Positions 1-64,000 of a stretch of DNA of 64,000 nt are shown one piece after another (positions within the stretch are counted from its first letter, which is position 1; the number at the start of each line of letters is the position of its first letter). This DNA comes from Shinella daejeonensis (lineage in GTDB: Bacteria > Pseudomonadota > Alphaproteobacteria > Rhizobiales > Rhizobiaceae), in NCBI RefSeq assembly GCF_024281235.1, contig NZ_JAHWXY010000002.1, positions 558,001 through 622,000 on the forward strand, given 5' to 3'. Made by a program: the position numbers and the translations under genes. The notes under the pieces are model-generated. The model was not told the DNA's origin. It did not search any database and saw nothing but the letters and a program-made list of their open reading frames with translations.

Positions 1-978
1 GTTGGGCGGCGCATCGACGGTGGCGATCTCCACCTGGCCTGCGATCCGCAAGCCTGCGCGGGTCGGCGTGTTGGCCGACTTGCTATCGCTTGTCATCACG
101 GGAATGGATGGCCCCTCGTGCAGGGATTGCGCCACAACGTGATAGCCCCGTTCGCTGTGGAGCGGAACATCGTCGCCGCACATTCGCACCAATGCGCGGG
201 ATCGGATGCCGGCGCAGATCACCGCCGCATCGCACGCCAGCGGACCGGCATCCGTTTCCACCGCCTTCAGCCGTCCTCCCGTGATCGAAAAGCCGGTTGC
301 GACGGCGGGCAGCAGATGTCCGTTCATCGCGATCACATGATCCTTGATCGCAGCGACATAGGCCCCCGGATCAACGCAATGGGCGCCGCCGGCGACAAAC
401 ACCCCGAAACCGTAATGCGTGCCGAGCGACGGCTCGCGCTCATGCAGCGCCGCCCCTTCGAGTTCCGTCCACTCTACCCCGTTCTGCTTCCTCAGACGCC
501 AGGCAAGCCCGTCGAGCATGAACGCGCGGCGATCCGGATAGACATAGAGCAGCCCGTTCGACACGACCATTTCCGGCCGTCCTATCTCGGCGGCAAGAAA
601 GCGGTGGCGCGCTGGCGCATCCGAAAGCAGCGACGCCAGCGCCATTGCGGTGCGCTCAACCTTGGCCTCGGTACAGCCCGCCCAGAGAAAGCGAAGCAAC
701 CAGGGCAGCATGGCCGGAACGTCACGCCAACGGATCGTCAGCGGGCCGGTCGGATCGAGAAGATAGCCCGGCACCTTCTTCCAGGTGCCGGGCATCGACA
801 TCGGGACCACGGAGGCAGGGCTTATCCATGCGCCGTTGCCGAAGCTCGCCGCCTGCTCGCCGCCTACCGGCCCGGGTTCGATCAGGGTGACACGATGCTT
901 CTCGGCAACGAGCGCCGCGGCGACACAGGCGCCGACGATACCACTACCAACAACTGCAATATGCTTGGTCATCATCAT
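1..978 (-). CDS. FAD-dependent oxidoreductase, DadA-like (3' part outside window)
   Basis: The reading frame starts at a run of three ATG codons (970-978) and stays open to the window edge, giving 326 residues without a stop, so the C-terminus is missing. Near the N-terminus it has the Rossmann dinucleotide motif VVGSGIVGACVAAAL, followed by an acidic residue at the end of the second strand (IEPG), as in the D-amino-acid dehydrogenase/glycine oxidase (DAO) family. The mid-region FVAGGAHCVDPGAYVAA also fits DadA relatives, which deaminate D-amino or N-substituted amino acids oxidatively and pass electrons to the respiratory chain. It is the last visible gene of a minus-strand catabolic operon with an amidase and an amino-acid importer. 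The substrate cannot be read from the sequence. Confidence 0.8.
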   Translation of the reverse strand, partial: MMMTKHIAVVGSGIVGACVAAALVAEKHRVTLIEPGPVGGEQAASFGNGAWISPASVVPMSMPGTWKKVPGYLLDPTGPLTIRWRDVPAMLPWLLRFLWAGCTEAKVERTAMALASLLSDAPARHRFLAAEIGRPEMVVSNGLLYVYPDRRAFMLDGLAWRLRKQNGVEWTELEGAALHEREPSLGTHYGFGVFVAGGAHCVDPGAYVAAIKDHVIAMNGHLLPAVATGFSITGGRLKAVETDAGPLACDAAVICAGIRSRALVRMCGDDVPLHSERGYHVVAQSLHEGPSIPVMTSDSKSANTPTRAGLRIAGQVEIATVDAPPN

Positions 979-987
979 TCCACGACC

Positions 988-1092
988 TGGAGCATTTCCA
1001 GCCGAAGCGACCTCGCTTCGGCATTGGATAATGCCGTAAAAACAATATATTAGAACAATCCCGATGAGACCGATTTCACCGGAACCGCTCTA
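988..1092. repeat. RIME-like palindromic intergenic element, copy 1
   Basis: This 105-bp element starts TGGAGCATTTCCAGCCGAAG and ends ACCGGAACCGCTCTA, so its ends are imperfect inverted repeats of TAGAGC(A/G)NTTCC. The left half holds the hairpin GCCGAAGCGA/TCGCTTCGGC-type palindrome and the centre holds AAAACAATATATTAGAAC. It is inverted relative to the copies at 3023-3109, 4058-4158 and 29412-29515. Its right end supplies the TAG stop of the small minus-strand ORF at 1090-1329. Elements of this kind are common between genes in Rhizobiaceae. Confidence 0.75.
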
Positions 1093-1329
1093 GATTTCCA
1101 CAAGGACACGGACGTTTCGCCGTATCGTGTATTCATCGACCCGGATACCGAGCCGGGGCCGGTCGGCCCAGCGCCCGGCATCCTGATCGGACTTTCGATG
1201 AAGAAAAGCCTCATTCTCTCTATGCAAGCCTTCACTGGCTTCTCCGGAAAAATGGACGTCAAACTGCCGCCCACACGGCGACGCCGCGCAGGATGGTAAA
1301 ATTGCCATGCACATGTTTTCGAGCACCAC
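1090..1329 (-). CDS. Small ORF of unknown function, possibly a gene remnant
   Basis: A 79-residue frame with a GTG start and no convincing ribosome-binding site lies between the amidase and the FAD oxidoreductase. I do not recognise it. Its C-terminal stretch RPRLGIRVDEYTIRRNVRV loosely recalls the PGLGI-x-(V/L)-DE tail of enolase-superfamily dehydratases, which would make it a 3' remnant of a lost gene, but this is a weak impression. The TAG stop is the terminal TAGAGC of the adjoining palindromic element, so the frame may have been cut by that element. It may not be translated at all. Confidence 0.25.
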   Translation of the reverse strand: MVLENMCMAILPSCAASPCGRQFDVHFSGEASEGLHRENEAFLHRKSDQDAGRWADRPRLGIRVDEYTIRRNVRVLVEI

Positions 1330-1370
1330 GCGTCCGGGCGGACGCGCAAGGAGCGCTCCACCTCCTTGAA

Positions 1371-2750
1371 TTAAATCACTTTATCTGTTCTCTGATCATC
1401 CCACCTGCCGATACGCCTTTCGAGACCTTCGGCAATATCGAGCAACGAGGCTTCGCTTCCCCGGCGGCCCAGAAGCTGCATGCCGATCGGCAGGCCCTGT
1501 TTCGAAACACCGCACGGCAGCGTGACGGCCGGAAGATGCAGGAAGTTGGCCAGGATGTTGATGTTCGGATCTCCCATAAAATAGAAGCGGTCGACGGCGG
1601 CCAGTTTGCCCGGCGGATTCACGGAAACCGGCAGGGCGATAAACTCCACCCGGTCGAAGAGCCTGATCGTCGCGCGATAAAGCGTGTCGCGCAGCGAGAT
1701 GGCGGCCATATAGTCGTCCAGCCGGACGGCTTCGCCAGCCAGCGTCCTGCTGCGGAACACGGTGCCATAATCGTCGTAATTCGCGCGCACGGCCGGAGCG
1801 TGGTTCGCCGCAACCTCGGCCATCATCGTGACGGAAGCCGCTGCATGGACGAGTTCCAGCGACGGCAGGCGAACTTGCTCCACGAAACCGCCACCGTCTT
1901 CGACGAGAAGGCCGGCGGCGTTGTAAGCTGCGCGCACCTCGGGGTGGAGACGGTCTTCCAGTCCCCATCCGACGGCGGCCATGCCGAAGCGAAGCCCGGA
2001 AAAATCGCCCCGTCTGTAGCGAATGCCGGCGTCACCCTCCCCGGTGTCGGACCCGGTAAGGCATTCATAAACCGTGCGGCAGTCCCGCGTGTTGCGGGCC
2101 ATCGGGCCGACGTGGTCCATGGTGATGCTGAGAGGGCGGACACCGTGTCTCGACAGGCGATCGTAACCGGGCATCAGCCCGACGACGCCGCAATGGCCGC
2201 TTGGCGTACGGATCGAGCCGGCCGTATCGGTGCCGATCGAGGCGAGGCAGAGGCCGGCGGCGACCGACACGCCGGAACCGCTGGACGATCCGCCGGGAAA
2301 ATATTCCGGATTCCACGGGTTCCTGGCCGGCGGGAAGGGCAGGTCGAAGGAGGGGCCGCCGAATGCGAATTCGTGGCAATTGGCCTTCCCGAGGATAATG
2401 GCATCGCAAGCGCGCAGACGCGCGACCACCTCCGCATCGCGGGCCGGCACCTCTCCGAGAGCCGAACGGGAGCAACCCGTGGTCGCAAGCCCTCTGACGT
2501 CGATGATGTCCTTGACCGAGACGGGCACCCCGGCAAGCGGCCCCACCGGCTCGCCGCGCGCCACCCTCTCGTCGATGGCACGGGCCTGGGCGAGCGCTCC
2601 GCCGGTATCGATGGACGTATAGGCGGAAAGGATCGGCTGGCTGGCTTCGACACGATCGAGGTAATACCCCGTGACATCCACAGCCGAAAGCCGGCCGGCC
2701 GATATGGCGTCTTGCAGTTTAGCGATGGTCAGGGCGCCGATGTCATTCAT
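1371..2750 (-). CDS. Amidase, amidase-signature family
   Basis: The 459-residue protein has the full amidase-signature core: the catalytic Lys in VSVKDI (about residue 79), the glycine/serine-rich loop GGSSSGSGV (about 151-159) and the nucleophile region TDTAGSIRTPS (about 174-184), giving the Ser-cisSer-Lys triad. The family hydrolyses carboxamides to carboxylate and ammonia; relatives include GatA, AtzE/AtzF and aryl/aliphatic amidases. Length is normal. ATG at 2750 overlaps the end of a 56-residue ORF by 8 bp, suggesting translational coupling. Its operon partners are an amino-acid-type ABC importer, a ThDP enzyme and a DadA-like dehydrogenase, so it probably deacylates or deamidates an imported N-containing compound. 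Gln-tRNA amidotransferase function is unlikely because gatB and gatC are not beside it. Confidence 0.88.
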   Translation of the reverse strand: MNDIGALTIAKLQDAISAGRLSAVDVTGYYLDRVEASQPILSAYTSIDTGGALAQARAIDERVARGEPVGPLAGVPVSVKDIIDVRGLATTGCSRSALGEVPARDAEVVARLRACDAIILGKANCHEFAFGGPSFDLPFPPARNPWNPEYFPGGSSSGSGVSVAAGLCLASIGTDTAGSIRTPSGHCGVVGLMPGYDRLSRHGVRPLSITMDHVGPMARNTRDCRTVYECLTGSDTGEGDAGIRYRRGDFSGLRFGMAAVGWGLEDRLHPEVRAAYNAAGLLVEDGGGFVEQVRLPSLELVHAAASVTMMAEVAANHAPAVRANYDDYGTVFRSRTLAGEAVRLDDYMAAISLRDTLYRATIRLFDRVEFIALPVSVNPPGKLAAVDRFYFMGDPNINILANFLHLPAVTLPCGVSKQGLPIGMQLLGRRGSEASLLDIAEGLERRIGRWDDQRTDKVI

Positions 2751-2913
2751 GAGGGGCGTCTTCTTCTTCCGGCGTAACGTCCTGCGCGACGGGGCTCGCC
2801 TTTCTGACGACGGCGATCATCGCCTCCAGAAGCCTGCGGCCCCGTTCAAGCTCGGCCCGTTCTTCATCGGTGACATGCGGCGGCAGCTCCGCCGGCGTGT
2901 GACGCTGGATCAT
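2743..2913 (-). CDS. 56-residue protein translationally coupled to the amidase
   Basis: This short frame encodes a charged protein that starts MIQRHTPAELPPHVTDEERA, has a predicted amphipathic helix ERAELERGRRLLEAMIAVVRKA (described by its key residues only), and ends in an acidic tail EEEDAPHE. Its TGA stop lies 8 bp inside the amidase gene. Small helical partners encoded just before amidases are known, for example AtzG with AtzE and GatC with GatA, and the position and size fit such a role. I see no clear AtzG or GatC motif, so this is inference. AGGAACC lies about 9 bp before the ATG. Confidence 0.5.
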   Translation of the reverse strand: MIQRHTPAELPPHVTDEERAELERGRRLLEAMIAVVRKASPVAQDVTPEEEDAPHE

Positions 2914-3022
2914 GCCAGAGGTTCCTACATTTCGAGTTCAACGACGGCCGCCGGTTTGCAGCCGCCGATGCTGGCGGACGAAAGCACGGGATCGGATAAT
3001 TCCACCCGATCCTGCGGGTTCC

Positions 3023-3109
3023 GGAGCAATTCCGGTGAAATCCGGTTCACCGGGATTGCTCTGCATTATCCGACGCCGAAGCGAGATCGCTTCGGCTGGA
3101 AATGCTCTA
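3023..3109. repeat. RIME-like palindromic intergenic element, copy 2 (short variant)
   Basis: This 87-bp copy ends in GGCTGGAAATGCTCTA on the right and CGGAGCAATTCCGGTG on the left. It carries two strong hairpins: GAGCAATTCCGGTGAA paired with TTCACCGGGATTGCTC (one mismatch, 3025-3062) and GCCGAAGCGA paired with TCGCTTCGGC (ending near 3097). The central AT-rich stretch with AACAATATATT found in copies 1 and 3 is missing. The right end supplies the TAG stop of the substrate-binding protein gene that starts at 3952. Confidence 0.75.
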
Positions 3110-3952
3110 GAGATCGAGGCCCTCGGGAATGGTCGAAGCCGAGACGCCGATCGCCTCCATGTTGTTGATGACCATCTCGCGAATGCCGCCGATGTTTTTC
3201 TGGTAATTGATCCAGACGTTGATGAAGTCGCGCCAGGTCGCCCTGTCCTCGCGCCGGAAGCCGCCGTTGGTCGACGCGCCATAGGCCGGCTGGGGAACCG
3301 TAAGCGGGCCGAGCTGCGGGTTTTTCTGCACCATCGTCAGGGCGAGGAAGACATCCACGATCTGGCAATCCGCCCGGCCAGCCTGGACGGCCGCCACCCC
3401 TTCATCGACGGATTTGAAGCGCATGACATTGGCGTTGGGGCAAAGACGCGTGACGATCTGGTCATGGGACGAGCCGACGTCGACGGCGATCGTCACCGAG
3501 GGATCGTTGAGGTCGACCCAGTTGTTTCCTTCAAAACCCTTCTTGCGGATCATGGCGAAGGCGCTCATGAAGAGCGAATTGCAGAAATCCACCACCAGCG
3601 CGCGCTTCGGCGTTGGCGACATGCCGAAGAAAAGGTCGATCTTGTTCGCCTCCAGATCCAGGACGGCGTTGCCCCAGGTCGTCTCGACGATCTTCAACTG
3701 CGCGTCGAACGTGGCGGCGATGTCCTTGGCGAAGTCGACGCAGAAACCTTTCCACTCCCCGCTGGAAAGATCCTTGTAGGTAAAGGGCGCACCGCCGGCC
3801 ACTGCCCCCAGCCGAAGTTCCTTCGTCCGGGCGATACGGTCCATAACGCGTTCCACGCCAGCTTCCTGGGCGACGGCGGCAGTCGCCGGGATGGCGATGG
3901 CCGACACGGCAAGCCCGGCCGTCAACAGGTTCCGTCGATTGGTCATAGTCAT
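3107..3952 (-). CDS. Amino-acid-type ABC transporter substrate-binding protein
   Basis: The product is a periplasmic binding protein of the polar-amino-acid family (SBP_bac_3 fold). The start at 3952 was chosen because GGGAG precedes it and it places a signal peptide (RRNLLTAGLAVSAIAIPATAAVAQ-type, cleavage after AVAQ) at the N-terminus; a longer frame reaches 4039. Motifs typical of the family follow: LRLGAVAGGAPFTYKD, WKGFCVDFAKDIAATF, and DLFFGMSPTPKRALVVDF. Mature length (about 255 residues) is normal. The cognate ATPase and permease lie upstream in the same operon, separated from it by a palindromic repeat. The last codons are followed at once by the TAG of another repeat. The ligand is unknown. 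Confidence 0.88.
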   Translation of the reverse strand: MTMTNRRNLLTAGLAVSAIAIPATAAVAQEAGVERVMDRIARTKELRLGAVAGGAPFTYKDLSSGEWKGFCVDFAKDIAATFDAQLKIVETTWGNAVLDLEANKIDLFFGMSPTPKRALVVDFCNSLFMSAFAMIRKKGFEGNNWVDLNDPSVTIAVDVGSSHDQIVTRLCPNANVMRFKSVDEGVAAVQAGRADCQIVDVFLALTMVQKNPQLGPLTVPQPAYGASTNGGFRREDRATWRDFINVWINYQKNIGGIREMVINNMEAIGVSASTIPEGLDL

Positions 3953-4057
3953 ATTTTCACTTGCTCCCGTTTTATCGTTTCCGTTGGTCTTGCGGCGGCG
4001 GCCGCATGCGGAGGGCCTCTTCCCGGCAGCCTCCTGCATTTCGTGACAGATCTTGGC

Positions 4058-4158
4058 TAGAGCAATTCCGGTAGAATCCGGCAGGAATTGTTCTAATATA
4101 TTGTTTTTATCGCATTATCCGACGCCGAGGCGGTCTCGCTTCGGCTGGAAATGCTCTA
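4058..4158. repeat. RIME-like palindromic intergenic element, copy 3
   Basis: This 101-bp element starts TAGAGCAATTCCGGTAG and ends CGGCTGGAAATGCTCTA. Its reverse complement matches copy 1 through TTCCAGCCGAAGCG, GGATAATGC and AAAACAATATATTAGAACAAT. It fills most of the gap between the binding-protein gene and the ATPase gene of the same importer, and its right end supplies the TAG stop of the ATPase gene. It could act as an mRNA stabiliser or partial terminator that sets unequal expression within the operon. Confidence 0.78.
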
Positions 4159-4929
4159 GACGCCGTCCTTTCCGTGGAAATGGGCCAAGAAGGCGCGCGT
4201 CGCCGGGTTCTGCGGCTCGTCGATAACGAGATTGGCCGGGCCTTCCTCGACGATCACGCCGTCCCGCATGAAGATGACCTTGTCGGCAACCTCCCGGGCG
4301 AAGGCCATCTCGTGCGTGACGATCACCATGGTCATGCCGTCGCGCGCCAGCGAACGCATCACGGACAGAACCTCGCCGACAAGCTCGGGATCGAGCGCGG
4401 AGGTCGCTTCGTCGAAGAGCATGACCTCCGGCTGCATGGCAAGGGCGCGGGCGATCGCAACACGCTGCTTCTGGCCGCCGGAGAGCCGGCCGGGAAACTC
4501 CTGCGCCTTGTCCGGCAGCCCCACCTTCGTCAGCAGTTCGAGGCCGAGGGCTTCCGCCTCCGCCCTTGGCATCTTGCGGACGATCATCGGCGCTTCGACG
4601 ATATTGCCCAGAACGCTCAGATGCGGAAACAGGTTGAAATGCTGGAACACCATGCCGGTATTGGCGCGGAAACCGGCCAGCTTGTATTTCGACGGCTGGG
4701 CCGTACCCGGTCCGAACGAGAACCGGTTCCGGCCGATGCGGATACTGCCCTGATCAGGCGTCACCAGAAGGTTGAGGCAACGCAGCAACGTCGACTTGCC
4801 CGAGCCCGACGGACCGATCAGGGCGACGACGCCACCCGGCTCGACCGTCAGATCGATACCATGCAGGACATTGAGGGAACCGAAACTCTTGTGAAGACCG
4901 CTGACTTCGATCTTGGGTTCGCTGGTCAT
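4156..4929 (-). CDS. Amino-acid-type ABC transporter ATP-binding protein
   Basis: A 257-residue GlnQ/HisP-like ATPase that energises import by the neighbouring permease and binding protein. It has Walker [10 protein letters not shown] (about 38-46), the Q-loop in [11 protein letters not shown], the signature [15 protein letters not shown], Walker [15 protein letters not shown] and the switch His in VTHEM. The family's usual length is about 240-260. The start ATG at 4929 overlaps the stop of the permease gene by 4 bp. The TAG stop lies in the terminal TAGAGC of repeat copy 3. Confidence 0.92.
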
Positions 4930-5594
4930 GGCTCAATCCTCACTGAAAACTTCTTCTCGCCGTAGCGCGCCAACGTCGTCAGCGGGAAGAGTATCGCCAG
5001 ATAGGCGAGCGCAATGGCCGAATACACTTCAAGCGGCTTGTAGCTGTCATGGGCGATGATCTGGCCCTGATAAAGCAGATCCGGAACGGCGATGATCGAC
5101 ACCAGCGACGTGTTCTTGAGCTGGATGATCGACTGGTTCAGCATCGGCGGCGCCATGCGCTTGAGCGCCTGCGGCAGGATGATCCTTTTCATGATCTGCA
5201 AGGGTGTCATGCCAAGCGCCATGCCGGCCTCGCTTTGGCCGACGTCGATCGAGACGATGCCGCCGCGGATGATCTCGGCATAGAATGCGCCGCCATAGAG
5301 GGACAGAGCGATCAAACCGGCCGATACGCCCGACAGTTCTATCCCCGACAGGATCGGTAGCGCATAATAGATCCAGATCAGTTGCACCAGCAGCGGGGTG
5401 CAACGGAAAAGCTCGACATAGGCGGATGCAATGAGCCGGATCACCGCAAAGCGCGACAGCATCATCAGCCCCGCGACCATGCCGGCGATGATCCCGAGAA
5501 TAACGACGGCGATGGTGAAGCCGATCGTTACGCCGATGCCTTCGGCAAATAGGTATCGATAGTTCCAGAGGAATTGGAAATCCCAAGCATACAT
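4926..5594 (-). CDS. Amino-acid-type ABC transporter permease
   Basis: A 222-residue inner-membrane permease of the HisM/GlnP type. It has several hydrophobic segments (for example [18 protein letters not shown] and [20 protein letters not shown]) and the EAA loop [25 protein letters not shown] that docks to the ATPase. One permease gene is present, so it probably works as a homodimer. It sits 26 bp after the ThDP-enzyme gene and overlaps the ATPase start, in one operon. Confidence 0.9.
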
Positions 5595-5620
5595 AATGTT
5601 CGATCCGCTGTTTGCGCCGG

Positions 5621-7366
5621 CTATACCGAGGCCATTTCTTCAAGCGCGACAGGGTTCACACCTGTTTTCTGCAACCATGAATAAACGGGAGGTAGCCGGT
5701 TTGCGATGGATTCGACAACCACGTCGATAAAGCAGGGACCATCGTGGCCAAAGGCTGCGACAAGAGCGCTTTCGAATTCCTCGGGGGTCTCGACCCGGAA
5801 CGAACGGATGCCGTAGACGTCGGCAAGCCTGTCCATGCTGTAGGCGTTGAAATCGACGCTGAACGTGCCGTCGTTCTCGCGCCCGGTGCTCGTCACCCGT
5901 TGCAGGGCCTTGATCCAGCCGAAGCAGGCATTGTTGAAATGGATCAGCACCGCCGGAATGTTCAGCCGGGACAGGGTCTCCAGTTCGCCGGCCGACATGC
6001 CGAGCGAACCGTCTCCGAACAGGCCGACGGGGCGCACGTCGGGTGCCGCGTAATAGGCGCCGATGACGGCCGGAATCGCATAGCCCAATCCGCCGAAGAA
6101 ACGGGGGATGACGAGCCGCGACCGGTCGTCGCGAAACTTCAGGAAGCGGGTGGAATATGGCGTCGGCGTGCCGGCGTCGGAAATGACGTTGCAGGGGGTC
6201 GGCAAATGCCGGTTGAGCGTTTCGATAACGAATTCCGGCCGGATGGGAGCGGCTTCCCGTTCGACCATCGAGGCGGCATGCTCCCAGAATTCCCGGCGGC
6301 GCGCGTTGATATCGTCAACCCAGGAAGTCCGGTCCGCACGATAATCCGGATCGACCGCATCGAGCATGGCCTCCAGCACCGCACGGGCGTCACCGGAGAT
6401 GGGAAAGTCGATCTCGTAGGTATTGGCGATCGCTTCCGGGTCCAGATCGACCTGTACGATCCGGCACCTTGCACCCGGGGCCGGGCGTTGCCAGTTCATT
6501 GTGGCGACGGACCCCATACGGCAGCCGATATAGACGATGAGGTCGGCGTTCTCCTGCGCCCAGAGCGCATGCGGGTGGAAACCGTTGTCACCAATGATGC
6601 CGATGCTGAGACGATGATCGTCACGCACCGCGCCCTGACCGGTGATCGTGGTGACGACCGGGACGTGCATGCGCTCGGCAAAGGCCGTCAGCGCAGCAGA
6701 GGCTCCCGAGCGGTTCACGCCGCCGCCGGCCACGATCAGCGGCTTGCGCGACTCAAGTAATGCAGCCATCGCCGCGGCGATGGCCTCCGGCTGCGGCCGG
6801 ACGCGATAGGACGGCGCGACCCGGCATTGCGGCTCGACATGCAGGGAGACATTCTCTTCCGGCATCTCCTCGTAGAGAAGATCCTCCGGCAGGGCGAGCA
6901 CCGTCGCACCCGGGCAGCCGGCGGTGGCATGCCGAAAGGCGCGCCGGACGATTTCGGGCAGTTTGGCGACGGACGGCAGGGTCTCGACATGTTTGGCGAC
7001 GGGACGGAAGAGTTCCGAAATCGGCAGCTCCGTCAGCGTGCCCCGGCCCACGCCGGCGCGGGGAATGTCGTTGACCAGCAGGATCACCGGGACGGACGAC
7101 TTGTTGGCCTCGGCCACGCCGGGCAGCGCATACATGGCGCCGGCGCCGCTCGGCACTTCCGCAACGCCCGGTTTTCCGGAAAGGCGCGCATAGCAATCGG
7201 CCATGAAAAGGGCCGAGCGCTCGTCGCGGCAAAGGACATGACGCGGTGCGCCTTCCACCGACTTGAGCGCGCCGTAGAGAGCCACATTGGTATCTCCGGG
7301 AACGCCGAAAACGACCTCGACCCCATAGTCGGAGAGCATTTTCACGAGAGCTGCCGCACCATTCAT
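5621..7366 (-). CDS. Thiamine-diphosphate-dependent decarboxylase/synthase
   Basis: The 581-residue product belongs to the acetolactate synthase/pyruvate oxidase/benzoylformate decarboxylase superfamily. It has the N-terminal pyrimidine-binding domain with the catalytic Glu (LCRDERSALFMADCYARLSG), a central nucleotide-fold domain, and the C-terminal diphosphate domain with the metal motif GLFGDGSLGMS...NN. The start at 7366 follows GGAGACGG and begins with the usual helix (NGAAALVKMLSDYGVEVVFGVPGD); a 20-residue longer frame exists. It is the first gene of the minus-strand operon and diverges from a LysR regulator. The exact 2-oxoacid or acyl donor cannot be decided from sequence; no regulatory subunit is present, which argues against anabolic acetolactate synthase. 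Confidence 0.88.
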   Translation of the reverse strand: MNGAAALVKMLSDYGVEVVFGVPGDTNVALYGALKSVEGAPRHVLCRDERSALFMADCYARLSGKPGVAEVPSGAGAMYALPGVAEANKSSVPVILLVNDIPRAGVGRGTLTELPISELFRPVAKHVETLPSVAKLPEIVRRAFRHATAGCPGATVLALPEDLLYEEMPEENVSLHVEPQCRVAPSYRVRPQPEAIAAAMAALLESRKPLIVAGGGVNRSGASAALTAFAERMHVPVVTTITGQGAVRDDHRLSIGIIGDNGFHPHALWAQENADLIVYIGCRMGSVATMNWQRPAPGARCRIVQVDLDPEAIANTYEIDFPISGDARAVLEAMLDAVDPDYRADRTSWVDDINARRREFWEHAASMVEREAAPIRPEFVIETLNRHLPTPCNVISDAGTPTPYSTRFLKFRDDRSRLVIPRFFGGLGYAIPAVIGAYYAAPDVRPVGLFGDGSLGMSAGELETLSRLNIPAVLIHFNNACFGWIKALQRVTSTGRENDGTFSVDFNAYSMDRLADVYGIRSFRVETPEEFESALVAAFGHDGPCFIDVVVESIANRLPPVYSWLQKTGVNPVALEEMASV

Positions 7367-7523
7367 TTCCAGACCGTCTCCGCGATTGCACAGTGGGGTC
7401 AAAGCTGGCATAGGCGTCTGACGCATGTCGATACAAGAAACTGGAACAGGCTTTTGCGAAATTTTGTAGCCGGTGGAGGCGAAAAGCGGATATCCATCCT
7501 CGACAGCCGTGGATCGAAGCGAA

Positions 7524-8441
7524 ATGGCTAAGCCGAAGCCGAGCCTGACACTGGTCCAGACCTTCTATCATCTGGCGAAATCCGGGTCTTTCTCGGCGGC
7601 GTCTCGTGAACTCAACCTGAGCTACCAGTCGGTTGCAAACCACATCCGCAGGCTTGAGCAGATACTCGAAAGCAAGCTCATCGTTTCCGAGCAGGGCGCG
7701 AAGCGAATTTCCCTCACCCCGAAGGGAACGATACTATTCAATATCCTGAATCCGGAATTCGACGTCATGCTCGAACGGATCAAGACCTTGATCGACAATC
7801 AGCGCGCAGTCATCCGGATCGGCGTCCCGCAGGGGTTCTTCCTGCATATGTTTCCAAACATAATCTCCAGGTTCCGGACGAAATACCCGGACTACGAACT
7901 GGCGTTCTACGAGCGGGACACCGCCCTGTCGGACCTCGTTCGGAACGGTGACGTCGACGTTCTCATCTCCGAGCGGTATTTCGGCGATCCCATTCTGACC
8001 CAGCGGCTTCTCGGCAACTACAAGCTCAGCCTCGTCTATCCGGCGTCCTGGGGCGTCCCGCCACCGCAGGAGGACGCTGTCGAATGGATCAAGGGACGTC
8101 CGTTCATAACGCACGAGCCGGGACAGACCCTGCGTAATCTCGCCTTCGACTTCCTCAAGCTCAGGGGCCTGGATATCACCCCGCTCATTTCGGTTTCCAG
8201 CAGCACGAGCGTGAAGCGCTGTATCGAAAAGGAGTTCGGCTTCGGCATTCTGCCGGCATGGAGCGTGCACCCCGGCGACACCCGTGTCCTCAGCATCGAT
8301 CTCGATGACCTGGCGGCCGTTCAGGTCTATTTCGGAATGGCCAGTTTCATGCAGGACGATCCCGCCGTCACGCATCTGTACCAGTCCTGCCAGAACGAGT
8401 TCATGGAAGCGGCCAGATCACCGGCCCGACCGGACGGCTGA
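7524..8441 (+). CDS. LysR-family transcriptional regulator
   Basis: The 305-residue protein has an N-terminal winged helix (LTLVQTFYHLAKSGSFSAASRELNLSYQSVANHIRRLEQIL, described by its start and end) and a C-terminal periplasmic-binding-like effector domain (RIGVPQGFFLHMFPNIISRF onwards). ATG at 7524 is preferred over a GTG at 7473 because LysR helix-turn-helix domains start within about 10 residues of the N-terminus. It is divergent from the ThDP-enzyme operon with a 157-bp gap, the standard layout for a LysR activator of that operon. Confidence 0.88.
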   Translation: MAKPKPSLTLVQTFYHLAKSGSFSAASRELNLSYQSVANHIRRLEQILESKLIVSEQGAKRISLTPKGTILFNILNPEFDVMLERIKTLIDNQRAVIRIGVPQGFFLHMFPNIISRFRTKYPDYELAFYERDTALSDLVRNGDVDVLISERYFGDPILTQRLLGNYKLSLVYPASWGVPPPQEDAVEWIKGRPFITHEPGQTLRNLAFDFLKLRGLDITPLISVSSSTSVKRCIEKEFGFGILPAWSVHPGDTRVLSIDLDDLAAVQVYFGMASFMQDDPAVTHLYQSCQNEFMEAARSPARPDG

Positions 8442-8522
8442 AGGCAATGCCGGGACGGGGCCGACAGCGGCCTTCAGGCGTTTATCGACCTCTTGCAAGC
8501 CAGCATCATCATGCAGGCGGCG

Positions 8523-9281
8523 TCACAAGCTTTCCGCCCCGTCGATCACCAGCGCATGGCCGGTCATGAAGGCGGACTTGTCGGAGGCGAGATAGAGGAT
8601 CGCCTCGCCGATTTCCGCGGCGGAGCCGAAGCGGCCCATGGGAATGGTGTCGCGCACGTAATCCTCCAGCGCGGACCGGCCGCCCATCTGGCTCTCGAAG
8701 CCGGCATTGAACACCGTATCGACAAAACCGGGGCAGAGCGCATTGCAACGCACGTTGTGACGGGCGAAGTCAGCGGCGATCTGGCGCACCATGGCGATGA
8801 CCGCATGTTTGGTCGTACAATAGGCGATCATCTCGCGATCGTATTGCACGCCGGAATTCGACGAGGTGACGATGATCGATCCCTGACGACGGGGCATCAT
8901 CACCTGCATCGCCGCCTTGGCGGCGACAAAATGCGCGCGGACATTGAGCCGCCAGGAAAGATCCATATCGCCGGCGTCGACCTGATCGAGCCGGCCCGGC
9001 ACCTGAACGCCGGCATGGGAATGCAGCACATCGAGCCGGCCATGACGCTCGGCGGCCGTCAGGATCGCCCTTTCCAGAGCGGCATCGTCGAGGACGTCGA
9101 GGCCGAAGCCCTCGGCCCGCCCGCCCGCCGCGGCGATCTCGCCGGCCACAGCCGCCGCCCGGTCGGCGACGAGGTCGGTGACGACGACATGGGCGCCCGC
9201 GCGCGCCATGGCGAGCGCACCCGCGCGGCCGATACCCGATCCTCCCGCCGTTACCAGCGCGATACGGTCCTTCAGTTCCAT
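8523..9281 (-). CDS. SDR-family oxidoreductase with altered NNAG motif
   Basis: A 252-residue classical short-chain dehydrogenase. The cofactor glycine motif is TAGGSGIGRAG (about 11-21), the strand-4 motif usually NNAG reads HSHAG, the helix-4 Asn is in RLNVRAHF, the catalytic Ser in VTSSNSG, and the catalytic YCTTK is intact. It is the last gene of the polyamine-type importer operon, 25 bp after a permease gene, so it probably oxidises a metabolite of the imported compound. The loss of both Asn residues in NNAG is unusual but does not touch the catalytic tetrad. Confidence 0.88.
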   Translation of the reverse strand: MELKDRIALVTAGGSGIGRAGALAMARAGAHVVVTDLVADRAAAVAGEIAAAGGRAEGFGLDVLDDAALERAILTAAERHGRLDVLHSHAGVQVPGRLDQVDAGDMDLSWRLNVRAHFVAAKAAMQVMMPRRQGSIIVTSSNSGVQYDREMIAYCTTKHAVIAMVRQIAADFARHNVRCNALCPGFVDTVFNAGFESQMGGRSALEDYVRDTIPMGRFGSAAEIGEAILYLASDKSAFMTGHALVIDGAESL

Positions 9282-9306
9282 GCTTGAAAACTCCTGGGGT
9301 CGAGAC

Positions 9307-10113
9307 TCAATGGCTGCGCCGGCGCATGATCACCTGCGCGGTGATCAGGCTGATCAGCGAAGCGGCCATGACGAGCGTGCCGATGACGTTGATTTCGGGG
9401 GTCACCCCGCGCCGGATCGACGAAAAGACGTAAATCGGCAGGGTCGTTTCCGATCCGGCAACGAAGAAGGCGATGATGAAATCGTCGAAGCTGAACGTGA
9501 AGGCCAGGAGAAACCCGGCCATCACGGCCGGCGCGATCTGCGGCAGGGTGATCTGGAGGAAGCTGCGCATCGGCGGCGCGCCGAGATCGGCGGAAGCCTC
9601 CAGCAGCGAGCGGTCCATGCCCTGAAGCCTCGCCCGAACGATAATGATCACCAGCGCCATCGTGAAGAGGCCGTGGGCGGCGATCAGCGAACCCTTGCCG
9701 AGACCGAGCTGGAACGGGTTGTCCGGGCCGGTCAGCGTTGCGAGAAACGGGTTCAGCGTGTCGAACACCGTCACCAGCGCGATCAGCGTGGCGATGCCGA
9801 TGACGATCCCCGGCACCATCAGCGCCACATAGACCAGCGCGTCGTAGAGCAGGCGGAGCCGTCCGCGCACGCCTTGAAGAGCAACGGCTGCAAGTGTTCC
9901 GAACAGGGTGGCGAGCAGCGCCGAGCTGATCGCGACGGTAAAGCTGGTCTTGAAGGCGCCGACGACGAAGGGATTGGCAAGCGTCTTGCCGTACCATTGC
10001 AGCGAGAAGCCGCTGAACTGCGCCGCATGGCGTCCGGCATTGAAGGAAAAGAGCGCGATCACCCCGATCGGGATATAGAGGAACAGATAGACCGCAAGAG
10101 CATAGAGGCGCAT
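9307..10113 (-). CDS. Polyamine/opine-type ABC transporter permease (PotC-like)
   Basis: A 268-residue inner-membrane permease with an N-terminal membrane segment (LYALAVYLFLYIPIGVIALFSF), further hydrophobic segments and the EAA loop EASADLGAPPMRSFLQITLP. The segment GFLLAFTFSFDDFIIAFF is typical of PotC-type permeases. It follows the PotB-like gene by 14 bp. Together they would form a heterodimeric channel. Confidence 0.9.
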   Translation of the reverse strand: MRLYALAVYLFLYIPIGVIALFSFNAGRHAAQFSGFSLQWYGKTLANPFVVGAFKTSFTVAISSALLATLFGTLAAVALQGVRGRLRLLYDALVYVALMVPGIVIGIATLIALVTVFDTLNPFLATLTGPDNPFQLGLGKGSLIAAHGLFTMALVIIIVRARLQGMDRSLLEASADLGAPPMRSFLQITLPQIAPAVMAGFLLAFTFSFDDFIIAFFVAGSETTLPIYVFSSIRRGVTPEINVIGTLVMAASLISLITAQVIMRRRSH

Positions 10114-10127
10114 CGACGTTCCTTACA

Positions 10128-10979
10128 TCACATCAAGGCGACATCGTCGCGGCCGCCGGAAAGCCGGCGCAGGCTGCGCAGATAGAGCGTCACCGTGACC
10201 AGCATCACCAGGACCAGGGTCGCCGCCAAGGCCGCCCCGAAAGGCCAGTTGCGCGATTGCAGGAACAGGTCGACCAGCGCATTGCCGATGAAGAAGACCT
10301 TGCCGCCGCCCAGAAGCTGCGGAATCAGGAATTCCCCCATCAGCAGGATAAAGACCAGCATGGAGCCCGTCGCCACGCCGGCAAGCGACAGCGGCAGCGT
10401 GACCTGAAGGAAAGTGCGCCAGGGCGGACTGCCGAGATCGCTCGACGCTTCGAGAAGCCGCCGGTCGAGTTTTTCCAACGCGACATAAATCGGGAAAACC
10501 ATCAGCGGAAGATAGCCGTAAACAATACCCACCATGACCGCGAACGGCGTGTTGATGAAGCGCGGCCGACCGAAACCGAACTCGCCGATGAGCCGGGGCA
10601 GGCCGTTGCCGCCGAGAATCTGGATCCACGCATAGGAGCGGATCAGGATCGAGGTCCAGAATGGCACGATCACCAGGATCAGCAGGAGGGTGCGCCAGCG
10701 CGGCGACGCCTTCTGGGCAAGGTAATAGGCCAGCGGATAGGCGATCAGCAGGCAGAGCAGCGTGCCGAACGGCGCGAGCGTCAGCGTATTGCGAAACGCT
10801 GCCCAGCGCGCGCCGAGATTGGCGTAATTCTCGAAAGTGAAGGCCGGGACATAACCGCCCGCGCCTCCCCTTTCGCCGAAGCTGAAGACGACGACCACCA
10901 CAAGCGGCAACACCAGCATGCACAGGAGCCAAGCCGTGGCCGGGGCCAGGAACAGGGTGGTGCGCAGGGATGGTCGCAC
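10128..10979 (-). CDS. Polyamine/opine-type ABC transporter permease (PotB-like)
   Basis: A 283-residue inner-membrane permease with segments such as LLCMLVLPLVVVVVFSFG and TLLLILVIVPFWTSILIR (the latter strongly PotB-like: PFWTS-x-L-x-R-x-YAW) and the EAA loop EASSDLGSPPWRTFLQVTLP. It lies 11 bp after the binding-protein gene and 14 bp before the second permease, in one operon. Confidence 0.9.
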   Translation of the reverse strand: MRPSLRTTLFLAPATAWLLCMLVLPLVVVVVFSFGERGGAGGYVPAFTFENYANLGARWAAFRNTLTLAPFGTLLCLLIAYPLAYYLAQKASPRWRTLLLILVIVPFWTSILIRSYAWIQILGGNGLPRLIGEFGFGRPRFINTPFAVMVGIVYGYLPLMVFPIYVALEKLDRRLLEASSDLGSPPWRTFLQVTLPLSLAGVATGSMLVFILLMGEFLIPQLLGGGKVFFIGNALVDLFLQSRNWPFGAALAATLVLVMLVTVTLYLRSLRRLSGGRDDVALM

Positions 10980-10990
10980 GTCCGGCCTCC

Positions 10991-12148
10991 TTACGCCGAC
11001 TTGAAGCGCGCGAGGATTTCAGCACGCTGCGGATTGGTCATGGTGACCGCAGCGCCGAATTCCAGCGCATTGAGCAGGTCGGCCGCCGGATAGAGGATCT
11101 CGCTTTCGCGCATCTCGGCCGGCAGCAGCGCATCCACGCGGCTGTCGCCGGTGGCGTAGCCGTGGTACAGGGCTTCCTTCGCGGCCATATTCGGCTCGAG
11201 CAGGAAGTCGATCAGCGCGTAGGCGGCGTCTTTGTGCGGCGCCGAGGCCGGAATGGTGAAGAAGTCCGACCAGATCTCGCCGCCTTCCTTGCCCAGGATA
11301 TAGGCGATCTCGGGCATATCGCGGTGAAGCTGGGTCGCATCGCCTGCCCAGCACATCGACATGGTCGCGTCACCCGAGCGCATCGAGGGCTGGTAGTCCG
11401 AGGTAATGGCGAAGAGATGCGGCTTGGCTTCGATCAGCAGCTTCTCGGCGTCGTCCAGCTCCTTCGGGTCAACCGAATTGAACGAATAGCCGAAGTATTT
11501 CAGCGCATTGCCGATAGCGGTGAGCTGGTAGTCATGCACGATGGAGCGGCCCGAAAGATCGCCCTTCGTCAGATCCCAGAATTCCTTCCAGCTCGTCGGC
11601 GTCGTGCCGTCGAAATCGGCCGTGTTGATGCAGAAGCCGGTGGTGCCGACGTTACGCGGGATAGCATAGGTCTTGCCGTCGACGATGCCCGGGCCGGCAA
11701 AACGCGGGTCGGTGGCCGACTTGTCATAGTTCGGCAGCCGCGACAGGTCGATCTCCTCGATGATCCCCTCGCCCACATAGGTGGTGATCGTGTAGTTGGT
11801 CGCCACGACCACGTCCCAGCCGGTGCCGCCCGCCTGGAGCTTGGCCAGCATCTCCTCGTTCGATCCGAAGACATTCATGTCGACGGCGCAGCCGGTGGCG
11901 GCCTTGAAGGCCTCGAAATCGGCAGGGTCGTGATAGTTGGGCCAGGTGGCGATCACCACGCGGTCGCCGATATTGCCCTGCGCCCGGGCGCGCGACGCAA
12001 GGCCGGGCATGGCTCCGGCCAGAACCGAAGTGGCAAGCCCGAGGCCCGTGACGCCGAGAAAATGACGTCGCGAAATGGACCCCTTGCGATAGCTCTCCAG
12101 CCGCTCGAGAAATTCCTTCGCCGAGATATGTCCGCTATTGTCAGTCAT
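10991..12148 (-). CDS. Spermidine/putrescine-type substrate-binding protein with Tat signal
   Basis: The 385-residue product is a PotD-like extracytoplasmic binding protein. The start at 12148 follows an excellent GGGAGGTT site. A twin-arginine signal SRRHFLGVTGLG near residue 27-38 and a cleavage region ending in ASRARAQG indicate Tat export. The mature part begins GDRVVIATWPNYHDPADFEAF and includes the family-typical WDVVVATNYTITTYVGEGIIEEIDLSRLPN. Tat export of a PotD-like protein is common in rhizobia. It lies 62 bp after the ATPase gene. The ligand could be a polyamine, an opine or another amine. Confidence 0.9.
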   Translation of the reverse strand: MTDNSGHISAKEFLERLESYRKGSISRRHFLGVTGLGLATSVLAGAMPGLASRARAQGNIGDRVVIATWPNYHDPADFEAFKAATGCAVDMNVFGSNEEMLAKLQAGGTGWDVVVATNYTITTYVGEGIIEEIDLSRLPNYDKSATDPRFAGPGIVDGKTYAIPRNVGTTGFCINTADFDGTTPTSWKEFWDLTKGDLSGRSIVHDYQLTAIGNALKYFGYSFNSVDPKELDDAEKLLIEAKPHLFAITSDYQPSMRSGDATMSMCWAGDATQLHRDMPEIAYILGKEGGEIWSDFFTIPASAPHKDAAYALIDFLLEPNMAAKEALYHGYATGDSRVDALLPAEMRESEILYPAADLLNALEFGAAVTMTNPQRAEILARFKSA

Positions 12149-12210
12149 CGATAACCTCCCAAGTGTCGATGTAGTCGAACGAATGCCGGACAGCCCGGCC
12201 GTACAAAAAC

Positions 12211-13305
12211 TCAGTCTTCCGCCAGTGCGAGCGCAGCGCCATCGCGCCACGCGACACGGACGGCCGCCCCGACGCCCGGCATGCCGCCGGCGATGTCCTC
12301 CGAACGGGGCACCACCGCCACCAGGTGATCGAGCGCGGCGGAGCGTAAATGATATTCGACGTGCTCGCCGAGGAAGATACGATGCGTCACCCGCATCTCA
12401 TGCCCCTCTCCCGCCGCATCCTCCCGCGCGACGCGCACCTCTTCGGGACGCAGCGACAGCGTCACCGCCCCGTCGCCTGCGGCCCGCCCGCCGGCGCGGG
12501 CGACGAAACGCAGGCCGCCCGGCCCTTCGGCCAGAAGCTGCCCGCCATCGTGGCCAAGGGCGCGCGCCGGCAGGAAGTTGGACCGGCCGATGAAATCCGC
12601 GACATAGCGGCTCTGCGGCTGGTCGTAGAGTTCTTCCGGCGTGCCGATCTGGGCAATCCGTCCCCGATGCATGATGCAGACGCGATCCGACATCGACAGC
12701 GCCTCCTCCTGATCGTGGGTGACGAGGACGAAGGTTATGCCCAGCTCACGCTGGAGCGATTTCAGTTCGATCTGCATATCGTGGCGCAGCTTCTTGTCGA
12801 GCGCCGCCATCGGCTCGTCGAGAAGCAGGATCTTCGGTTCGTTGACGATAGCCCGCGCCAGCGCGACGCGCTGCTGCTGGCCGCCCGACATTTCCCAGAT
12901 CCGCCGCCCGGCGAAACCCGACAGGCGCACCATGTCGAGGGCCTGCGCCACCTTGGCGTCGATATCCGCCCGGGCGAGTCGCGGCCGGCGCTGGTTCAGC
13001 CCGTAGGCGACATTGCGCGCCACATCCATATGCGGAAACAGCGCATATTGCTGGAACACCATATTCACCGGGCGCTGATAGGGCGGAACGCCGTTGACGA
13101 CCTCGCCATCGATCAGGATGTCGCCTTCGCTCGCCTGCTCGAAGCCGGCGAGCATGCGCAACGCCGTGGTCTTGCCACAGCCCGAAGGACCGAGGAAGGA
13201 AAGGAATTCCCCCGGGAAGATTGCCAGATTCAGGCCCTGCGCAGCGGTTATCGCCCCGAAGCGCTTGGTCACGTTCCGCAATTCGGCAGTTGTCTGGTTC
13301 ACCAT
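12211..13305 (-). CDS. Spermidine/putrescine-type ABC ATPase (PotA-like)
   Basis: A 364-residue ATPase with Walker A GPSGCGKTT, Q-loop VFQQYALFPHMDV, signature MSGGQQQRVALARAI, Walker B ILLLDEPMAALDKK and a C-terminal TOBE regulatory domain (LSLRPEEVRVAR and GEHVEYHLRSA). It is the first gene of the operon ATPase, binding protein, PotB-like, PotC-like, SDR, and is divergent from a LuxR-type regulator with a 90-bp shared promoter region. Confidence 0.92.
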   Translation of the reverse strand: MVNQTTAELRNVTKRFGAITAAQGLNLAIFPGEFLSFLGPSGCGKTTALRMLAGFEQASEGDILIDGEVVNGVPPYQRPVNMVFQQYALFPHMDVARNVAYGLNQRRPRLARADIDAKVAQALDMVRLSGFAGRRIWEMSGGQQQRVALARAIVNEPKILLLDEPMAALDKKLRHDMQIELKSLQRELGITFVLVTHDQEEALSMSDRVCIMHRGRIAQIGTPEELYDQPQSRYVADFIGRSNFLPARALGHDGGQLLAEGPGGLRFVARAGGRAAGDGAVTLSLRPEEVRVAREDAAGEGHEMRVTHRIFLGEHVEYHLRSAALDHLVAVVPRSEDIAGGMPGVGAAVRVAWRDGAALALAED

Positions 13306-13395
13306 GCTCGACTTGGACTACTATTGCTTGACTTGCAGGAAAAGTTAGAAAACTCTTTTCTGACTGTATATATCACAAAAGGCATAGATGGCGTC

Positions 13396-14175
13396 ATGAT
13401 ATCGGTTTCACGGCAGAGTCTCCTTCATGCGCCGCAATTGGCCGCCACCATCGATCTGATCGGCAAACCGGGCTTCTGCCCGGCGCTCACGGCCTGGCTG
13501 CAAGCGGCCGTTCCTTTTTCCTTCACCGTGATCTTCGGGTACTCTGGAGAAAGAAAACCGATTGATATCTTTGATACTTTTCCCGAGCATCGGCGCCGGA
13601 TATTTGTCACCGACTATCAGGAGGGTCCCTATCTCCTGGATCCGTTCTGCCAGAGCGCCGTGCGTCCGGTGCCTCCCGGCCTCTACCGGCTGAAGACGCT
13701 GGCGCCGGATCGCTTCTATCAGGGCGAGTATTTCCGCACATATTACAAGCGAACGGAGATCGCCGAGGAGATCGGCTATTTCGCCGAAATGCCGGGAGAA
13801 TGCCATGTCGTGCTGTCGCTGATGCGCGAAGAAAAGGCATTCAGCCGTGCCGAATTTCAACGCCTGACGACCATCGCGCCCGTCGTCACCGCCCTGATGC
13901 GCCGGCAATGGAGCGAACTGGCGAAGGCGTTTATGGCACAGGCCATCGGGCGTCCCGAACTGACCGGAGAGGGGCTTGACCGCCTGACGCCGCGCGAGCG
14001 GGAGATCGTCGCCTTCATCCTCAAGGGCTATTCAGCCGAGGCAACGGGCCAGGTGCTCGAAATATCCACGGGAACCGTGCGCATCCACCGCCGGAACATC
14101 TACGCCAAGCTCGGCATTTCCTCGCAGCGTGAACTGTTTTCCCGTTTCATGCCCGGCGTGAGCCGCCAGACGTGA
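13396..14175 (+). CDS. LuxR-family helix-turn-helix regulator
   Basis: A 259-residue protein with a C-terminal LuxR/FixJ DNA-binding domain (about 197-252: LTPREREIVAFILKGYSAEA, then TGTVRIHRRNIYAKLGISS). The N-terminal 190 residues have no motif that I recognise and no receiver Asp motif, so it is a stand-alone LuxR-type protein with an unknown sensing domain. ATG at 13396 is the first good in-frame start; the open frame continues far upstream only as an antisense shadow of the divergent ATPase gene. Its position suggests control of the polyamine-type importer operon. Confidence 0.8.
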   Translation: MISVSRQSLLHAPQLAATIDLIGKPGFCPALTAWLQAAVPFSFTVIFGYSGERKPIDIFDTFPEHRRRIFVTDYQEGPYLLDPFCQSAVRPVPPGLYRLKTLAPDRFYQGEYFRTYYKRTEIAEEIGYFAEMPGECHVVLSLMREEKAFSRAEFQRLTTIAPVVTALMRRQWSELAKAFMAQAIGRPELTGEGLDRLTPREREIVAFILKGYSAEATGQVLEISTGTVRIHRRNIYAKLGISSQRELFSRFMPGVSRQT

Positions 14176-14231
14176 TGACGACAGGCGGGCAAGCGCCTCG
14201 CCATGCGCCGGCACGCCGGGTCCGTATATTT

Positions 14232-15263
14232 TCAAGGATTGCTTCTGCCGATCATGCGAAACAGCGCGGACGCACCGGCCACCACCGTCAGCACCCGCAC
14301 GACGTGATGCAAGACGACGAACGGAACCTCTACCTTGAGGGAGAGCGCGATAAGGCTCATTTCCGCCACGCCTCCCGGCGAAAAGGCCAGGACATAGGCG
14401 ATAAACCGGTCGCCGCCGGCAAGTGACAAAAGAAGGGAAAAGGCAAGCGTCGACAGCAGCATCAACAGGGTCGCGCCAGCCGACAGCACCATCGCCCGCA
14501 CAACGATCCGGGGGGACGCATTGGCAAAACGGCAGCCGATCGTCGCACCGATAACCACCTGCGCCCCGGCAAGGGCCGCCGCTGGCAGTTCGAAATCCGA
14601 GATGCCTGCAAGATGCAGGCCCGCGCTGAAGAGCATCGGGCCGAGCAGAAAACGGGCGGGCAGCCGGAAGGCGACCCCAAGCGCAACGCCACCGACAACC
14701 GCAACCGCGAACCACAGGACGTCATCCAGCATCATCGCCGCCGGAGCGGCGGCCGTCACGCCGGAGCGATCGATGTTGACGCCGGTCACCGTCTCGATCA
14801 GGAACGGCAGCGTCAGAACGACGAGGAATATCCGCGCCGCATGAATGAGCGCGATCATGCGTTCGTCGCCGCCCTCCTCCGACCCCAGCGTGATCATCTC
14901 GATGAGGCCGCCCGGCATTGCGGAAAAATAAGCCGTTACGGGATCGAGCCCGGCGATGCGGCGAAAGTAGTAGAAAGCCAGGGTGCCGGTCATCGCAATA
15001 AAGGCGACGAGTGCGAGAAGGGAGACGATCCACGTCGCCGCATGCCCCAATGTCTCCGAAGAAAAGGACGTGCCGAGCATGGCGCCAATCACCGCTGTCA
15101 TCGGCGGGCGGGCATGTCGCGGCAGGGAGACGGGAACGCCCGCGAAAGCGCAGAGGGCCGTCGCCAGCATCGCCCCAAGCAGCCAGGCAAGCGGCATATG
15201 CAGCAGCCACATCAGGAAACCGCCCGCAATGGCGACCGTGAGCGTCAGGGCAAAGCGCGCCAT
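14232..15263 (-). CDS. AbrB-family (duplicated domain) membrane protein
   Basis: The 343-residue product is highly hydrophobic with about ten predicted membrane segments and an internal duplication: each half has an AAWLLGAML-like / FLLGPMLFSAGLHL segment followed by GAxIGxxF and a PGGxxEM motif (SAMPGGLIEMITLGSEEG and FSPGGVAEMSLIA). This is the pattern of the gram-negative AbrB-duplication family (COG3180), also annotated as ammonia monooxygenase, but there is no enzymatic evidence for that name. The two PGGxxEM repeats recall small-molecule exporters or tripartite-carrier partners. It lies downstream of the otn operon on the same strand, beyond a hairpin. Confidence 0.82.
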   Translation of the reverse strand: MARFALTLTVAIAGGFLMWLLHMPLAWLLGAMLATALCAFAGVPVSLPRHARPPMTAVIGAMLGTSFSSETLGHAATWIVSLLALVAFIAMTGTLAFYYFRRIAGLDPVTAYFSAMPGGLIEMITLGSEEGGDERMIALIHAARIFLVVLTLPFLIETVTGVNIDRSGVTAAAPAAMMLDDVLWFAVAVVGGVALGVAFRLPARFLLGPMLFSAGLHLAGISDFELPAAALAGAQVVIGATIGCRFANASPRIVVRAMVLSAGATLLMLLSTLAFSLLLSLAGGDRFIAYVLAFSPGGVAEMSLIALSLKVEVPFVVLHHVVRVLTVVAGASALFRMIGRSNP

Positions 15264-15326
15264 CGTTCAGCCGCCTCGCCATGCATCATTCATAGCGCAC
15301 CACCGGATGGGTATGCATCACCACCG

Positions 15327-15359
15327 GCGGGCTTGCGAAACAAGAACCGGCAAGCCCGC
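15327..15359 (-). terminator. Hairpin after the cupin gene
   Basis: GCGGGCTTGC (15327-15336) pairs perfectly with GCAAGCCCGC (15350-15359) around a 13-nt loop. It lies 61 bp beyond the cupin stop in the direction of transcription. No U-run follows, so it may be a weak or Rho-assisted terminator that separates the nine-gene operon from the AbrB-family gene. Confidence 0.5.
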
Positions 15360-15419
15360 GCCCTGCCTCGAAATCCGCTTCCTGTCCCGGCCCGATCGTC
15401 GGTTCCGCAACCTCCCCGA

Positions 15420-15845
15420 TCATGCTGACGCCCCCGGCTTGTAGCCGTGCTCGGCATCGATCGTTTGCTCCTCGCCGGTGGCCATCATCGTCCGCGTGGC
15501 GTCGATTGATGCATAGACCCAGAATATCCGCATCGGCTCCGTGTCCGAGGCGTTGATGAAGCGGTGCGGCACATTCGCCGGGATCCAGGTGGTGTCGTTC
15601 GGACCAAGCGGATAGCGCTCGCCATCGATCTCGGCGATCGCCTGCCCGTCGAGAACCATCACGCTTTCCTCACAATTATGCTTGTGAAGACCGATGGCGG
15701 CGCCAGGATCGAAGGCGGTGATGCCGTTGATCATGCTGGTCGAGCCACATTTGCGCGTGACGAGCGGTGTGGTGCGCGCGCCGTTGCCGCGGTCGTTCGT
15801 CTTCAACTCCCGGGGCCGGAGGATGGCCGGTTTCATTTCGCTCAT
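15420..15845 (-). CDS. Small cupin-domain protein
   Basis: A 141-residue single-domain cupin. The first cupin motif is HKHNCEESVMVLDGQAIAEIDG (metal ligands His, His, Glu by position) and the second is IPANVPHRFINAS (third His). Such proteins bind a metal and act as isomerases, dioxygenases or sugar-acid lyases; the reaction here is unknown. It is the last gene of the operon and overlaps the aldehyde dehydrogenase stop by 4 bp. Confidence 0.82.
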   Translation of the reverse strand: MSEMKPAILRPRELKTNDRGNGARTTPLVTRKCGSTSMINGITAFDPGAAIGLHKHNCEESVMVLDGQAIAEIDGERYPLGPNDTTWIPANVPHRFINASDTEPMRIFWVYASIDATRTMMATGEEQTIDAEHGYKPGASA

Positions 15846-17224
15846 TTGCTCACTCCCTGCGCAGGACCGATCCAGACCGTCTTGATGTTCACGAATTCAC
15901 GGATGCCGTAGATGCCGAGTTCACGCCCGTAGCCGGAGCGCTTGATGCCTCCGAACGGATAGCGTGGATCAGAAGCCACCATGCCGTTGATGAAGACGGC
16001 GCCGGCCTCGATGTCGCGCGCCAATCGGCGGGCGCGGTCGATATCCCGTGTCCAGAGCGCCGCCCCGAGGCCGAATTCCGTCTGGTTGGCGAGGGTCACG
16101 GCTTCCTCCGCATCCTTCACACGGATGATCGCCGCGACAGGGCCGAACGTTTCCTCGCAGAAGGCCGCCATATCGGGGCGGACATTGTCGAGTACGGTCG
16201 GCGGATAGTAGAAGCCGTCGCCGCCGAGCGGTGAACCGCCGGCCTTCAATGTTGCTCCGGCCACCAGCGTCCGCTCGACCTGCCCATGCAGGGCGGACAG
16301 GAGGTTTTCGCGGGCCATCGGACCGATATTCGTATCCCGCTCCATCGGGTCGCCGATTTTCAGCATCGACACGTGCTGAAGGAAGAGGTCCACGAAACGG
16401 TCCGCAACGGCTTCCTCGACGATGAAACGCTTGGCGTTCACGCAGGACTGGCCGACATTGATAAAGCGCGCCGTGACCGCCACCTTCGCCGCCGCATCGA
16501 TATCGGCGTCGGCAAGCACGATGAAGGGGTCCGAACCGCCAAGTTCCAGAACCTGCTTCTTCAACGCCTTGCCCGCCTGCGCCGCAACGATCGCGCCGAC
16601 CTCCGTCGATCCGGTCAGGGTGACGGCGGCGATGCGCTCATCGGCGATGATCCCGGCGACTTTGGAAGGCTCGATGAGCAAGGTGGCGAAAAGGCCGTCC
16701 GGACATCCCGCCTCCTTCATCACCTCTTCGATGGCGAGCGCACATCCGGGCACGTTGTTGGCATGCTTCAGGATCGCACCATTGCCCGCGGCAAGGGCAG
16801 GCGCTGCAAAGCGGAAGAACTGCCAGAAGGGGTAGTTCCACGGCATGATCGCCAGCACGACGCCGAGCGGATCGAAGGCGACCGCGCTCTCCGCCGCGTT
16901 GGAGGCAACCGGTTCATCCGCCAGGAACTTCGCGGCATTCTCGGCGTAGAAGTCGCAATTATAGGCGCATTTCTCGATCTCCGCCTCGGCCTCGGCGATC
17001 GGCTTGCCCATCTCCCGGGTGATCATTTCGGCATAGCGCGCCTTTCCGGTCCGCAAAACGCGCGCCATGGCGCTCAGGAGCCCGCAACGTTCGGCGAGCG
17101 GAGCTTTTCGCCAGCCGGCCTGTGCTCCCGCTGCGGCCGTCAGCGCGCGGTCGACATAGGCATCGTCATGGAGGCCGTAAGTGGCAAGCTCCCGGCCATC
17201 GGCCGGATTGACGGAAACAATCAT
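15842..17224 (-). CDS. NAD(P)-dependent semialdehyde dehydrogenase
   Basis: A 460-residue aldehyde dehydrogenase closest in motifs to succinate-semialdehyde dehydrogenases (GabD/Sad type). It has MPWNYPFWQF, the cofactor loop LTGSTEVG, the general base Glu in LELGGSDPFIVL and the nucleophile Cys in NVGQSCVNAKRF. ATG at 17224 follows AGGAGAAG; a longer frame to 17311 lacks such a site. It probably oxidises a semialdehyde released by the decarboxylase or aldolase encoded just upstream. The substrate cannot be named. Confidence 0.87.
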   Translation of the reverse strand: MIVSVNPADGRELATYGLHDDAYVDRALTAAAGAQAGWRKAPLAERCGLLSAMARVLRTGKARYAEMITREMGKPIAEAEAEIEKCAYNCDFYAENAAKFLADEPVASNAAESAVAFDPLGVVLAIMPWNYPFWQFFRFAAPALAAGNGAILKHANNVPGCALAIEEVMKEAGCPDGLFATLLIEPSKVAGIIADERIAAVTLTGSTEVGAIVAAQAGKALKKQVLELGGSDPFIVLADADIDAAAKVAVTARFINVGQSCVNAKRFIVEEAVADRFVDLFLQHVSMLKIGDPMERDTNIGPMARENLLSALHGQVERTLVAGATLKAGGSPLGGDGFYYPPTVLDNVRPDMAAFCEETFGPVAAIIRVKDAEEAVTLANQTEFGLGAALWTRDIDRARRLARDIEAGAVFINGMVASDPRYPFGGIKRSGYGRELGIYGIREFVNIKTVWIGPAQGVSK

Positions 17225-17252
17225 GGTCTTCTCCTGGTATCGTCCCTCCGCC

Positions 17253-17726
17253 TCAACGAAGGTCACGGCCGCTGACCAGCACGCCGTCGGCATCGGCGTA
17301 AAGATAGCCACCCGGGACGAAGGTCACGCCACCGAACTGGACGGGCAGACCCGCCTTGCCGGCCCCGTCCTTCACGGACTTCTTCGGGGTTACCGAAAGG
17401 CAGAAAACGGCGACGTCCATCGCACTGATCTCGGCGCTGTCACGTACCGACCCGTTGATGACAATGCCGGCCCAGCCGTTGTCGCGCAGGATCATCGCGA
17501 TCTGGTCGCCGAGAAGGGCGACGCGGCTCGATGCGCCGCCGTCGACGACCATGACCCTGCCCTCGCCCGGCTTCTGCAATTCGGCTTTCAGCAGCGCATT
17601 GTCCTCGAAGCATTTGACAGTCGCGATGGGGCCGGAAAAGGAAGCCTTCTTTCCAAGCTTCAGGAAGGGGAGATTGCAGAACTCCACCTCGTTTCCATGG
17701 GCATCGACAAGATCAGCGGTTTTCAT
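17253..17726 (-). CDS. RraA-like aldolase/decarboxylase
   Basis: A 157-residue RraA-fold protein, with the family landmarks PIATVKCFEDNALLKAEL, VMVVDGGASSRVALLGD and GWAGIVINGSVRDSAEI. The spacing GD-Q...VRD gives a D-x20-R-D-x2-E pattern, which in this fold binds the divalent metal of 4-hydroxy-4-methyl-2-oxoglutarate-type aldolases and oxaloacetate decarboxylases. That, and the catabolic operon, argue for a pyruvate-releasing aldolase or 3-oxoacid decarboxylase rather than an RNase E inhibitor. It lies 10 bp after otnC and 28 bp before the aldehyde dehydrogenase. Length matches short RraA members. Confidence 0.78.
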   Translation of the reverse strand: MKTADLVDAHGNEVEFCNLPFLKLGKKASFSGPIATVKCFEDNALLKAELQKPGEGRVMVVDGGASSRVALLGDQIAMILRDNGWAGIVINGSVRDSAEISAMDVAVFCLSVTPKKSVKDGAGKAGLPVQFGGVTFVPGGYLYADADGVLVSGRDLR

Positions 17727-17736
17727 GATTTCTCCT

Positions 17737-18375
17737 TCAACGGCCGCCGAAGACGGCCTTCAGTTCCGCGACGTTTTCTGCGGAAAGCATGCGCTTCGGC
17801 ATGTCGCGCAGCAGGACCAGAAGCCTGGCCGTCTCCTCCAGTTCCTCGGCGGCATAGACGGCCGAGGCGATATCCCGGCCGCTGACGACCGGGCCGTGAT
17901 TGGCGAGCAGCACGGCGGCATGACGGCCGCCGAGTTCCCGGATCATCGTCCCCATCGTCTCATCGCCCGGCCTGACGTAAGGCAGCAACCTCACCGCCCC
18001 GACGCGCATGACGACATAGGGCGTCAGCGGGGGAACGCAGTCTTCAGGATCGATATCGGCAAGGCAGGAAAGGGCGGTCGCGAAGGTCGAGTGAAGATGG
18101 ACCACCGCACCCGTCTGCGGCCGCGTCGCGTAGAAGGCGCGGTGCAGGAACACTTCCTTCGAAGGCTTGTCGCCGGAAATGTGACGGCCGTCGCGGTCGA
18201 GCTTCGAAAGACGCGCCGGATCGAGGAAGCCGAGGCAGGAATTGGTCGGCGTCATCAGGATGCCGTCCTCGGTCGCCGCACTGATATTGCCGGCGGAGCC
18301 GACCGAGAAGCCGCGATCGAAAAGCGACTTCGAAAGACGGACGATCTCTTCGCGCAGCCTGTTTTCCGCAGTCAT
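17737..18375 (-). CDS. otnC: 3-oxo-tetronate 4-phosphate decarboxylase, class II aldolase family
   Basis: A 212-residue class II aldolase/adducin-family protein. SAGNISAATEDGILMTPTNSCLGFLDPARL matches the OtnC pattern by its key GNIS, TPTNS and GFLDP. The acidic catalytic residue is in SKEVFLH, zinc ligands are in VHLHST and the third His is in ANHGPVV. OtnC converts 3-oxo-tetronate 4-phosphate to dihydroxyacetone phosphate and CO2. It overlaps otnK by 4 bp, and this pair defines a tetronate-type pathway. The name rests on motif pattern and pairing with OtnK. Confidence 0.85.
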   Translation of the reverse strand: MTAENRLREEIVRLSKSLFDRGFSVGSAGNISAATEDGILMTPTNSCLGFLDPARLSKLDRDGRHISGDKPSKEVFLHRAFYATRPQTGAVVHLHSTFATALSCLADIDPEDCVPPLTPYVVMRVGAVRLLPYVRPGDETMGTMIRELGGRHAAVLLANHGPVVSGRDIASAVYAAEELEETARLLVLLRDMPKRMLSAENVAELKAVFGGR

Positions 18376-19643
18376 CGTCCGGCCAGCCTTTCCAGCGCCC
18401 TGGCGAAGAAATCGGGCGCGCCGAAATTGCCGGACTTGAGCGCCAGCGCCACGGGCGCTTTTCCGCCGGACACGAGCACCGGCACGCCGGGATCGATCTC
18501 TTCCCCGATGGCCAGCGCACCGAGGTCGAGCGCCGAGACAACGGCTCCCGATGTTTCACCGCCGGCGACGACGAGCCGGCGGACGCCCGCGCGAACCAGT
18601 TCCTGCGCCGTGCCCGCGAAGAGGTCGTCGAGCATCGTGGCGACCTTCTCCCGGCCGAACCGAGCCTGGATGGCTCCCACTTCCTCCGGTGTACCCGAAG
18701 AATAGACGAGCGGCGCCCTGCCCCGATTTGCCATCAGGAAGGCCGTCAGGTCCGCACTCGTGACCGAACCGGCCATGACCCCGGCGACATCGACGGCCAG
18801 CGTTGGATGGTTCCGGCGATGGACCTCGACCTGCTCGCGCGTTGCGCCGGAGCAGCTTCCGGCAAGGATGGCCTCCGGCCCGTCGGTCCCTCTTGCGCCC
18901 CCGCCCGTTCCGATGGCAAGGCCGCGCTCTATGAAGTTTGCGGCAAGGCCGATCGCGATGCCGGAGCCGCCAGTGACGAGGCGGTCGAATGCCGCGGCGC
19001 GGCCGATGACGACGAGATCGTCGTCCGTGACGGCGTCGACAATGACCAGGGTACGGTTCTCCGCACCGCTTTGGCGCAACGCCGCCGTGACGGCCGCAGC
19101 CCCCTGCCGGACGGCGGCGATATCGACATGCCCGACATCGCTCTTCGTCTGGAACCGCAGCCAGCGGCGGATATCGGCATCCGTCATCGGATTGAGCGGA
19201 TGGTTTTGCAGGCCGGATTCGTTGAGGAGCTTGTCCTTCACGAAAAGATGGCCCTGATAGACCGTGCGCCCCGCACCGGGAAAGGCCGGGCAGGCGACCA
19301 CGCCCCGGACGCCGAGAGCATCGGCAAGCGCCTCGGCGACCGGACCGATATTGCCGTCCCGCGTGGAATCGAAGGTCGAGCAATATTTGAAGACGATCTG
19401 CGTGCAGCCCTGATCGAGCAGCCAGTGCAGGGCCGCAAGCGACTGTTCGATGGCCTCGGCCGCTTCGATGGAGCGGCTCTTCAGCGCGATGACACCGGCC
19501 TCCACCGCAGCGTCGGCCGTGTCGTCGGGAATTCCGAGATATTGCACGGTTCGAAGACCACCCTGGCCGGGCAGGCCCCTGGCGAGCGTGTTGGCGATAT
19601 CGCTCGCCCCGGTAAAATCGTCTGCAATGACGCCGAGCAGCAT
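18372..19643 (-). CDS. otnK: 3-oxo-tetronate kinase
   Basis: A 423-residue DUF1537-family kinase. The N-terminal domain begins LLGVIADDFTGASDIAN and contains FKYCSTFDSTRDGNIGPV, both hallmarks of OtnK. The C-terminal nucleotide-binding half contains VVAGGETSGAVVSAL and VPVLVSGGKAPVALALKSGNFG. It phosphorylates a four-carbon 3-oxo acid for OtnC. Normal OtnK operons also carry an oxidoreductase (denD/ltnD) and the isomerase otnI; neither is seen here, and the nearest dehydrogenase is of the isocitrate/isopropylmalate type. Confidence 0.88.
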   Translation of the reverse strand: MLLGVIADDFTGASDIANTLARGLPGQGGLRTVQYLGIPDDTADAAVEAGVIALKSRSIEAAEAIEQSLAALHWLLDQGCTQIVFKYCSTFDSTRDGNIGPVAEALADALGVRGVVACPAFPGAGRTVYQGHLFVKDKLLNESGLQNHPLNPMTDADIRRWLRFQTKSDVGHVDIAAVRQGAAAVTAALRQSGAENRTLVIVDAVTDDDLVVIGRAAAFDRLVTGGSGIAIGLAANFIERGLAIGTGGGARGTDGPEAILAGSCSGATREQVEVHRRNHPTLAVDVAGVMAGSVTSADLTAFLMANRGRAPLVYSSGTPEEVGAIQARFGREKVATMLDDLFAGTAQELVRAGVRRLVVAGGETSGAVVSALDLGALAIGEEIDPGVPVLVSGGKAPVALALKSGNFGAPDFFARALERLAGR

Positions 19644-19663
19644 GGATGAATACTCCCCAGGAT

Positions 19664-20329
19664 TCAGATCGCGCCGAGAAGGCGCTTCAATTTGTCGACG
19701 GCGGCGTCCGGACTGGACAGGACGGGAATATCCGTCACCGCGCGAACAGCCGGAACGGCGCGCGCCGTGGAGAAATGCGCAAGCACGATACTGTCGAAGC
19801 CGCGCAGCCTCGCGGCCGCTTCCGCAACCAGCCGATTGTGGGTTTCGGCATCGCCGGCCCGGACAGCCTCGATCGCGCCTTCCACGAGAACGCTTTCCAG
19901 CGTGGCGGCCGGATCGATCCTCGCCGCCTCTTCCCGGAACTCCGCCTCCATGCCCTCGCGCGCCGGCGGGAAGGTATAGAGCATGGCGGTTCTGCCGCCC
20001 TTGCCGATAGCGGCCTCGAACATTGCCTCGTTCGGCTTCAAAACGGGAATTTCAACCGTCGCCGCCGCATGCTCGATCGCCCGCCCGAAGGCCGAGCAGG
20101 TGAAGAGCACCGCATCGCTGCCGATCCGGCAGGCGTACTGCGTCAGGGCGCCGATCCGGGCCGTCAGCGCATCGGTGATCTCGTCCTGCTTCGCCCGGTC
20201 GGGAGACAGGCTGTCTTCCAGCAGGTTGACGAGGTCCACATCGGGCCAGCCGGCCGAAAACGCCAGACCGATCGGCTCCATGGCGATCGGCGTCGCATGG
20301 ATGAGGGTTATCCGGGGCTGTTTCGACAT
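19664..20329 (-). CDS. Asp/Glu-racemase superfamily protein lacking the second Cys
   Basis: A 221-residue protein of the aspartate/glutamate racemase, maleate isomerase and arylmalonate decarboxylase superfamily. The first active-site region is AVLFTCSAFGRAIE with Cys, but the second (usually a CTH or CT motif) reads VLAHFSTARAVP, with no Cys. A single-Cys member could be a decarboxylase or isomerase of the arylmalonate-decarboxylase kind rather than a two-base racemase. It lies between the importer ATPase gene (63-bp gap) and otnK (20-bp gap) in the operon. Confidence 0.72.
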   Translation of the reverse strand: MSKQPRITLIHATPIAMEPIGLAFSAGWPDVDLVNLLEDSLSPDRAKQDEITDALTARIGALTQYACRIGSDAVLFTCSAFGRAIEHAAATVEIPVLKPNEAMFEAAIGKGGRTAMLYTFPPAREGMEAEFREEAARIDPAATLESVLVEGAIEAVRAGDAETHNRLVAEAAARLRGFDSIVLAHFSTARAVPAVRAVTDIPVLSSPDAAVDKLKRLLGAI

Positions 20330-20392
20330 ATCACTTCCTTTGCATGATGACGGCCACCGGGAGGAACGGCGGCCGTCAGGGGCGGGCGCTCG

Positions 20393-21466
20393 TTACCGGC
20401 CAGCCGAAAACACCCAGACGCTTTCCGGCGGGATCCGCGCCCAGACGGTGCCCGTCCTCAGTTGTTCGGCCCCATGCGCCTTGGCCACGAAATCGCCGCG
20501 CCGCAGGCGGTATTCCCAGCGATCGCCGAGATAGACGCTGTCGTCGAGGCTCATCTCGATGCCGCCTTCTTCCGGCCGGTCGCTGACGCTGATCCTTTCG
20601 ACCCGGATCACCGCACGCGCGGTCTCCGATACGCTCAGGCCGGCGGCTTCGCGCACCGTGCCGTCGAGGCTCCAGTCGTCGCCGCCGATGACGGCGCTTG
20701 TCCCGTCGATCGATCTGACTTTCGCCGTGACGACATTGTTGGCGCCGAGGAAGTCTGCCGAATAGAAGCTGTTCGGGTTGGAATAGATCTCCTGCGGCCC
20801 GCCCTGCTGGACGATCCGCCCATCCTGCAACAGGAGAATATTATCGGCGACGGCAAGCGCCTCGCTCTGGTCGTGCGTCACGAGGATGGCGCAGATTTCG
20901 AGCTCGAGGATCAGTTTGCGGATCCAGTAGCGGGCTTCCTCGCGCAGCTTGGCGTCGAGATTGGAGAGCGGTTCGTCGAGCAGCAGGACGCGCGGCTCGT
21001 AGACCAGCGCCCGGCAGATCGCGACGCGCTGCTGCTGGCCGCCCGAAAGCTGCGAGGGAAACCGGTCTGCGAGATGGCCGAGACCCATGCGGTCGAGGAT
21101 CGCCTGCACCCGCTTTTCGATATCCGCCTGCGCGACGCCGCGCAGCTTGAGACCATAGCCGACATTTTCCTTGACCGTGCGGTGCGGCCAGAGCGCATAG
21201 GACTGGAAGACGAGCCCGATATTGCGTTGCTCCGGCGGCAGCGCGATCTTCTTGTCGCTGTCGAGCGCGGTCTTGCCGCCGATGACGATCTGGCCGATTT
21301 CCGGCTGTTCGAGGCCGGCGACACAGCGCAGGAGCGTGGTCTTGCCGCTGCCCGATGCACCGAGCAGGGCGACGATAGAGCCGCGCTGCGCGGTGAAGGA
21401 CGCGCCTTTCAGGATCTGAAGTCCGCCCAGCCATTTCTGGACATTGTCGACGACGAGTTCAGTCAT
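20393..21466 (-). CDS. Fbp-type ABC transporter ATP-binding protein
   Basis: A 357-residue ATPase with Walker A GASGSGKTT, Q-loop VFQSYALWPHRTV, signature LSGGQQQRVAICRAL, Walker B VLLLDEPLSNLDAK and a C-terminal TOBE domain ending in WARIPPESVWVFSAGR. It overlaps the permease gene by 8 bp. Although this class is labelled iron(III) or sulfate/AEP transport, many members carry organic acids and phosphonates, and the catabolic operon favours an organic substrate. Confidence 0.9.
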   Translation of the reverse strand: MTELVVDNVQKWLGGLQILKGASFTAQRGSIVALLGASGSGKTTLLRCVAGLEQPEIGQIVIGGKTALDSDKKIALPPEQRNIGLVFQSYALWPHRTVKENVGYGLKLRGVAQADIEKRVQAILDRMGLGHLADRFPSQLSGGQQQRVAICRALVYEPRVLLLDEPLSNLDAKLREEARYWIRKLILELEICAILVTHDQSEALAVADNILLLQDGRIVQQGGPQEIYSNPNSFYSADFLGANNVVTAKVRSIDGTSAVIGGDDWSLDGTVREAAGLSVSETARAVIRVERISVSDRPEEGGIEMSLDDSVYLGDRWEYRLRRGDFVAKAHGAEQLRTGTVWARIPPESVWVFSAGR

Positions 21467-23219
21467 GGATTTTTGCTCCCAAACGGAGGGCGAGGGCGAG
21501 GCCTGCGCCGGTCAAGACGATGCTGATGAGGGAAAGGGCGGCGATCGTGTTCATGGCCCCGGTTTGCAGGAGCGAGACCATCAGCGAGCCGATCACCTCG
21601 GTGCCCGCGCCCATGAGATAAACGCCCGTCGCATATTCGCGCAGGAAGATGATCATGATCAGCGCCCAGGCTCCGGCGAGGCCCGGCCGGACGATCGGGA
21701 TCACGATATCCTTCCAGGTGCGGCCGATCGTGGCGCCGGTCGTGCGCGCCGACTCCTCCAGCTCCGGGGCGACCTGGATGAGCGTGCCCTGAAGAAGACG
21801 CAGACCGTAGGAAAGGCCGACGACGAGATAGGCGACGAACAGGCTCACCAGCGTCGGCCGGAGCGGCGTCAGCAGCGGCACGAACAGGAAGACCCAGAAG
21901 AAGGCGAGGCCGACGACGAGGCCCGGAAGGGCGCGCGGCAAGAGGATGATATAGTCCAGCACCGTGTTCGACAGGCCCCAGTTGCGGTGGCCGGCAAGGC
22001 CGACGGCGAGATAGATCGCCACCGCCACCGCACCGCCCACGACGGAAAGGATGATCGTGTTGACGATGCCGTTGTAAAGGCTCGGCACCTCGAACATCCG
22101 GCTGAAGTTCATCAGGGTCAGCTGATCGAGGAGATTGACGCCTTCACCCCAGGCGTCGACGAAGGCGCGGACGGTGATGCCGCCGATCGGCAGGACGACC
22201 GACACGAAGAGCCAGAAGCCGATGATCGACAGCGCGATGAGCTGGCCGCTGCCGCCGAGCTTGAGCGTTGCGACGCGCGAGCCCTTGCCGCCGAGTGCTG
22301 CATATTTGCGTGCGTTGCGCAGGAGGCGGCGCTGCATCCAGACGAGCGGCAGCGTGATCAGCACGAGAACGACCGCGACGACGGCCATCAGCTGGTAGGT
22401 CGGCGTTCCGAACAGCGTCGTCAGCTTGTAGATATAGGTGGTGAGCACCATGATGCCGTTCGGATCGCCAAGCACGAGCGGAATGCCGAAGGTCTCGAAG
22501 CCGAGCAGGAGGTTGAGGGCGGCGGCGAAGATGAGGGCCGGCAGAACCATCGGCAGCGTGACGTCGCGCGAGACCTGCCAGATCGAGGCGCCGGTCGTGC
22601 GCGCGGCCTCTTCCAGATCCGACGGCAGGTTGCGCATCGCGGCGGAAACATAGAGGTAGACGTGCGGGACATGGCTGAGGCCGGCGATCAGGATCATCCC
22701 GGGCAGGCTGTAGATGTTCCACGGCACGATGCCGATCAGGTCGCGGACGAAAAGCGAGACGAAACCGGTCGGGCCGACGGAAACCGTGTAACCGAAAGCA
22801 AGCACGATCGACGAGATGAACATCGGCACGAGCACGAGGACTTCGAGCAGGCGCCGGCCCTTGATGTCCGTGCGTGTGATGAGGAAGGCGAGCAGACCGC
22901 CCAGCGGGACGGCGATCGCCACCATGCCGAAAGCGAAAATCGTGGTCGTGCCGAGCGCCTGGTAGAACGTCCTGTCGGTGAAGACGTAGCGGTAGGCATC
23001 GAAGCCGAACTGCGCGCGCGGACTGAAGAAGGCCGCCGTCAGGAAACTCTGGTAGATGATCAGGCCGACCGGCGCGAGAACGGCGATGGCGAGCAGGCCG
23101 ATCACGATGATCCGATAGGCGCCTGCATTGCCGTGGCGTGGCATCCTGGCCGGATATTTCTTTTCGGCCGTGGCTTTCGTCAGGGCGACTGCGGCCGGTG
23201 CGTGGGTGTGGGTAGACAT
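21459..23219 (-). CDS. Fbp-type ABC permease with two fused permease domains
   Basis: A 586-residue inner-membrane protein that fuses two permease domains, as in FbpB/AfuB. It has two EAA loops: EEAARTTGASIWQVSRDVTLP in the first half and EESARTTGATIGRTWKDIVIP in the second, with about twelve hydrophobic segments overall. The internal duplication means one gene supplies both halves of the channel. It is preceded by a binding-protein gene with a 64-bp gap and followed by the overlapping ATPase gene. Confidence 0.92.
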   Translation of the reverse strand: MSTHTHAPAAVALTKATAEKKYPARMPRHGNAGAYRIIVIGLLAIAVLAPVGLIIYQSFLTAAFFSPRAQFGFDAYRYVFTDRTFYQALGTTTIFAFGMVAIAVPLGGLLAFLITRTDIKGRRLLEVLVLVPMFISSIVLAFGYTVSVGPTGFVSLFVRDLIGIVPWNIYSLPGMILIAGLSHVPHVYLYVSAAMRNLPSDLEEAARTTGASIWQVSRDVTLPMVLPALIFAAALNLLLGFETFGIPLVLGDPNGIMVLTTYIYKLTTLFGTPTYQLMAVVAVVLVLITLPLVWMQRRLLRNARKYAALGGKGSRVATLKLGGSGQLIALSIIGFWLFVSVVLPIGGITVRAFVDAWGEGVNLLDQLTLMNFSRMFEVPSLYNGIVNTIILSVVGGAVAVAIYLAVGLAGHRNWGLSNTVLDYIILLPRALPGLVVGLAFFWVFLFVPLLTPLRPTLVSLFVAYLVVGLSYGLRLLQGTLIQVAPELEESARTTGATIGRTWKDIVIPIVRPGLAGAWALIMIIFLREYATGVYLMGAGTEVIGSLMVSLLQTGAMNTIAALSLISIVLTGAGLALALRLGAKIHD

Positions 23220-23283
23220 TCCTTGCCTCTCGCAAACGGTGGCGGGATCGCGGCGCTTCGAAAGCGCCGCGACCGGCGGGGCA

Positions 23284-24390
23284 TCAACGGCCGAGAGCGG
23301 CCTTCCATTCGTTGAGGAACTCGACGCGCTTCATCTGTTCCATATATTCGAGCACGCCTTCATCGACGGCGATCGGCTTCAGGCCGCCGCCGACGCGCTC
23401 GTTCAGCGTCTCGATGTTGAGACCGGCCGTGACATCGCCGCGAACCGACGGCAGGCCGCCTTCGGCCAGATGCGACTGGCCTTCGGCCGAAAGCATGAAA
23501 TCGACGAAGAGCTTCGCGGCGTTCGGATGCGGCGCGTCCTTGGTGATCAGCGCGAGACGCGAGAAGGCCGGCGTGTAGTCGGTCGAAAAGTGAACGCCGA
23601 GGTTCGGGCTCTCCTTGACCCAGTCGAGAGCGTAGGAACCGATGATGTTGATGGCGATGACGTTCTCGCCCGAGACCACCGTCTCCTTCATGCCGCCGGA
23701 ACTGGAGTAGATCTTGGCGTTATTCTCGCCCATGGCTTTCGCCAGATCCCAGAAGTCACTGCGCTCGCGCGCGTCGTTGGAATGGTGCAGGAAGCCTGAA
23801 CCGCTCTTTTCGGGATCGAAGGTCGCGACCTTGCCCTGTAGCTCCGCCTTGTTGTCCTTCAGGAAGGCGATCATGTCGGCATAGGTCTTCGGCAGCTGGT
23901 CTTCCGAAAGGGCCTTGGTGTTGTAGATCACGCCGATCGGTTCGACGGTCGTTGCATAAAGCATGTTCTTGTAGTCCGCCCAGTCCGGCAGATTGCCGGC
24001 TTCCGGCGAGGCATATTCCGCCGCATAACCGTCCTGGACCAGCGTCATTTGCAGGTCCATGGCCGAACTCCAGACCACGTCCGCCGTCGTCTGGCTGGCC
24101 GCGGCTTCCGAGATGACCTGATTGTAGGCGCCATTGGTGCCGAGATCGTTATAGGCGATCTTGATACCGTATTTCGCAACGAATGCGTCCTGTAGCCTCT
24201 GCGACTGCGCGGCGTCCGTCGACGTGTAGATCGAAACGGTGCCTTCCTGCTTGGCGGCCTCGATCAGCGCCGCGTAGTCTGCCGGATAGCCGGCCGGCGC
24301 CTCCTGCGCGAAAACCGGTCCCGCAAGCGTCGCCAGGAACGCGCTCGTGACGGCGAATGCCGCCGAACGGCCAGAAACATGTCTGCTCAT
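23284..24390 (-). CDS. Fbp-type extracellular substrate-binding protein
   Basis: A 368-residue periplasmic binding protein. The start at 24390 follows GGGAGACGAG and gives a signal peptide (SGRSAAFAVTSAFLATLAGP, cleavage near VFAQ). The mature protein begins with YAALIEAAKQEGTVSIYTST, a pattern of FbpA/2-aminoethylphosphonate binders, and includes GVIYNTKAL. It is the first gene of the nine-gene operon; its promoter region contains the TTGGCTTTTA dyad at 24477-24507. The ligand is not predictable; I infer an organic acid because of the downstream genes. Confidence 0.87.
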   Translation of the reverse strand: MSRHVSGRSAAFAVTSAFLATLAGPVFAQEAPAGYPADYAALIEAAKQEGTVSIYTSTDAAQSQRLQDAFVAKYGIKIAYNDLGTNGAYNQVISEAAASQTTADVVWSSAMDLQMTLVQDGYAAEYASPEAGNLPDWADYKNMLYATTVEPIGVIYNTKALSEDQLPKTYADMIAFLKDNKAELQGKVATFDPEKSGSGFLHHSNDARERSDFWDLAKAMGENNAKIYSSSGGMKETVVSGENVIAINIIGSYALDWVKESPNLGVHFSTDYTPAFSRLALITKDAPHPNAAKLFVDFMLSAEGQSHLAEGGLPSVRGDVTAGLNIETLNERVGGGLKPIAVDEGVLEYMEQMKRVEFLNEWKAALGR

Positions 24391-24476
24391 TATCTCGTCT
24401 CCCAAAATACGCCCGTGCTCCAAAGCTCCTCCGGGCAATTTCACGAGGGCGACCGACGCCCCCGCGCCTCCATACA

Positions 24477-24507
24477 TGCACTTTGGCTTTTAAATAACAA
24501 AAGTGCA
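24477..24507. promoter_or_regulatory. Dyad operator candidate A (TTGGCTTTTA motif)
   Basis: TGCACTTT (24477-24484) and AAAGTGCA (24500-24507) form a perfect 8-bp inverted repeat around GGCTTTTAAATAACA. The dyad covers the motif TTGGCTTTTAAATAA, which recurs at 25668 and, inverted, at 26728. It lies 87 bp before the binding-protein start codon, where a repressor could block the operon promoter. Confidence 0.45.
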
Positions 24508-24516
24508 AACTCTGCC

Positions 24517-25611
24517 TCAGGCGCTGGCGTGCCTCTTCACGCCGTCGCCGCTGCGAACCGCCTCAGCCACCAGCGAGCCGAACGCATCCGTACCGGTGTC
24601 TCCACCAAGGTCGCGCGTTCGGGTCGCCGGATTGGCGAGAACCTCGTCGACGGCCCGTTCGATCTCCGCGCCGGCCGCCTCGAATGTCGGCAGGCCGCGC
24701 TGCTCGCCCAGCCAGCTCAGCATCATCGCCACCGACAGGATGAGCGACGTCGGATTGGCGATGTTGCGGTTCTGGATATCGGGCGCCGACCCATGCTGCG
24801 CCTGAGCGCAGACGAGACCGGTTTCGGCATTGGCATTGATCGACCCGGCAAGGCCGAGGCTGCCGGAAAGCTCGCTCGCCAGATCCGAGAGGATGTCCGA
24901 GTAGAAATTCGTCGCGACGATCACGTCGAAGCGGGAGGGATCGCGCACCAGATGGGCGGCCATCGCATCGATGATGAATTCGTTGAGCGTGACCTCCGGA
25001 AACTCGGCTGCGACCTTGCGCACCTCTTGCAGGAACAGACCGTCCGTCAGAATGAAATTATTGGCCTTATGGACGGCCGTCACCTTCCTGTTCCGCTTCA
25101 TGGCGAGCAGGAAGGCCTGGCGGGCGATGCGCTCGCACGCGGAAGCGGTGATCTTGCGTACGGAAAGCGCGACATCCGGGGTCGGCATGAACTCGCCGGT
25201 GCCGGCATACATGTTGCGGTCCGGATAAAAGCCTTCCGTCGCCTCGCGCATGATGACGAGATCCATCGTCTTGGCGTCGTTGAGGAAGGGGCGCGAGCGC
25301 GCCGGACGGACATTGGCATAGAGATCGAGTTTGACGCGGAAGCCCGCGGAAACGTTCACGCCGCCCTTGTCGCGGGCAGGATAATCCATATGCGATTGCG
25401 GGCCGAGGATGATGCCGTCGAACGTGCGGGCCCGCTCGATGGTTTCGTCGCGCAGCGTCGTGCCGAACTTTTCGAGGCTCGTGAAGCCGGTGTCCTCGAA
25501 ATGATACTCCAGGCCCAGACCGAAAGCCGCATCCGCGGCCTTCAGGACCTCCATGGTTGCCGCGGTGATTTCCGGGCCGATCCCGTCACACGGCGTCACG
25601 AATATTTTCAT
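24517..25611 (-). CDS. Isocitrate/isopropylmalate-type beta-decarboxylating dehydrogenase
   Basis: A 364-residue member of the family that oxidises (2R,3S)-type malates and decarboxylates the product (isocitrate, isopropylmalate, homoisocitrate, tartrate, D-malate dehydrogenases). It begins KIFVTPCDGIGPEITAA, carries the substrate/metal motif VIMREATEGFYPDRNMYAG, and ends its core with NANAETGLVCAQAQHGSAPDIQNRNIANPTS (described by its ends), where the Ala-x-His-Gly-Ser-Ala-Pro-Asp-Ile loop is typical. The start at 25611 follows GGGAG. Its location between a tricarboxylate-type regulon's operon and an aconitase paralogue suggests a substituted isocitrate as substrate. It is not the housekeeping Icd, which in this group is a different, longer type. 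Confidence 0.85.
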   Translation of the reverse strand: MKIFVTPCDGIGPEITAATMEVLKAADAAFGLGLEYHFEDTGFTSLEKFGTTLRDETIERARTFDGIILGPQSHMDYPARDKGGVNVSAGFRVKLDLYANVRPARSRPFLNDAKTMDLVIMREATEGFYPDRNMYAGTGEFMPTPDVALSVRKITASACERIARQAFLLAMKRNRKVTAVHKANNFILTDGLFLQEVRKVAAEFPEVTLNEFIIDAMAAHLVRDPSRFDVIVATNFYSDILSDLASELSGSLGLAGSINANAETGLVCAQAQHGSAPDIQNRNIANPTSLILSVAMMLSWLGEQRGLPTFEAAGAEIERAVDEVLANPATRTRDLGGDTGTDAFGSLVAEAVRSGDGVKRHASA

Positions 25612-25661
25612 CAGATAATCTCCCACGAGGCGACGAGCGATATCGCCGCAATGTCACGGGC

Positions 25662-25683
25662 AGATTATTGGCTTTTATAATCT
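25662..25683. promoter_or_regulatory. Dyad operator candidate B (TTGGCTTTTA motif)
   Basis: AGATTAT (25662-25668) and ATAATCT (25677-25683) form a perfect 7-bp inverted repeat around TGGCTTTT. The core TTGGCTTTTATAA repeats the motif of site A. It lies about 50 bp upstream of the dehydrogenase start codon, between that gene and the end of the GntR regulator gene. Confidence 0.45.
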
Positions 25684-25711
25684 CAAAATGCAATAACTAT
25701 TTTTTGAGATT
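25679..25711. terminator. Inverted repeat at the end of the GntR gene
   Basis: AATCTCAAAA (25679-25688) and TTTTGAGATT (25702-25711) are a perfect 10-bp inverted repeat with a 13-nt loop. It straddles the TAG stop of the GntR gene. It is AT-rich, so it may be a regulatory dyad that overlaps site B as much as a terminator. Confidence 0.4.
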
Positions 25712-26629
25712 GTCTTTTTCATGCGCCTGGTGCGACCAGGACCAGGCGACGGGCGATTTCTTGGAAAGCGCGCCGCCGAGGTGACGGCGCATCGCATAGG
25801 ACGCCTCGACAATCTCGCCGCGGTCGAGAAGATCGAGGATTTCAAGATGTTCCCGGCACTGGCGCACCGTACGGCTGCGGTCGACGCGCGAGCGATATTC
25901 GAGCAGGCGTCGCATGCGGTTCACCCGGACGAGCGAGATATGAAAGAACGGATTATTCGCCATCTTGATCAGTTCTTCATGGAAGAGCGCGCCATTGTGC
26001 AGCAGGCGTTCGGCCGGCAAGCGCTCGATATCGATGTCCAGCATGCGCATCTGGATGCGGCGCTGTTCGTCGATGATCTTCCGGTCCAGCCGGAACTCGG
26101 GCTCCAGCATGGCGGCCGGCTCGATCAGCATACGGAAGCGGTAGATCTGCTCGAAAGCCTCCGGCGTCTTGGCGACCGGCAGGAAACGCCAGCCGTAACC
26201 CTGCTTGCGCTCCGCCCAGCCTTCGCGGGTCGCCCGCATGAGAATGTCGTTGAGCTGCGATTTGGTGATCTCGTAGCGCTCGCGCAGCATCTGCTCGGTG
26301 ACCTCGGCGGGAATGCGATCCGTCAACCAATCTTCGGCCAGCCGCTGGTAATCATTGGCGACCTCGAACGGCCCTACATCTTCCCGCACCTGCTCGATGA
26401 TGCCGCCGGCCGCCTCCATGACGAAGAAACCGCGGTTCTCCTTCTGCTCCAGCACGCCCTGGCTCGCCAGCATGCTCATGGCCTCACGCACCGGCGAACG
26501 GGAGACGCCGAAGCGGTCAGCCAATTGCTGGGTCTTCAGATGGTCGCCGCGCGAAAGCTCGCCGGATGTGACGAGAAGCGTGATCTCATTGGCGATGGAC
26601 TGGGCAAGCTGGCTCGAGCGCATGGGCAT
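25697..26629 (-). CDS. GntR/FCD regulator with two winged-helix domains
   Basis: The 310-residue protein is about 70 residues longer than ordinary FCD-type GntR regulators. Residues 1-72 are a canonical GntR winged helix (LKTQQLADRFGVSRSPVREA, then LEQKENRGFFV). Residues about 92-150 look like a second winged helix (LAEDWLTDRIPAEVTEQML, ITKSQLNDILMRATREGWAE, GYGWRFLP). The C-terminal part (IYRFRMLIEPAAMLEPEF, FHEELIKMANNPFF, HLEILDLLDRGEI) is the helical FCD effector domain. It lies between the dehydrogenase and the divergent aconitase gene and probably controls both, using the shared TTGGCTTTTA sites. The start may be 26629 or the ATG two codons later. Confidence 0.85.
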   Translation of the reverse strand: MPMRSSQLAQSIANEITLLVTSGELSRGDHLKTQQLADRFGVSRSPVREAMSMLASQGVLEQKENRGFFVMEAAGGIIEQVREDVGPFEVANDYQRLAEDWLTDRIPAEVTEQMLRERYEITKSQLNDILMRATREGWAERKQGYGWRFLPVAKTPEAFEQIYRFRMLIEPAAMLEPEFRLDRKIIDEQRRIQMRMLDIDIERLPAERLLHNGALFHEELIKMANNPFFHISLVRVNRMRRLLEYRSRVDRSRTVRQCREHLEILDLLDRGEIVEASYAMRRHLGGALSKKSPVAWSWSHQAHEKDNLKK

Positions 26630-26715
26630 ATCCGGTGTTCCGAGACGATCCGCGGACGTTAGTCCACGACCGCGACAAAATAAACAAGGAACGGGATTTT
26701 TTGCATGCCTAACTG

Positions 26716-26776
26716 ATTAAAAGCCAATGAAACAGCGAAATTCCATTGACTTTCCATAATTATTGGATTTTTAGAT
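26716..26776. promoter_or_regulatory. Divergent promoter region with two TTGGCTTTTA-like sites
   Basis: ATTAAAAGCCAAT (26716-26728) is the reverse complement of ATTGGCTTTTAAT, and ATTATTGGATTTTTAGAT (26759-26776) is a near match in the forward direction. They flank TTGACT at 26746-26751, a possible -35 element for the aconitase gene. The region serves the GntR gene leftwards and the aconitase gene rightwards, as expected for autoregulation. Confidence 0.45.
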
Positions 26777-26803
26777 ACAAAAAATCAGTTTGGAAGATGG
26801 CAA

Positions 26804-29380
26804 ATGGCTTTATGGATCGATACCCCCACGGGGTCTGTCAAAGCGATCGACCTGCACGCGGCCTTTGAAGACGTCGAACGCCTGCCTCTCGTTCTTCGCA
26901 TCCTGCTTGAAAACGTTGCCCGCCGCGATCCCGCCCGCCTTGCCGCCGTTACCGCGGCGCTGCGGGACTGGCTCACCCACGGCAGCAGCGAAGCGGAGGT
27001 GGATTTCCATCCGTCGCGCATCCTCATGCACGATACGACCTGCGTTCCGGCGCTGGTGGACATCGCCGCCATGCGCGACGCCATCGCGGAGGCCGGCGGC
27101 GATCCCGCCAGGCTGGCGCCCGTCCTGCCCGTCGACGTTTCGGTCGATCACAGCGTGGCGGTCGACCGGTATGGCCGCAGCGACGCCCTCGAACACAATA
27201 TGCGCCGCGAGATGGAGCGCAACAGCGAGCGCTACCGCCTCATGAAGTGGGCGACGGCCGCGCTACCGGGCGTGCGCGTCCATCCGCCCGGCACCGGCAT
27301 CATGCATACGCTGAACCTCGAACAGCTTGCGACGGTGATCGAGATCGTGGAGCAGGATGGCGCGCGCTGGGCGGCGCCCGATACGCTGATCGGCACGGAC
27401 AGCCACACCACCATGATCAACGGCATCGGGGTGCTGGCCTGGGGCGTCGGGGGTCTGGAAGCCGAAAGCGTGTTCTTCGGCATGCCGGTGACGATCCGCC
27501 TGCCCGACGTCGTCGGCGTGCGGCTGGCCGGGCGGCTCGGGCCGGGCGTGCTTTCGACGGACCTTGCGCTGGAGGTCACGCACCTGCTCAGAAAACACGG
27601 CATATCCGGTGAGTTCGTCGAGTTTTTCGGTGAAGGCGTCTCGACCCTCACCGGCGGCGACCGTGCCGTGGTCGCCAATATGGCGCCCGAATATGGAGCT
27701 TCCACCGGCTTCTTTCCCATCGACGGGCAAACCATCGACTATCTGCGGCGGACCGGACGCAGCGCCGGACATTGCCGCTTCGTGGAAACGGCGGCCAGGG
27801 CCTTCGGCCTGTGGTTCAGCCCGCTGGCGGAGCCGCGCTACAGCCGCGTTGTCGATCTCGATCTTTCGCTCGTCCAGCCCCTGCTCGCCGGCCCCCGCCG
27901 GCCGCAGGACAAACTGCCCGTGGCGGCTGCCGCCGACGTGCTGGAAGCGGCATGCGGCAGGTCTTTTGCACCCAAAAAGACCATACCGGACGGCGCAATC
28001 GCCATCGCCGCCGTCACGAGTTGCACAAACACCTCCGATCAGCGGCTTCTGGCGGCCGCCGGGCTGGTCGCGCGGCAGGCGCGACGCCTCGGCCTTCGCC
28101 CGCCGGCCTGGGTAAAGACCTCGCTCGCCCCCGGCTCTCCTTCCGCCGAGCGTTTCCTCGCGCGAAGCGGCCTGCTTGCCGATCTGGAAGCGCTGGGCTT
28201 CGGCATCGTGGGACACGGCTGCACCACCTGTATCGGCAATTCGGGGCCGCTACAGGCCGACATGGCCGCGGCGATCGCCGGGGGAACGGCGGCCGCAGCC
28301 CTGCTTTCCGGCAACCGGAATTTTCCCGGCCGTATCCACCCCGGCCTGCAATTCGGCTTCCTCGCCGCGCCGCCGCTCGTCGTCGCGTTATCGCTGATCG
28401 GCCGTTTCGTCGCCGATCCGATGAACGCGGAAATCGCACGCGGACCGACGGGAAAGGCGATCCGTCTTGGCGACCTCCTCCCTTGCGCCGAGGAAATCGA
28501 TACCGTCGTGCAAGACTTTTCCGAGCCCGCCGATTTCACCGAGGCCTTTTCACAGGCGACGGCGAACAAGGCCTGGCAAGCGCTCGATGCGCCGACCTCG
28601 CCGCGCTTTCCGTGGGATTCCGCGTCCACCTACATCCGCCGCCCGCCTTTTGCCTCGGCGCATCCGGCAAGCCGGCTCGGCGTCTATGCCGCCCATCCGC
28701 TGCTCGTTCTCGGCGACGACATCACCACGGACCATATTTCGCCGGCCGGCCAGATCGGCGCATCCAGCTACGCCGGCCGCCATCTCGTGTCGCGCGGCGA
28801 CCCGGCAAACGATCTCAACGTCTATGCCGCCCGGCGCGGCAATTGGGAAGCCATGGTGCGCGGCCTCTTCGACAATCGCACCGTCCATAACCTTCTGGTC
28901 GATGGTCTGCCGGCCTCCCGCGCCATCCATGCGCCGACGATGGAGGAAGGGCCGCTCTGGGAAATCGCCGAACGCTACCGGAAAGAAGGCCGCTCCGTCG
29001 TCATCGTCGCCGGCGAACGCTACGGCGCCGGCTCCTCGCGCGACTGGGCCGCCAAGGGCGTGGCGCTGCTCGGCGTACGCGCGGTCATCGCCCGGAGCTT
29101 CGAGCGCATTCACCGCACCAATCTCATCGGCATGGGCGTCTTACCCATCGTGATCGATCGCCGCACGTCCCTCGCCATCGACCCGCAGAGCATGATCGAA
29201 ATCGATGCGTCCGCGGTTTCCCCGCGATGCGATCTCCGCCTGATCCACCGGCGCAGCGATGGAGACCCGCAGTCTCTTGTCGGAAAGGCCGCCGTGGAGA
29301 CCGACCGGGAAGTGGCGATCCTACAGGCCGGCGGAATGATCCAGGCGATCCTGACGCAGGACGTCGTTTCCCGGCCCTGA
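26804..29380 (+). CDS. Aconitase-family hydratase, AcnA type
   Basis: The 858-residue protein has the full AcnA/IRP1-type layout: domains 1-3 with APDTLIGTDSHTTMINGIGV, the iron-sulfur ligands in AAVTSCTNTSDQ and GHGCTTCIGNSGPL, and the swivel domain with LVLGDDITTDHISPAGQIGAS and GERYGAGSSRDWAAKGVALLG. Family members isomerise citrate and isocitrate or dehydrate 2-methylcitrate. It is shorter than housekeeping AcnA (about 890-900) and sits alone, divergent from a GntR regulator, next to a beta-decarboxylating dehydrogenase, so I infer a dedicated paralogue for a substituted citrate. Several normally conserved stretches differ slightly (LGDDITTDH in place of LGDSVTTDH). The motif-level call is firm; the substrate is not. 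Confidence 0.87.
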   Translation: MALWIDTPTGSVKAIDLHAAFEDVERLPLVLRILLENVARRDPARLAAVTAALRDWLTHGSSEAEVDFHPSRILMHDTTCVPALVDIAAMRDAIAEAGGDPARLAPVLPVDVSVDHSVAVDRYGRSDALEHNMRREMERNSERYRLMKWATAALPGVRVHPPGTGIMHTLNLEQLATVIEIVEQDGARWAAPDTLIGTDSHTTMINGIGVLAWGVGGLEAESVFFGMPVTIRLPDVVGVRLAGRLGPGVLSTDLALEVTHLLRKHGISGEFVEFFGEGVSTLTGGDRAVVANMAPEYGASTGFFPIDGQTIDYLRRTGRSAGHCRFVETAARAFGLWFSPLAEPRYSRVVDLDLSLVQPLLAGPRRPQDKLPVAAAADVLEAACGRSFAPKKTIPDGAIAIAAVTSCTNTSDQRLLAAAGLVARQARRLGLRPPAWVKTSLAPGSPSAERFLARSGLLADLEALGFGIVGHGCTTCIGNSGPLQADMAAAIAGGTAAAALLSGNRNFPGRIHPGLQFGFLAAPPLVVALSLIGRFVADPMNAEIARGPTGKAIRLGDLLPCAEEIDTVVQDFSEPADFTEAFSQATANKAWQALDAPTSPRFPWDSASTYIRRPPFASAHPASRLGVYAAHPLLVLGDDITTDHISPAGQIGASSYAGRHLVSRGDPANDLNVYAARRGNWEAMVRGLFDNRTVHNLLVDGLPASRAIHAPTMEEGPLWEIAERYRKEGRSVVIVAGERYGAGSSRDWAAKGVALLGVRAVIARSFERIHRTNLIGMGVLPIVIDRRTSLAIDPQSMIEIDASAVSPRCDLRLIHRRSDGDPQSLVGKAAVETDREVAILQAGGMIQAILTQDVVSRP

Positions 29381-29411
29381 GGCTCTTCGCACATTCCCCC
29401 GATGCTGCGGC

Positions 29412-29515
29412 AAGCGGTTCCGGTTTCCACACAATCGGTAGATCCGCTCTATCTTATTGTTTTGGCCGCATTTCTGGATGCAAAACCGTTTCACGCTTTT
29501 GCTGGAAATGCTCTA
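29412..29515. repeat. RIME-like palindromic intergenic element, copy 4 (divergent)
   Basis: Read on the minus strand it starts TAGAGCATTTCCAGCAAAAG, continues with GTGAAACGGTTTTGCATCC and AAAACAATAAGATAGAGCGG, and ends in AAACCGGAACCGCTT. The ends and the AAAACAATA centre match copies 1 and 3, but the inner hairpin is of the CGTGAAACGGTTTTGC type that is common in Rhizobium and Agrobacterium. Its TAG is the stop codon of the SDR gene at 29513-30247. It separates convergent aconitase and SDR transcripts. Confidence 0.7.
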
Positions 29516-30247
29516 TGGCAGACTGAGTCTCGCCATCCGCCCGCCGTCAACCGTCCAAACCTGGCCCGTGACGAAAGCCGCTTCTTCCGATGCCAGCCAG
29601 GCGACGAGACTTGCCACTTCTTCCGGCTTTCCTGTTCGTCCCACCGGATGGATCTTGCCGATCGTCCGGCGAAACCCCTCCGGATCGGGCATGCTCTCGA
29701 TGAAATCGAGATTGAGATCGGTGTCGATCCACCCGGGAGCCACCGCATTGCAGCGCACCCCCTCGGCGCCGTGATCGATCGCGACCGCCCGCGTCAACCC
29801 ATGCAGGCCGGCCTTGGAGGCGCAATAGGCCGCGTGCTGCGGATTGGAGCCGAGCGCCTCGATCGAGCCGACATTGACGATCGCGCCACCGGCCTTCCGC
29901 AGATGCGGCAGCGCCGCCTTGATCAGCATGAAGGGAGATGTGAGGTTCACGACGAGCATGCGCTCCCAATCGGCCAGCGACATGTCCTCGACAAGGGCTT
30001 CCTGCATGACGCCCGCATTGTTGACGAGGACGTCCAGCCGTCCGGCGCGGTCGACCACGCTCTCGACCACCACCGCCGCGCTTGCGGGGTCGGTGAAATC
30101 GGCGGCGATGCCTTCAAATTCGGGCTCCGGTCCCCGCTGCGCCGTGAAGACACGCGCGCCTTCGTCGCGAAGTCTTCGCGCGATCGCCTGACCAATGCCG
30201 CTGCGTCCCCCCGTCACGAGGGCGACCGTTCCGTCAAATCGGTTCAT
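29513..30247 (-). CDS. SDR-family oxidoreductase
   Basis: A 244-residue classical short-chain dehydrogenase: [16 protein letters not shown] cofactor motif, VNNAGVM, Ser in VNVGSIEAL, catalytic YCASK, and the C-terminal [11 protein letters not shown]. The start at 30247 overlaps the upstream SDR stop in an ATGA. It is the last gene of the betaine-importer operon. The in-frame TAG stop belongs to repeat copy 4. The substrate is probably a hydroxy or oxo intermediate of the imported amine; this is inference. Confidence 0.87.
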
Positions 30248-30978
30248 CCTACCGGCTTTCCTCCATTCACCTCGACCAGCGAACCGCACATGTAGCGCGC
30301 GGCATCCGAGGCCAGGAACGCGACGACGTCGGCAATATCCTCAGGCTCCGCGATCCGTCCGAGCGGCACGGTCTTGCCGAGTTCGGCAATGGCCGTATCG
30401 GGATCGAAACCTCGCCTGGCAAAGCCCGTACGCAGCATGGGGGAATTCACCTCGTTGGGACAAACGGCGTTCACCCGGATGTTTTCATGGGCATGGTCCA
30501 TGCCCATGCACTGGGTCAGCGAGGCGATCGCCGCCTTGGTCATGCAATAGACCGCATGGTTCGGCCCCGGCCTGACACCCCAGCAGGACGAGACATTGAC
30601 GATGGCGCCGCCGCCTGCCGCGGCCATGATGGGGATGGCGCTGCGGCAGATGCGGAAGGGCGCCTCGACATTGACGCCGAGCGACAAGGCCCAATCCGAA
30701 TCCGCCGTGGCCGTCACCGGCCCGCGGGTGATGACGCCGGCATTGTTGATAACGATATCGAGCGCGCCGAGCGCGTCGAAAGCGGCCGTCGGCAGCGCGT
30801 CCGCATAGGCGGGGTCGAGCAGGTCGCCGGGCAGATGTGCGTCGGCCTCCACGCCCGAAACATCGCGATCCGCGACGGCGACGATCGCCCCTTCCGCACG
30901 GAACTGGCGCACGATCGCCGCCCCGATCCCACCCGCAGCGCCCGTAACCAGCGCCGCCTTTCCACGAAATCTCTCCAT
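30244..30978 (-). CDS. SDR-family oxidoreductase
   Basis: A 244-residue classical short-chain dehydrogenase with [23 protein letters not shown], the catalytic Ser in [14 protein letters not shown] and the C-terminal [16 protein letters not shown]. It lies 17 bp after the GlxA-type regulator gene and overlaps the next SDR by 4 bp. Two adjacent SDRs in one operon often act on sequential intermediates or opposite stereoisomers. Confidence 0.87.
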
Positions 30979-30995
30979 TGTTTCCTTCCGGATGG

Positions 30996-31946
30996 TCAGT
31001 TGAGGACGGATCGCTGGTTGACCGGCGACTTGCCGAAATGATCGCGGTAGACCCGCGAGAAATGCGATGTCGACGTGAAGCCGCAGGCCATGGCAATCTC
31101 GGTGATCGCCTGCTCGGACTGCATGATCAGGTTTCGCGCCCGATGAAGACGCGCTTCCAGAATGTAGCGTTTCGGAGTGGTGTTCAGATACCTGCTGAAG
31201 AGCCGTTCCAGCTGGCGCGTCGAAATACCGAGCCGTTTCGAAAGCTCATAGCTGGAGAACGGTGTTTCAAGGCTCTCCTCGATCAGCCCGATCGCCTGTG
31301 CGAGACGATTGTTGCGGATGCCGTATTTCGCGCGAGCCGAAACCCTTTGTGTCGCGCTTGCCTCGCGAGCCCCGGAATAGACCATCTGGTCCGCCACCGC
31401 AGCGGCGAGATCGCGCCCATGATCACGCGCGATCCTGTGCAGCATCAGGTCCGCGGCGGCCGCCCCGCCGGAAGCGGTGACGAATTTCTCGTCGGCGACG
31501 AAAACGGATTTCGTCAGGTTGACGAAGGGAAACCGCTCCTTGAAGAGATCATGATACTGCCAATGCACCGCCGCCCGCCGTCCGTCGAGCAGCCCGGCCT
31601 CGGCCAGAACATAGGCGCCCGAGCAGATGGCGCCGATCGGGACGCCCCGCACCCGCTCGGTCCGCAGATAGGAGAGAAGCCGGGGGGTGACGTGATGTTG
31701 CACATTGATCCCCGAAATGAGGAACAGCGCCTCACCGCGTTCCAGCGGCGTCAGGTCCTGATCCACAAGCGTCACCGCCCTGTTGGAACAGATGGCTGAC
31801 CGTCCGTCGGCCGAAGCCAGGCGCCAACGATAGAGTTCGCGGTCGGCGACGAAATTGGCGATCCGCAACGGCTCCAGCGCGCAGGCGAAAGCCAGATGCG
31901 AAAAATCCTCGACCAGGAGAAAAACGACATCGGATACGTCATTCAT
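30996..31946 (-). CDS. GlxA-family AraC regulator (GATase1-like plus AraC), GbdR/CdhR type
   Basis: A 316-residue protein: residues about 1-190 form a DJ-1/PfpI (GATase1)-like sensor domain (VVFLLVEDFSHLAFACALEPLRIAN, GAICSGAYVLAEAGLLDGRRA) and residues about 215-310 form two AraC helix-turn-helix motifs (LSKRLGISTRQLERLFSRYL and ITEIAMACGFTSTSHFSRVYR). Members with this layout include the glycine-betaine regulator GbdR and the carnitine regulator CdhR of Pseudomonas. Encoded within the proVWX operon, it is a plausible sensor for a betaine or its catabolite. ATG at 31946 is preferred over a longer frame to 32000. Confidence 0.85.
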   Translation of the reverse strand: MNDVSDVVFLLVEDFSHLAFACALEPLRIANFVADRELYRWRLASADGRSAICSNRAVTLVDQDLTPLERGEALFLISGINVQHHVTPRLLSYLRTERVRGVPIGAICSGAYVLAEAGLLDGRRAAVHWQYHDLFKERFPFVNLTKSVFVADEKFVTASGGAAAADLMLHRIARDHGRDLAAAVADQMVYSGAREASATQRVSARAKYGIRNNRLAQAIGLIEESLETPFSSYELSKRLGISTRQLERLFSRYLNTTPKRYILEARLHRARNLIMQSEQAITEIAMACGFTSTSHFSRVYRDHFGKSPVNQRSVLN

Positions 31947-31996
31947 GATGAACACCCGGCAGGCTACGGGGCGCCCGCGGGCGCCCCTGCCCGACA

Positions 31997-32983
31997 TCAT
32001 TTCGCCGCGTCGCGGGCCGCCGCCAGCCAGCCGTCGTATTCAGCCTGATGGGCCTTGATCCACGCATCGACATGCCGGTCGATATCGTCGGAGTTCTTCT
32101 CGCCATCGGCAATCTGCTTGTTCTCCGCGGAAATGTCGTTGATGCTGACTTTCGCGACTTCGAACAGCTTCGCCGCGGCCGGGTTGGCCTCGAGGAAATC
32201 GTTGCGGGCGATGATCCGCAGGTTGTCGACCGCAAAGCCGAGGTTCTTGCCCCCGAACTCGGTATTGCCGGTGGCGCCGTCGGGCAGCGACGTGTAGGGC
32301 ACATCCAGCCATTCCACATCCTTGCCGGGGACAAGCGCGCCGGAAACCCAATAGGGCGTCCAGGTAAAATAGAGCACCGGCTCGCCGTTCGCCACCCGGG
32401 CGATCGTATCGGCGATGATGGCGTTATATTCGCCCTGGTTATGGGTGATGGTGTCGCGCAGGCCATATTCGGTCAGCGCATGCTCGATCACCCGCTCGCA
32501 GCCCCAGCCGGGCACACAGCCGGCGAGATCCGCCTTGCCGTCCCCGTCCGCGTCGAATTTCCGGGCGACTTCCGGATCCTTGAAATCGCCGAGGTTCTTG
32601 ACGCCGGCGTCATAGCTCGCCTTGTCGACGAGGTAGCCCTGAAGCGCGCCCTCGACAAGGGTGCCGACCTTGGTCATGACATCGGGGCCGCCGGCCTCAT
32701 TGAAGAAGGTATTGTGCAACTGGTCCCAGCTGTTGGTGAAATAGTCGGCGTCGCCGGTGCCGACGGCGAGATGCGCGGTCTGGGCGATGACCTCCTGCGG
32801 CTGCGCGACGGTATAGCCCAGTTCCGTCAGCGCGCGGTCGATGATGCGCGCCTGGAAATATTCCTCCAGAACCGGCTGCACGACCGGGCGCACGGTAACG
32901 CCTTCTCCCGGCCGGTCGTTGGCGAAAAGGGGGCTTGCAGACAGCGACATCGCAAGTGCGGCCGTCACGGAAAGAATTTTCAT
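31997..32983 (-). CDS. proX: Glycine/proline betaine ABC substrate-binding protein
   Basis: A 328-residue ProX-like periplasmic protein. A signal peptide (KILSVTAALAMSLSASPLFA) precedes ERP-rich mature sequence with VTVRPVVQPVLEEYFQARI, DADYFTNSWDQLHNTFF and VLYFTWTPYWVSGALVPG; the aromatic residues in the last motif form the quaternary-amine cage in this family. AGAGGAG precedes the ATG, which overlaps the proW stop. It delivers a betaine to ProW/ProV. Confidence 0.9.
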   Translation of the reverse strand: MKILSVTAALAMSLSASPLFANDRPGEGVTVRPVVQPVLEEYFQARIIDRALTELGYTVAQPQEVIAQTAHLAVGTGDADYFTNSWDQLHNTFFNEAGGPDVMTKVGTLVEGALQGYLVDKASYDAGVKNLGDFKDPEVARKFDADGDGKADLAGCVPGWGCERVIEHALTEYGLRDTITHNQGEYNAIIADTIARVANGEPVLYFTWTPYWVSGALVPGKDVEWLDVPYTSLPDGATGNTEFGGKNLGFAVDNLRIIARNDFLEANPAAAKLFEVAKVSINDISAENKQIADGEKNSDDIDRHVDAWIKAHQAEYDGWLAAARDAAK

Positions 32984-33948
32984 AAGCGTTCTCCTCTGGG
33001 TTTTGGTTCTTTATCGGCTGAGGTCTGGAAGAGGTTGGCGATCAGGCCCACCGGACCGGTCTGCCACCAGTGGCGATGTCCGCGATCACGGCCCGACCGG
33101 CCGAGGCCCTGCGTGATCCGGTCCAGCACGATGGCCAGCATCACGATGCCGAGGCCGCCGACGATGGCCTTGCCGGCGTCGAGACGGCCCATGGCGCGCA
33201 GGACTTCGTTGCCGAGGCCGCGAACGGAAATCATCGACGCTATGACCACCATGGAAAGCGACAGCATGATCGTCTGGTTGAGACCGGCGAGGATCGTGGG
33301 CGTTGCAAGCGGCAACTCGACCTTGAAAAGAATCTGCAAGGGCGTGGCGCCGAAGGCGCGCGCCGCTTCCACCACATTGGCGTTGACGGTCCGGATGCCG
33401 AGCGAGGTCAGGCGCACCAGCGGCGGCAGGGCGAAGACGATGGTGACGATGACGCCGGAAACATTGCCGATGCCGATCATCATCACCACCGGCACCAGAT
33501 AGACGAAGGCCGGGATGGTCTGCATCGTGTCGAGGACGGGACGGATCGCCCGCTCGAAATGGTCGCTCTTGCCGGCGATGATACCGAGCGGCAGACCGAT
33601 CAGCACGCAGAGAACCACGGCCGAGATCACGATGGCGAGCGTCGTCATCGCCAGCGCCCAGGCCGCCGGATCGAGAAGACCAAGCACCATCAGGCAGCAG
33701 AACACCAGAAGCGCCACGCGCCGACCGGCCGCCTGCCAGGCGATGAGCACCAGAATGAGGAGCATGACCATCGGCGGCACCGCCTGAAGCACATTCTCGA
33801 TCCGCACGATCACGCTCTCGAAGAAAGTCTTCAGCGGCTGGATCATGGCGCGGTTCGCTATCGCCCAGCCCTTGATGCCGTCGGCCCATTCGCCGATACC
33901 GAGATTGATGGAAGCGAAGGGATTGAGCCAATCGAAACGATCCGCCAT
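32980..33948 (-). CDS. proW: Glycine/proline betaine ABC permease
   Basis: A 322-residue ProW-like inner-membrane permease starting MADRFDWLNPFASINLGIGE. Several hydrophobic segments and the EAA loop EAARAFGATPLQILFKVELP are present, with the ProW-typical MLSLSMVVIASMISVRGLG. The ATG at 33948 overlaps the proV stop by one base (TGATG), so translation is coupled; a 9-residue longer frame exists inside proV. Confidence 0.92.
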   Translation of the reverse strand: MADRFDWLNPFASINLGIGEWADGIKGWAIANRAMIQPLKTFFESVIVRIENVLQAVPPMVMLLILVLIAWQAAGRRVALLVFCCLMVLGLLDPAAWALAMTTLAIVISAVVLCVLIGLPLGIIAGKSDHFERAIRPVLDTMQTIPAFVYLVPVVMMIGIGNVSGVIVTIVFALPPLVRLTSLGIRTVNANVVEAARAFGATPLQILFKVELPLATPTILAGLNQTIMLSLSMVVIASMISVRGLGNEVLRAMGRLDAGKAIVGGLGIVMLAIVLDRITQGLGRSGRDRGHRHWWQTGPVGLIANLFQTSADKEPKPRGERL

Positions 33949-35036
33949 CACGCGACCTCCGCCTGTCGCTGGCACGACTCGTCGCGGCCCTGAATACCGC
34001 GCAAGAGCGCGCTTTTGGTCACCACGCCCACGGGAGCGCCATCGGCAACGACCAGGATCGGATGATCGGTCGCAACCGCCAGATCCACGAGGGCATTCAG
34101 CTTGTCGGAGGGTGCGGCGGCCAGCCAGGAGGCGGTATCGGCCGCGCCATGGTTTTGCTCATACCGGCCGAGCGGCTGCATGATGCGCGCCGCCGTCACC
34201 AGATCCAGCTTGGAGATGCCGCCCACGAATTCGGCGACATAGTCATCCGCCGGTTCGGTGACGATCTGTTCGGGCGTGCCGATCTGGACGAGCACGCCGT
34301 CTTTCATGATGGCGATGCGGTCACCGATGCGGATCGCCTCCTCGAGGTCATGCGTGATGAAGACGGTGGTCTTTTGAAGTTCGGCGGAAAGTTCCATGAA
34401 GGTGCCTTGCAACTGCCGGCGGATCAGCGGGTCGAGCGCGGAAAACGGCTCGTCCATCAGCAGGATCGTCGGATCGGCGGCGATCGCGCGGGCAAGGCCG
34501 ACGCGCTGCTGCATGCCGCCGGAAAGCTCATCGGGATATTTATGGTCCCAGCCGCTCAGTTCGACGGCCTCGATCGCCCGGCGCGCCACCTCCCGTCGCC
34601 TGCCTTCCGGCACTCCGCGCACCTCGAGCGCGAATGCGACGTTGTCGCGTACGTTGCGGTGCGGCATCAGGGCCATGTTCTGGAAGACCATGCCCATCTT
34701 TTCCGCCCTTACGGCCCGAAGTTCCTTCGCCCCCATTTCATTGACGTTGCGCCCCTCGATGTAGACGGCGCCCTGTGTCGGCTCGATGAGGCGGTTGATA
34801 TGCCGGATCAGGGTCGACTTGCCGGACCCGGACAGCCCCATGATGCAGAAAATTTCGCCACGCCCCACCGAGAAGGTGGCGTCACGCACGCCCACAACGC
34901 AATCGAGCCTGTCGCGGATGTCTTCTTTCGTCAGGCCGCCGGTCTGGATGGCGCTTATGGCCTCCTGCGGCTTGCCTCCGAAAACTTTCCAGATTCCCTC
35001 ACAGCGGATCACTGCGTCATGTGATTGATCGGCCAT
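33948..35036 (-). CDS. proV: Glycine/proline betaine ABC ATPase with C-terminal CBS region
   Basis: A 362-residue ATPase: Walker A GLSGSGKST, Q-loop MVFQNMALMPHRNV, signature LSGGMQQRVGLARAI, Walker B ILLMDEPFSALDPL, and a C-terminal CBS-like region (about 280-355, VATDHPILVVADGAPVGVVTKSALLRG by its ends) as in OpuAA/ProV, which can sense ionic strength or nucleotides. It opens the minus-strand operon proV-proW-proX-glxA-type regulator-SDR-SDR and is divergent from a GntR regulator. A strong GGGGGAGGA lies just before the ATG. Confidence 0.93.
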   Translation of the reverse strand: MADQSHDAVIRCEGIWKVFGGKPQEAISAIQTGGLTKEDIRDRLDCVVGVRDATFSVGRGEIFCIMGLSGSGKSTLIRHINRLIEPTQGAVYIEGRNVNEMGAKELRAVRAEKMGMVFQNMALMPHRNVRDNVAFALEVRGVPEGRRREVARRAIEAVELSGWDHKYPDELSGGMQQRVGLARAIAADPTILLMDEPFSALDPLIRRQLQGTFMELSAELQKTTVFITHDLEEAIRIGDRIAIMKDGVLVQIGTPEQIVTEPADDYVAEFVGGISKLDLVTAARIMQPLGRYEQNHGAADTASWLAAAPSDKLNALVDLAVATDHPILVVADGAPVGVVTKSALLRGIQGRDESCQRQAEVA

Positions 35037-35087
35037 TCCTCCCCCTCTCCGCCTATTGTCTTTTCTCTTTTTAGAGCATAGATCTTC

Positions 35088-35099
35088 ATTGTAGACAAT
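35088..35099. promoter_or_regulatory. GntR-type operator candidate between proV and the GntR gene
   Basis: ATTGTAGACAAT is a perfect ATTGT-N2-ACAAT dyad, the form of operator bound by many FCD-type GntR regulators. A second overlapping dyad AGACA-ATA-TGTCT spans 35093-35105. The site lies in the 129-bp divergent promoter region, so the GntR protein could control both the proVWX operon and the catabolic operon that it heads. Confidence 0.5.
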
Positions 35100-35165
35100 A
35101 TGTCTTCTATTGCGCTACAAAGATAATAATAACCGGTTACGGTCAATCGGTCGCGAGGAAGCAAG

Positions 35166-35873
35166 ATGAGCGGTGACGCAAAACGCAATAAATTAAATTG
35201 CTTGGAGGATCTGAAGCGGCGGATATTGACGGAGGCGCTGGAGCCAGGCGTCTATCTCGATGAAGTGGACCTGGCCGAGGAATACGGGATTTCACGCCCG
35301 CCGCTGCGGGAAGTCCTCCGACAGCTCGCCGGAGAAGGCTACGTAGTGCTGCACGAGAACCGCGGCACCCAGGTCGCCCCGATGACCCACAAGACGCTGC
35401 GCAACTTCTTCATCGTCGCACCGATGGTCTATGCCGCCATCGGACGCCTTGCCGCCCGCAACGCGACCCGCGCCCAGATCATGCGCCTCAAGGATACGCA
35501 GCTCCTCTTCCGCGCCGCCATCCGGGATGGAGACGGCGAGCAGAGGGCGCTGACCAACGAGCGCTTCCACTCGGTCATGGGCGAAATGGCGGACAACGAG
35601 TTCCTGATGCCGAGCCTTCGGCGCCTGCTGATCGATCACACCCGGATCGGCATGATCTTCTACAGCCCCCGAAATGCGGAAATGGCCGATCAACGGGCCA
35701 TTGCGGCCGACCAGCATGACGAGTTCATCGCGCTCATCGAGGCGGGAGACGCGGATGGCTGCGCCGATCTCGCCATTGCCCATTGGGAACTTTCCCGCGT
35801 GCAGATCGAGAGCTTCGTGGCGCCGGGCAGCATTTTCGCGCCATTGGGGCGCATTCCGGACAACATAGGCTAG
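35166..35873 (+). CDS. GntR/FCD-family regulator
   Basis: A 235-residue regulator with one N-terminal winged helix (LDEVDLAEEYGISRPPLREVLRQLAGEGYV, by its ends) followed by the FCD domain (VAPMVYAAIGRLAARNA, ALTNERFHSVMGEMADNEF, HDEFIALIEAGDADGCADLA). GAGGAAG precedes the ATG. It is the first gene of the rightward operon and lies 9 bp before the DapA-family gene. It probably responds to a betaine or proline-like catabolite. Confidence 0.87.
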   Translation: MSGDAKRNKLNCLEDLKRRILTEALEPGVYLDEVDLAEEYGISRPPLREVLRQLAGEGYVVLHENRGTQVAPMTHKTLRNFFIVAPMVYAAIGRLAARNATRAQIMRLKDTQLLFRAAIRDGDGEQRALTNERFHSVMGEMADNEFLMPSLRRLLIDHTRIGMIFYSPRNAEMADQRAIAADQHDEFIALIEAGDADGCADLAIAHWELSRVQIESFVAPGSIFAPLGRIPDNIG

Positions 35874-35882
35874 GAGGTTCCC

Positions 35883-36788
35883 ATGCATTTTGACGGCATC
35901 TACACGCCCGTCATAACCCCCCATCACGATGACGGATCGATCGACCGCGACGCCTTCGCGCGGATGATCGAATACCTGATCGACGCGGGTGTCCACGGCC
36001 TCATCAACGGCGGCTCGACAGGCGAATATTATGCCCAGTCCATGGATGAGCGCATCGAGATGGCGAAATTCGCCAGGGAGGTGATCGGCGACCGCGTGCC
36101 GCTCATCGTCGGCACCGTCGCCATCCGCCTTGAGGATTCCATCGCCATGGCCGAAACGGCGGCGAAGATCGGCGCCACCGGCATTCTCGTCGGCTCGCCG
36201 CCCTATTCGGTCCCGACCGAGCGGGAAAATGCACTGAACGCGCTTGCCATCGACCGCGCGGCGGACTTGCCGATCATGCTTTACAACTATCCCGGCCGCA
36301 TGGGGATCGACATGGGCGAGGAATTCCTCGACCGGGTCGGCCGCAGCCGGAATTTCCGCGCCATCAAGGAAAGCTCCGGGGACATCAACCGCCTTCATCT
36401 TCTTGCGCGCGACTATCCGCATATCCAGACGTCCTGCGGCATGGACGACCAGGCGCTGGAGTTCTTCGCCTGGGGCGCGCAAAGCTGGGTCTGCGGCGGT
36501 TCCAACTTCCTGCCGAAAGAGCATATCGCTCTTTACAAGGCCTGCGTTCTCGAAGGCGACTTCACCAAGGGCCGACGCATCATGTCGGCGCTGATGCCGC
36601 TGATGCGCGTGCTCGAACAGGGCGGAAAATTCATCCAGTGCATCAAATACGGCTGCGAAATGGCCGGCCTCGTCGCCGGCCCGCCGCGTCCGCCGCTGAA
36701 ACCCCTCAACAAGGACGACATGCGGCAACTGGAACAGGTGGTGCGCGTGCTGAAGCGCACGATCGCGGAAATCGAAGCGGAGGCATGA
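35883..36788 (+). CDS. DapA-family Schiff-base lyase/dehydratase (candidate hydroxyproline-pathway deaminase)
   Basis: A 301-residue (beta/alpha)8-barrel of the DHDPS/N-acetylneuraminate-lyase family. NGGSTGEYYAQS is the carboxylate-binding loop, LYNYPGRMG holds the catalytic Tyr, and the Schiff-base Lys is in FRAIKESSGD (about residue 162). AGGAGG lies just before the ATG. Family members include pyrroline-4-hydroxy-2-carboxylate deaminase, the hydroxyproline-pathway enzyme that feeds 2-oxoglutarate semialdehyde to an aldehyde dehydrogenase. The next two genes (aldehyde dehydrogenase and DadA-like FAD enzyme) and HpbD downstream fit that role, but another aldolase or dehydratase role cannot be excluded. 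Confidence 0.82.
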   Translation: MHFDGIYTPVITPHHDDGSIDRDAFARMIEYLIDAGVHGLINGGSTGEYYAQSMDERIEMAKFAREVIGDRVPLIVGTVAIRLEDSIAMAETAAKIGATGILVGSPPYSVPTERENALNALAIDRAADLPIMLYNYPGRMGIDMGEEFLDRVGRSRNFRAIKESSGDINRLHLLARDYPHIQTSCGMDDQALEFFAWGAQSWVCGGSNFLPKEHIALYKACVLEGDFTKGRRIMSALMPLMRVLEQGGKFIQCIKYGCEMAGLVAGPPRPPLKPLNKDDMRQLEQVVRVLKRTIAEIEAEA

Positions 36789-36789
36789 C

Positions 36790-38289
36790 ATGGGCGACCT
36801 TCTGACACACGACGAATACAAGGCGATTGCCGCCGGCCTCGAATTCCCGACACAAGCCTTTATCGACGGCTCCTTCCGGCCGGCGATCTCGGGCAAGACC
36901 TTCCAGACGACCAATCCGGCCATCGGCGCCGTCCTTGCCGAGGTCGCATCCTGCGGCCCGGAAGATGTCGATTTTGCCGTCGGCAAGGCGCGCGACGCCT
37001 TCGAGGACGGCCGCTGGTCGCGGCTGCATCCCGGCGAGCGCAAGGAAATCCTCATCCGCCTGGCCAAACTGATGAAGCGCAACGCCCGCGAGCTTGCCGT
37101 CCTCGAAAGCCTCGATAGCGGCAAGACGATCTACGACTGCGAGACCGTCGACGTCCCCGAGACCATCCATTGCCTGAAATGGCATGCCGAACTCATCGAC
37201 AAGATCTACGATCAGGTCTCGCCCGCCTCGGACAATCACATCGCCATGATCCTGCGCGAGCCGGTCGGCGTCGTCGGCCTCGTGCTGCCGTGGAACTTTC
37301 CGCTGCTGATGCTCGCCTGGAAGATCGGACCGGCACTTGCGGCCGGCAATTCGGTCATCGTCAAGCCGGCGAAGGAAACGACGCTGACGGCGCTGCGTGT
37401 CGCGGAACTCGCCATGGAGGCCGGCGTTCCGGCCGGCGTGTTCAACGTTCTGCCCGGTGGGGGGGAGGAGGTCGGCGAGCCGCTCGGCAAGCACATGGAT
37501 GTGGACATGGTGTCGTTCACCGGCTCCACCGAGACCGGCCGGCGCTTTCCGCGCTATTCGGCCGATTCCAATCTCAAGGAAATCACCCTGGAGATGGGCG
37601 GCAAGAATCCCGCCGTGGTTCTCGACGACGCGGAGAATATCGACCGCGTCGCGGCGCATATCGTCAACGGCGCCTTCTGGAACATGGGCGAAAACTGCTC
37701 GGCCTCCTCGCGGCTGATCGTCCAGCGCGGCATCAAGGACGAGCTTTTGCGGCGCATGGTGGCGCATGCCCGGGAATGGCCGATGGGCGATCCGCTGAAC
37801 CCGGAAAACCGCGTCGGCGCGCTCGTCTCGAAGGCGCATTTCGACAAGGTCGCGTCCTATCTCGAGAAGGGCCAGAAGGTGGTCCTCGGCGGCAAGGCCG
37901 GGGACGGCTTCGTGGAGCCGACCATCATCGACGTCGCCGACCGCGAAGCCAGGGCCGTGCGGGAGGAGATCTTCGGGCCGATCCTGACGGTGCTCACCGT
38001 CGACAGCTACGAGGAAGCGATCGCGCTCGCCAACGACACCGAATACGGTCTTGCCGCCTCGATCTATACGGCCAACGCAAAGCGGGCGATCCGCGGCGCG
38101 CGCGCCATCCGCGCCGGCACGGTCACCGTCAACTGCTTCGGCGAGGGCGACATCGCCACCCCCTTCGGCGGTTACAAGTCTTCCGGCTTCGGCGGGCGCG
38201 ACAACGGTATCCACGCCCACGACCAATATACGCGGATCAAGACGATCTGGATCGACCTCACCGACGACGTGGACGAGGCCGTGTCTTGA
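36790..38289 (+). CDS. NAD-dependent aldehyde dehydrogenase (PuuC-like)
   Basis: A 499-residue aldehyde dehydrogenase: LPWNFPLLMLAWKIGPALAAGN, cofactor loop FTGSTETGRRF, base Glu in LEMGGKNPAVVL, nucleophile in NMGENCSASSRL, and C-terminal PFGGYKSSGFGGRDNG. It resembles gamma-aminobutyraldehyde/PuuC-type enzymes of rhizobia; in this context the substrate could be 2-oxoglutarate semialdehyde or another semialdehyde from betaine or proline breakdown. GGAGG precedes the ATG, one base after the DapA-family stop. Confidence 0.88.
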   Translation: MGDLLTHDEYKAIAAGLEFPTQAFIDGSFRPAISGKTFQTTNPAIGAVLAEVASCGPEDVDFAVGKARDAFEDGRWSRLHPGERKEILIRLAKLMKRNARELAVLESLDSGKTIYDCETVDVPETIHCLKWHAELIDKIYDQVSPASDNHIAMILREPVGVVGLVLPWNFPLLMLAWKIGPALAAGNSVIVKPAKETTLTALRVAELAMEAGVPAGVFNVLPGGGEEVGEPLGKHMDVDMVSFTGSTETGRRFPRYSADSNLKEITLEMGGKNPAVVLDDAENIDRVAAHIVNGAFWNMGENCSASSRLIVQRGIKDELLRRMVAHAREWPMGDPLNPENRVGALVSKAHFDKVASYLEKGQKVVLGGKAGDGFVEPTIIDVADREARAVREEIFGPILTVLTVDSYEEAIALANDTEYGLAASIYTANAKRAIRGARAIRAGTVTVNCFGEGDIATPFGGYKSSGFGGRDNGIHAHDQYTRIKTIWIDLTDDVDEAVS

Positions 38290-39632
38290 TCAATATCAAG
38301 GCTGAAAGGCTGCCGGTCCATCGCGGACCGGCAGCCTGGAGCGCAATTCTTCCCGATCAACCCCCGCCCGTCCGGCTGGAGGAGAACATCACCGTCGACG
38401 TCGCCATCGTCGGCGGCGGATTTGCCGGCCTTTCCGCTGCCCGACGCCTGCATGAAATCGACCCCGCCATCCGCGTCGCCGTTCTTGAAGCTGGCCGGCT
38501 GGCCGAAGGCGCATCCGGGCGGAATTCCGGCTTCATGATCGATCTTCCGCACGATCTGTCGTCGGAAGACTATGCCGGCAAGGGACTGGCCGCGGACCGC
38601 AAGACCATCGCGCTCAACCGGCAGGCCATCGCCTTCGCCCGGGCGGCCGTCGAGGAATACGGCATCGATCCGGCCTGGTTCGATCCGGCCGGCAAGATCA
38701 ACGGCGCAGCAAGCGCGGCCGCGCACGCCCTCAACCGCAGCTATGCGATCCATCTCGAGCAACTTGGCGAAGCCAACGAAATGCTGGACGAAAGGGCGAT
38801 GCTCGAGGTGACGGGCAGCCGGTACTATCGTTCCGGCCTCTATACGCCGGGGGCGGTCATGCTCCAGCCCGCCGGTTATATCCGTGGCGTCGGCGCGGGC
38901 CTGCGCCGGGCGGGCGTTCATATCTTCGAAAACACGGCCGTGACGCAGATCGCCGGCGCGGGCCGGGACTGGCGGCTGACGACGCAGCACGGTCACGTCA
39001 CGGCCGCCAAAGTGATCCTGGCGAACAACGGACACCTCGAAAGCTTCGGCTTCAAGCGCGGCAGGCTGATGCATATCTTCCTCTACGCCTCGATGACGGT
39101 GGATCTCGACCGGAACGCGCTGGCGAAGCTCGGCGGCCGGCCCCGCTGGGGCATCACGCCCTCGGACCCGATGGGCACGACCATGCGCCGTATCGACGCC
39201 GCCCAGGGCGGCAACCGGATCATCACGCGAAGCTGCGCCAGCTACCTGCCCGAAATGAACCCGTCCGAAGCCACCGTCGCGAGCATGGCGCGCATCCATC
39301 GCAAAAAATTTGCCGACCGGTTCCCGTCGATCGCCGACACACCGACGGAATACAGCTGGGTCGGGCATCTCTGCCTCAGCCGCAATGGCGTCGCCGTGAT
39401 GCGCGAACTCGAGCCGGGCCTGTTTTCGGCCTGTTGCGACAACGGGCTCGGCACCGTGCGCAGCACGCTGACAGGCATCGGGGCCGCCGATCTTCTGACC
39501 GGGAATCTTTCCGAAATTTCAGCCCATTTCCTTGCGGAAGACGAGCCCGCGAGACTGCCGTCGCCGCCTTTTGCCGAGATTGGCGCGACCGCCTACCTGA
39601 AGTGGCGCGAATGGCGCGCGCGCCGGGAATAG
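38286..39632 (+). CDS. FAD-dependent amino-acid oxidoreductase (DAO family) with TTG start
   Basis: A 448-residue DAO-family flavoprotein: VAIVGGGFAGLSAARRLHEI is the FAD-binding motif, followed by EGASGRNSGF, a hallmark of PuuB and DadA-like enzymes. I place the start at TTG 38286, which overlaps the aldehyde dehydrogenase stop by 4 bp (TTGA) and has GACGAGG upstream; the first in-frame ATG is inside the FAD motif region. Likely roles are oxidation of a D-proline, D-hydroxyproline or N-methylated amino acid. It completes a DapA-family/aldehyde-dehydrogenase/oxidase trio typical of hydroxyproline-type catabolism. Confidence 0.83.
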   Translation: MINIKAERLPVHRGPAAWSAILPDQPPPVRLEENITVDVAIVGGGFAGLSAARRLHEIDPAIRVAVLEAGRLAEGASGRNSGFMIDLPHDLSSEDYAGKGLAADRKTIALNRQAIAFARAAVEEYGIDPAWFDPAGKINGAASAAAHALNRSYAIHLEQLGEANEMLDERAMLEVTGSRYYRSGLYTPGAVMLQPAGYIRGVGAGLRRAGVHIFENTAVTQIAGAGRDWRLTTQHGHVTAAKVILANNGHLESFGFKRGRLMHIFLYASMTVDLDRNALAKLGGRPRWGITPSDPMGTTMRRIDAAQGGNRIITRSCASYLPEMNPSEATVASMARIHRKKFADRFPSIADTPTEYSWVGHLCLSRNGVAVMRELEPGLFSACCDNGLGTVRSTLTGIGAADLLTGNLSEISAHFLAEDEPARLPSPPFAEIGATAYLKWREWRARRE

Positions 39633-39679
39633 CGCGGCCGCGGACGGGTCGCTTTCCGGCGGGATCAGTTCGGAATTCC

Positions 39680-39704
39680 GGCTGCCGGTTTCCCACCGGC
39701 AGCC
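39680..39704 (+). terminator. Hairpin between the FAD gene and mttB
   Basis: GGCTGCCGG (39680-39688) pairs perfectly with CCGGCAGCC (39696-39704) around TTTCCCA. It lies 48 bp after the oxidoreductase stop and 34 bp before the mttB start. There is no U-run, so it may attenuate or process the operon transcript rather than end it. Confidence 0.45.
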
Positions 39705-39738
39705 CACATTGGCAAAAGAATGACGAGGAGGAGATCCC

Positions 39739-41292
39739 ATGAACGAAGTGGCAGTCCGACAAAGCCGGCACGGCGGGCGCGATGCGCGGCGAAGCCTCCG
39801 CTCGGCCCCCGACCTCGCGATGCTGCCGGCCCTTCACCGCGGCCTGCCGGTGACGGAACTGATGGACGCCGAGCATGTCGCGCGGATCGACGATGCATCC
39901 ATGTCGATCCTGGAAGAGGTCGGCGTCGTCTTTCGTGATCCCATCGCGCTGGAGGACTGGAAAAGGGCGGGCGCGGACGTTCGCGGCGAGCGCGTGCATC
40001 TCGACCGGAACCTCGTGCGCGAGTTGATCTCGACGATCCCCGCCGGCTGGACCTACCTTGCCCGCAATCCGCAGCGAAGCTTGCCCTTAGGCGGCAAGCA
40101 CTCGATCTTCGTGCCGATGACGGGCGCGCCCTTCATCCGTGACCTCGACGACGTGCGCCGCTGGCCGACGATTGCCGACCTCAACATGTTCCACAAGCTG
40201 GCGCATATGTCGCCGGCGCTGCATTCATCGGCCCATCACATCGTCGAGCCGATGGACATGGTGGTCAGCCACCGGCATCTGGCGATCACCTATTCCTCGA
40301 TGAAATATTCCGACAAGACCTTCATGGGCATGACCACCTCCGGCAAGAACGCCGAGGACGTCATGGACATGTGCGAAATCCTGTTCGGCGCGGAGACGAT
40401 GGAAACGACGCCCGTCGTCACCGGCAATTGCAACGGCAACTCGCCGCTGGTCTGGGACGAGACGATGCTTTCGGCCATGCGCGCCTTCTGCAAGCGCAAT
40501 CAGCCGGTGCTCTGCTCGCCCTTCGTGCTCGGCGGCGCCAATACGCCCGCCTCGGTGGCCCCCGCCGTCGCCCAGCTCAATGCCGAGGCGCTTTCGGCGC
40601 TCGCCTATACCCAGGTCATCCGCAAGGGCTGCCCGGCCATCTACGGCCATTATCTCTCCACCGTTTCCATGAGGTCGGGCGCGCCGATGGCCGGAACGCC
40701 CGAGATCAGCCTGATGAACTTCATGATCGGCCAGATGGCGCGCCATTACGGCGTTCCGTGGCGCACCTCCAACCTGCTCGGCGGCGCCAAGACCTTCGAC
40801 GCGCAGGCCGGCTACGAGAGCGCCATGACGATGAACGCCGTGCTGCATGCGGGAGCCAACTATATCTGGCATTCGGCAGGATGGAACGAGGCGGGCATGC
40901 ATTGCTCCGTGGCGAAATTCGTCGTCGATGCCGAAATGTGCGCCATGGGCTACCGGATGGCCGAAGGCGTGCGCTGGGACGATTTCGACGAGGCGCTTGC
41001 CGCCGTGCGCGACGTCGGACCCGGCGGCCACTATCTCGGCCACCCGCATACGCAGGCGAATTTCGAACGCGCTTTCTTCATGCCGAAGCTGTTCGACAAC
41101 AATTCCATCGAGCAATGGCAGGTCGACGGCTCGCAGGAAATCACGGCCCGGGCCCTGCAATATGCCCGCAAGCTCCTCGACGATTATCAGGAACCGAAAC
41201 TCGACGAGGGTATCGACGAGGCCCTGCGGGACTACATGGCGAAGCGCAAGCGCGAGATTCCCGCTGTCGACGAGCTGAACACCGAGCATTGA
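39739..41292 (+). CDS. Non-pyrrolysine MttB-family corrinoid methyltransferase (candidate betaine demethylase)
   Basis: A 517-residue member of the trimethylamine methyltransferase (MttB, COG5598) superfamily. It begins its core with MDAEHVARIDDASMSILEEVGVVF and contains TGNCNGNSPLVWDETML, SMRSGAPMAGTPEISLMNFM and AGWNEAGMHCSVAKFVVDAE. No in-frame TAG is present, so it is a non-pyrrolysine member; characterised ones demethylate glycine betaine, proline betaine or carnitine, moving the methyl group to a corrinoid protein. The gene has a GAGGAGGAG site. No corrinoid protein or reactivase gene is in the window. The neighbours HpbD and ProVWX point to a proline-type betaine as substrate. Confidence 0.85.
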   Translation: MNEVAVRQSRHGGRDARRSLRSAPDLAMLPALHRGLPVTELMDAEHVARIDDASMSILEEVGVVFRDPIALEDWKRAGADVRGERVHLDRNLVRELISTIPAGWTYLARNPQRSLPLGGKHSIFVPMTGAPFIRDLDDVRRWPTIADLNMFHKLAHMSPALHSSAHHIVEPMDMVVSHRHLAITYSSMKYSDKTFMGMTTSGKNAEDVMDMCEILFGAETMETTPVVTGNCNGNSPLVWDETMLSAMRAFCKRNQPVLCSPFVLGGANTPASVAPAVAQLNAEALSALAYTQVIRKGCPAIYGHYLSTVSMRSGAPMAGTPEISLMNFMIGQMARHYGVPWRTSNLLGGAKTFDAQAGYESAMTMNAVLHAGANYIWHSAGWNEAGMHCSVAKFVVDAEMCAMGYRMAEGVRWDDFDEALAAVRDVGPGGHYLGHPHTQANFERAFFMPKLFDNNSIEQWQVDGSQEITARALQYARKLLDDYQEPKLDEGIDEALRDYMAKRKREIPAVDELNTEH

Positions 41293-41343
41293 GCCTTTCC
41301 GCCCTCGCGCCTTCCATGGGATGGCCGCTTTTTTGAGATCGCC

Positions 41344-42450
41344 ATGAAAATCAAGGAAATCCACATTTATTCGCATATCCTGCCGGTCGTGGATGGCCCC
41401 TACAGGATCGCCAGCAGCACGGTGTCCTCGCTCGACAGCACGCTGATCAAGATCGTCGCGGATAACGGGCTTTTCGGCTGGGGCGAGACCTGCCCGGTCG
41501 GCCCGACCTATCAGCCGCAGCATGCCGGCGGCGCGCGCGCCGCCCTGGAGGAAATGGCCGCCGGCCTGATCGGCGCAAATCCGCTACAGCCGGTCGTGTT
41601 GCGCCGCACCATGGACGGCCTCCTGAACGGTCACCCCTATGCCAAGGCCGCCATCGACATCGCCGCATACGACATCATGGGCAAGCACTATGGCGCGCGG
41701 GTGGCCGATCTGCTCGGTGGCGTCGTCACCGAACGCGTCCCCTCCTATTACGCTTCCGGGGTCGGCGAACCGGACGAGATCGCCCGGATCGCGGCGGAGC
41801 GGGCCGCAGAGGGCTATCCGCGCATGCAGGTCAAGGTCGGCAACCGGCCGGTCGAAATCGATATCGCCGTCGTCCGCAAGGTCTGGGAGCGGATCGGCGG
41901 CAGGATGCGGCTTGCGGTCGACGGCAACCGTTCGCTGACGACGCGCGACACCCTGCGCCTCAGCCGCGAATGTCTCGATATCCCCTTCATCCTCGAACAG
42001 CCGTGCAACACGCTGGAGGAAATCAAAGCGATCCGCCGCCAGTTGCATCATGGCGTCTATCTCGATGAAAGCGGCGTCGATCTCTCGACGGTGCTTCGCG
42101 CCGTCGGAGAAGGATTATGCGACGGCTTCGGCATGAAAGTGACCCGCATCGGCGGCCTCCAGCAGATGGCCGCCTTCCGCGACATCTGCGAGGCCCGCTC
42201 CATGCCGCACACCTGCGACGACGCCTGGGGCGGCGACGTCATCGCGGCCGCCTGCACCCATATCGGCGCGACCATCCAGCCTCGCCTCAACGAGGGGGTC
42301 TGGCTGGCCCAACCCTATATCGAAGGTCACTACGATCCGGAAAACGGCGTGGCGATCGAGGGCGGCCATATCGAGCTTCCGCGTGGTCCCGGCCTCGGTG
42401 TCATACCGGACGAATCCGTCTTCGGCACGCCTGTCGCCTCATTCGGCTGA
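41344..42450 (+). CDS. hpbD: Enolase-superfamily proline/hydroxyproline betaine 2-epimerase
   Basis: A 368-residue member of the muconate-lactonising-enzyme subgroup. Catalytic Lys164 (MQVKVGN) and Lys265 ([10 protein letters not shown]) flank the metal ligands Asp193 (VDGNRSL), Glu218 (LEQPCN) and Asp241 (LDESG), the two-lysine layout of racemases and epimerases. The N-terminal [15 protein letters not shown] loop and the residue numbering agree with what I recall of HpbD, the 4-hydroxyproline betaine 2-epimerase of Pelagibaca and Paracoccus. It starts 51 bp after mttB. Its stop overlaps the convergent cbiZ stop by 12 bp. Confidence 0.82.
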
Positions 42451-43188
42451 CGGGAGGTCCGTTGATCGCGGTGGCTCGCCCCGGCGGGAACTGTCTGCGC
42501 GGACGGTGGAAAAACCGGTCATCTCTCCGGCTGCCGGACGGCCGTGCTCGGCGATCCAGGCCAGGCCCCCCGCCCTGACGGCATCGTAGACGGATCGGCC
42601 GAGCGCAAGGCCTATGTCGGTGTGCAGCCCGGCGAAACGTTCCTGGCCAGCCCCTTCCGGGGCGGCGACCACCACGCAATCGGTGCCGGTTCCAGTGACG
42701 GGAAGACCGTTGCGCAAAAGGCCAAGCTCCATGACCGCCGCGGTGCGGGCCTCCGTCGCGATCGACAGCGCCTCGATCATCGCGGCCTCGCAAAGCGGCC
42801 GGTCGACATGCGCGAGAAGGTTGATCGTTCCCGTCCGGCCGCCTCGCGTGAACGGTTCCCCGATCCGCCCGGCATTCGAGAGCCCGACCGTCGCAAGGCA
42901 CGACGCCTCCACGCCGCCGGCGGCCGACCGGGCCGTTTCGAAGCGCGTCACATCGCGTGACGTCATGAGATGAACGGCTTCGCCGTGGCCGGCGGCGGCC
43001 ATGCGCGTCTCCAGCAGGTCGAGGGGATCGACGCCGAGCGGCAGGTCCGCGTCCCGTACCTCCAGCCAGGCAACGGCCTTCGACCGCGTAAAACCCGGCC
43101 GCGTCAGCGACCAGCTCAGCATGGTTTGCGGCGCGGCGAACGCAGCCACCAGGAACGGACGCCTGCAATGGACGGAAAACGCGGTCAT
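42439..43188 (-). CDS. cbiZ: Adenosylcobinamide amidohydrolase (corrinoid salvage)
   Basis: A 249-residue CbiZ-family protein. The landmarks are [67 protein letters not shown] and [18 protein letters not shown]. CbiZ cleaves the aminopropanol arm of adenosylcobinamide or pseudocobalamin to give adenosylcobyric acid, letting the cell remodel imported corrinoids. The start at 43188 follows AGGATG; the frame open to 43521 is an antisense shadow of the riboswitch. It faces away from the riboswitch-btu operon. Such genes are often beside BtuFCD importers. Confidence 0.85.
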
Positions 43189-43298
43189 TCGATCATCCTG
43201 CCCTTTCTCGCCGGCGTGCGCCAAGGCCGCCGCGTCACCGCCTACGCGGCGCGCCGCCCGCTGTCGAGGCATTTGTTGTGGGCTCCGGCTCCGGTCGC

Positions 43299-43328
43299 TT
43301 GACCCGCTCTCCAATCGGCCCTTAGGAT
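43299..43328 (+). promoter_or_regulatory. Predicted promoter of the cobalamin riboswitch-btu operon
   Basis: TTGACC (43299-43304) and TAGGAT (43323-43328) are separated by 18 bp and match housekeeping -35 and -10 elements well. Transcription would start about 10 bp before the first conserved helix of the riboswitch. Confidence 0.5.
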
Positions 43329-43338
43329 TTGTCCACGG

Positions 43339-43530
43339 AACAGGTTCCGTCAAAGCGACGGATGAAAAGGGAACACGGTGAAGATCACCCATCGGGGATC
43401 GATACCGTGGCTGCCCCCGCAACTGTAACCGCCGAGCCTGCCTCAGAAAGCCACTGCGCCCGCGCGGGAAGGCGAGGAGAGCGATGACGCGGAAGCCAGG
43501 AGACCTGCCTGTGCCGGTCACCCTTGCCAG
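43339..43530 (+). promoter_or_regulatory. Cobalamin riboswitch
   Basis: The leader holds the conserved blocks of the class I cobalamin aptamer in order: ACAGGTTCC, AAAAGGGAACACGGTG, GCTGCCCCCGCAACTGTAA, and the B12 box GCCAGGAGACCTGCC near 43496-43510. It lies about 160 nt upstream of btuB on the same strand. Binding of adenosylcobalamin should reduce expression of the btuB-btuF-btuC-btuD operon. The expression platform may include the hairpin at 43564-43591. Confidence 0.93.
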
Positions 43531-43563
43531 GATACGGGGCGTATCCGGGCGCGGCCGTCCGTA

Positions 43564-43591
43564 GCGGTGACATTGTGCAAAATGTCACCGC
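43564..43591 (+). promoter_or_regulatory. Perfect 11-bp hairpin in the riboswitch expression platform
   Basis: GCGGTGACATT (43564-43574) and AATGTCACCGC (43581-43591) pair without mismatch around GTGCAA. The hairpin lies between the aptamer and the btuB ribosome-binding site (GGGAG at 43681). No U-run follows, so it is not a classic terminator; it may switch folding, bind a protein as DNA, or protect the RNA. Confidence 0.5.
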
Positions 43592-43689
43592 ACCGGCGGA
43601 CGGTCGATGGGAACCCGCGATTTTCCCCGAAACCTCCTTCGCCCGCGGTGGAAAGCGAGCAGGATCGTCCTGCCGTTCGGGGGAGAAAC

Positions 43690-45609
43690 ATGAGAATCCA
43701 TCTGGCAGGCGCATCGCTGCTCACCATCGCAATCTGTTCGCCCGCGCTGGCGCAGGACCGGCCGGCGGCCGCCGAACCGACAGATCTCGACGCCATCGTG
43801 ATCACCGACGGGCTCACCTCCGTCGATCTCAGGAAATCCGGCCGCGCCGTCACCGTCATCACCGGGGAACAGATCGAGAAGAACCATATCCGCTACGTGG
43901 CGGACGCGCTTCGGCTCGTTCCCGGCTTTGCCGTATCGCGCATGGGATCCTATGGCGGGCTAAGCCAGGTGCGCGTCCGCGGCGCGGAGGGCAATCATGT
44001 GCTCGTGGTGATCGACGGCGTCGAGGTCAACGACAACGGCACCGGCGAATTCGACTTCTCCAGCCTGATCGCCGACGATATCGAGCGCATCGAGATCCTG
44101 CGCGGCCCGCAAAGCACCTTCTGGGGCGCCAACGCCATGGCCGGCGTCATCAACATCGTCACGAAACGGGGCGAGCGCGACAGCGCCACCTCCACCGCCC
44201 GGACGGAAACCGGCACCGACGGCACATGGCTGGGCGCATTGTCCACCCGGGGCGGCGGCGAGACTTACGATTATGCGCTATCCGGCACCTTCCGGCGCTC
44301 CAGCGGCTTCAACATCGCCAATATCGGCAGGGAAGACGATGGCGACCGCAACGCGACGCTGAACGGCAAGTTCACCGTCGACATTTCGCCTGACACGACG
44401 ATCGACGGCACGCTGCGCTATGTGAACCGCCGTGGCGACACGGACCCGCAGGACTTCGACACCGCCATGGCCTTCGATGCGGCCGACTATATCAAGACGC
44501 GCGAACTGTTCGGCTCGTTGGGCCTGACGAATACCGCTCTCGACGGCGCGCTAACCCAGAAGGCCCGGATCTCCGCCAACGACATCCACCGGTTTAACCA
44601 TTCCGGCCTGTTCGGCGATTCCTGGGACGACGGCAATCGCTACAACGCGACCTATCAGGCATCCTATCGCTTCGACGATCTCGAAAACCAGGTGCATCAA
44701 CTGACCGCCGGCTACGAATGGCAGCGCGAGACATTCTCGCCCTCGCACCTGAACGAAACCTTCAGCCGCCGGGCGCATTCGCTGGTTGGCGAATATCGCG
44801 GCGAATTCCTCGACCAGTTCTACCTGAACGGCGGCCTGCGGCAGGACTGGAACGACGCCTTCGCCAATGCCGCGACCTGGACCGTCAGCGGCGCCTGGCA
44901 GATACCGGGCGCGCACACACGGCTTCATGCCTCTATCGGCACGGCCGTCACCAATCCGACCTTCTACGAGCAGTTCGGCTACTTCCCCGGCGCCTTCATC
45001 GGCAATCCGAACCTGCGGCCGGAGGAAAGCCGTGGCTGGGATATCGGCGTGGAGCAGCGCTTCTTCGACGGCGAGCTTATCGTCGACGTCACCTATTTCA
45101 ATCAGAACCTGAAGAGCGAGATCGCCACGGTCTCCGACGCGAATTTCAACACCACGGCCGTCAATCTCGATGGAACCAGCAAGCGGCAGGGTGTCGAGGT
45201 GGCGGCGACGGTCGATTTCTTCAACGGCTTCACCGCCACCGCCGCCTATACCTATACCGATGCGAGCGAGCAAAGCACGGCCGGCGGGCCGCGTCAGGCG
45301 GAGGTTCGCCGCCCCCGGCACGCCGGGTCGGTCAACGCCGCCTATGTCTTCGACGAGGGCCGGGCGCGCGTCTTCGCCGAGGCGATCTTCAACGGCAAGA
45401 TGGAAGACGCGGTCTTCGCGACGCTGCTGCCGCCGCGCGTGCCGCTTGCGGGCTATACGGTGGTCAATATCGGCGGTAGCTACAAGCTCAACGAAACCGT
45501 CGAGATCTTCGGTCGGATCGACAATCTGTTCGATCGCGACTATCAGGAGGTCTATGGCTATAATGCACCGGGCCTTGCGGCCTTCGCCGGCGTGAAAGCG
45601 ACCTTCTGA
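43690..45609 (+). CDS. btuB: TonB-dependent cobalamin/corrinoid outer-membrane receptor
   Basis: A 639-residue outer-membrane receptor. ATG at 43690 follows GGGAG and starts a signal peptide (RIHLAGASLLTIAICSPALAQ). A TonB-box-like LDAIVIT precedes the plug domain (VITGEQIEKNHIRYVADALR, QVRVRGAEGNHVLVVIDGVEVND, RIEILRGPQSTFWGANAMAG), and a 22-strand-type barrel follows, ending in an aromatic Phe (GVKATF). Upstream riboswitch control and downstream btuFCD make corrinoid uptake the clear role. Length is close to that of E. coli BtuB. Confidence 0.93.
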   Translation: MRIHLAGASLLTIAICSPALAQDRPAAAEPTDLDAIVITDGLTSVDLRKSGRAVTVITGEQIEKNHIRYVADALRLVPGFAVSRMGSYGGLSQVRVRGAEGNHVLVVIDGVEVNDNGTGEFDFSSLIADDIERIEILRGPQSTFWGANAMAGVINIVTKRGERDSATSTARTETGTDGTWLGALSTRGGGETYDYALSGTFRRSSGFNIANIGREDDGDRNATLNGKFTVDISPDTTIDGTLRYVNRRGDTDPQDFDTAMAFDAADYIKTRELFGSLGLTNTALDGALTQKARISANDIHRFNHSGLFGDSWDDGNRYNATYQASYRFDDLENQVHQLTAGYEWQRETFSPSHLNETFSRRAHSLVGEYRGEFLDQFYLNGGLRQDWNDAFANAATWTVSGAWQIPGAHTRLHASIGTAVTNPTFYEQFGYFPGAFIGNPNLRPEESRGWDIGVEQRFFDGELIVDVTYFNQNLKSEIATVSDANFNTTAVNLDGTSKRQGVEVAATVDFFNGFTATAAYTYTDASEQSTAGGPRQAEVRRPRHAGSVNAAYVFDEGRARVFAEAIFNGKMEDAVFATLLPPRVPLAGYTVVNIGGSYKLNETVEIFGRIDNLFDRDYQEVYGYNAPGLAAFAGVKATF

Positions 45610-46478
45610 TGATCGGTAGACGTTGGTATGTGGCGATCCTCGCCGGCCTCTTCCTGTGGCCGGCGACAGCGCGCCCGGCCGACGTCACCCCCCGCCGCGT
45701 GGTGTCGATGAACGTCTGCACCGATCAGCTGGCCATGCTGGTGGCCAGACCGGGCCAGCTCCATTCGGTCTCCTATCTCGCCAGCGATCCCGAATCCTCC
45801 GCAATGGTGCGCGAAGCGGCGGCCTATGTGCCCAATCACGCATTGGCCGAAGAGATCTTCCTGATGAAGCCGGACCTGATCCTGACCGGCGCCTATACGA
45901 CGCGAACCACGGTCTCGCTCCTGCGCCGGCTCGGTTTCCGGGTGGAAGAATTCCAGCCGGAAACATCCTTTAACGACGTTCGCGCCAATATACGGCGAAT
46001 GGGCGACGTGCTCGCAAACCCGCAACGGGCAAGCGAACTGGTCGCCGCCATGGACGGGGAGATCGCCGCGCTCAAAGGGCAAAAGCCCCTCCCCTTGCGA
46101 ACCGCGCTCTATTTCGCCAACAGCTATACCTCGGGTGCGGGTACGCTGGTCTCCGAGGTGGTGGACCTTGCCGGCCTCGTGAACATCGCCGATGGGCTTG
46201 GGCTTGCGGGAACGGCGCGCCTGCCGCTGGAACTGCTGATCCTTTCCCGCCCCGAGCTCCTTGCCGGGGTACGGCCGCGCCAGGAAAAGCCCGCACTTGC
46301 CGGGCAGAATTTCGACCATCCCGCCTATCGGGCGCTGCTTTCCAAAGTCGCGGCGGCGCCGCTCGAAGACCGGCTGACGGTCTGCGGCGGGCCGTTCACC
46401 GTCGAGGCTGCGCGGGTGTTGCAGAACAGGGCGTTGCAGGACAGGACGCATCCGGCCGACGGGACGACGCTGCAATGA
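45609..46478 (+). CDS. btuF: Corrinoid ABC transporter periplasmic binding protein
   Basis: A 289-residue binding protein of the BtuF/FhuD fold. It has a signal peptide (MIGRRWYVAILAGLFLWPAT, then ARPA) and the family pattern PRRVVSMNVCTDQLAMLV, AEEIFLMKPDLILTG. The ATG overlaps the btuB stop by one base (TGATG) and the gene overlaps btuC by 4 bp. It carries corrinoids from BtuB to BtuC. Confidence 0.88.
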   Translation: MIGRRWYVAILAGLFLWPATARPADVTPRRVVSMNVCTDQLAMLVARPGQLHSVSYLASDPESSAMVREAAAYVPNHALAEEIFLMKPDLILTGAYTTRTTVSLLRRLGFRVEEFQPETSFNDVRANIRRMGDVLANPQRASELVAAMDGEIAALKGQKPLPLRTALYFANSYTSGAGTLVSEVVDLAGLVNIADGLGLAGTARLPLELLILSRPELLAGVRPRQEKPALAGQNFDHPAYRALLSKVAAAPLEDRLTVCGGPFTVEAARVLQNRALQDRTHPADGTTLQ

Positions 46479-47473
46479 CCGCCTCCCGCTTCCGCGCGAC
46501 AGTCGTCCTGCTTTGCTGCGTAACCCTTCTGCTGTTCCATTTTTCGCTCGTCATCGGGCCGGCCGGCATGGGGACCGGCGAAAGCCTGCGGGCGCTTCTG
46601 GGCGGCGGGAAGGAATTGCAGGTGCTGGTGATGCAGGAAATCCGGCTGCCCCGCGCACTCCTCGGCCTTGTCGTGGGCGCAACGCTCGGCCTTTCGGGAG
46701 GCGCGCTCCAGGGATTCCTGCGCAATCCGCTGGCCGAACCGGGGCTGATCGGCATCAGCGCATCGGCCTCGCTCGGCGCGGTCATCGCCATCTACACCGG
46801 GCTTTCCGCCCTCTTCGCTCTTGCCCTGCCGCTGCTCGCCCTCGTCGGCGCGATGCTCGCCGTCATCGTCCTGCGGGCGATGGCCGGTCCCGACGGACGG
46901 CCGCTGGCGGTCATCCTGACCGGGGTCGCCATCTCCAGCTTCGCCGCGGCGATGACATCGCTGGTGCTGAACCTGTCTCCCAATCCCTTCGCCGCGACGG
47001 AAATCGTGTTCTGGATGCTCGGCTCGCTGACCGATCGCTCGATGACCCATGTCTGGCTGATATTGCCCTTCACGCTCATCGGCTGGTTCATGCTGTTCCG
47101 GCTCGGCCGCGCGCTCGACGCGCTTTCGCTCGGACCGGACGCCGCCGCCAGCATGGGCATCGACATGCGCCACGCGCAGCGTCTCGTCATTCTCGGCACG
47201 GCCCTGTCCGTGGGCGCGGCCACCGCCGTCACCGGCGCGATCGGCTTCATCGGCCTCGTCGTGCCGCATGTGCTGCGGCCCTTCGTGGGCGCCCAACCTT
47301 CGAGACTCCTTCCGGCCAGCGCGCTCGGCGGCGCATCGCTTCTGCTGGCCGCCGATATTCTGGTTCGCGTCGTCGCGCCTGAGCGGGACCTGAAGCTGGG
47401 CGTCGTGACCGCCATCGTCGGCGCGCCGTTCTTCCTGTGGCTTGTCTGGTCGTACAGGAGGACAGCGCTATGA
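46475..47473 (+). CDS. btuC: Corrinoid ABC transporter permease, FecCD family
   Basis: A 332-residue inner-membrane permease with about ten hydrophobic segments and the FecCD motifs LPRALLGLVVGATLGLSGGALQG (by its ends), RNPLAEPGLIGISASASLG, and TGAIGFIGLVVPHVLRP. It overlaps btuF and btuD by 4 bp each. It probably works as a homodimer with BtuD. Confidence 0.92.
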   Translation: MTASRFRATVVLLCCVTLLLFHFSLVIGPAGMGTGESLRALLGGGKELQVLVMQEIRLPRALLGLVVGATLGLSGGALQGFLRNPLAEPGLIGISASASLGAVIAIYTGLSALFALALPLLALVGAMLAVIVLRAMAGPDGRPLAVILTGVAISSFAAAMTSLVLNLSPNPFAATEIVFWMLGSLTDRSMTHVWLILPFTLIGWFMLFRLGRALDALSLGPDAAASMGIDMRHAQRLVILGTALSVGAATAVTGAIGFIGLVVPHVLRPFVGAQPSRLLPASALGGASLLLAADILVRVVAPERDLKLGVVTAIVGAPFFLWLVWSYRRTAL

Positions 47474-48261
47474 GCCGCCTCTCGATCGACGGCATATCGG
47501 CGCGCCTTTCCGGCAGGCCGGTGCTGAAAAACGTTTCGCTTGCGGTGGGAAGCGGCACGTTTCTAGGCCTCGCCGGGCCGAACGGCGCGGGAAAATCGAC
47601 GCTCCTGCGGGCCTGCCTCGGCCTCATTCCGGCAGAGGGCGCCATTCATCTCGACACTGTCGATCTCACCGCGCTCCGTCCCTTCGAGCGCGCGCGCTAC
47701 CTTTCCTATCTGCCGCAGGAGCGGGAAACCGCCTGGTCGATGAGCGTCGAGGCGGTGGTGGCGCTCGGCCGCCTGCCGCATCAGGGCCGTTTCCCGATGA
47801 TGACCGGCGCAGATCACGCCGCCGTGGAAGCGGTTCTCGCCCGGATGGATCTCCTGCCCCATCGCACCCGCGCCGTCACCGGGCTTTCCGGCGGAGAGCG
47901 GGCGCGCGTGCTCATCGCCCGGGCGCTCGCACAGGAGACGCCCGTGCTTCTCGCCGACGAGCCGCTCGCCGGCCTCGATCCGCAGCACCAGATCGCACTC
48001 ATGCGCCTGTTCCGGGAACTGGCCGGGGAAGGCCGGATCGTCATCGCCTCGATGCACGACCTCACCCTTGCCGCCCGCTGGTGCGATCGTCTCCTGCTGC
48101 TTCGCGATGGCCGCGCCTTCGCCGAGGGCGCGCCGGCAACCGTTCTGACAGAAAGCACCCTGCGCGACGTCTACAACATCGAGGCCCATATCGGGGAGGC
48201 CGCAGGCAGAATGATCGTGCAGCCGCTCGACATCGCGCGAAAGACCGAAGACCACTCCTGA
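47470..48261 (+). CDS. btuD: Corrinoid ABC transporter ATPase
   Basis: A 263-residue FecE/BtuD-like ATPase: Walker A GPNGAGKST, Q-loop YLPQERETAWSMSV, signature LSGGERARVLIARAL, Walker B VLLADEPLAGLDPQ, and the switch His in ASMHDLTLAARWCD. The ATG at 47470 overlaps the btuC stop (ATGA). It is the last gene of the riboswitch operon; a 125-bp gap separates it from the convergent histidine kinase gene. Confidence 0.92.
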   Translation: MSRLSIDGISARLSGRPVLKNVSLAVGSGTFLGLAGPNGAGKSTLLRACLGLIPAEGAIHLDTVDLTALRPFERARYLSYLPQERETAWSMSVEAVVALGRLPHQGRFPMMTGADHAAVEAVLARMDLLPHRTRAVTGLSGGERARVLIARALAQETPVLLADEPLAGLDPQHQIALMRLFRELAGEGRIVIASMHDLTLAARWCDRLLLLRDGRAFAEGAPATVLTESTLRDVYNIEAHIGEAAGRMIVQPLDIARKTEDHS

Positions 48262-48386
48262 TCTGCCGGAGACCTCGTTCTTCCCTTCGCACCCGCTGGG
48301 CGCGCCCTTTATCTCGTCAAGGACGGGCGAGGACACTCCTTATCGCATCCCCTGATCGCAAGTAAGGCGCACAGACGGACAGCGCA

Positions 48387-49757
48387 CTATCGCACGGCGA
48401 CCGGAAGGGCGAGGGAAACACAGAAACCATCGTCCTTTTTCCGGAACGCGAGTTCGCCGCCGAGCCGGGCGAGAGCCATTCGAACGATGGAAAGGCCAAG
48501 ACCGCTTCCCTGACCGCCCGCCGTGCTCCCCCGGTAGAACCGCTCGAGTATCCTTGTCTCCTCCGCACCGTCGAAGCCGGCCCCGCGATCGGTGATATCG
48601 ATCGACAGGACGCCGGCCCGTTCGGCGGCGGAAAGTTCGACCTGCGAATTCCGCGGGGCATATTGAACGGCGTTCTCCAGGATATTGCGCAACGCGAGAC
48701 GCATCAGGTTCCTGTCGAAGGCGCAATTCGTCAGCGTGTCGGGAATTCGCGCCAGGATCTCGATTTCCCGTGACTGGCGTGCCGCTTCCAGTTCACCCGT
48801 AATTTCGGCCACCATTTCGCGCAAGTCGACAGGTTCGGCGGCACGCACCGTCTCGACAGAGTCGACGGTCGCCATGTCTATGAGCTGGCGGACCAATCGT
48901 CCCGTCCTGTCGACACTGGTCGATATCTGGGACAGCGCCCGGTCCCGCACCGCGTCGCTGTCGCTCCGCAAGGCGATCTGAGCCTGCGCCTTGAGGCCGG
49001 CAAGCGGGGTCTTCAGTTCATGCGCGGCATAGGCGACGAAGGTCTTTTCCCGGTCCCTTGCCTCGCGCACACGCCGGAAAAGCGAATTGAGAGAGGCGAG
49101 CAGCGGCCGCACTTCACGCGGCGCGCGCTCGTCCTCGACAGAATGAAGCTCATCGGCCGAGCGGCGCGAAAGCGTGACGGCAAGCACATCGAGCGGCGCC
49201 AGCCCCCTGCCGACGCTGAGCCAGATAAATGCCGCGAGAAGCGGCAATATCGCAATGGCGGGCAGCAACTGACCCTTGATCACGTCGCCGATCAGCCGCT
49301 CGCGCATCTCCAGGCTATCGCCGACCAGCACCCGCACGCCGAGCGCCGGATTGACGACGGCATAGACGCGCCAGCGCTCGCCATCGACCTCGGTATTGGA
49401 AAACCCCTCCTGATGCCCGGCGAGCAACGTGGCGGGCGCGCTTTCCGAACGGCTGACAAGCTGCCCCTGCAACGACCATATCTGGCAGGAAAGATGCCGG
49501 TTGTAATCGCCCTCGGGCACGGTGAACGCCGCCGCCGCATCGCTGGTTCTGGAGGCGTCGACCGCTGCGGCCACGTCGATGTGATGATCGCCGATCAGCG
49601 AACTGACCATGCGCGCGGCCTCGGTAAGGCGCGCATCGAGAACGCGCTCCACCTGATGCTGGGTTCTCAGATAGGTCCAGGAAACCGCAAACAGCCACAC
49701 CGCGCCGGTGGTGGCGAGAAGGATCAGGAAGAGACGCAGCCGCATCGAGCGCATCAC
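48387..49757 (-). CDS. Sensor histidine kinase, QseC/PmrB-like
   Basis: A 456-residue membrane kinase. A membrane segment (LRLFLILLATTGAVWLFAVS) is followed by a periplasmic domain of about 125 residues, a second segment (LLPAIAILPLLAAFIWLSVG) and HAMP-like linker, then the H-box FVAYAAHELKTPLAGLKAQ, N-box LRNILENAVQYAP, and G-boxes DRGAGF and GSGLGLSIV. It overlaps its response regulator gene by 4 bp. The periplasmic stimulus is unknown; the divergent thiol-redox operon suggests envelope or metal stress. Confidence 0.9.
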   Translation of the reverse strand: MMRSMRLRLFLILLATTGAVWLFAVSWTYLRTQHQVERVLDARLTEAARMVSSLIGDHHIDVAAAVDASRTSDAAAAFTVPEGDYNRHLSCQIWSLQGQLVSRSESAPATLLAGHQEGFSNTEVDGERWRVYAVVNPALGVRVLVGDSLEMRERLIGDVIKGQLLPAIAILPLLAAFIWLSVGRGLAPLDVLAVTLSRRSADELHSVEDERAPREVRPLLASLNSLFRRVREARDREKTFVAYAAHELKTPLAGLKAQAQIALRSDSDAVRDRALSQISTSVDRTGRLVRQLIDMATVDSVETVRAAEPVDLREMVAEITGELEAARQSREIEILARIPDTLTNCAFDRNLMRLALRNILENAVQYAPRNSQVELSAAERAGVLSIDITDRGAGFDGAEETRILERFYRGSTAGGQGSGLGLSIVRMALARLGGELAFRKKDDGFCVSLALPVAVR

Positions 49758-50413
49758 GGCCTCCCCAGACGGTAGCCCACGCCCCGGACCGTTTCTATCG
49801 CACCCGCGCCGAGTTTGGCGCGAAGCTTGTGCACATGGACCTCGATCGTATTGCTTTCGACATCTTCCTGCCAGCCGTAGAGGCGCTGCTCCAGGGCTTG
49901 CTTGGAATGGATGGCGGAGGGATTTTCCATCAGGGCCTGCAAGATGGAGAACTCGCGCCGCGACAGGCCGATCGTGCAGCCCTGCTTCTCGACGGTCATG
50001 CTGGCCGGATCGAGACTGACGTCGCCGAAACGCAACTGCGCGCTGGCGCGTCCCGCCGCGCGGCGCGTGATGGCGCGCAGCCGGGCTGCGACTTCGTCTA
50101 GGTCGAACGGCTTTCCGAGGTAATCGTCCGCGCCGGCATCCAGCCCGTCGATCCGGTCGGACACATCGTCCTTGGCCGTCAGCAGAAGGACGGGCGTGCG
50201 GTTTTCCGCACGCCGCATGGTCTTCAGGACATCGAGCCCCGAACCATCCGGCAGCATCCGGTCGAGAACGACGGCGTCGAACCGGTCGACAGCGAGCGCC
50301 TCCGATGCATCGGCGACCGTGGAAACCGTATCGATCGAGAAACCCGCAAGGCCGAGCCCGACCTTCAGGCCGTCGCGCAGAATGTCGTCATCCTCGACCA
50401 CCAGAATTCGCAT
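49754..50413 (-). CDS. Response regulator, OmpR family, QseB/PmrA-like
   Basis: A 219-residue regulator with receiver domain (acidic pocket EDDD at 7-10, phospho-Asp51 in VLDRMLPDGSG, Lys102 region GKPFDLDE) and an OmpR-type winged helix (LSRREFSILQALMENPSA, VESNTIEVHVHKLRAKLG, TVRGVGYRLGRP). The EVHVHKLRAKLG recognition helix is that of the QseB/PmrA branch, whose binding site is CTTAAG-N5-CTTAAG; such a site lies 48 bp upstream of this gene. Confidence 0.92.
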   Translation of the reverse strand: MRILVVEDDDILRDGLKVGLGLAGFSIDTVSTVADASEALAVDRFDAVVLDRMLPDGSGLDVLKTMRRAENRTPVLLLTAKDDVSDRIDGLDAGADDYLGKPFDLDEVAARLRAITRRAAGRASAQLRFGDVSLDPASMTVEKQGCTIGLSRREFSILQALMENPSAIHSKQALEQRLYGWQEDVESNTIEVHVHKLRAKLGAGAIETVRGVGYRLGRP

Positions 50414-50460
50414 GATGGCGTCTCCGTAAGTGCTTGTCCCGGTTCCAATGGGCCGGACGC

Positions 50461-50477
50461 CTTAAGGCTGCCTTAAG
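50461..50477. promoter_or_regulatory. PmrA/QseB-type tandem box CTTAAG-N5-CTTAAG
   Basis: Two identical CTTAAG half-sites (50461-50466 and 50472-50477) are separated by GCTGC, so they repeat every 11 bp on one face of the helix. This is the binding pattern known for PmrA/BasR and QseB response regulators. It lies between the divergent two-component operon and dsbD, so the regulator probably controls itself and the thiol-redox operon. Confidence 0.65.
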
Positions 50478-50526
50478 GTGCAGGCCCGATTTCCGCGCCA
50501 TGAAACAGGAAACAAGGAAACCCGGC

Positions 50527-52371
50527 ATGCGGTGGACCCACCTCCTGGCGATGCTTTTCGCCTTTCTCATGACGGCGGTCCTGCCGCTCCACGCGATGGA
50601 AAGGCCGCTGCCGATGGAGGAGGCCTTCATGCCGTCCCTTCAGCGCGATGCGCAAGACCGCGTCGTCGTGCGGTGGCGGATCGCGCCCGGCTATTATCTC
50701 TATCGCGATTATCTTTCCGCCAGAAGCCCGGATGGTGCCTCCCTGCCGCTTGAAACCCCGGCCGGAACGATGAAGGACGATCCCGGATTCGGTCAGACCG
50801 AGGTTTATTATGCCTCCGCTTCCGCCTCCATCGAAAACGCCCCGCCGGTCGTGGAACTGACCTATCAGGGTTGTCAGGACGGCGGCCTGTGCTATCCGCC
50901 GGTCACCAGACATCTCGACACGGCCGCGCTCACGCTCATCGACGACGAGGCGGGCTCCGGTTTCCAGATGCCGCAACCACAGGGTCCCGCACAGGCAGCC
51001 GCAGACGTTGCCGGCGGCTGGACGATGGCGGCTGCGGAAAGCGCGCCGGCTCTGTCCATTGAAGACGTACAGACGGAAGTCGACAGGCTGCTTGCAAATG
51101 GCGGCCTGCTGCTGACGCTTGCCGGCTTTCTCGGCTTCGGCCTGCTTCTCGCCTTCACCCCTTGCGTCTTCCCGATGTATCCGGTGGTCGCGGCCATGCT
51201 GGCGAGGGAGGGCGAAAGCCTGACCGCACGGCGCGGCTTCATGCTTGCCGCGGCCTATGTGCTGGCGCTCGCCACGGCGTTCGGACTTTTCGGCGTGGCC
51301 GCCGCCTGGACCGGGCAGAACCTGCAACTCGTCCTGCAATCGCAATGGACCCTGGCCGTCATGGCCGGTCTTTTCGTCCTGCTCGCATTGTCGAATTTCG
51401 GCCTGTTCGAGATCCGCCTGCCGGCAGCGGCCGGCCGTATCCTCGCACCGGCCTCACGCCGGGGCGGGTCTCTCGGCGGCGCTTTGCTGCTCGGCTTTTC
51501 CTCCGCCCTCATCATCGGACCCTGCGTGACGGCGCCCCTTGCCGGCGCGCTGCTCTATATCGCCCGCACGGGCGACGTGGCGGTCGGGGCGATGACGCTC
51601 TTTGCTCTCGGCCTCGGCAAGGGCATTCCGCTCATCGTCATGGCAAGCCTCGGCGCAACGGCGCTGCCACGCGCCGGCGCGTGGATGGAGAAGGTGCGCC
51701 AGGTCTTCGGGTTCCTTTTCCTCGCCACCGCGCTCTGGCTTGCCGCGCCGCTGCTTCCGGAGCGCTACGCGGTGCTTTTCTGGGCGCTGCTCGCCATCGG
51801 CTTCGGCATTTTCGCCGGCGTTTTCGAGCGCCGGGAAACACCGGGCCGGGCTGCCTTCCTCACCCGGTCAGCCGCATTCGTGTCGCTTGTGTGGGGCGTC
51901 CTGCTGATGATCGGCTTCAGCCTCGGTGCAACCGACCCGCTGGAGCCCCTTTCGCCGCTGCGCGGCACGATGACGGCTTCATCCGGTGCGGCGGCGATCG
52001 ACAAGGCGGATTTTCCGGATATACAGTCGATGGACGCCCTTGCCGACTACCTTAGCGCCGCAGAACCCGACGAGACGACCATGCTCTACGTGACCGCCGA
52101 CTGGTGCGTCACCTGCCGGACCATCGAGCGATCGGTCTTCACCGATCCTGACGTGACGACGACGCTTCAGGGCATGCGGCTTGCGAAGATCGACCTGACC
52201 GCCATCGACGCCGGCAAACGGCAGCTGATCGAACGCCTCGCCGTGATGGGACCGCCGACCGTGCTGTTTCTCGACGGGCGCAGGCAGGAGCCGGCCGGCA
52301 CGCGCCTGGTCGGAGACATCCGCGCCGCGACCCTTTCCGGGGCCGCGAAAGCCGCGATGGCTGGCTCGTGA
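50527..52371 (+). CDS. dsbD: Thiol:disulfide interchange protein DsbD
   Basis: A 614-residue three-domain DsbD. A signal peptide (RWTHLLAMLFAFLMTAVLPLHA) precedes the N-terminal immunoglobulin-like domain with YQGCQDGGLCYPP (two redox Cys). The eight-helix membrane domain has the Cys pair in FTPCVFPMYPVV and IGPCVTAPLAGALL, and the C-terminal thioredoxin domain has ADWCVTCRTIE. It moves electrons from cytoplasmic thioredoxin to periplasmic partners. ATG at 50527 has AAGGAAA upstream; another ATG lies at 50500. It overlaps the next gene. Confidence 0.9.
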   Translation: MRWTHLLAMLFAFLMTAVLPLHAMERPLPMEEAFMPSLQRDAQDRVVVRWRIAPGYYLYRDYLSARSPDGASLPLETPAGTMKDDPGFGQTEVYYASASASIENAPPVVELTYQGCQDGGLCYPPVTRHLDTAALTLIDDEAGSGFQMPQPQGPAQAAADVAGGWTMAAAESAPALSIEDVQTEVDRLLANGGLLLTLAGFLGFGLLLAFTPCVFPMYPVVAAMLAREGESLTARRGFMLAAAYVLALATAFGLFGVAAAWTGQNLQLVLQSQWTLAVMAGLFVLLALSNFGLFEIRLPAAAGRILAPASRRGGSLGGALLLGFSSALIIGPCVTAPLAGALLYIARTGDVAVGAMTLFALGLGKGIPLIVMASLGATALPRAGAWMEKVRQVFGFLFLATALWLAAPLLPERYAVLFWALLAIGFGIFAGVFERRETPGRAAFLTRSAAFVSLVWGVLLMIGFSLGATDPLEPLSPLRGTMTASSGAAAIDKADFPDIQSMDALADYLSAAEPDETTMLYVTADWCVTCRTIERSVFTDPDVTTTLQGMRLAKIDLTAIDAGKRQLIERLAVMGPPTVLFLDGRRQEPAGTRLVGDIRAATLSGAAKAAMAGS

Positions 52372-53216
52372 TGAACGCCGTCGCCATCGGGCCTTTTGCA
52401 TTCGCATCCGACCGTTTCGCCGCGATCGTCGGCATCCTCGTGTTCATGATCGCCGCATCCGTCCTGTCGGCGCGCGTGGACCGTCGCCTCGGTTCCTGGT
52501 CGATGACGGCCCTGCTCGCCGGTATCGCGATGGCCCGGGCGGTGCATGTCCTTCGGCATATCGACAGTTTCGCCGACGCTCCCGCACGGATCATCGCCTT
52601 CTGGCAGGGCGGGTTCTCCCCGATCGGCGGCGCGATCGGCGTGGTCGCGGCGAGCCTCTGGATTTTCCGTCGCTCGCCCGTGGTCCTGCCCTGGTCGGCG
52701 GCATCGCTGGCGGCCGGCCTTTTCGCCTGGACGGCGACAGCCACGCTGACGGGCGGCGGCGCCGCGCCACCGGCGCCCGCGCAATCCTTCGCCACGATGG
52801 GAAGCGAACGGACCGTCGCCATCGCCGACAGGAACGGCCGTCCCGCCGTCCTCAATCTCTGGGCGAGCTGGTGCCCGCCCTGCCGCCGTGAAATGCCGAT
52901 GATGGTGGAACTCGCGCAGGAAAACCCGCAGGTCGACTTCCTTTTCGCCAATCAGGGGGAAAGCCTGGAGGCGATCGACGCCTATCTTCGCCAGTCCGGG
53001 CTGGAAATCCCGACCGTCCTGCGCGATCCCTTCGCCGACCTTTCCCGCCACTATGCCGCCCCCGGCCTGCCGGCGACCCTTTTCATCAATCCCGACGGCT
53101 CGCTTTCGACCTCGCATCTCGGCGAGATTTCCAAGGAAGCGCTGTCGCAAGCCATCGACCGATTTCCACACCCGCAGGAAAGCCGCCCCGAGCGGACGAC
53201 GCAAGGAGAACCCTGA
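52371..53216 (+). CDS. Membrane-anchored TlpA-like thioredoxin (ScsD-like)
   Basis: A 281-residue protein with four hydrophobic segments in the first 130 residues (for example FAAIVGILVFMIAASVLSAR and VVLPWSAASLAAGLFAWTAT) and a periplasmic thioredoxin-fold domain with LWASWCPPCRREMPMM and the cis-Pro loop GLPATLFINPDG. The N-terminal multi-helix part is unusual for TlpA and resembles the prolipoprotein diacylglyceryl transferase-like membrane region sometimes fused to it. The ATG overlaps the dsbD stop by one base. It is a likely acceptor of DsbD electrons. Confidence 0.83.
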   Translation: MNAVAIGPFAFASDRFAAIVGILVFMIAASVLSARVDRRLGSWSMTALLAGIAMARAVHVLRHIDSFADAPARIIAFWQGGFSPIGGAIGVVAASLWIFRRSPVVLPWSAASLAAGLFAWTATATLTGGGAAPPAPAQSFATMGSERTVAIADRNGRPAVLNLWASWCPPCRREMPMMVELAQENPQVDFLFANQGESLEAIDAYLRQSGLEIPTVLRDPFADLSRHYAAPGLPATLFINPDGSLSTSHLGEISKEALSQAIDRFPHPQESRPERTTQGEP

Positions 53217-53827
53217 TGCTGACACGCCGCACCATGCTGACAACCGCGCTCACGCTCGCCGCCACCGCCGGTCTCCGGCTGCCCGCCAGAGCCGAGGGTC
53301 AACTGACGCAGAAGGAGGTGTTCTTCGATAAGGACGCTCCCGTGCTGGGCAATCCGAAAGGAGACGTCACGGTCGTCGAATTCTTCGATTATCAATGCCC
53401 CTATTGCAAGAAAGCCCATCCGGCGATCCGCAAGGCGGTAGAGGCCGATGGCAATGTCCGGCTGGTTCTCAAGGACTGGCCGATCTTCGGCGACACCTCG
53501 ATCTTCGCGGCGCAGGCGGTTCTGGGCGCCGCGCAGATCGGCAAATACGAAACGGCCATGGAAGCGCTGATGAAGACGAAGGGCCGGCTGACGCATGAGG
53601 AGATCGAAAGCAGCCTTGCCGGCGCCGGTCTCTCGATGACGGAGATCGCCGCGGCGGTCAACAAGCACAACGATCGCATATCCGGCCTTCTCGACCGCAA
53701 CTACAATCAGGCGCTCGCCTTCAATTTCTCCGGAACGCCGTCCTTCGTCATCGGCTCCACGCTCTATCCCGGCGTGCTGGACGAAAAGGGCCTGCGGGCG
53801 GCGATCGCCAAGGCGCGCAAAGGATAG
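53216..53827 (+). CDS. DsbA-family thiol:disulfide protein (ScsC-like)
   Basis: A 203-residue exported thioredoxin-fold protein. The signal (LTRRTMLTTALTLAATAG, cleavage after ARAEG-like) is followed by TVVEFFDYQCPYCKKAHPAI with the CPYC active site and by FNFSGTPSFVIG with the cis-Pro. It resembles Com1/ScsC-type DsbA proteins that act as isomerases or oxidants under copper or oxidative stress. The ATG overlaps the upstream stop by one base. DsbD, TlpA-like and DsbA-like genes in this order recall the Scs locus. Confidence 0.87.
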   Translation: MLTRRTMLTTALTLAATAGLRLPARAEGQLTQKEVFFDKDAPVLGNPKGDVTVVEFFDYQCPYCKKAHPAIRKAVEADGNVRLVLKDWPIFGDTSIFAAQAVLGAAQIGKYETAMEALMKTKGRLTHEEIESSLAGAGLSMTEIAAAVNKHNDRISGLLDRNYNQALAFNFSGTPSFVIGSTLYPGVLDEKGLRAAIAKARKG

Positions 53828-53870
53828 GAGGCCACATCTGACCCCTACGCATGATCCGGCCCTACATTGA

Positions 53871-53896
53871 CTTTTGCCGACAAAGTGCATTAATGC
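53871..53896. promoter_or_regulatory. Operator candidate before the UxaA-family gene
   Basis: CTTTTGCCGACAAAGTGCATT followed by AATGC contains the motif TTTGCCGACAA and the perfect palindrome GCATTAATGC (53887-53896). The motif recurs as TTCTGCCGACAA just upstream of the GntR gene at 56533-56543. This is what a shared operator of that regulator would look like. Confidence 0.4.
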
Positions 53897-53923
53897 GGCG
53901 ATAAACCCCGCACAGGAAACGCC

Positions 53924-55453
53924 ATGTCCGCCGAGATCCCCGCCATCCTCGTTCTGAACGCCCGGGACAATGTCGGGGTCGTGCCCGCCAATGTCGATGC
54001 CGGCCGCCCGCTTGTCGGCAATGTCGCCGCCTTCGAACGCATTCCGCGCGGCCACAAGGTGGCGATCGCTCCCATCGCCGAGGGCGAGCCCGTTCTGAAA
54101 TACGGCCAGATCATCGGCTATGCGACGCGGGCGATCCACCCCGGCGAGCATGTCCATCTGCACAATCTCGCCATTCTCGAAGTGGCGCTGCAACACGAAT
54201 TCTGCGTCGACGCCGCGCCGCCCGCGATGGTGCCGGAGGCGGAGCGGCATACTTTCGACGGCTATGACCGCGGCAACGGTCGCATCGGGACCCGCAACTT
54301 CATCGGCATCCTGTCCACCGTGAACTGTTCCGCCACCGTCTCGCGCTATGTGGCGGAGCATTACGCCCGCACGTTCCGCGAGAACGGCCACGACAATATC
54401 GACGGCGTGGTGGCGCTGACCTACGGCGGCGGCTGCGCGATCAACATGAAGTCGGAAGCCGGGCAAATCCTGACCCGCACCTTCAAGGGCTATGCCCGCA
54501 ACCCGAATTTCGGCGGCATCCTGATGATCGGCCTCGGCTGCGAGAGCTTCCAATACGGCCCGCTGGTCGAGGAAGCGGGGCTGGAGGAAGGCAGGACCTT
54601 CCGCACCATGATGATCCAGAACCAGGGCGGCACCCGCAAGACCATCGAGGCGGCCTGCGCGGTGATCGACGAAATGCTGCCGGAAGTGGGACGCATCCGG
54701 CGCACACCGCAGCCGCTTTCGGGCATTAGGCTGGCGCTCGAATGCGGCGGATCGGACGGCTATTCCGGCATTTCGGCCAATCCGGCGCTCGGCGTCGCCT
54801 CTGACATGCTGGTGAAGGAAGGGGCGACGACGGTTCTTTCCGAAACGCCGGAAATCTACGGCGCGGAGCATCTGCTCACCCGCCGCGCCGTCCGGCCCGA
54901 TGTCGCGGAAAAGCTGCTGTCGCGCATCGACTGGTGGCGCGATTATACGGCAAGGAACGACGCCGAGCTGAACAACAATCCATCCCATGGCAACAAGGCC
55001 GGCGGACTGACCACCATCCTCGAAAAGTCGCTCGGCGCCGTCGCCAAGGGCGGCTCGATGCCGCTCAACGCCGTCTACGAATATGCGGAGGAGGTGAAGG
55101 AGACCGGCTTCGTCTTCATGGATACGCCCGGCTACGATCCCGCGGCGGTGACCGGCCAGATCGCCGGCGGCTGCAATCTCGTCGCCTTCACCACCGGACG
55201 CGGCTCGGTGTCCGGCTACAAGCCGGCCCCGTGCATCAAGATCGCCACCAACACGCCGATGTACGAGCATATCCGGGAAGACATGGACATCAACTGCGGC
55301 ACCATCATCGATGGGACGGAAACCATCGAGGAGGCGGGGCGCCGGATCTTCGAATTCGTCATCGAGACCGCCTCCGGCCGCAAGACGGCAAGCGAAGGCT
55401 ACGACTACGGCGACAACGAGTTCGTGCCCTGGCAGGTCGGCGCGATCACCTGA
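53924..55453 (+). CDS. UxaA/GarD-family sugar-acid dehydratase
   Basis: A 509-residue protein with an N-terminal SAF domain (about 1-95, with the metal-binding IHPGEHVHLHN) and the catalytic domain with YDRGNGRIGTRNFIGILSTVNCSATV, GGGCAINM, LGCESFQ and CGGSDGYSGISANPALG. The family dehydrates altronate, galactarate or related sugar acids with iron. AGGAAACGCC precedes the ATG. It is controlled, I infer, by the convergent GntR gene. The exact sugar acid is unknown; altronate is less likely because no uxaB/uxaC genes are near. Confidence 0.88.
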   Translation: MSAEIPAILVLNARDNVGVVPANVDAGRPLVGNVAAFERIPRGHKVAIAPIAEGEPVLKYGQIIGYATRAIHPGEHVHLHNLAILEVALQHEFCVDAAPPAMVPEAERHTFDGYDRGNGRIGTRNFIGILSTVNCSATVSRYVAEHYARTFRENGHDNIDGVVALTYGGGCAINMKSEAGQILTRTFKGYARNPNFGGILMIGLGCESFQYGPLVEEAGLEEGRTFRTMMIQNQGGTRKTIEAACAVIDEMLPEVGRIRRTPQPLSGIRLALECGGSDGYSGISANPALGVASDMLVKEGATTVLSETPEIYGAEHLLTRRAVRPDVAEKLLSRIDWWRDYTARNDAELNNNPSHGNKAGGLTTILEKSLGAVAKGGSMPLNAVYEYAEEVKETGFVFMDTPGYDPAAVTGQIAGGCNLVAFTTGRGSVSGYKPAPCIKIATNTPMYEHIREDMDINCGTIIDGTETIEEAGRRIFEFVIETASGRKTASEGYDYGDNEFVPWQVGAIT

Positions 55454-55473
55454 CCGTCATGGCGACCTCCTCA

Positions 55474-56508
55474 TCACGCGACGGGCGTGGCATAGACCGG
55501 CATGTCCGGCCGGTGCGCCGCCCGCAGTTCCGCGACACGCCCGATGACCTTGGGTAGCGATACGGCGATATGATGACGCAGCGTCGCGGCGGCCCGGGCG
55601 CTGTCGCCCGCATCAAGCGCGCGGAAGACCGCCAGATGCTCGGCGATGAACGGTTCGTCGGCCGGCATGCGATGCGAGACGCCGATCACATGCTTGCTCA
55701 CGTTCAGCATGAAGCGGGCGCGGCGTAGCGCGATCAGCAGTTCCGGGTTCGGGCAATAGCCGAGGCAGGTGATGTGCAGATCCGTTTCAAGACCGTCCAT
55801 CACCTCGATGGAAAGGTCCGGATAGACCGCCAGCGCCTGCTCCAGCCGCTCCGTCATCGCCCTGCGCTCGGCAGGCGGAAGGAACGGGGCCGCGCGGACC
55901 AGCGCCATCGGCTCCAGCGCGATGCGGATGTCGTGCAGGTCGTGCATGCGCTTTTCGTCGAGCGGCACCAGCGTCCAGCGCATCCGCTCGTCCTTCTCGA
56001 CGATGCCGAGCCCCTCCAGCCGGGTCAGCGCGTCGCGCGCCACCTGCCGGCCGACGCCACGGTCGCGCGAAAGCTCCACCTCGTTGACGCGATGACGGCC
56101 GAAGACGGATATGTGAACCATCTCCCGTTCGAGGCTTTCATAGATCGCCTCCCAGCCCGGCGCCTTGCGCAGGCCCTGCCCGTCATCGTCGAAGCCGAGC
56201 ATGCCGGGCGTAAGCGAAAGCCGTTTCGGCGCGCCGCGTCCCTGCCCCACGACGTAGCCGCGGCCGTCGAAGCGGCGAATGAGCCGCGCCTCCTCCAGAA
56301 GCGCGAAAGCCTGACGGACCGGGGTGCGGGTGGAGGAGAACAGGCGAGCGACCGGCCCTTCCAGCAGCAAGGCTCCCCGGGGCAGCCTTCCCTCGGCGAT
56401 CGCCTGCGCCAGCCGGTCGCGCACGCGCAGATAAAGCGGGCCGGTGCCGGGCTCCGCCTCGCCGCTTCCGGAGCCTTCCGCCGTCCTGTCCTGTACCCGT
56501 CCGGTCAT
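55474..56508 (-). CDS. GntR/FCD regulator with two winged-helix domains
   Basis: At 344 residues this is about 100 longer than ordinary FCD regulators. Residues about 24-90 are a first GntR winged helix (LYLRVRDRLAQAIAEGRLPR, STRTPVRQAFALLEEARLIR). Residues about 118-180 look like a second (IYESLEREMVHISVFGRHRV, VGRQVARDALTRLEGLGIVE). The FCD domain follows (LHDIRIALEPMALVRAA, HLAVFRALDAGDSARAAATL). It has the same layout as the regulator at 25697-26629. It is convergent with the UxaA-family gene, 20 bp apart, and shares a TGCCGACAA motif with that gene's promoter. GAGAGGG precedes the ATG. Confidence 0.85.
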   Translation of the reverse strand: MTGRVQDRTAEGSGSGEAEPGTGPLYLRVRDRLAQAIAEGRLPRGALLLEGPVARLFSSTRTPVRQAFALLEEARLIRRFDGRGYVVGQGRGAPKRLSLTPGMLGFDDDGQGLRKAPGWEAIYESLEREMVHISVFGRHRVNEVELSRDRGVGRQVARDALTRLEGLGIVEKDERMRWTLVPLDEKRMHDLHDIRIALEPMALVRAAPFLPPAERRAMTERLEQALAVYPDLSIEVMDGLETDLHITCLGYCPNPELLIALRRARFMLNVSKHVIGVSHRMPADEPFIAEHLAVFRALDAGDSARAAATLRHHIAVSLPKVIGRVAELRAAHRPDMPVYATPVA

Positions 56509-56524
56509 CGGATGGCCCTCTCAT

Positions 56525-56544
56525 AAATGCATTCTGCCGACAAC
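56525..56544. promoter_or_regulatory. Operator candidate before the tandem-winged-helix GntR gene
   Basis: AAATGCATTCTGCCGACAAC repeats the TGCCGACAA and TGCATT elements of the site at 53871-53896. It lies about 20-35 bp upstream of the GntR start codon, consistent with autorepression. Beyond it, up to ilvD at 56717, I see no further gene or clear signal. Confidence 0.38.
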
Positions 56545-56716
56545 GGTCATGTTTACGCCCTCGCGATGTCAAGGAGATTACCTCCGAAATCATCTAAAAC
56601 CGCCATTCCTTCGTGACGCGGCGGACTTTTTGGGCTAGGGAAGCCTCCCGGAAGGCTCGCAATCCGCCGCCAGGCACCATCCGGCGAGCCGTGTTGACGT
56701 TCAAGGAATCCCGACG

Positions 56717-58552
56717 ATGCCCGCATATCGCTCCCGAACCACCACCCACGGCCGCAACATGGCCGGCGCCCGAGGCCTCTGGCGGGCGACAGGCATGAAG
56801 GACTCGGATTTCGGCAAGCCGATCATCGCGGTGGTCAATTCCTTCACGCAGTTCGTGCCCGGCCATGTCCATCTGAAGGACCTCGGCCAGCTCGTCGCGC
56901 GCGAGATCGAGAAAGCCGGCGGCGTCGCCAAGGAATTCAACACGATCGCCGTCGACGACGGCATCGCCATGGGCCATGACGGCATGCTCTATTCGCTGCC
57001 CTCGCGCGAGATCATCGCCGACAGCGTCGAATATATGGTCAATGCCCATTGCGCCGACGCCATGGTCTGCATCTCCAACTGCGACAAGATCACCCCCGGC
57101 ATGCTGAACGCGGCAATGCGTCTCAATATCCCGGCCGTCTTCGTCTCCGGCGGCCCGATGGAGGCCGGAAAAGTCGTTCTCAACGGCAAGACGCAGGCCC
57201 TCGACCTCGTCGACGCCATGGTCGCGGCCGCCGACGACACGATGTCCGACGAGGACGTTCAGGCCATCGAACGCTCCGCCTGTCCGACCTGCGGCTCCTG
57301 CTCCGGCATGTTCACCGCCAACTCGATGAACTGCCTGACCGAAGCCCTCGGCCTGTCGCTTCCGGGCAACGGTTCGACGCTCGCCACCCATCTCGACCGC
57401 AAGCGTCTCTTCGTCGAGGCCGGCCATCTCATCGTCGATATCGCCCGCCGCTACTACGAGCAGGACGACGACAGCGTCCTGCCGCGCTCGGTAGCCAACA
57501 AACAGGCTTTCGAAAACGCCATGTCGCTCGACATCGCCATGGGCGGCTCGACGAACACGGTGCTGCATATCCTGGCCGCCGCCCATGAAGGCGGCATCGA
57601 CTTCACGCTGGAGGATATCGACAGGCTGTCACGCAAGGTGCCGTGCCTCTCGAAGGTCGCGCCGGCCAAGGCCGACGTGCATATGGAAGACGTCCATCGC
57701 GCCGGCGGCATCATGCGCATTCTCGGCGAACTCGATCGCGGCGGCCTCATCCACCGCGACAGCCCGACCGTGCATGCCGAGACGCTGGGCGACGCCATCG
57801 ACCGCTGGGACATCACCCGCACCCACAGCGAGACGGTGCGCACCTTCTTCAAGGCCGCGCCGGGCGGTATCCCGACCCAGGTCGCCTTCAGCCAGGAATC
57901 CCGCTGGCACGAGCTGGATACCGACGGCGAGACCGGCATCATCCGCTCCGTCGAGCATCCCTTCTCCAAGGACGGCGGCCTTGCCGTGCTGTCCGGCAAT
58001 ATCGCGCTCGACGGCTGCATCGTGAAGACGGCCGGCGTCGATGAATCGATCCTGAAATTCTCCGGACCCGCCGTCGTCTTCGAAAGCCAGGACGCCGCCG
58101 TGAAGGGCATCCTCGGCAACGAGGTGAAGGCCGGCGACGTCGTCGTCATCCGCTACGAAGGCCCGAAGGGCGGCCCCGGCATGCAGGAAATGCTTTATCC
58201 GACGAGCTACCTGAAATCGAAGGGTCTCGGGGCCGCCTGCGCGCTCATCACCGACGGGCGCTTTTCGGGCGGCACCTCCGGCCTGTCGATCGGCCATGCC
58301 TCGCCGGAAGCCGCCCAGGGCGGCGCGATCGGCCTCGTCCGTCAGGGCGACCTGATCGAAATCGATATTCCGAACCGCACCATCAATCTTGCCGTTTCCG
58401 ACGAGGAACTGGCGGCCCGCCGCGCCGAGCAGGACAAGCTCGGCTGGAAGCCCGCAGCCCCCCGCAAGCGCAATGTGACGACCGCGCTCAAGGCTTATGC
58501 CGCCTTCGCTTCCAGCGCCGACAAGGGCGCCGTGCGCATCCTGCCGGAGTAA
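56717..58552 (+). CDS. ilvD: Dihydroxy-acid dehydratase
   Basis: A 611-residue Ilv[21 protein letters not shown] near the N-terminus, iron-sulfur ligands in [14 protein letters not shown] and [17 protein letters not shown], the Lys/Asp metal site in [13 protein letters not shown], and the C-terminal [20 protein letters not shown]. It makes 2-oxoisovalerate and 2-oxo-3-methylvalerate in branched-chain amino-acid synthesis. The length matches the [4Fe-4S] type of E. coli IlvD (616). AAGGA precedes the ATG. It stands alone as in many rhizobia. Confidence 0.95.
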
Positions 58553-58565
58553 GAGCGCAGACGAG

Positions 58566-58592
58566 CCGGGCGCGACGGTCGCGCGCGCCCGG
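58566..58592 (+). terminator. GC-rich hairpin after ilvD
   Basis: CCGGGCGCG (58566-58574) pairs with CGCGCCCGG (58584-58592) around a 9-nt loop, 14 bp after the ilvD stop, followed by TTCCGTTT. The rest of the gap to 58746 holds an AT-rich stretch (58657-58700) that could be the promoter of the next gene. Confidence 0.6.
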
Positions 58593-58746
58593 TTCCGTTT
58601 CCCGGAATCCCGTTCGGGAACAGGCCGGAACCCCGGAATTGCGGGGTCGGTCGGATTTTACGAAAATTATACGACGCATCCAAACCGACCGATAACATTT
58701 CCCTGCTAGCGTCACCCGCAACGATCTCGATGGTGGGTGAACTCTC

Positions 58747-59946
58747 ATGACGAAGACACAGGGGCGCAAGCCGGCTGCCCGTTTCCTTGGCGACCGTGGC
58801 GGCAATTTCGCGATGATGACGGCCATCGTCTTTCCGGTCATGCTGGCCGCCGGCGGCGTCGCGATCGATCTTTCCAACATGGTGATGACGAAAGCGGAGC
58901 TGCAGGACGCGACCGATTCGGCAGCGCTTGCAGCCGCATCAGCCATGGCCAACGACGGCTTCACCGCGGCCGAGGCGAAACTGGTGGCCCTGAGCTTCCT
59001 GAGGACGCAGATGGGCGGCAGCATCGCGCCGGCCGCCGACGGCAAGGAAAAGGATGAGAACGACCTGAATTCCACCCAACCGGTCATCGATATCCAGGAG
59101 ATCGCGACGGTGGGAACCGGCAAGTCCTTCCAGATCCGCATCTCCATGGAGCGGACCGTCCAGTTCAATGCCTTCACCCGGTTGCTGGGGCAGGAATCGA
59201 CAACGCTGAACGCCACGAGTTCCGCCGAAAGCGCGACGGAATCGAAAAACGCCCTTTCCATGTATCTGGTGCTCGACAAGTCCGGCTCGATGCTCGCCAA
59301 CACGAACGAGAGAAACCGGTCCGCCAGCAGTTGCATCCAATATGACACCAGCGGCCGCCAGATCGGCAAGAAGGCGATCAGCCCCTGCTATATCAAGAAG
59401 ATCGAAGCCCTGAAGCTGGCATCGGCCAATCTGTTCACGCAACTGAACATCGCCGACCCGAACACCCAGTTCGTACGCCTCGGCACGGTCTCCTACAACA
59501 GCTCGATGTCGACCGCCTATCAGCTCACCTGGGGGACCACCGACCCCCTGCGGCAGGTGAACAACCTGTCGGCCGGCGGCGGCACCAGTTCCACCGGCGC
59601 GATGAACGAGGCTTATAACAAGCTGTCCGCCGACACGGAAAACAACGAGCACAAGAAGAAGAACGGCCAGGTCCCGACGAAATATATCGTCCTGATGACC
59701 GACGGCGACAATAACGACACCAGCGACGACACCAAGACGAAAAAGGTTTGCGCCACCGCGAAAGCCGCCGGCATGGAAATATTCGGCGTCGCCTTCATGG
59801 CGCCGAGCCGCGGCCAGCGGCTGCTTCAGGACTGTGTGACGTCGCCGGAGAACTATTTCTCCGCCGAGAAGATGGACGATCTGATCGACGCCTTCAAGAC
59901 GATCGGCGAACGCACGTCGGCCGTCGTTTCCCGCCTCACGCACTGA
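58747..59946 (+). CDS. TadG-like pilus-assembly protein with von Willebrand A domain
   Basis: A 399-residue protein. GDRGGNFAMMTAIVFPVMLAAGGVAIDL (by its ends) is the TadE/TadG N-terminal membrane segment with the type-IV-pilin-like helix, followed by ATDSAALAAA. From about residue 170 a vWA domain follows with the MIDAS motif LVLDKSGSM, the Thr loop SAGGGTSSTGAMNEAY and the third acidic site LMTDGDNND. Family members are secreted or anchored parts of Tad/Flp pili or related surface structures. No other tad gene is in the window, so it is an orphan; a surface or adhesion role is inference. Confidence 0.87.
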   Translation: MTKTQGRKPAARFLGDRGGNFAMMTAIVFPVMLAAGGVAIDLSNMVMTKAELQDATDSAALAAASAMANDGFTAAEAKLVALSFLRTQMGGSIAPAADGKEKDENDLNSTQPVIDIQEIATVGTGKSFQIRISMERTVQFNAFTRLLGQESTTLNATSSAESATESKNALSMYLVLDKSGSMLANTNERNRSASSCIQYDTSGRQIGKKAISPCYIKKIEALKLASANLFTQLNIADPNTQFVRLGTVSYNSSMSTAYQLTWGTTDPLRQVNNLSAGGGTSSTGAMNEAYNKLSADTENNEHKKKNGQVPTKYIVLMTDGDNNDTSDDTKTKKVCATAKAAGMEIFGVAFMAPSRGQRLLQDCVTSPENYFSAEKMDDLIDAFKTIGERTSAVVSRLTH

Positions 59947-59982
59947 CACGCAGGCCGCCCACCGCTTCCCGCGTATCCGACG

Positions 59983-60013
59983 AGACCCGCCGCGACGCGA
60001 CGCCGGCGGGTCT
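59983..60013 (+). terminator. Hairpin after the TadG-like gene
   Basis: AGACCCGCCG (59983-59992) pairs perfectly with CGGCGGGTCT (60004-60013) around an 11-nt loop, 37 bp after the stop codon. The rest of the gap up to 60164 includes an AT-rich stretch near 60093-60115 that may be the glgP promoter. Confidence 0.6.
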
Positions 60014-60164
60014 TGCCGTATCCGATACCGCTTCCGCTCCCTCCCGCTCAGGCCGGCGGCTTGTCGAAAGGATATTGCAAGCGCTCCGGATAGATGCATT
60101 AATTGATTTAAATCCGGGTTTCGCGCAGGCGATCCAGTAAAAAAACGAGGGACGACGTTCGCTA

Positions 60165-62624
60165 ATGACACGTCAGGCATCCACCAACGATCTGGCCCCG
60201 GCACTGCGCTCAACCGATCGCGAACAACTCGCCACAGAAATCCTCGAACGGCTCAAATACCGCATCGGCAAGGACCCGAAAGTGGCCAAGCCGCACGACT
60301 GGCTGACCGCGGCCATCCTGGTGGTGCGGGACCGCATCACCGACAAGTGGATGGACTCCACCCGCCGCACCTACGCAAGCGGCTCCAAGCGCGTCTATTA
60401 CCTTTCGCTGGAATTCCTCATCGGCCGCCTGATGCGCGACGCGACGACCAATACCGGCATCATGGACGATATGCGCGAGGCACTCGCTTCGCTCGGCGTG
60501 GATTTCGACGTGATCGCCGAGATCGAACCGGATGCCGCACTGGGCAATGGCGGCCTCGGCCGCCTCGCCGCCTGCTTCATCGAGAGCATGGCGACCGTCG
60601 ACGTGCCGGCCTATGGCTACGGCATCCGCTATGTCCACGGCCTCTTCCGCCAGCAGATGGCCGACGGCTGGCAGGTGGAATTGCCGGAAACCTGGCTTGC
60701 CCACGGCAACCCCTGGGAATTCGAGCGGCGCGAAAGCTCCTATGAGATCGGCTTCGGCGGCGCCGTCGAGACCATCGCCCAGGAGGGCGACCGGCAGCGC
60801 TTCGTCTGGAAGCCGGCCGAACGGGTGATCGCCACCGCCTATGACACGCCGGTCGTCGGCTGGCGCGCCGAGCGCGTCAACACCCTGCGCCTTTGGGCCG
60901 CCAATCCGATCGACCCGATCCTGCTCGACGCCTTCAACGCCGGAGACCACATCGGGGCGCTGCGCGAAAGCAACAAGGCGGAAACGCTGACGCGCGTGCT
61001 CTATCCCGCCGATGCGACGCCCGCCGGACAGGAATTACGCCTGCGCCAGGAGTTCTTCTTCTCTTCGGCGTCGCTCCAGGACATCCTGCGCCGGCATCTG
61101 CAACAGTATCCCGACTTCTCCTCCCTGCCCGACGCCGTCGCCATCCAGCTGAACGATACGCATCCGGCCGTGTCCGTCGCCGAACTGGTGCGGCTCCTGA
61201 CCGATGCGCACGGGCTGGACTTCGACACCGCCTGGGATCTGTCGCGCCGGACATTCTCCTACACCAATCACACCTTGCTGCCCGAGGCGCTGGAAAGCTG
61301 GCCCGTGCCGCTCTTCGAGCGGCTGCTGCCGCGGCACATGCAGATCGTCTATGCGATCAACGCGAAGATCCTGCTGGAAGCTCGCAAGGAGAACACATTC
61401 GAGGACCAGGCGATCCGCAATATCTCGCTCATCGAGGAAACCGGGGAGCGACGCGTGCGCATGGGCAACCTCGCCTTCGTCGGCTCCCATTCCGTCAACG
61501 GCGTCTCGGCGCTGCACACGGAGCTGATGAAGGAAACGGTCTTCTCCGATCTGCACAGGCTCTATCCGCAACGCATCAACAACAAGACCAACGGCATCAC
61601 GCCGCGCCGCTGGCTGATGCAGTGCAACCCGGGACTTTTCAACCTCGTCCGCGATTCCATCGGCGATGGTTTCACCGACGATCTGGAGGCCTTGCAGGCG
61701 CTGGACGCCTTTGCGGGCGACGCGGCTTTCCAGGCCCGCTTCGCCGCCGTCAAACGGCAGAACAAGGAACGTCTTTCCAATCTGGTCAGCGGCCGCATGG
61801 GTATCCGGATCGACCCCGACGCGATCTTCGACATCCAGATCAAGCGCATTCACGAATACAAGCGGCAACTGCTCAATATCATCGAGGCGGTGGCGCTTTA
61901 CGACCAGATCCGCTCGCATCCCGAGCAGGACTGGGTGCCTCGCGTAAAACTCTTCGCCGGCAAGGCGGCGCCGAGCTATCACAACGCCAAGCTGATCATC
62001 AAGCTCGCCAACGACGTGGCCAGGGTGATCAACAACGATCCGGCGGTGCGCGGCCTGCTGAAAATCGTCTTCATACCGAATTACAACGTTTCGCTTGCCG
62101 AGATCATGGTGCCGGCCGCAGATCTCTCGGAACAGATCTCGACCGCCGGCATGGAGGCCTCCGGCACCGGCAACATGAAGTTCGCGCTGAACGGCGCCTT
62201 GACCATCGGCACGCTGGACGGCGCGAATGTCGAGATGCGCGACTGGGTGGGCGAGGACAATATGGCGATTTTCGGCCTGACCGCCGAAGAGGTCGCACGG
62301 ATCCGCGCCGAGGGGCATAATCCGCGCGCCATCATCGAGGGTTCGCGCGAACTTTCGCAGGCCCTGTCGGCGATCTCCTCCGGCGTCTTCTCGCCCGACG
62401 ATCCGAACCGTTTCGCCGGCCTCATCGACGGCATCTACAACCACGACTGGTTCATGGTCGCCGCCGATTTCGACGCTTATGCCCGGGCACAGCGGGACAT
62501 CGACGCCCTGTGGAACAACAAGGCCGAATGGCGTCGGAAAACGATCCACAACACGGCCCGGATGGGCTGGTTCTCCTCCGACAGGACCATCCGTCAATAC
62601 GCCACGGAAATCTGGAGGATCTGA
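60165..62624 (+). CDS. glgP: Glycogen/maltodextrin phosphorylase
   Basis: An 819-residue GT35 phosphorylase. Landmarks include RVYYLSLEFLIGRLMRDATTN, GNGGLGRLAACFIESMA, QLNDTHPAVSVAEL, RIHEYKRQLLNII, and the pyridoxal-phosphate Lys in EASGTGNMKFALNGALTIGT. It releases glucose 1-phosphate from storage glycogen. The length is normal. Its stop overlaps the glgB start by one base (TGATG), so the two are translationally coupled. Confidence 0.96.
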   Translation: MTRQASTNDLAPALRSTDREQLATEILERLKYRIGKDPKVAKPHDWLTAAILVVRDRITDKWMDSTRRTYASGSKRVYYLSLEFLIGRLMRDATTNTGIMDDMREALASLGVDFDVIAEIEPDAALGNGGLGRLAACFIESMATVDVPAYGYGIRYVHGLFRQQMADGWQVELPETWLAHGNPWEFERRESSYEIGFGGAVETIAQEGDRQRFVWKPAERVIATAYDTPVVGWRAERVNTLRLWAANPIDPILLDAFNAGDHIGALRESNKAETLTRVLYPADATPAGQELRLRQEFFFSSASLQDILRRHLQQYPDFSSLPDAVAIQLNDTHPAVSVAELVRLLTDAHGLDFDTAWDLSRRTFSYTNHTLLPEALESWPVPLFERLLPRHMQIVYAINAKILLEARKENTFEDQAIRNISLIEETGERRVRMGNLAFVGSHSVNGVSALHTELMKETVFSDLHRLYPQRINNKTNGITPRRWLMQCNPGLFNLVRDSIGDGFTDDLEALQALDAFAGDAAFQARFAAVKRQNKERLSNLVSGRMGIRIDPDAIFDIQIKRIHEYKRQLLNIIEAVALYDQIRSHPEQDWVPRVKLFAGKAAPSYHNAKLIIKLANDVARVINNDPAVRGLLKIVFIPNYNVSLAEIMVPAADLSEQISTAGMEASGTGNMKFALNGALTIGTLDGANVEMRDWVGEDNMAIFGLTAEEVARIRAEGHNPRAIIEGSRELSQALSAISSGVFSPDDPNRFAGLIDGIYNHDWFMVAADFDAYARAQRDIDALWNNKAEWRRKTIHNTARMGWFSSDRTIRQYATEIWRI

Positions 62625-64000
62625 TGACCGGATCGCCGAAGACAAGCCCGACGGAACCGCCGTCCGAGCATCTGGCGAGAACGGACATAGACGCAATTCT
62701 GGAGGCCCGGCATCCCGATCCGTTTTCCGTGCTCGGTCTGCACGAGACGGAGGGGGGGTATGTCGCGCGCTGCCTTCTTCCCGGCGCCGAGGCGGTCGTG
62801 GCGGAAACCCTTTCCGGCCGGGAGATCGGCACGCTTGCGCAGCTTGACGCCGCAGGCGTCTTCGCCGGCCCCGTATCGGTGCGCAAGCAGCAGCCGATCC
62901 GCTATCGCGCCCGCAACGCCGGCGGCGAATGGACCGTGATCGATCCCTATAGTTTCGGACCGGTGCTCGGCCCGATGGACGATTACTATATCCGCGAGGG
63001 CTCGCATCTGCGGCTGTTCGACCGGATGGGCGCGCATCCGATTTCCCTTGAAGGCGTGGACGGGTTCCATTTCGCCGTATGGGCGCCGAACGCCCGGCGC
63101 GTCTCGGTCGTCGGCGATTTCAACCAGTGGGACGGCCGCCGTCATCCGATGCGCCTGCGCGGCGACACGGGCATCTGGGAAATCTTCCTGCCGGGCGTCA
63201 CGGCCGGTCAGGCCTATAAATACGAGATCGTCGGCGCGGAGGGTGTGCTGCTGCCGCTCAAGGCCGATCCCTTTGCCCGCCGCTCACAACTGCGGCCCGA
63301 CAACGCCTCCATAACCGCAGGACCGATCGAACAGGACTGGGAGGATGCGGCGCATCTGGCGCATTGGGCTTCCGTCGACGCCCGCCGCCAGCCCATCTCC
63401 ATTTATGAGGTGCACGCCGCCTCCTGGCGACGCCGCGAGGACGGCGGCCTGTTGAGCTGGGACGAACTTGCCGACCGGCTGATCCCCTATTGCGTCGAGA
63501 TGGGCTTCACCCATATCGAGTTCCTGCCGATATCCGAATATCCCTACGATCCTTCCTGGGGCTACCAGACGACCGGCCTTTACGCCCCGACAGCCCGCTT
63601 CGGCGAGCCGGAGGGCTTCGCCCGGTTCGTCAACGGCTGCCACAAGGCCGGGCTCGGGGTGATCCTCGACTGGGTGCCGGCGCATTTTCCGACCGACGAG
63701 CACGGCCTTAGCTTCTTCGACGGCACCGCGCTCTACGAGCATGAAGACCCGCGACAGGGCTTCCACCCCGACTGGAACACCGCCATCTACAATTTCGGCC
63801 GGCTGGAGGTCCTGACCTTTCTCCTCAACAACGCCCTCTACTGGGCCGAGAAATTCCATATCGACGGCCTGCGCGTCGACGCCGTCGCCTCGATGCTCTA
63901 TCTCGACTATTCGCGAAATGACGGAGAGTGGGTGCCGAACGAATACGGCGGCAACGAGAACCTGGAGGCCGTACGTTTCCTCCAGTCGCTGAACACCCAT
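62624..64000 (+). CDS. glgB: 1,4-alpha-glucan branching enzyme (5' part; cut by window end)
   Basis: The first 459 residues are present and the frame is open at the window edge. HPDPFSVLGLHETEGGYVAR is the N-terminal CBM48-like domain, a second CBM48 follows (FAVWAPNARRVSVVGDFNQWDG), then the GH13 barrel: ISIYEVHAASWRR, YDPSWGYQTTGLYAPT, GVILDWVPAHF (region I), and HIDGLRVDAVASMLYLDYSR (region II with the nucleophile Asp). It forms alpha-1,6 branches in glycogen. The glgP-glgB order probably continues with glgC and glgA as in other rhizobia. Confidence 0.95.
   Translation, partial: MTGSPKTSPTEPPSEHLARTDIDAILEARHPDPFSVLGLHETEGGYVARCLLPGAEAVVAETLSGREIGTLAQLDAAGVFAGPVSVRKQQPIRYRARNAGGEWTVIDPYSFGPVLGPMDDYYIREGSHLRLFDRMGAHPISLEGVDGFHFAVWAPNARRVSVVGDFNQWDGRRHPMRLRGDTGIWEIFLPGVTAGQAYKYEIVGAEGVLLPLKADPFARRSQLRPDNASITAGPIEQDWEDAAHLAHWASVDARRQPISIYEVHAASWRRREDGGLLSWDELADRLIPYCVEMGFTHIEFLPISEYPYDPSWGYQTTGLYAPTARFGEPEGFARFVNGCHKAGLGVILDWVPAHFPTDEHGLSFFDGTALYEHEDPRQGFHPDWNTAIYNFGRLEVLTFLLNNALYWAEKFHIDGLRVDAVASMLYLDYSRNDGEWVPNEYGGNENLEAVRFLQSLNTH

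Follow-up and report, generated by a model that had tools for sequence, protein, structure and literature searches.

An MttB-family methyltransferase gene linked to a cyclic betaine epimerase gene in Shinella daejeonensis: a possible replacement for Rieske demethylation

Methyl transfer of the MttB type has been assigned mainly in anaerobes. The catabolic pathway of hydroxyproline betaine and proline betaine that includes the epimerase HpbD was reportedly described by Zhao in 2013 and Kumar in 2014. As outlined in the part of PMC4113996 that cites it, this pathway shares with the locus described here the HpbD epimerase, betaine uptake and the DAO, DHDPS-family and aldehyde dehydrogenase (ALDH) enzyme classes. 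It differs in that here an MttB protein is found instead of the Rieske enzyme and another DHDPS-family protein (DapA′) instead of HpbG, two SDR genes are present, and the DAO lies outside the HpbG-linked clade. MtpB of Eubacterium limosum is a proline betaine:MtqC methyltransferase (PMC8604678, PMC12155760). Going by the relevant passages of these papers, and by description rather than sequence, it resembles the present system in its non-pyrrolysine MttB family, in the corrinoid-dependent demethylation of a proline-type betaine, which is predicted here, and in the use of several MttB proteins with one corrinoid protein. It differs in that E. limosum is an anaerobic acetogen, and these passages mention no epimerase. 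A 2025 study proposed that aerobic marine bacteria use MttB-type transfer on glycine betaine; sections of it describe glycine betaine demethylation by MtgBCD in the aerobic Ruegeria pomeroyi, and its authors suggest different methylated substrates for additional pfam06253 proteins (PMC12478193). As far as described there, both are aerobic alphaproteobacterial systems of an MttB-family protein, MtgC, MtgD and RamA, but the present one is linked to cyclic betaine genes and its MttB is devoid of the tyrosine proposed to bind glycine betaine.

The window, which is the whole 64,000-nucleotide stretch of S. daejeonensis DNA that was analysed, contains six rightward genes, encoding GntR, DapA′, ALDH, DAO′, MttB and HpbD in this order, with the proVWX genes divergent (Table 1). 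The list of open reading frames and the domain profile searches place all six as open frames within positions 35166–42450, with intergenic gaps of 9, 1, −4, 106 and 51 bp. The enzyme set of the original prediction (a DapA-family protein, an ALDH, a DAO, a non-pyrrolysine MttB and an HpbD-like protein) was recovered as intact frames, and so was the divergent uptake system, in which ProV and ProX exceed curated NCBIfam cut-offs. The start codon of DAO′ was our choice, its reading frame being open from 37170. On the divergent arm, two SDR genes and a gene for a GbdR-like regulator were observed in addition to the genes named earlier.

Table 1. Features of the betaine locus, in window coordinates
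Feature	Position	Strand	Evidence
SDR2	29513..30289	-	PF13561
SDR1	30244..30978	-	PF13561
GbdR-like AraC regulator	30996..32000	-	NF052371 309.7 bits, below cut-off 480
ProX	31997..32983	-	PRK11119 424.8 bits, cut-off 215 (passed)
ProW	32980..33975	-	PF00528 (BPD_transp_1 permease); between ProV and ProX
ProV	33948..35036	-	TIGR01186 352 bits, cut-off 326.6 (passed)
ATTGTAGACAAT palindrome, putative GntR operator	35088..35099	.	ProV-GntR intergenic region
GntR/FCD regulator	35166..35873	+	PF00392, PF07729
DapA′ (DHDPS-family aldolase or dehydratase/deaminase; not HpbG)	35883..36788	+	PF00701
Aldehyde dehydrogenase, probable alpha-ketoglutarate semialdehyde dehydrogenase (inferred)	36790..38289	+	PF00171
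DAO′, FAD-dependent DAO-family amine oxidase	38286..39632	+	PF01266
Putative non-pyrrolysine MttB-family betaine:corrinoid methyltransferase	39739..41292	+	PF06253 733 bits, clade, pocket residues
HpbD, (hydroxy)proline betaine 2-epimerase (MR/MLE enolase superfamily)	41344..42450	+	79.3% identity to PDB 4e8g/4izg/4j1o

Besides its identity to 4e8g, the HpbD protein shares 61.1% with 2pmq, and we take both structures to be those of characterised HpbDs. It clusters with the solved HpbDs in a tree from which six rows that were partial, frame-broken or distant (L063, L070, L072, L073, L074 and L076) had been excluded, so that the earlier assignment as HpbD-like is borne out. Both structures carry the same residue at thirty-five positions, which were picked for conservation of at least 97% in 68 rows. 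Going by its close identity to a solved HpbD, the enzyme would invert carbon 2 of the betaine. The trees used throughout are quick ones with SH-aLRT support only, and several of their long branches are unsure.

The MttB protein matches PF06253 over its full length, and its gene contains no in-frame stop or amber codon. Its score with the trimethylamine methyltransferase model TIGR02369 is 272 bits, below the cut-off of 525. In a tree without rows of 330 residues or fewer, it falls into a different clade from the MtgB-like paralog of the same genome, which is sister to PDB 4yyc and encoded beside MtgC. A docking proposal in the relevant part of PMC6855144 assigns Y94, N199, R309 and H345 to the MtgB pocket. 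The last three are kept as N232, R342 and H378, and the position of the tyrosine is occupied by Thr128; the glycine betaine pocket set is therefore incomplete. All 29 clade members that cover this position have threonine, and the tyrosine is present in MtgB, 4yyc and two paralogs of the own genome. The original prediction depended on a corrinoid protein encoded in the genome. The whole-genome search located genes for MtgC, which is a free corrinoid protein, DUF1638, MTHFR, MtgD and RamA in one stretch of contig C11, beside a further MttB gene. The operon MttB would pair with this MtgC.

Comparison of related loci bears on the role of MttB. Among 71 loci with HpbD relatives, 34 have an MttB match of at least 60% identity (including a few contig-end fragments, one remnant and one split gene), 11 have a Rieske gene only, and 26, which are flank-limited, have neither. 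MttB occurs alone in 31 of the 34 MttB-type loci and together with a Rieske gene in three. In Paracoccus onubensis (L018), genes for a Rieske oxygenase and a reductase lie directly upstream of HpbD, and the remaining cluster genes are present with 59–82% identity; the genome search found no MttB, free MtgC or RamA in this species. In a second locus, L045, a Rieske gene precedes HpbD, and the genes for DapA′, ALDH and DAO are located about 5 kb away. Both Rieske proteins are 56–59% identical to the HpbD-linked Stc2-like Rieske of L028. At least five changes between MttB and Rieske were counted on the HpbD tree. Genome searches covered the 34 MttB-type and 11 Rieske-type loci and five of the 26 loci with neither (50 genomes). 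RamA was detected in 32 of the 34 MttB-type versus 2 of the 11 Rieske-type genomes (Fisher p = 3e-6, kinship ignored). The same numbers and p value, again with kinship ignored, were obtained for free MtgC, a count which excluded PF02607 matches with E above 1e-14, among them weak ones in G042–G045. Both contrasts are confounded by ancestry. Rhizobium freirei has kept most of the cluster with MttB as a remnant, and neither RamA nor free MtgC was found in its genome search. Related bacteria seem to have swapped MttB and Rieske enzymes for one another. Since HpbD loci carry either enzyme, the corrinoid genes are present in the genome and the exchange is seen in P. onubensis, comparative genomics supports the proposal that MttB replaces the Rieske demethylation step.

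The statement that no Rieske gene is visible in the window holds for PF00848: no Rieske demethylase is linked to HpbD there, and all four matches of the whole-genome search lie outside the window. A GbcA/Stc2-type Rieske with a reductase is encoded on contig C3, unlinked to HpbD. It scores 524 bits with the GbcA model (cut-off 670), 559 bits with PDB 3n0q and 538 bits with 3vca, which we take to be Stc2. On these scores, it was assigned neither to the glycine betaine nor to the proline betaine type. Together with the GbdR-like regulator on the divergent arm, this enzyme could be taken to mean that an ordinary Hpb pathway operates with the Rieske in trans, the MttB being a glycine betaine methyltransferase present in the operon by happenstance. 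This appears highly improbable, as the genome already has the separate MtgB-like protein beside MtgC, the operon MttB is devoid of the pocket tyrosine, and 12 of the 34 MttB-type genomes (8 of these 12 metagenome-assembled) showed no GbcA/Stc2-like Rieske at E ≤ 1e-60.

Co-occurrence was also assessed in an evenly drawn set of 385 alphaproteobacterial genomes, with the best few candidates per genome scored. In nine of the ten other genomes with the operon-type MttB, HpbD was not found at E ≤ 1e-120; in the tenth it is present on another contig. HpbD was thus rejected as the gene that defines the MttB clade and appears to be an accessory of the MttB gene set. DapA′ occurs in all ten of these genomes and in 32 of the 34 MttB-type and 5 of the 11 Rieske-type genomes, counts that come from genomes picked for MttB or HpbD. 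The presence of DapA′ in all ten genomes, nine of them without an HpbD match, would, along with the two unexplained SDRs, fit an MttB core acting on a different quaternary amine, with HpbD recruited secondarily or for a separate compound. We consider this quite unlikely, because MttB and HpbD share a common cluster across many genera, with the Rieske taking the place of MttB in L018 and L045. Relatives of SDR1 with at least 55% identity are found in 27 of the 34 MttB-type loci, and likewise those of SDR2.

The original prediction was supported for HpbD, ProVWX, the corrinoid set and MttB in place of the Rieske enzyme. Its further claim, that the remaining genes constitute the known Hpb pathway, was not supported: DapA′ is not HpbG, none of the operon genes was recognised as another N-demethylase of known type, two SDRs do not fit into the scheme, and most of the sampled genomes with this MttB showed no HpbD. 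DapA′ is 29–32% identical to four HpbG-type proteins, a group named by gene neighbours, and has the motifs GSTGEYYAQ, YNYPGRM and IKESSGD versus their SGTGmHVYLS, YNVPqAVG and vKDSSGD; its assignment as HpbG (pyrroline-4-hydroxy-2-carboxylate deaminase) was rejected for these reasons. At E ≤ 1e-50, HpbG was found neither in the own genome nor in 31 of the 34 MttB-type genomes. The 4-hydroxy route is thus without direct support. DAO′ falls outside the clade of HpbG-linked DAOs. The ALDH shares 64–67% identity with three ALDHs of HpbG-linked loci, which nest among the DapA′-linked ones in the tree, and this similarity and intermixing point to the 2-oxoglutarate semialdehyde route.

It is also conceivable that MttB acts on the L-betaine and is followed by distal oxidation on the carbon 5 side. 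DAO′ and ALDH would then convert N-methyl-4-hydroxyproline into N-methyl-4-hydroxyglutamate, DapA′ would be a 4-hydroxy-2-oxoglutarate-type aldolase yielding pyruvate and glyoxylate, and HpbD would serve only for salvage of the D-isomer. This would account for HpbD-less clusters and for the DHDPS-like arginine in YNYPGRM, which has no counterpart in HpbG-type proteins. It would also suit the pyrroline-5-carboxylate reductase-like gene beside DAO or ALDH in five mapped loci; one of these genes scored 139 bits with PRK06476 (NCBIfam), below the cut-off of 254. The close relationship of the ALDH to HpbG-linked enzymes argues against such a route, and we regard it as unlikely.

We propose that the operon probably serves to import and degrade a cyclic betaine of the proline type, an osmolyte of plants or algae, with MttB and MtgC for the first demethylation and DAO′, DapA′ and ALDH leading to 2-oxoglutarate. 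The likeliest substrate is 4-hydroxyproline betaine of the betonicine type, and proline betaine may be used as well. A route for proline betaine only was set aside as first choice, since neither DapA′ nor ALDH should be needed for it. After import by ProVWX and inversion by HpbD, the betaine would lose its first N-methyl group through MttB, in lieu of the oxygen-dependent Rieske demethylase; the acceptor would be the cob(I)alamin of MtgC, a shared protein encoded elsewhere in the genome. MtgD would pass the methyl group from MtgC to tetrahydrofolate, and RamA would reactivate the cobalt. In the order of later steps that we infer, the ring that still bears an N-methyl group would be oxidised and opened by DAO′ and DapA′, and ALDH would form 2-oxoglutarate. 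A retro-aldol reaction to pyruvate and methylaminoacetaldehyde was considered as a candidate. More tentatively, the operon may provide oxygen-independent access to a modular betaine pathway in which two steps are exchangeable: the first methyl group would be removed by either MttB or a Rieske enzyme, and the ring opened by one of two matched pairs, DAO′/DapA′ or DAO/HpbG. The pair found here would act directly on the N-methyl ring with release of methylamine, and the second N-demethylation would therefore be skipped; more Alphaproteobacteria, some with small genomes, would have the HpbD-less core. Points against the proposed main route are the MttB genomes in which no HpbD was found, the rejection of DapA′ as HpbG, DapA′ in Rieske-type genomes, the two SDRs, the C3 Rieske and the three loci with both enzymes. 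The linkage gives another clade of unassigned MttB proteins in Alphaproteobacteria a defined substrate class that can be tested, and would tie betaine use to vitamin B12. It suggests that two unrelated enzymes can fill one pathway position and draws attention to DapA′, a DHDPS-family enzyme that is likewise unassigned.

A palindrome, TTGTAGACAA, is located upstream of GntR. With at most one mismatch, it occurs in 19 of 35 GntR upstream regions versus 0.9% of letter shuffles; the 35 include the window that supplied the motif, and related regions are not independent. The operon arrangement recurs in many genera, and this recurrence, together with the palindrome frequency above that of the shuffles, indicates that it is beyond chance. 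The palindrome is positioned at −69 to −93 in 18 of the 19 matching regions and at −13 in L046.

All six genes of the operon at 35166-42450 (+), encoding GntR, DapA' (a DHDPS-family protein), ALDH, DAO, MttB and HpbD, are open frames, and all but GntR had been noticed from the sequence; the DAO start at 38286 is a chosen position inside a longer open frame. The divergent arm contains ProV, ProW and ProX, a GbdR-like AraC regulator and two SDRs. With the trimethylamine methyltransferase model, whose cut-off is 525 bits, the MttB protein reaches 272, and its gene lacks an in-frame stop; it is thus a non-pyrrolysine member of the family. The palindrome TTGTAGACAA lies 77 bp upstream of the GntR gene and recurs with at most one mismatch in 19 of the 35 GntR upstream regions, the window counted among them, including that of the Rieske-bearing locus L018. 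Judged by position and family, the genes adjoining the operon downstream (see table) possibly serve its B12 supply or uptake. Elsewhere in the window, 18372-29380 encodes kinase-like (SBD_N/NBD_C), Iso_dh, GntR, ABC transporter and aconitase proteins, possibly a cluster of its own for sugar acids or organic acids.

Features adjoining MttB or HpbD genes, or the methyl-transfer partners
Feature	Location	Context
CbiZ-type cobinamide amidohydrolase (PF01955), TonB receptor, periplasmic binding protein, FecCD permease, ABC ATPase	window 42439-48261	adjoin the MttB operon downstream
Rieske oxygenase	L018 (Paracoccus onubensis) 7605-8840	directly upstream of HpbD, with reductase
FAD/NAD/2Fe-2S reductase	L018 (Paracoccus onubensis) 8847-9920	directly upstream of HpbD, with Rieske oxygenase
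MttB in the clade of 4yyc ('putative trimethylamine methyltransferase')	L084, own contig C11, 7080-8690	adjoins MtgC, MtgD and RamA

The best-matching solved structures for the window HpbD are 4e8g, 4izg and 4j1o (675 bits), which we take to be the P. denitrificans HpbD, followed by 2pmq and 4h2h (510 bits), presumably the Pelagibaca enzyme. Identity is 79.3% to 4e8g and 61.1% to 2pmq. At 35 charged or aromatic positions, each conserved in 97% or more of 68 rows, the window protein has the same residue as both structures, a weak test since the positions were chosen for conservation. A scan of genome contigs gave HpbD relatives at 71 loci, one (L076) at 25% identity and all others at 52% or more. 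With thresholds of at least 60% identity for MttB and at least 42% for a GbcA/Stc2-like Rieske oxygenase, 31 loci carry MttB only, 3 both, 11 Rieske only and 26 neither, counts limited by contig ends and the 10 kb flank, which cut many loci. The MttB-type count includes short matches (fragments in L041 and L048, a remnant in L008, a split gene in L072), and the genome search turned up MttB at 77-92% identity in three genomes typed as neither (G046, G047, G048) and one typed as Rieske (G036). In the HpbD tree the MttB and Rieske labels are intermixed, with at least five changes between them, which favours a single HpbD function in both contexts.

DapA' (at least 60% identity) is present at 28/34 MttB-type versus 2/11 Rieske loci, ALDH (60%) at 28 versus 3, DAO (45%) at 30 versus 3, SDR1 and SDR2 (both 55%) at 27 versus 2 and 27 versus 1, and GntR (45%) at 27 versus 1. 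The figures are 18 versus 2 for ProV (60%), 15 versus 1 for ProX (60%) and 15 versus 1 for GbdR (50%). A pyrroline-5-carboxylate reductase-like gene adjoins DAO or ALDH in L033, L034, L038, L048 and L063 (three of the five scanned).

Individual loci illustrate the exchange. L018 also holds SDR1, SDR2, DAO, ALDH, DapA', GntR, ProVWX and GbdR at 59-82% identity, and searches of its genome for the reactivase RamA, MttB (E≤1e-60) and the free corrinoid protein MtgC found none. In L045 (Lichenifustis) the Rieske gene precedes HpbD, with DapA', ALDH and DAO at a distance of about 5 kb. The MttB of L008 (Rhizobium freirei) is a 172-residue ORF (9425-9940) in which a short tail follows residues 1-141, as if an internal part had been deleted; the rest of the cluster is largely kept, and searches of that genome gave neither RamA nor free MtgC. 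Searches covered 50 genomes (34 MttB-type, 11 Rieske-type, 5 others). RamA was found in 32/34, 2/11 and 5/5 (one partial), free MtgC (E≤1e-14) in 32/34 MttB-type versus 2/11 Rieske-type genomes, and MttB of any clade (E≤1e-60) in 33/34 versus 2/11. Fisher's test gives p=3e-6 for both RamA and MtgC; both are confounded by ancestry, since the Rieske set spans Paracoccus, Pseudomonas and actinobacteria. No GbcA/Stc2-like Rieske (E≤1e-60) was found in 12/34 MttB-type genomes, 8 of these 12 being metagenome-assembled and possibly incomplete. The best reading, which we hold somewhat more probable than its alternatives together, is that MttB takes the place of the Rieske enzyme that demethylates a proline-type betaine.

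In the genome of S. daejeonensis itself, four MttB matches are full and a further one is short. PF02607 is matched twice, by a 1273-residue frame that is probably MetH and by a single free corrinoid protein. The latter scores 209 bits against the MtgC models (cut-off 370) and is adjoined by DUF1638, two MTHFR-related genes, a methyl-THF:corrinoid methyltransferase (MtgD; 398 bits, cut-off 259) and RamA. This stretch is similar to the Ruegeria MtgBCD set, in which, according to PMC12478193, MtgC and MtgD take part both in demethylating glycine betaine and in making methionine.

The gene observation stands, and replacement of Rieske by MttB is the best reading; the later steps of the original prediction call for revision. 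DapA' differs in several motifs from HpbG-type proteins (pyrroline-4-hydroxy-2-carboxylate deaminase type, named by gene neighbours), and HpbG (E≤1e-50) was not found in the own genome nor in 31/34 MttB-type genomes. It occurs in 5/11 Rieske-type genomes, one at 44% only; DapA' occurs in 32/34 MttB-type versus 5/11 Rieske-type genomes. In the DAO tree, the seven HpbG-linked proteins group in one clade (100), separate from the DapA'-linked DAOs, and L068 carries one of each, whereas the ALDH tree shows no such split. In L068, L013, L016 and L074, the two DapA types occur together with a single ALDH of the operon's family in the locus. Our interpretation is that there are two alternative oxidase/deaminase pairs that would supply one ALDH and therefore yield a common product, probably 2-oxoglutarate semialdehyde. 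As no second demethylase was recognised, the operon's DAO and DapA' would act on the N-methyl ring.

The MttBs of HpbD clusters form a single clade (31 rows, SH-aLRT 99), separate from the own MtgB-like protein and 4yyc, presumably an S. meliloti protein; deep placements are uncertain owing to several long branches. The L084 protein, a member of the 4yyc clade, adjoins MtgC, MtgD and RamA, which makes a glycine betaine methyltransferase function possible for 4yyc. For D. hafniense MtgB, PMC6855144 proposes from docking glycine betaine-binding residues including Y94, N199, R309 and H345 (numbering offset by one from the chain so that letters match). In the alignment, the equivalents of N199, R309 and H345 are retained in 31/31 HpbD-cluster MttBs, and the Y94 position is Thr in all 29 having a residue there; the own MtgB-like protein and the C8 paralog retain Tyr. 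On contig C11, L085 (10139-15541) contains a divergent MttB, 25% identical to the window MttB and without the pocket Asn, Arg and His in the alignment, directly adjoining a Rieske oxygenase and a dimethylglycine dehydrogenase-type DAO/GCV_T flavoenzyme.

The general idea of MttB proteins acting on other methylated compounds is already in print: PMC12478193 reports that a genome can have as many as seven pfam06253 ORFs and suggests further methylated substrates for them. The assignment of MttB to a proline-type betaine together with HpbD was not found among the literature matches listed, nor was a description of an MttB-HpbD pathway recognised there (proline and hydroxyproline betaine, stachydrine, betonicine, MttB and HpbD literature, most subscription journals being outside the scope).

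Among 385 evenly drawn Alphaproteobacteria, window-type MttB is present in 11 genomes, the own included, the other ten at 75-80% identity. HpbD was found in two of the 11, the own and one other, there on another contig (scoring covered the few best candidates of each genome). DapA', ALDH and DAO adjoin MttB in 5/10 draw loci (L090, L094-L097); L092 has ALDH and DAO, with DapA' about 1 kb beyond the stretch, L099 has DAO alone, and all three are absent from the MttB loci L091, L093 and L098. DapA' is present somewhere in all ten genomes. Given this rarity of HpbD and constancy of DapA', the core is MttB, DapA', ALDH and DAO, and HpbD is an add-on, a result that counts against a simple reading of the operon.

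A second cluster, L086 (contig C22, 538001-558000), lies just left of the window and looks suited to a quaternary amine. It encodes a Rieske oxygenase, SDRs, a beta-keto acid cleavage enzyme (PF05853), an ALDH, an AraC-type regulator and a ProV-like ABC protein; members of these protein groups adjoin MttB-HpbD at L065.
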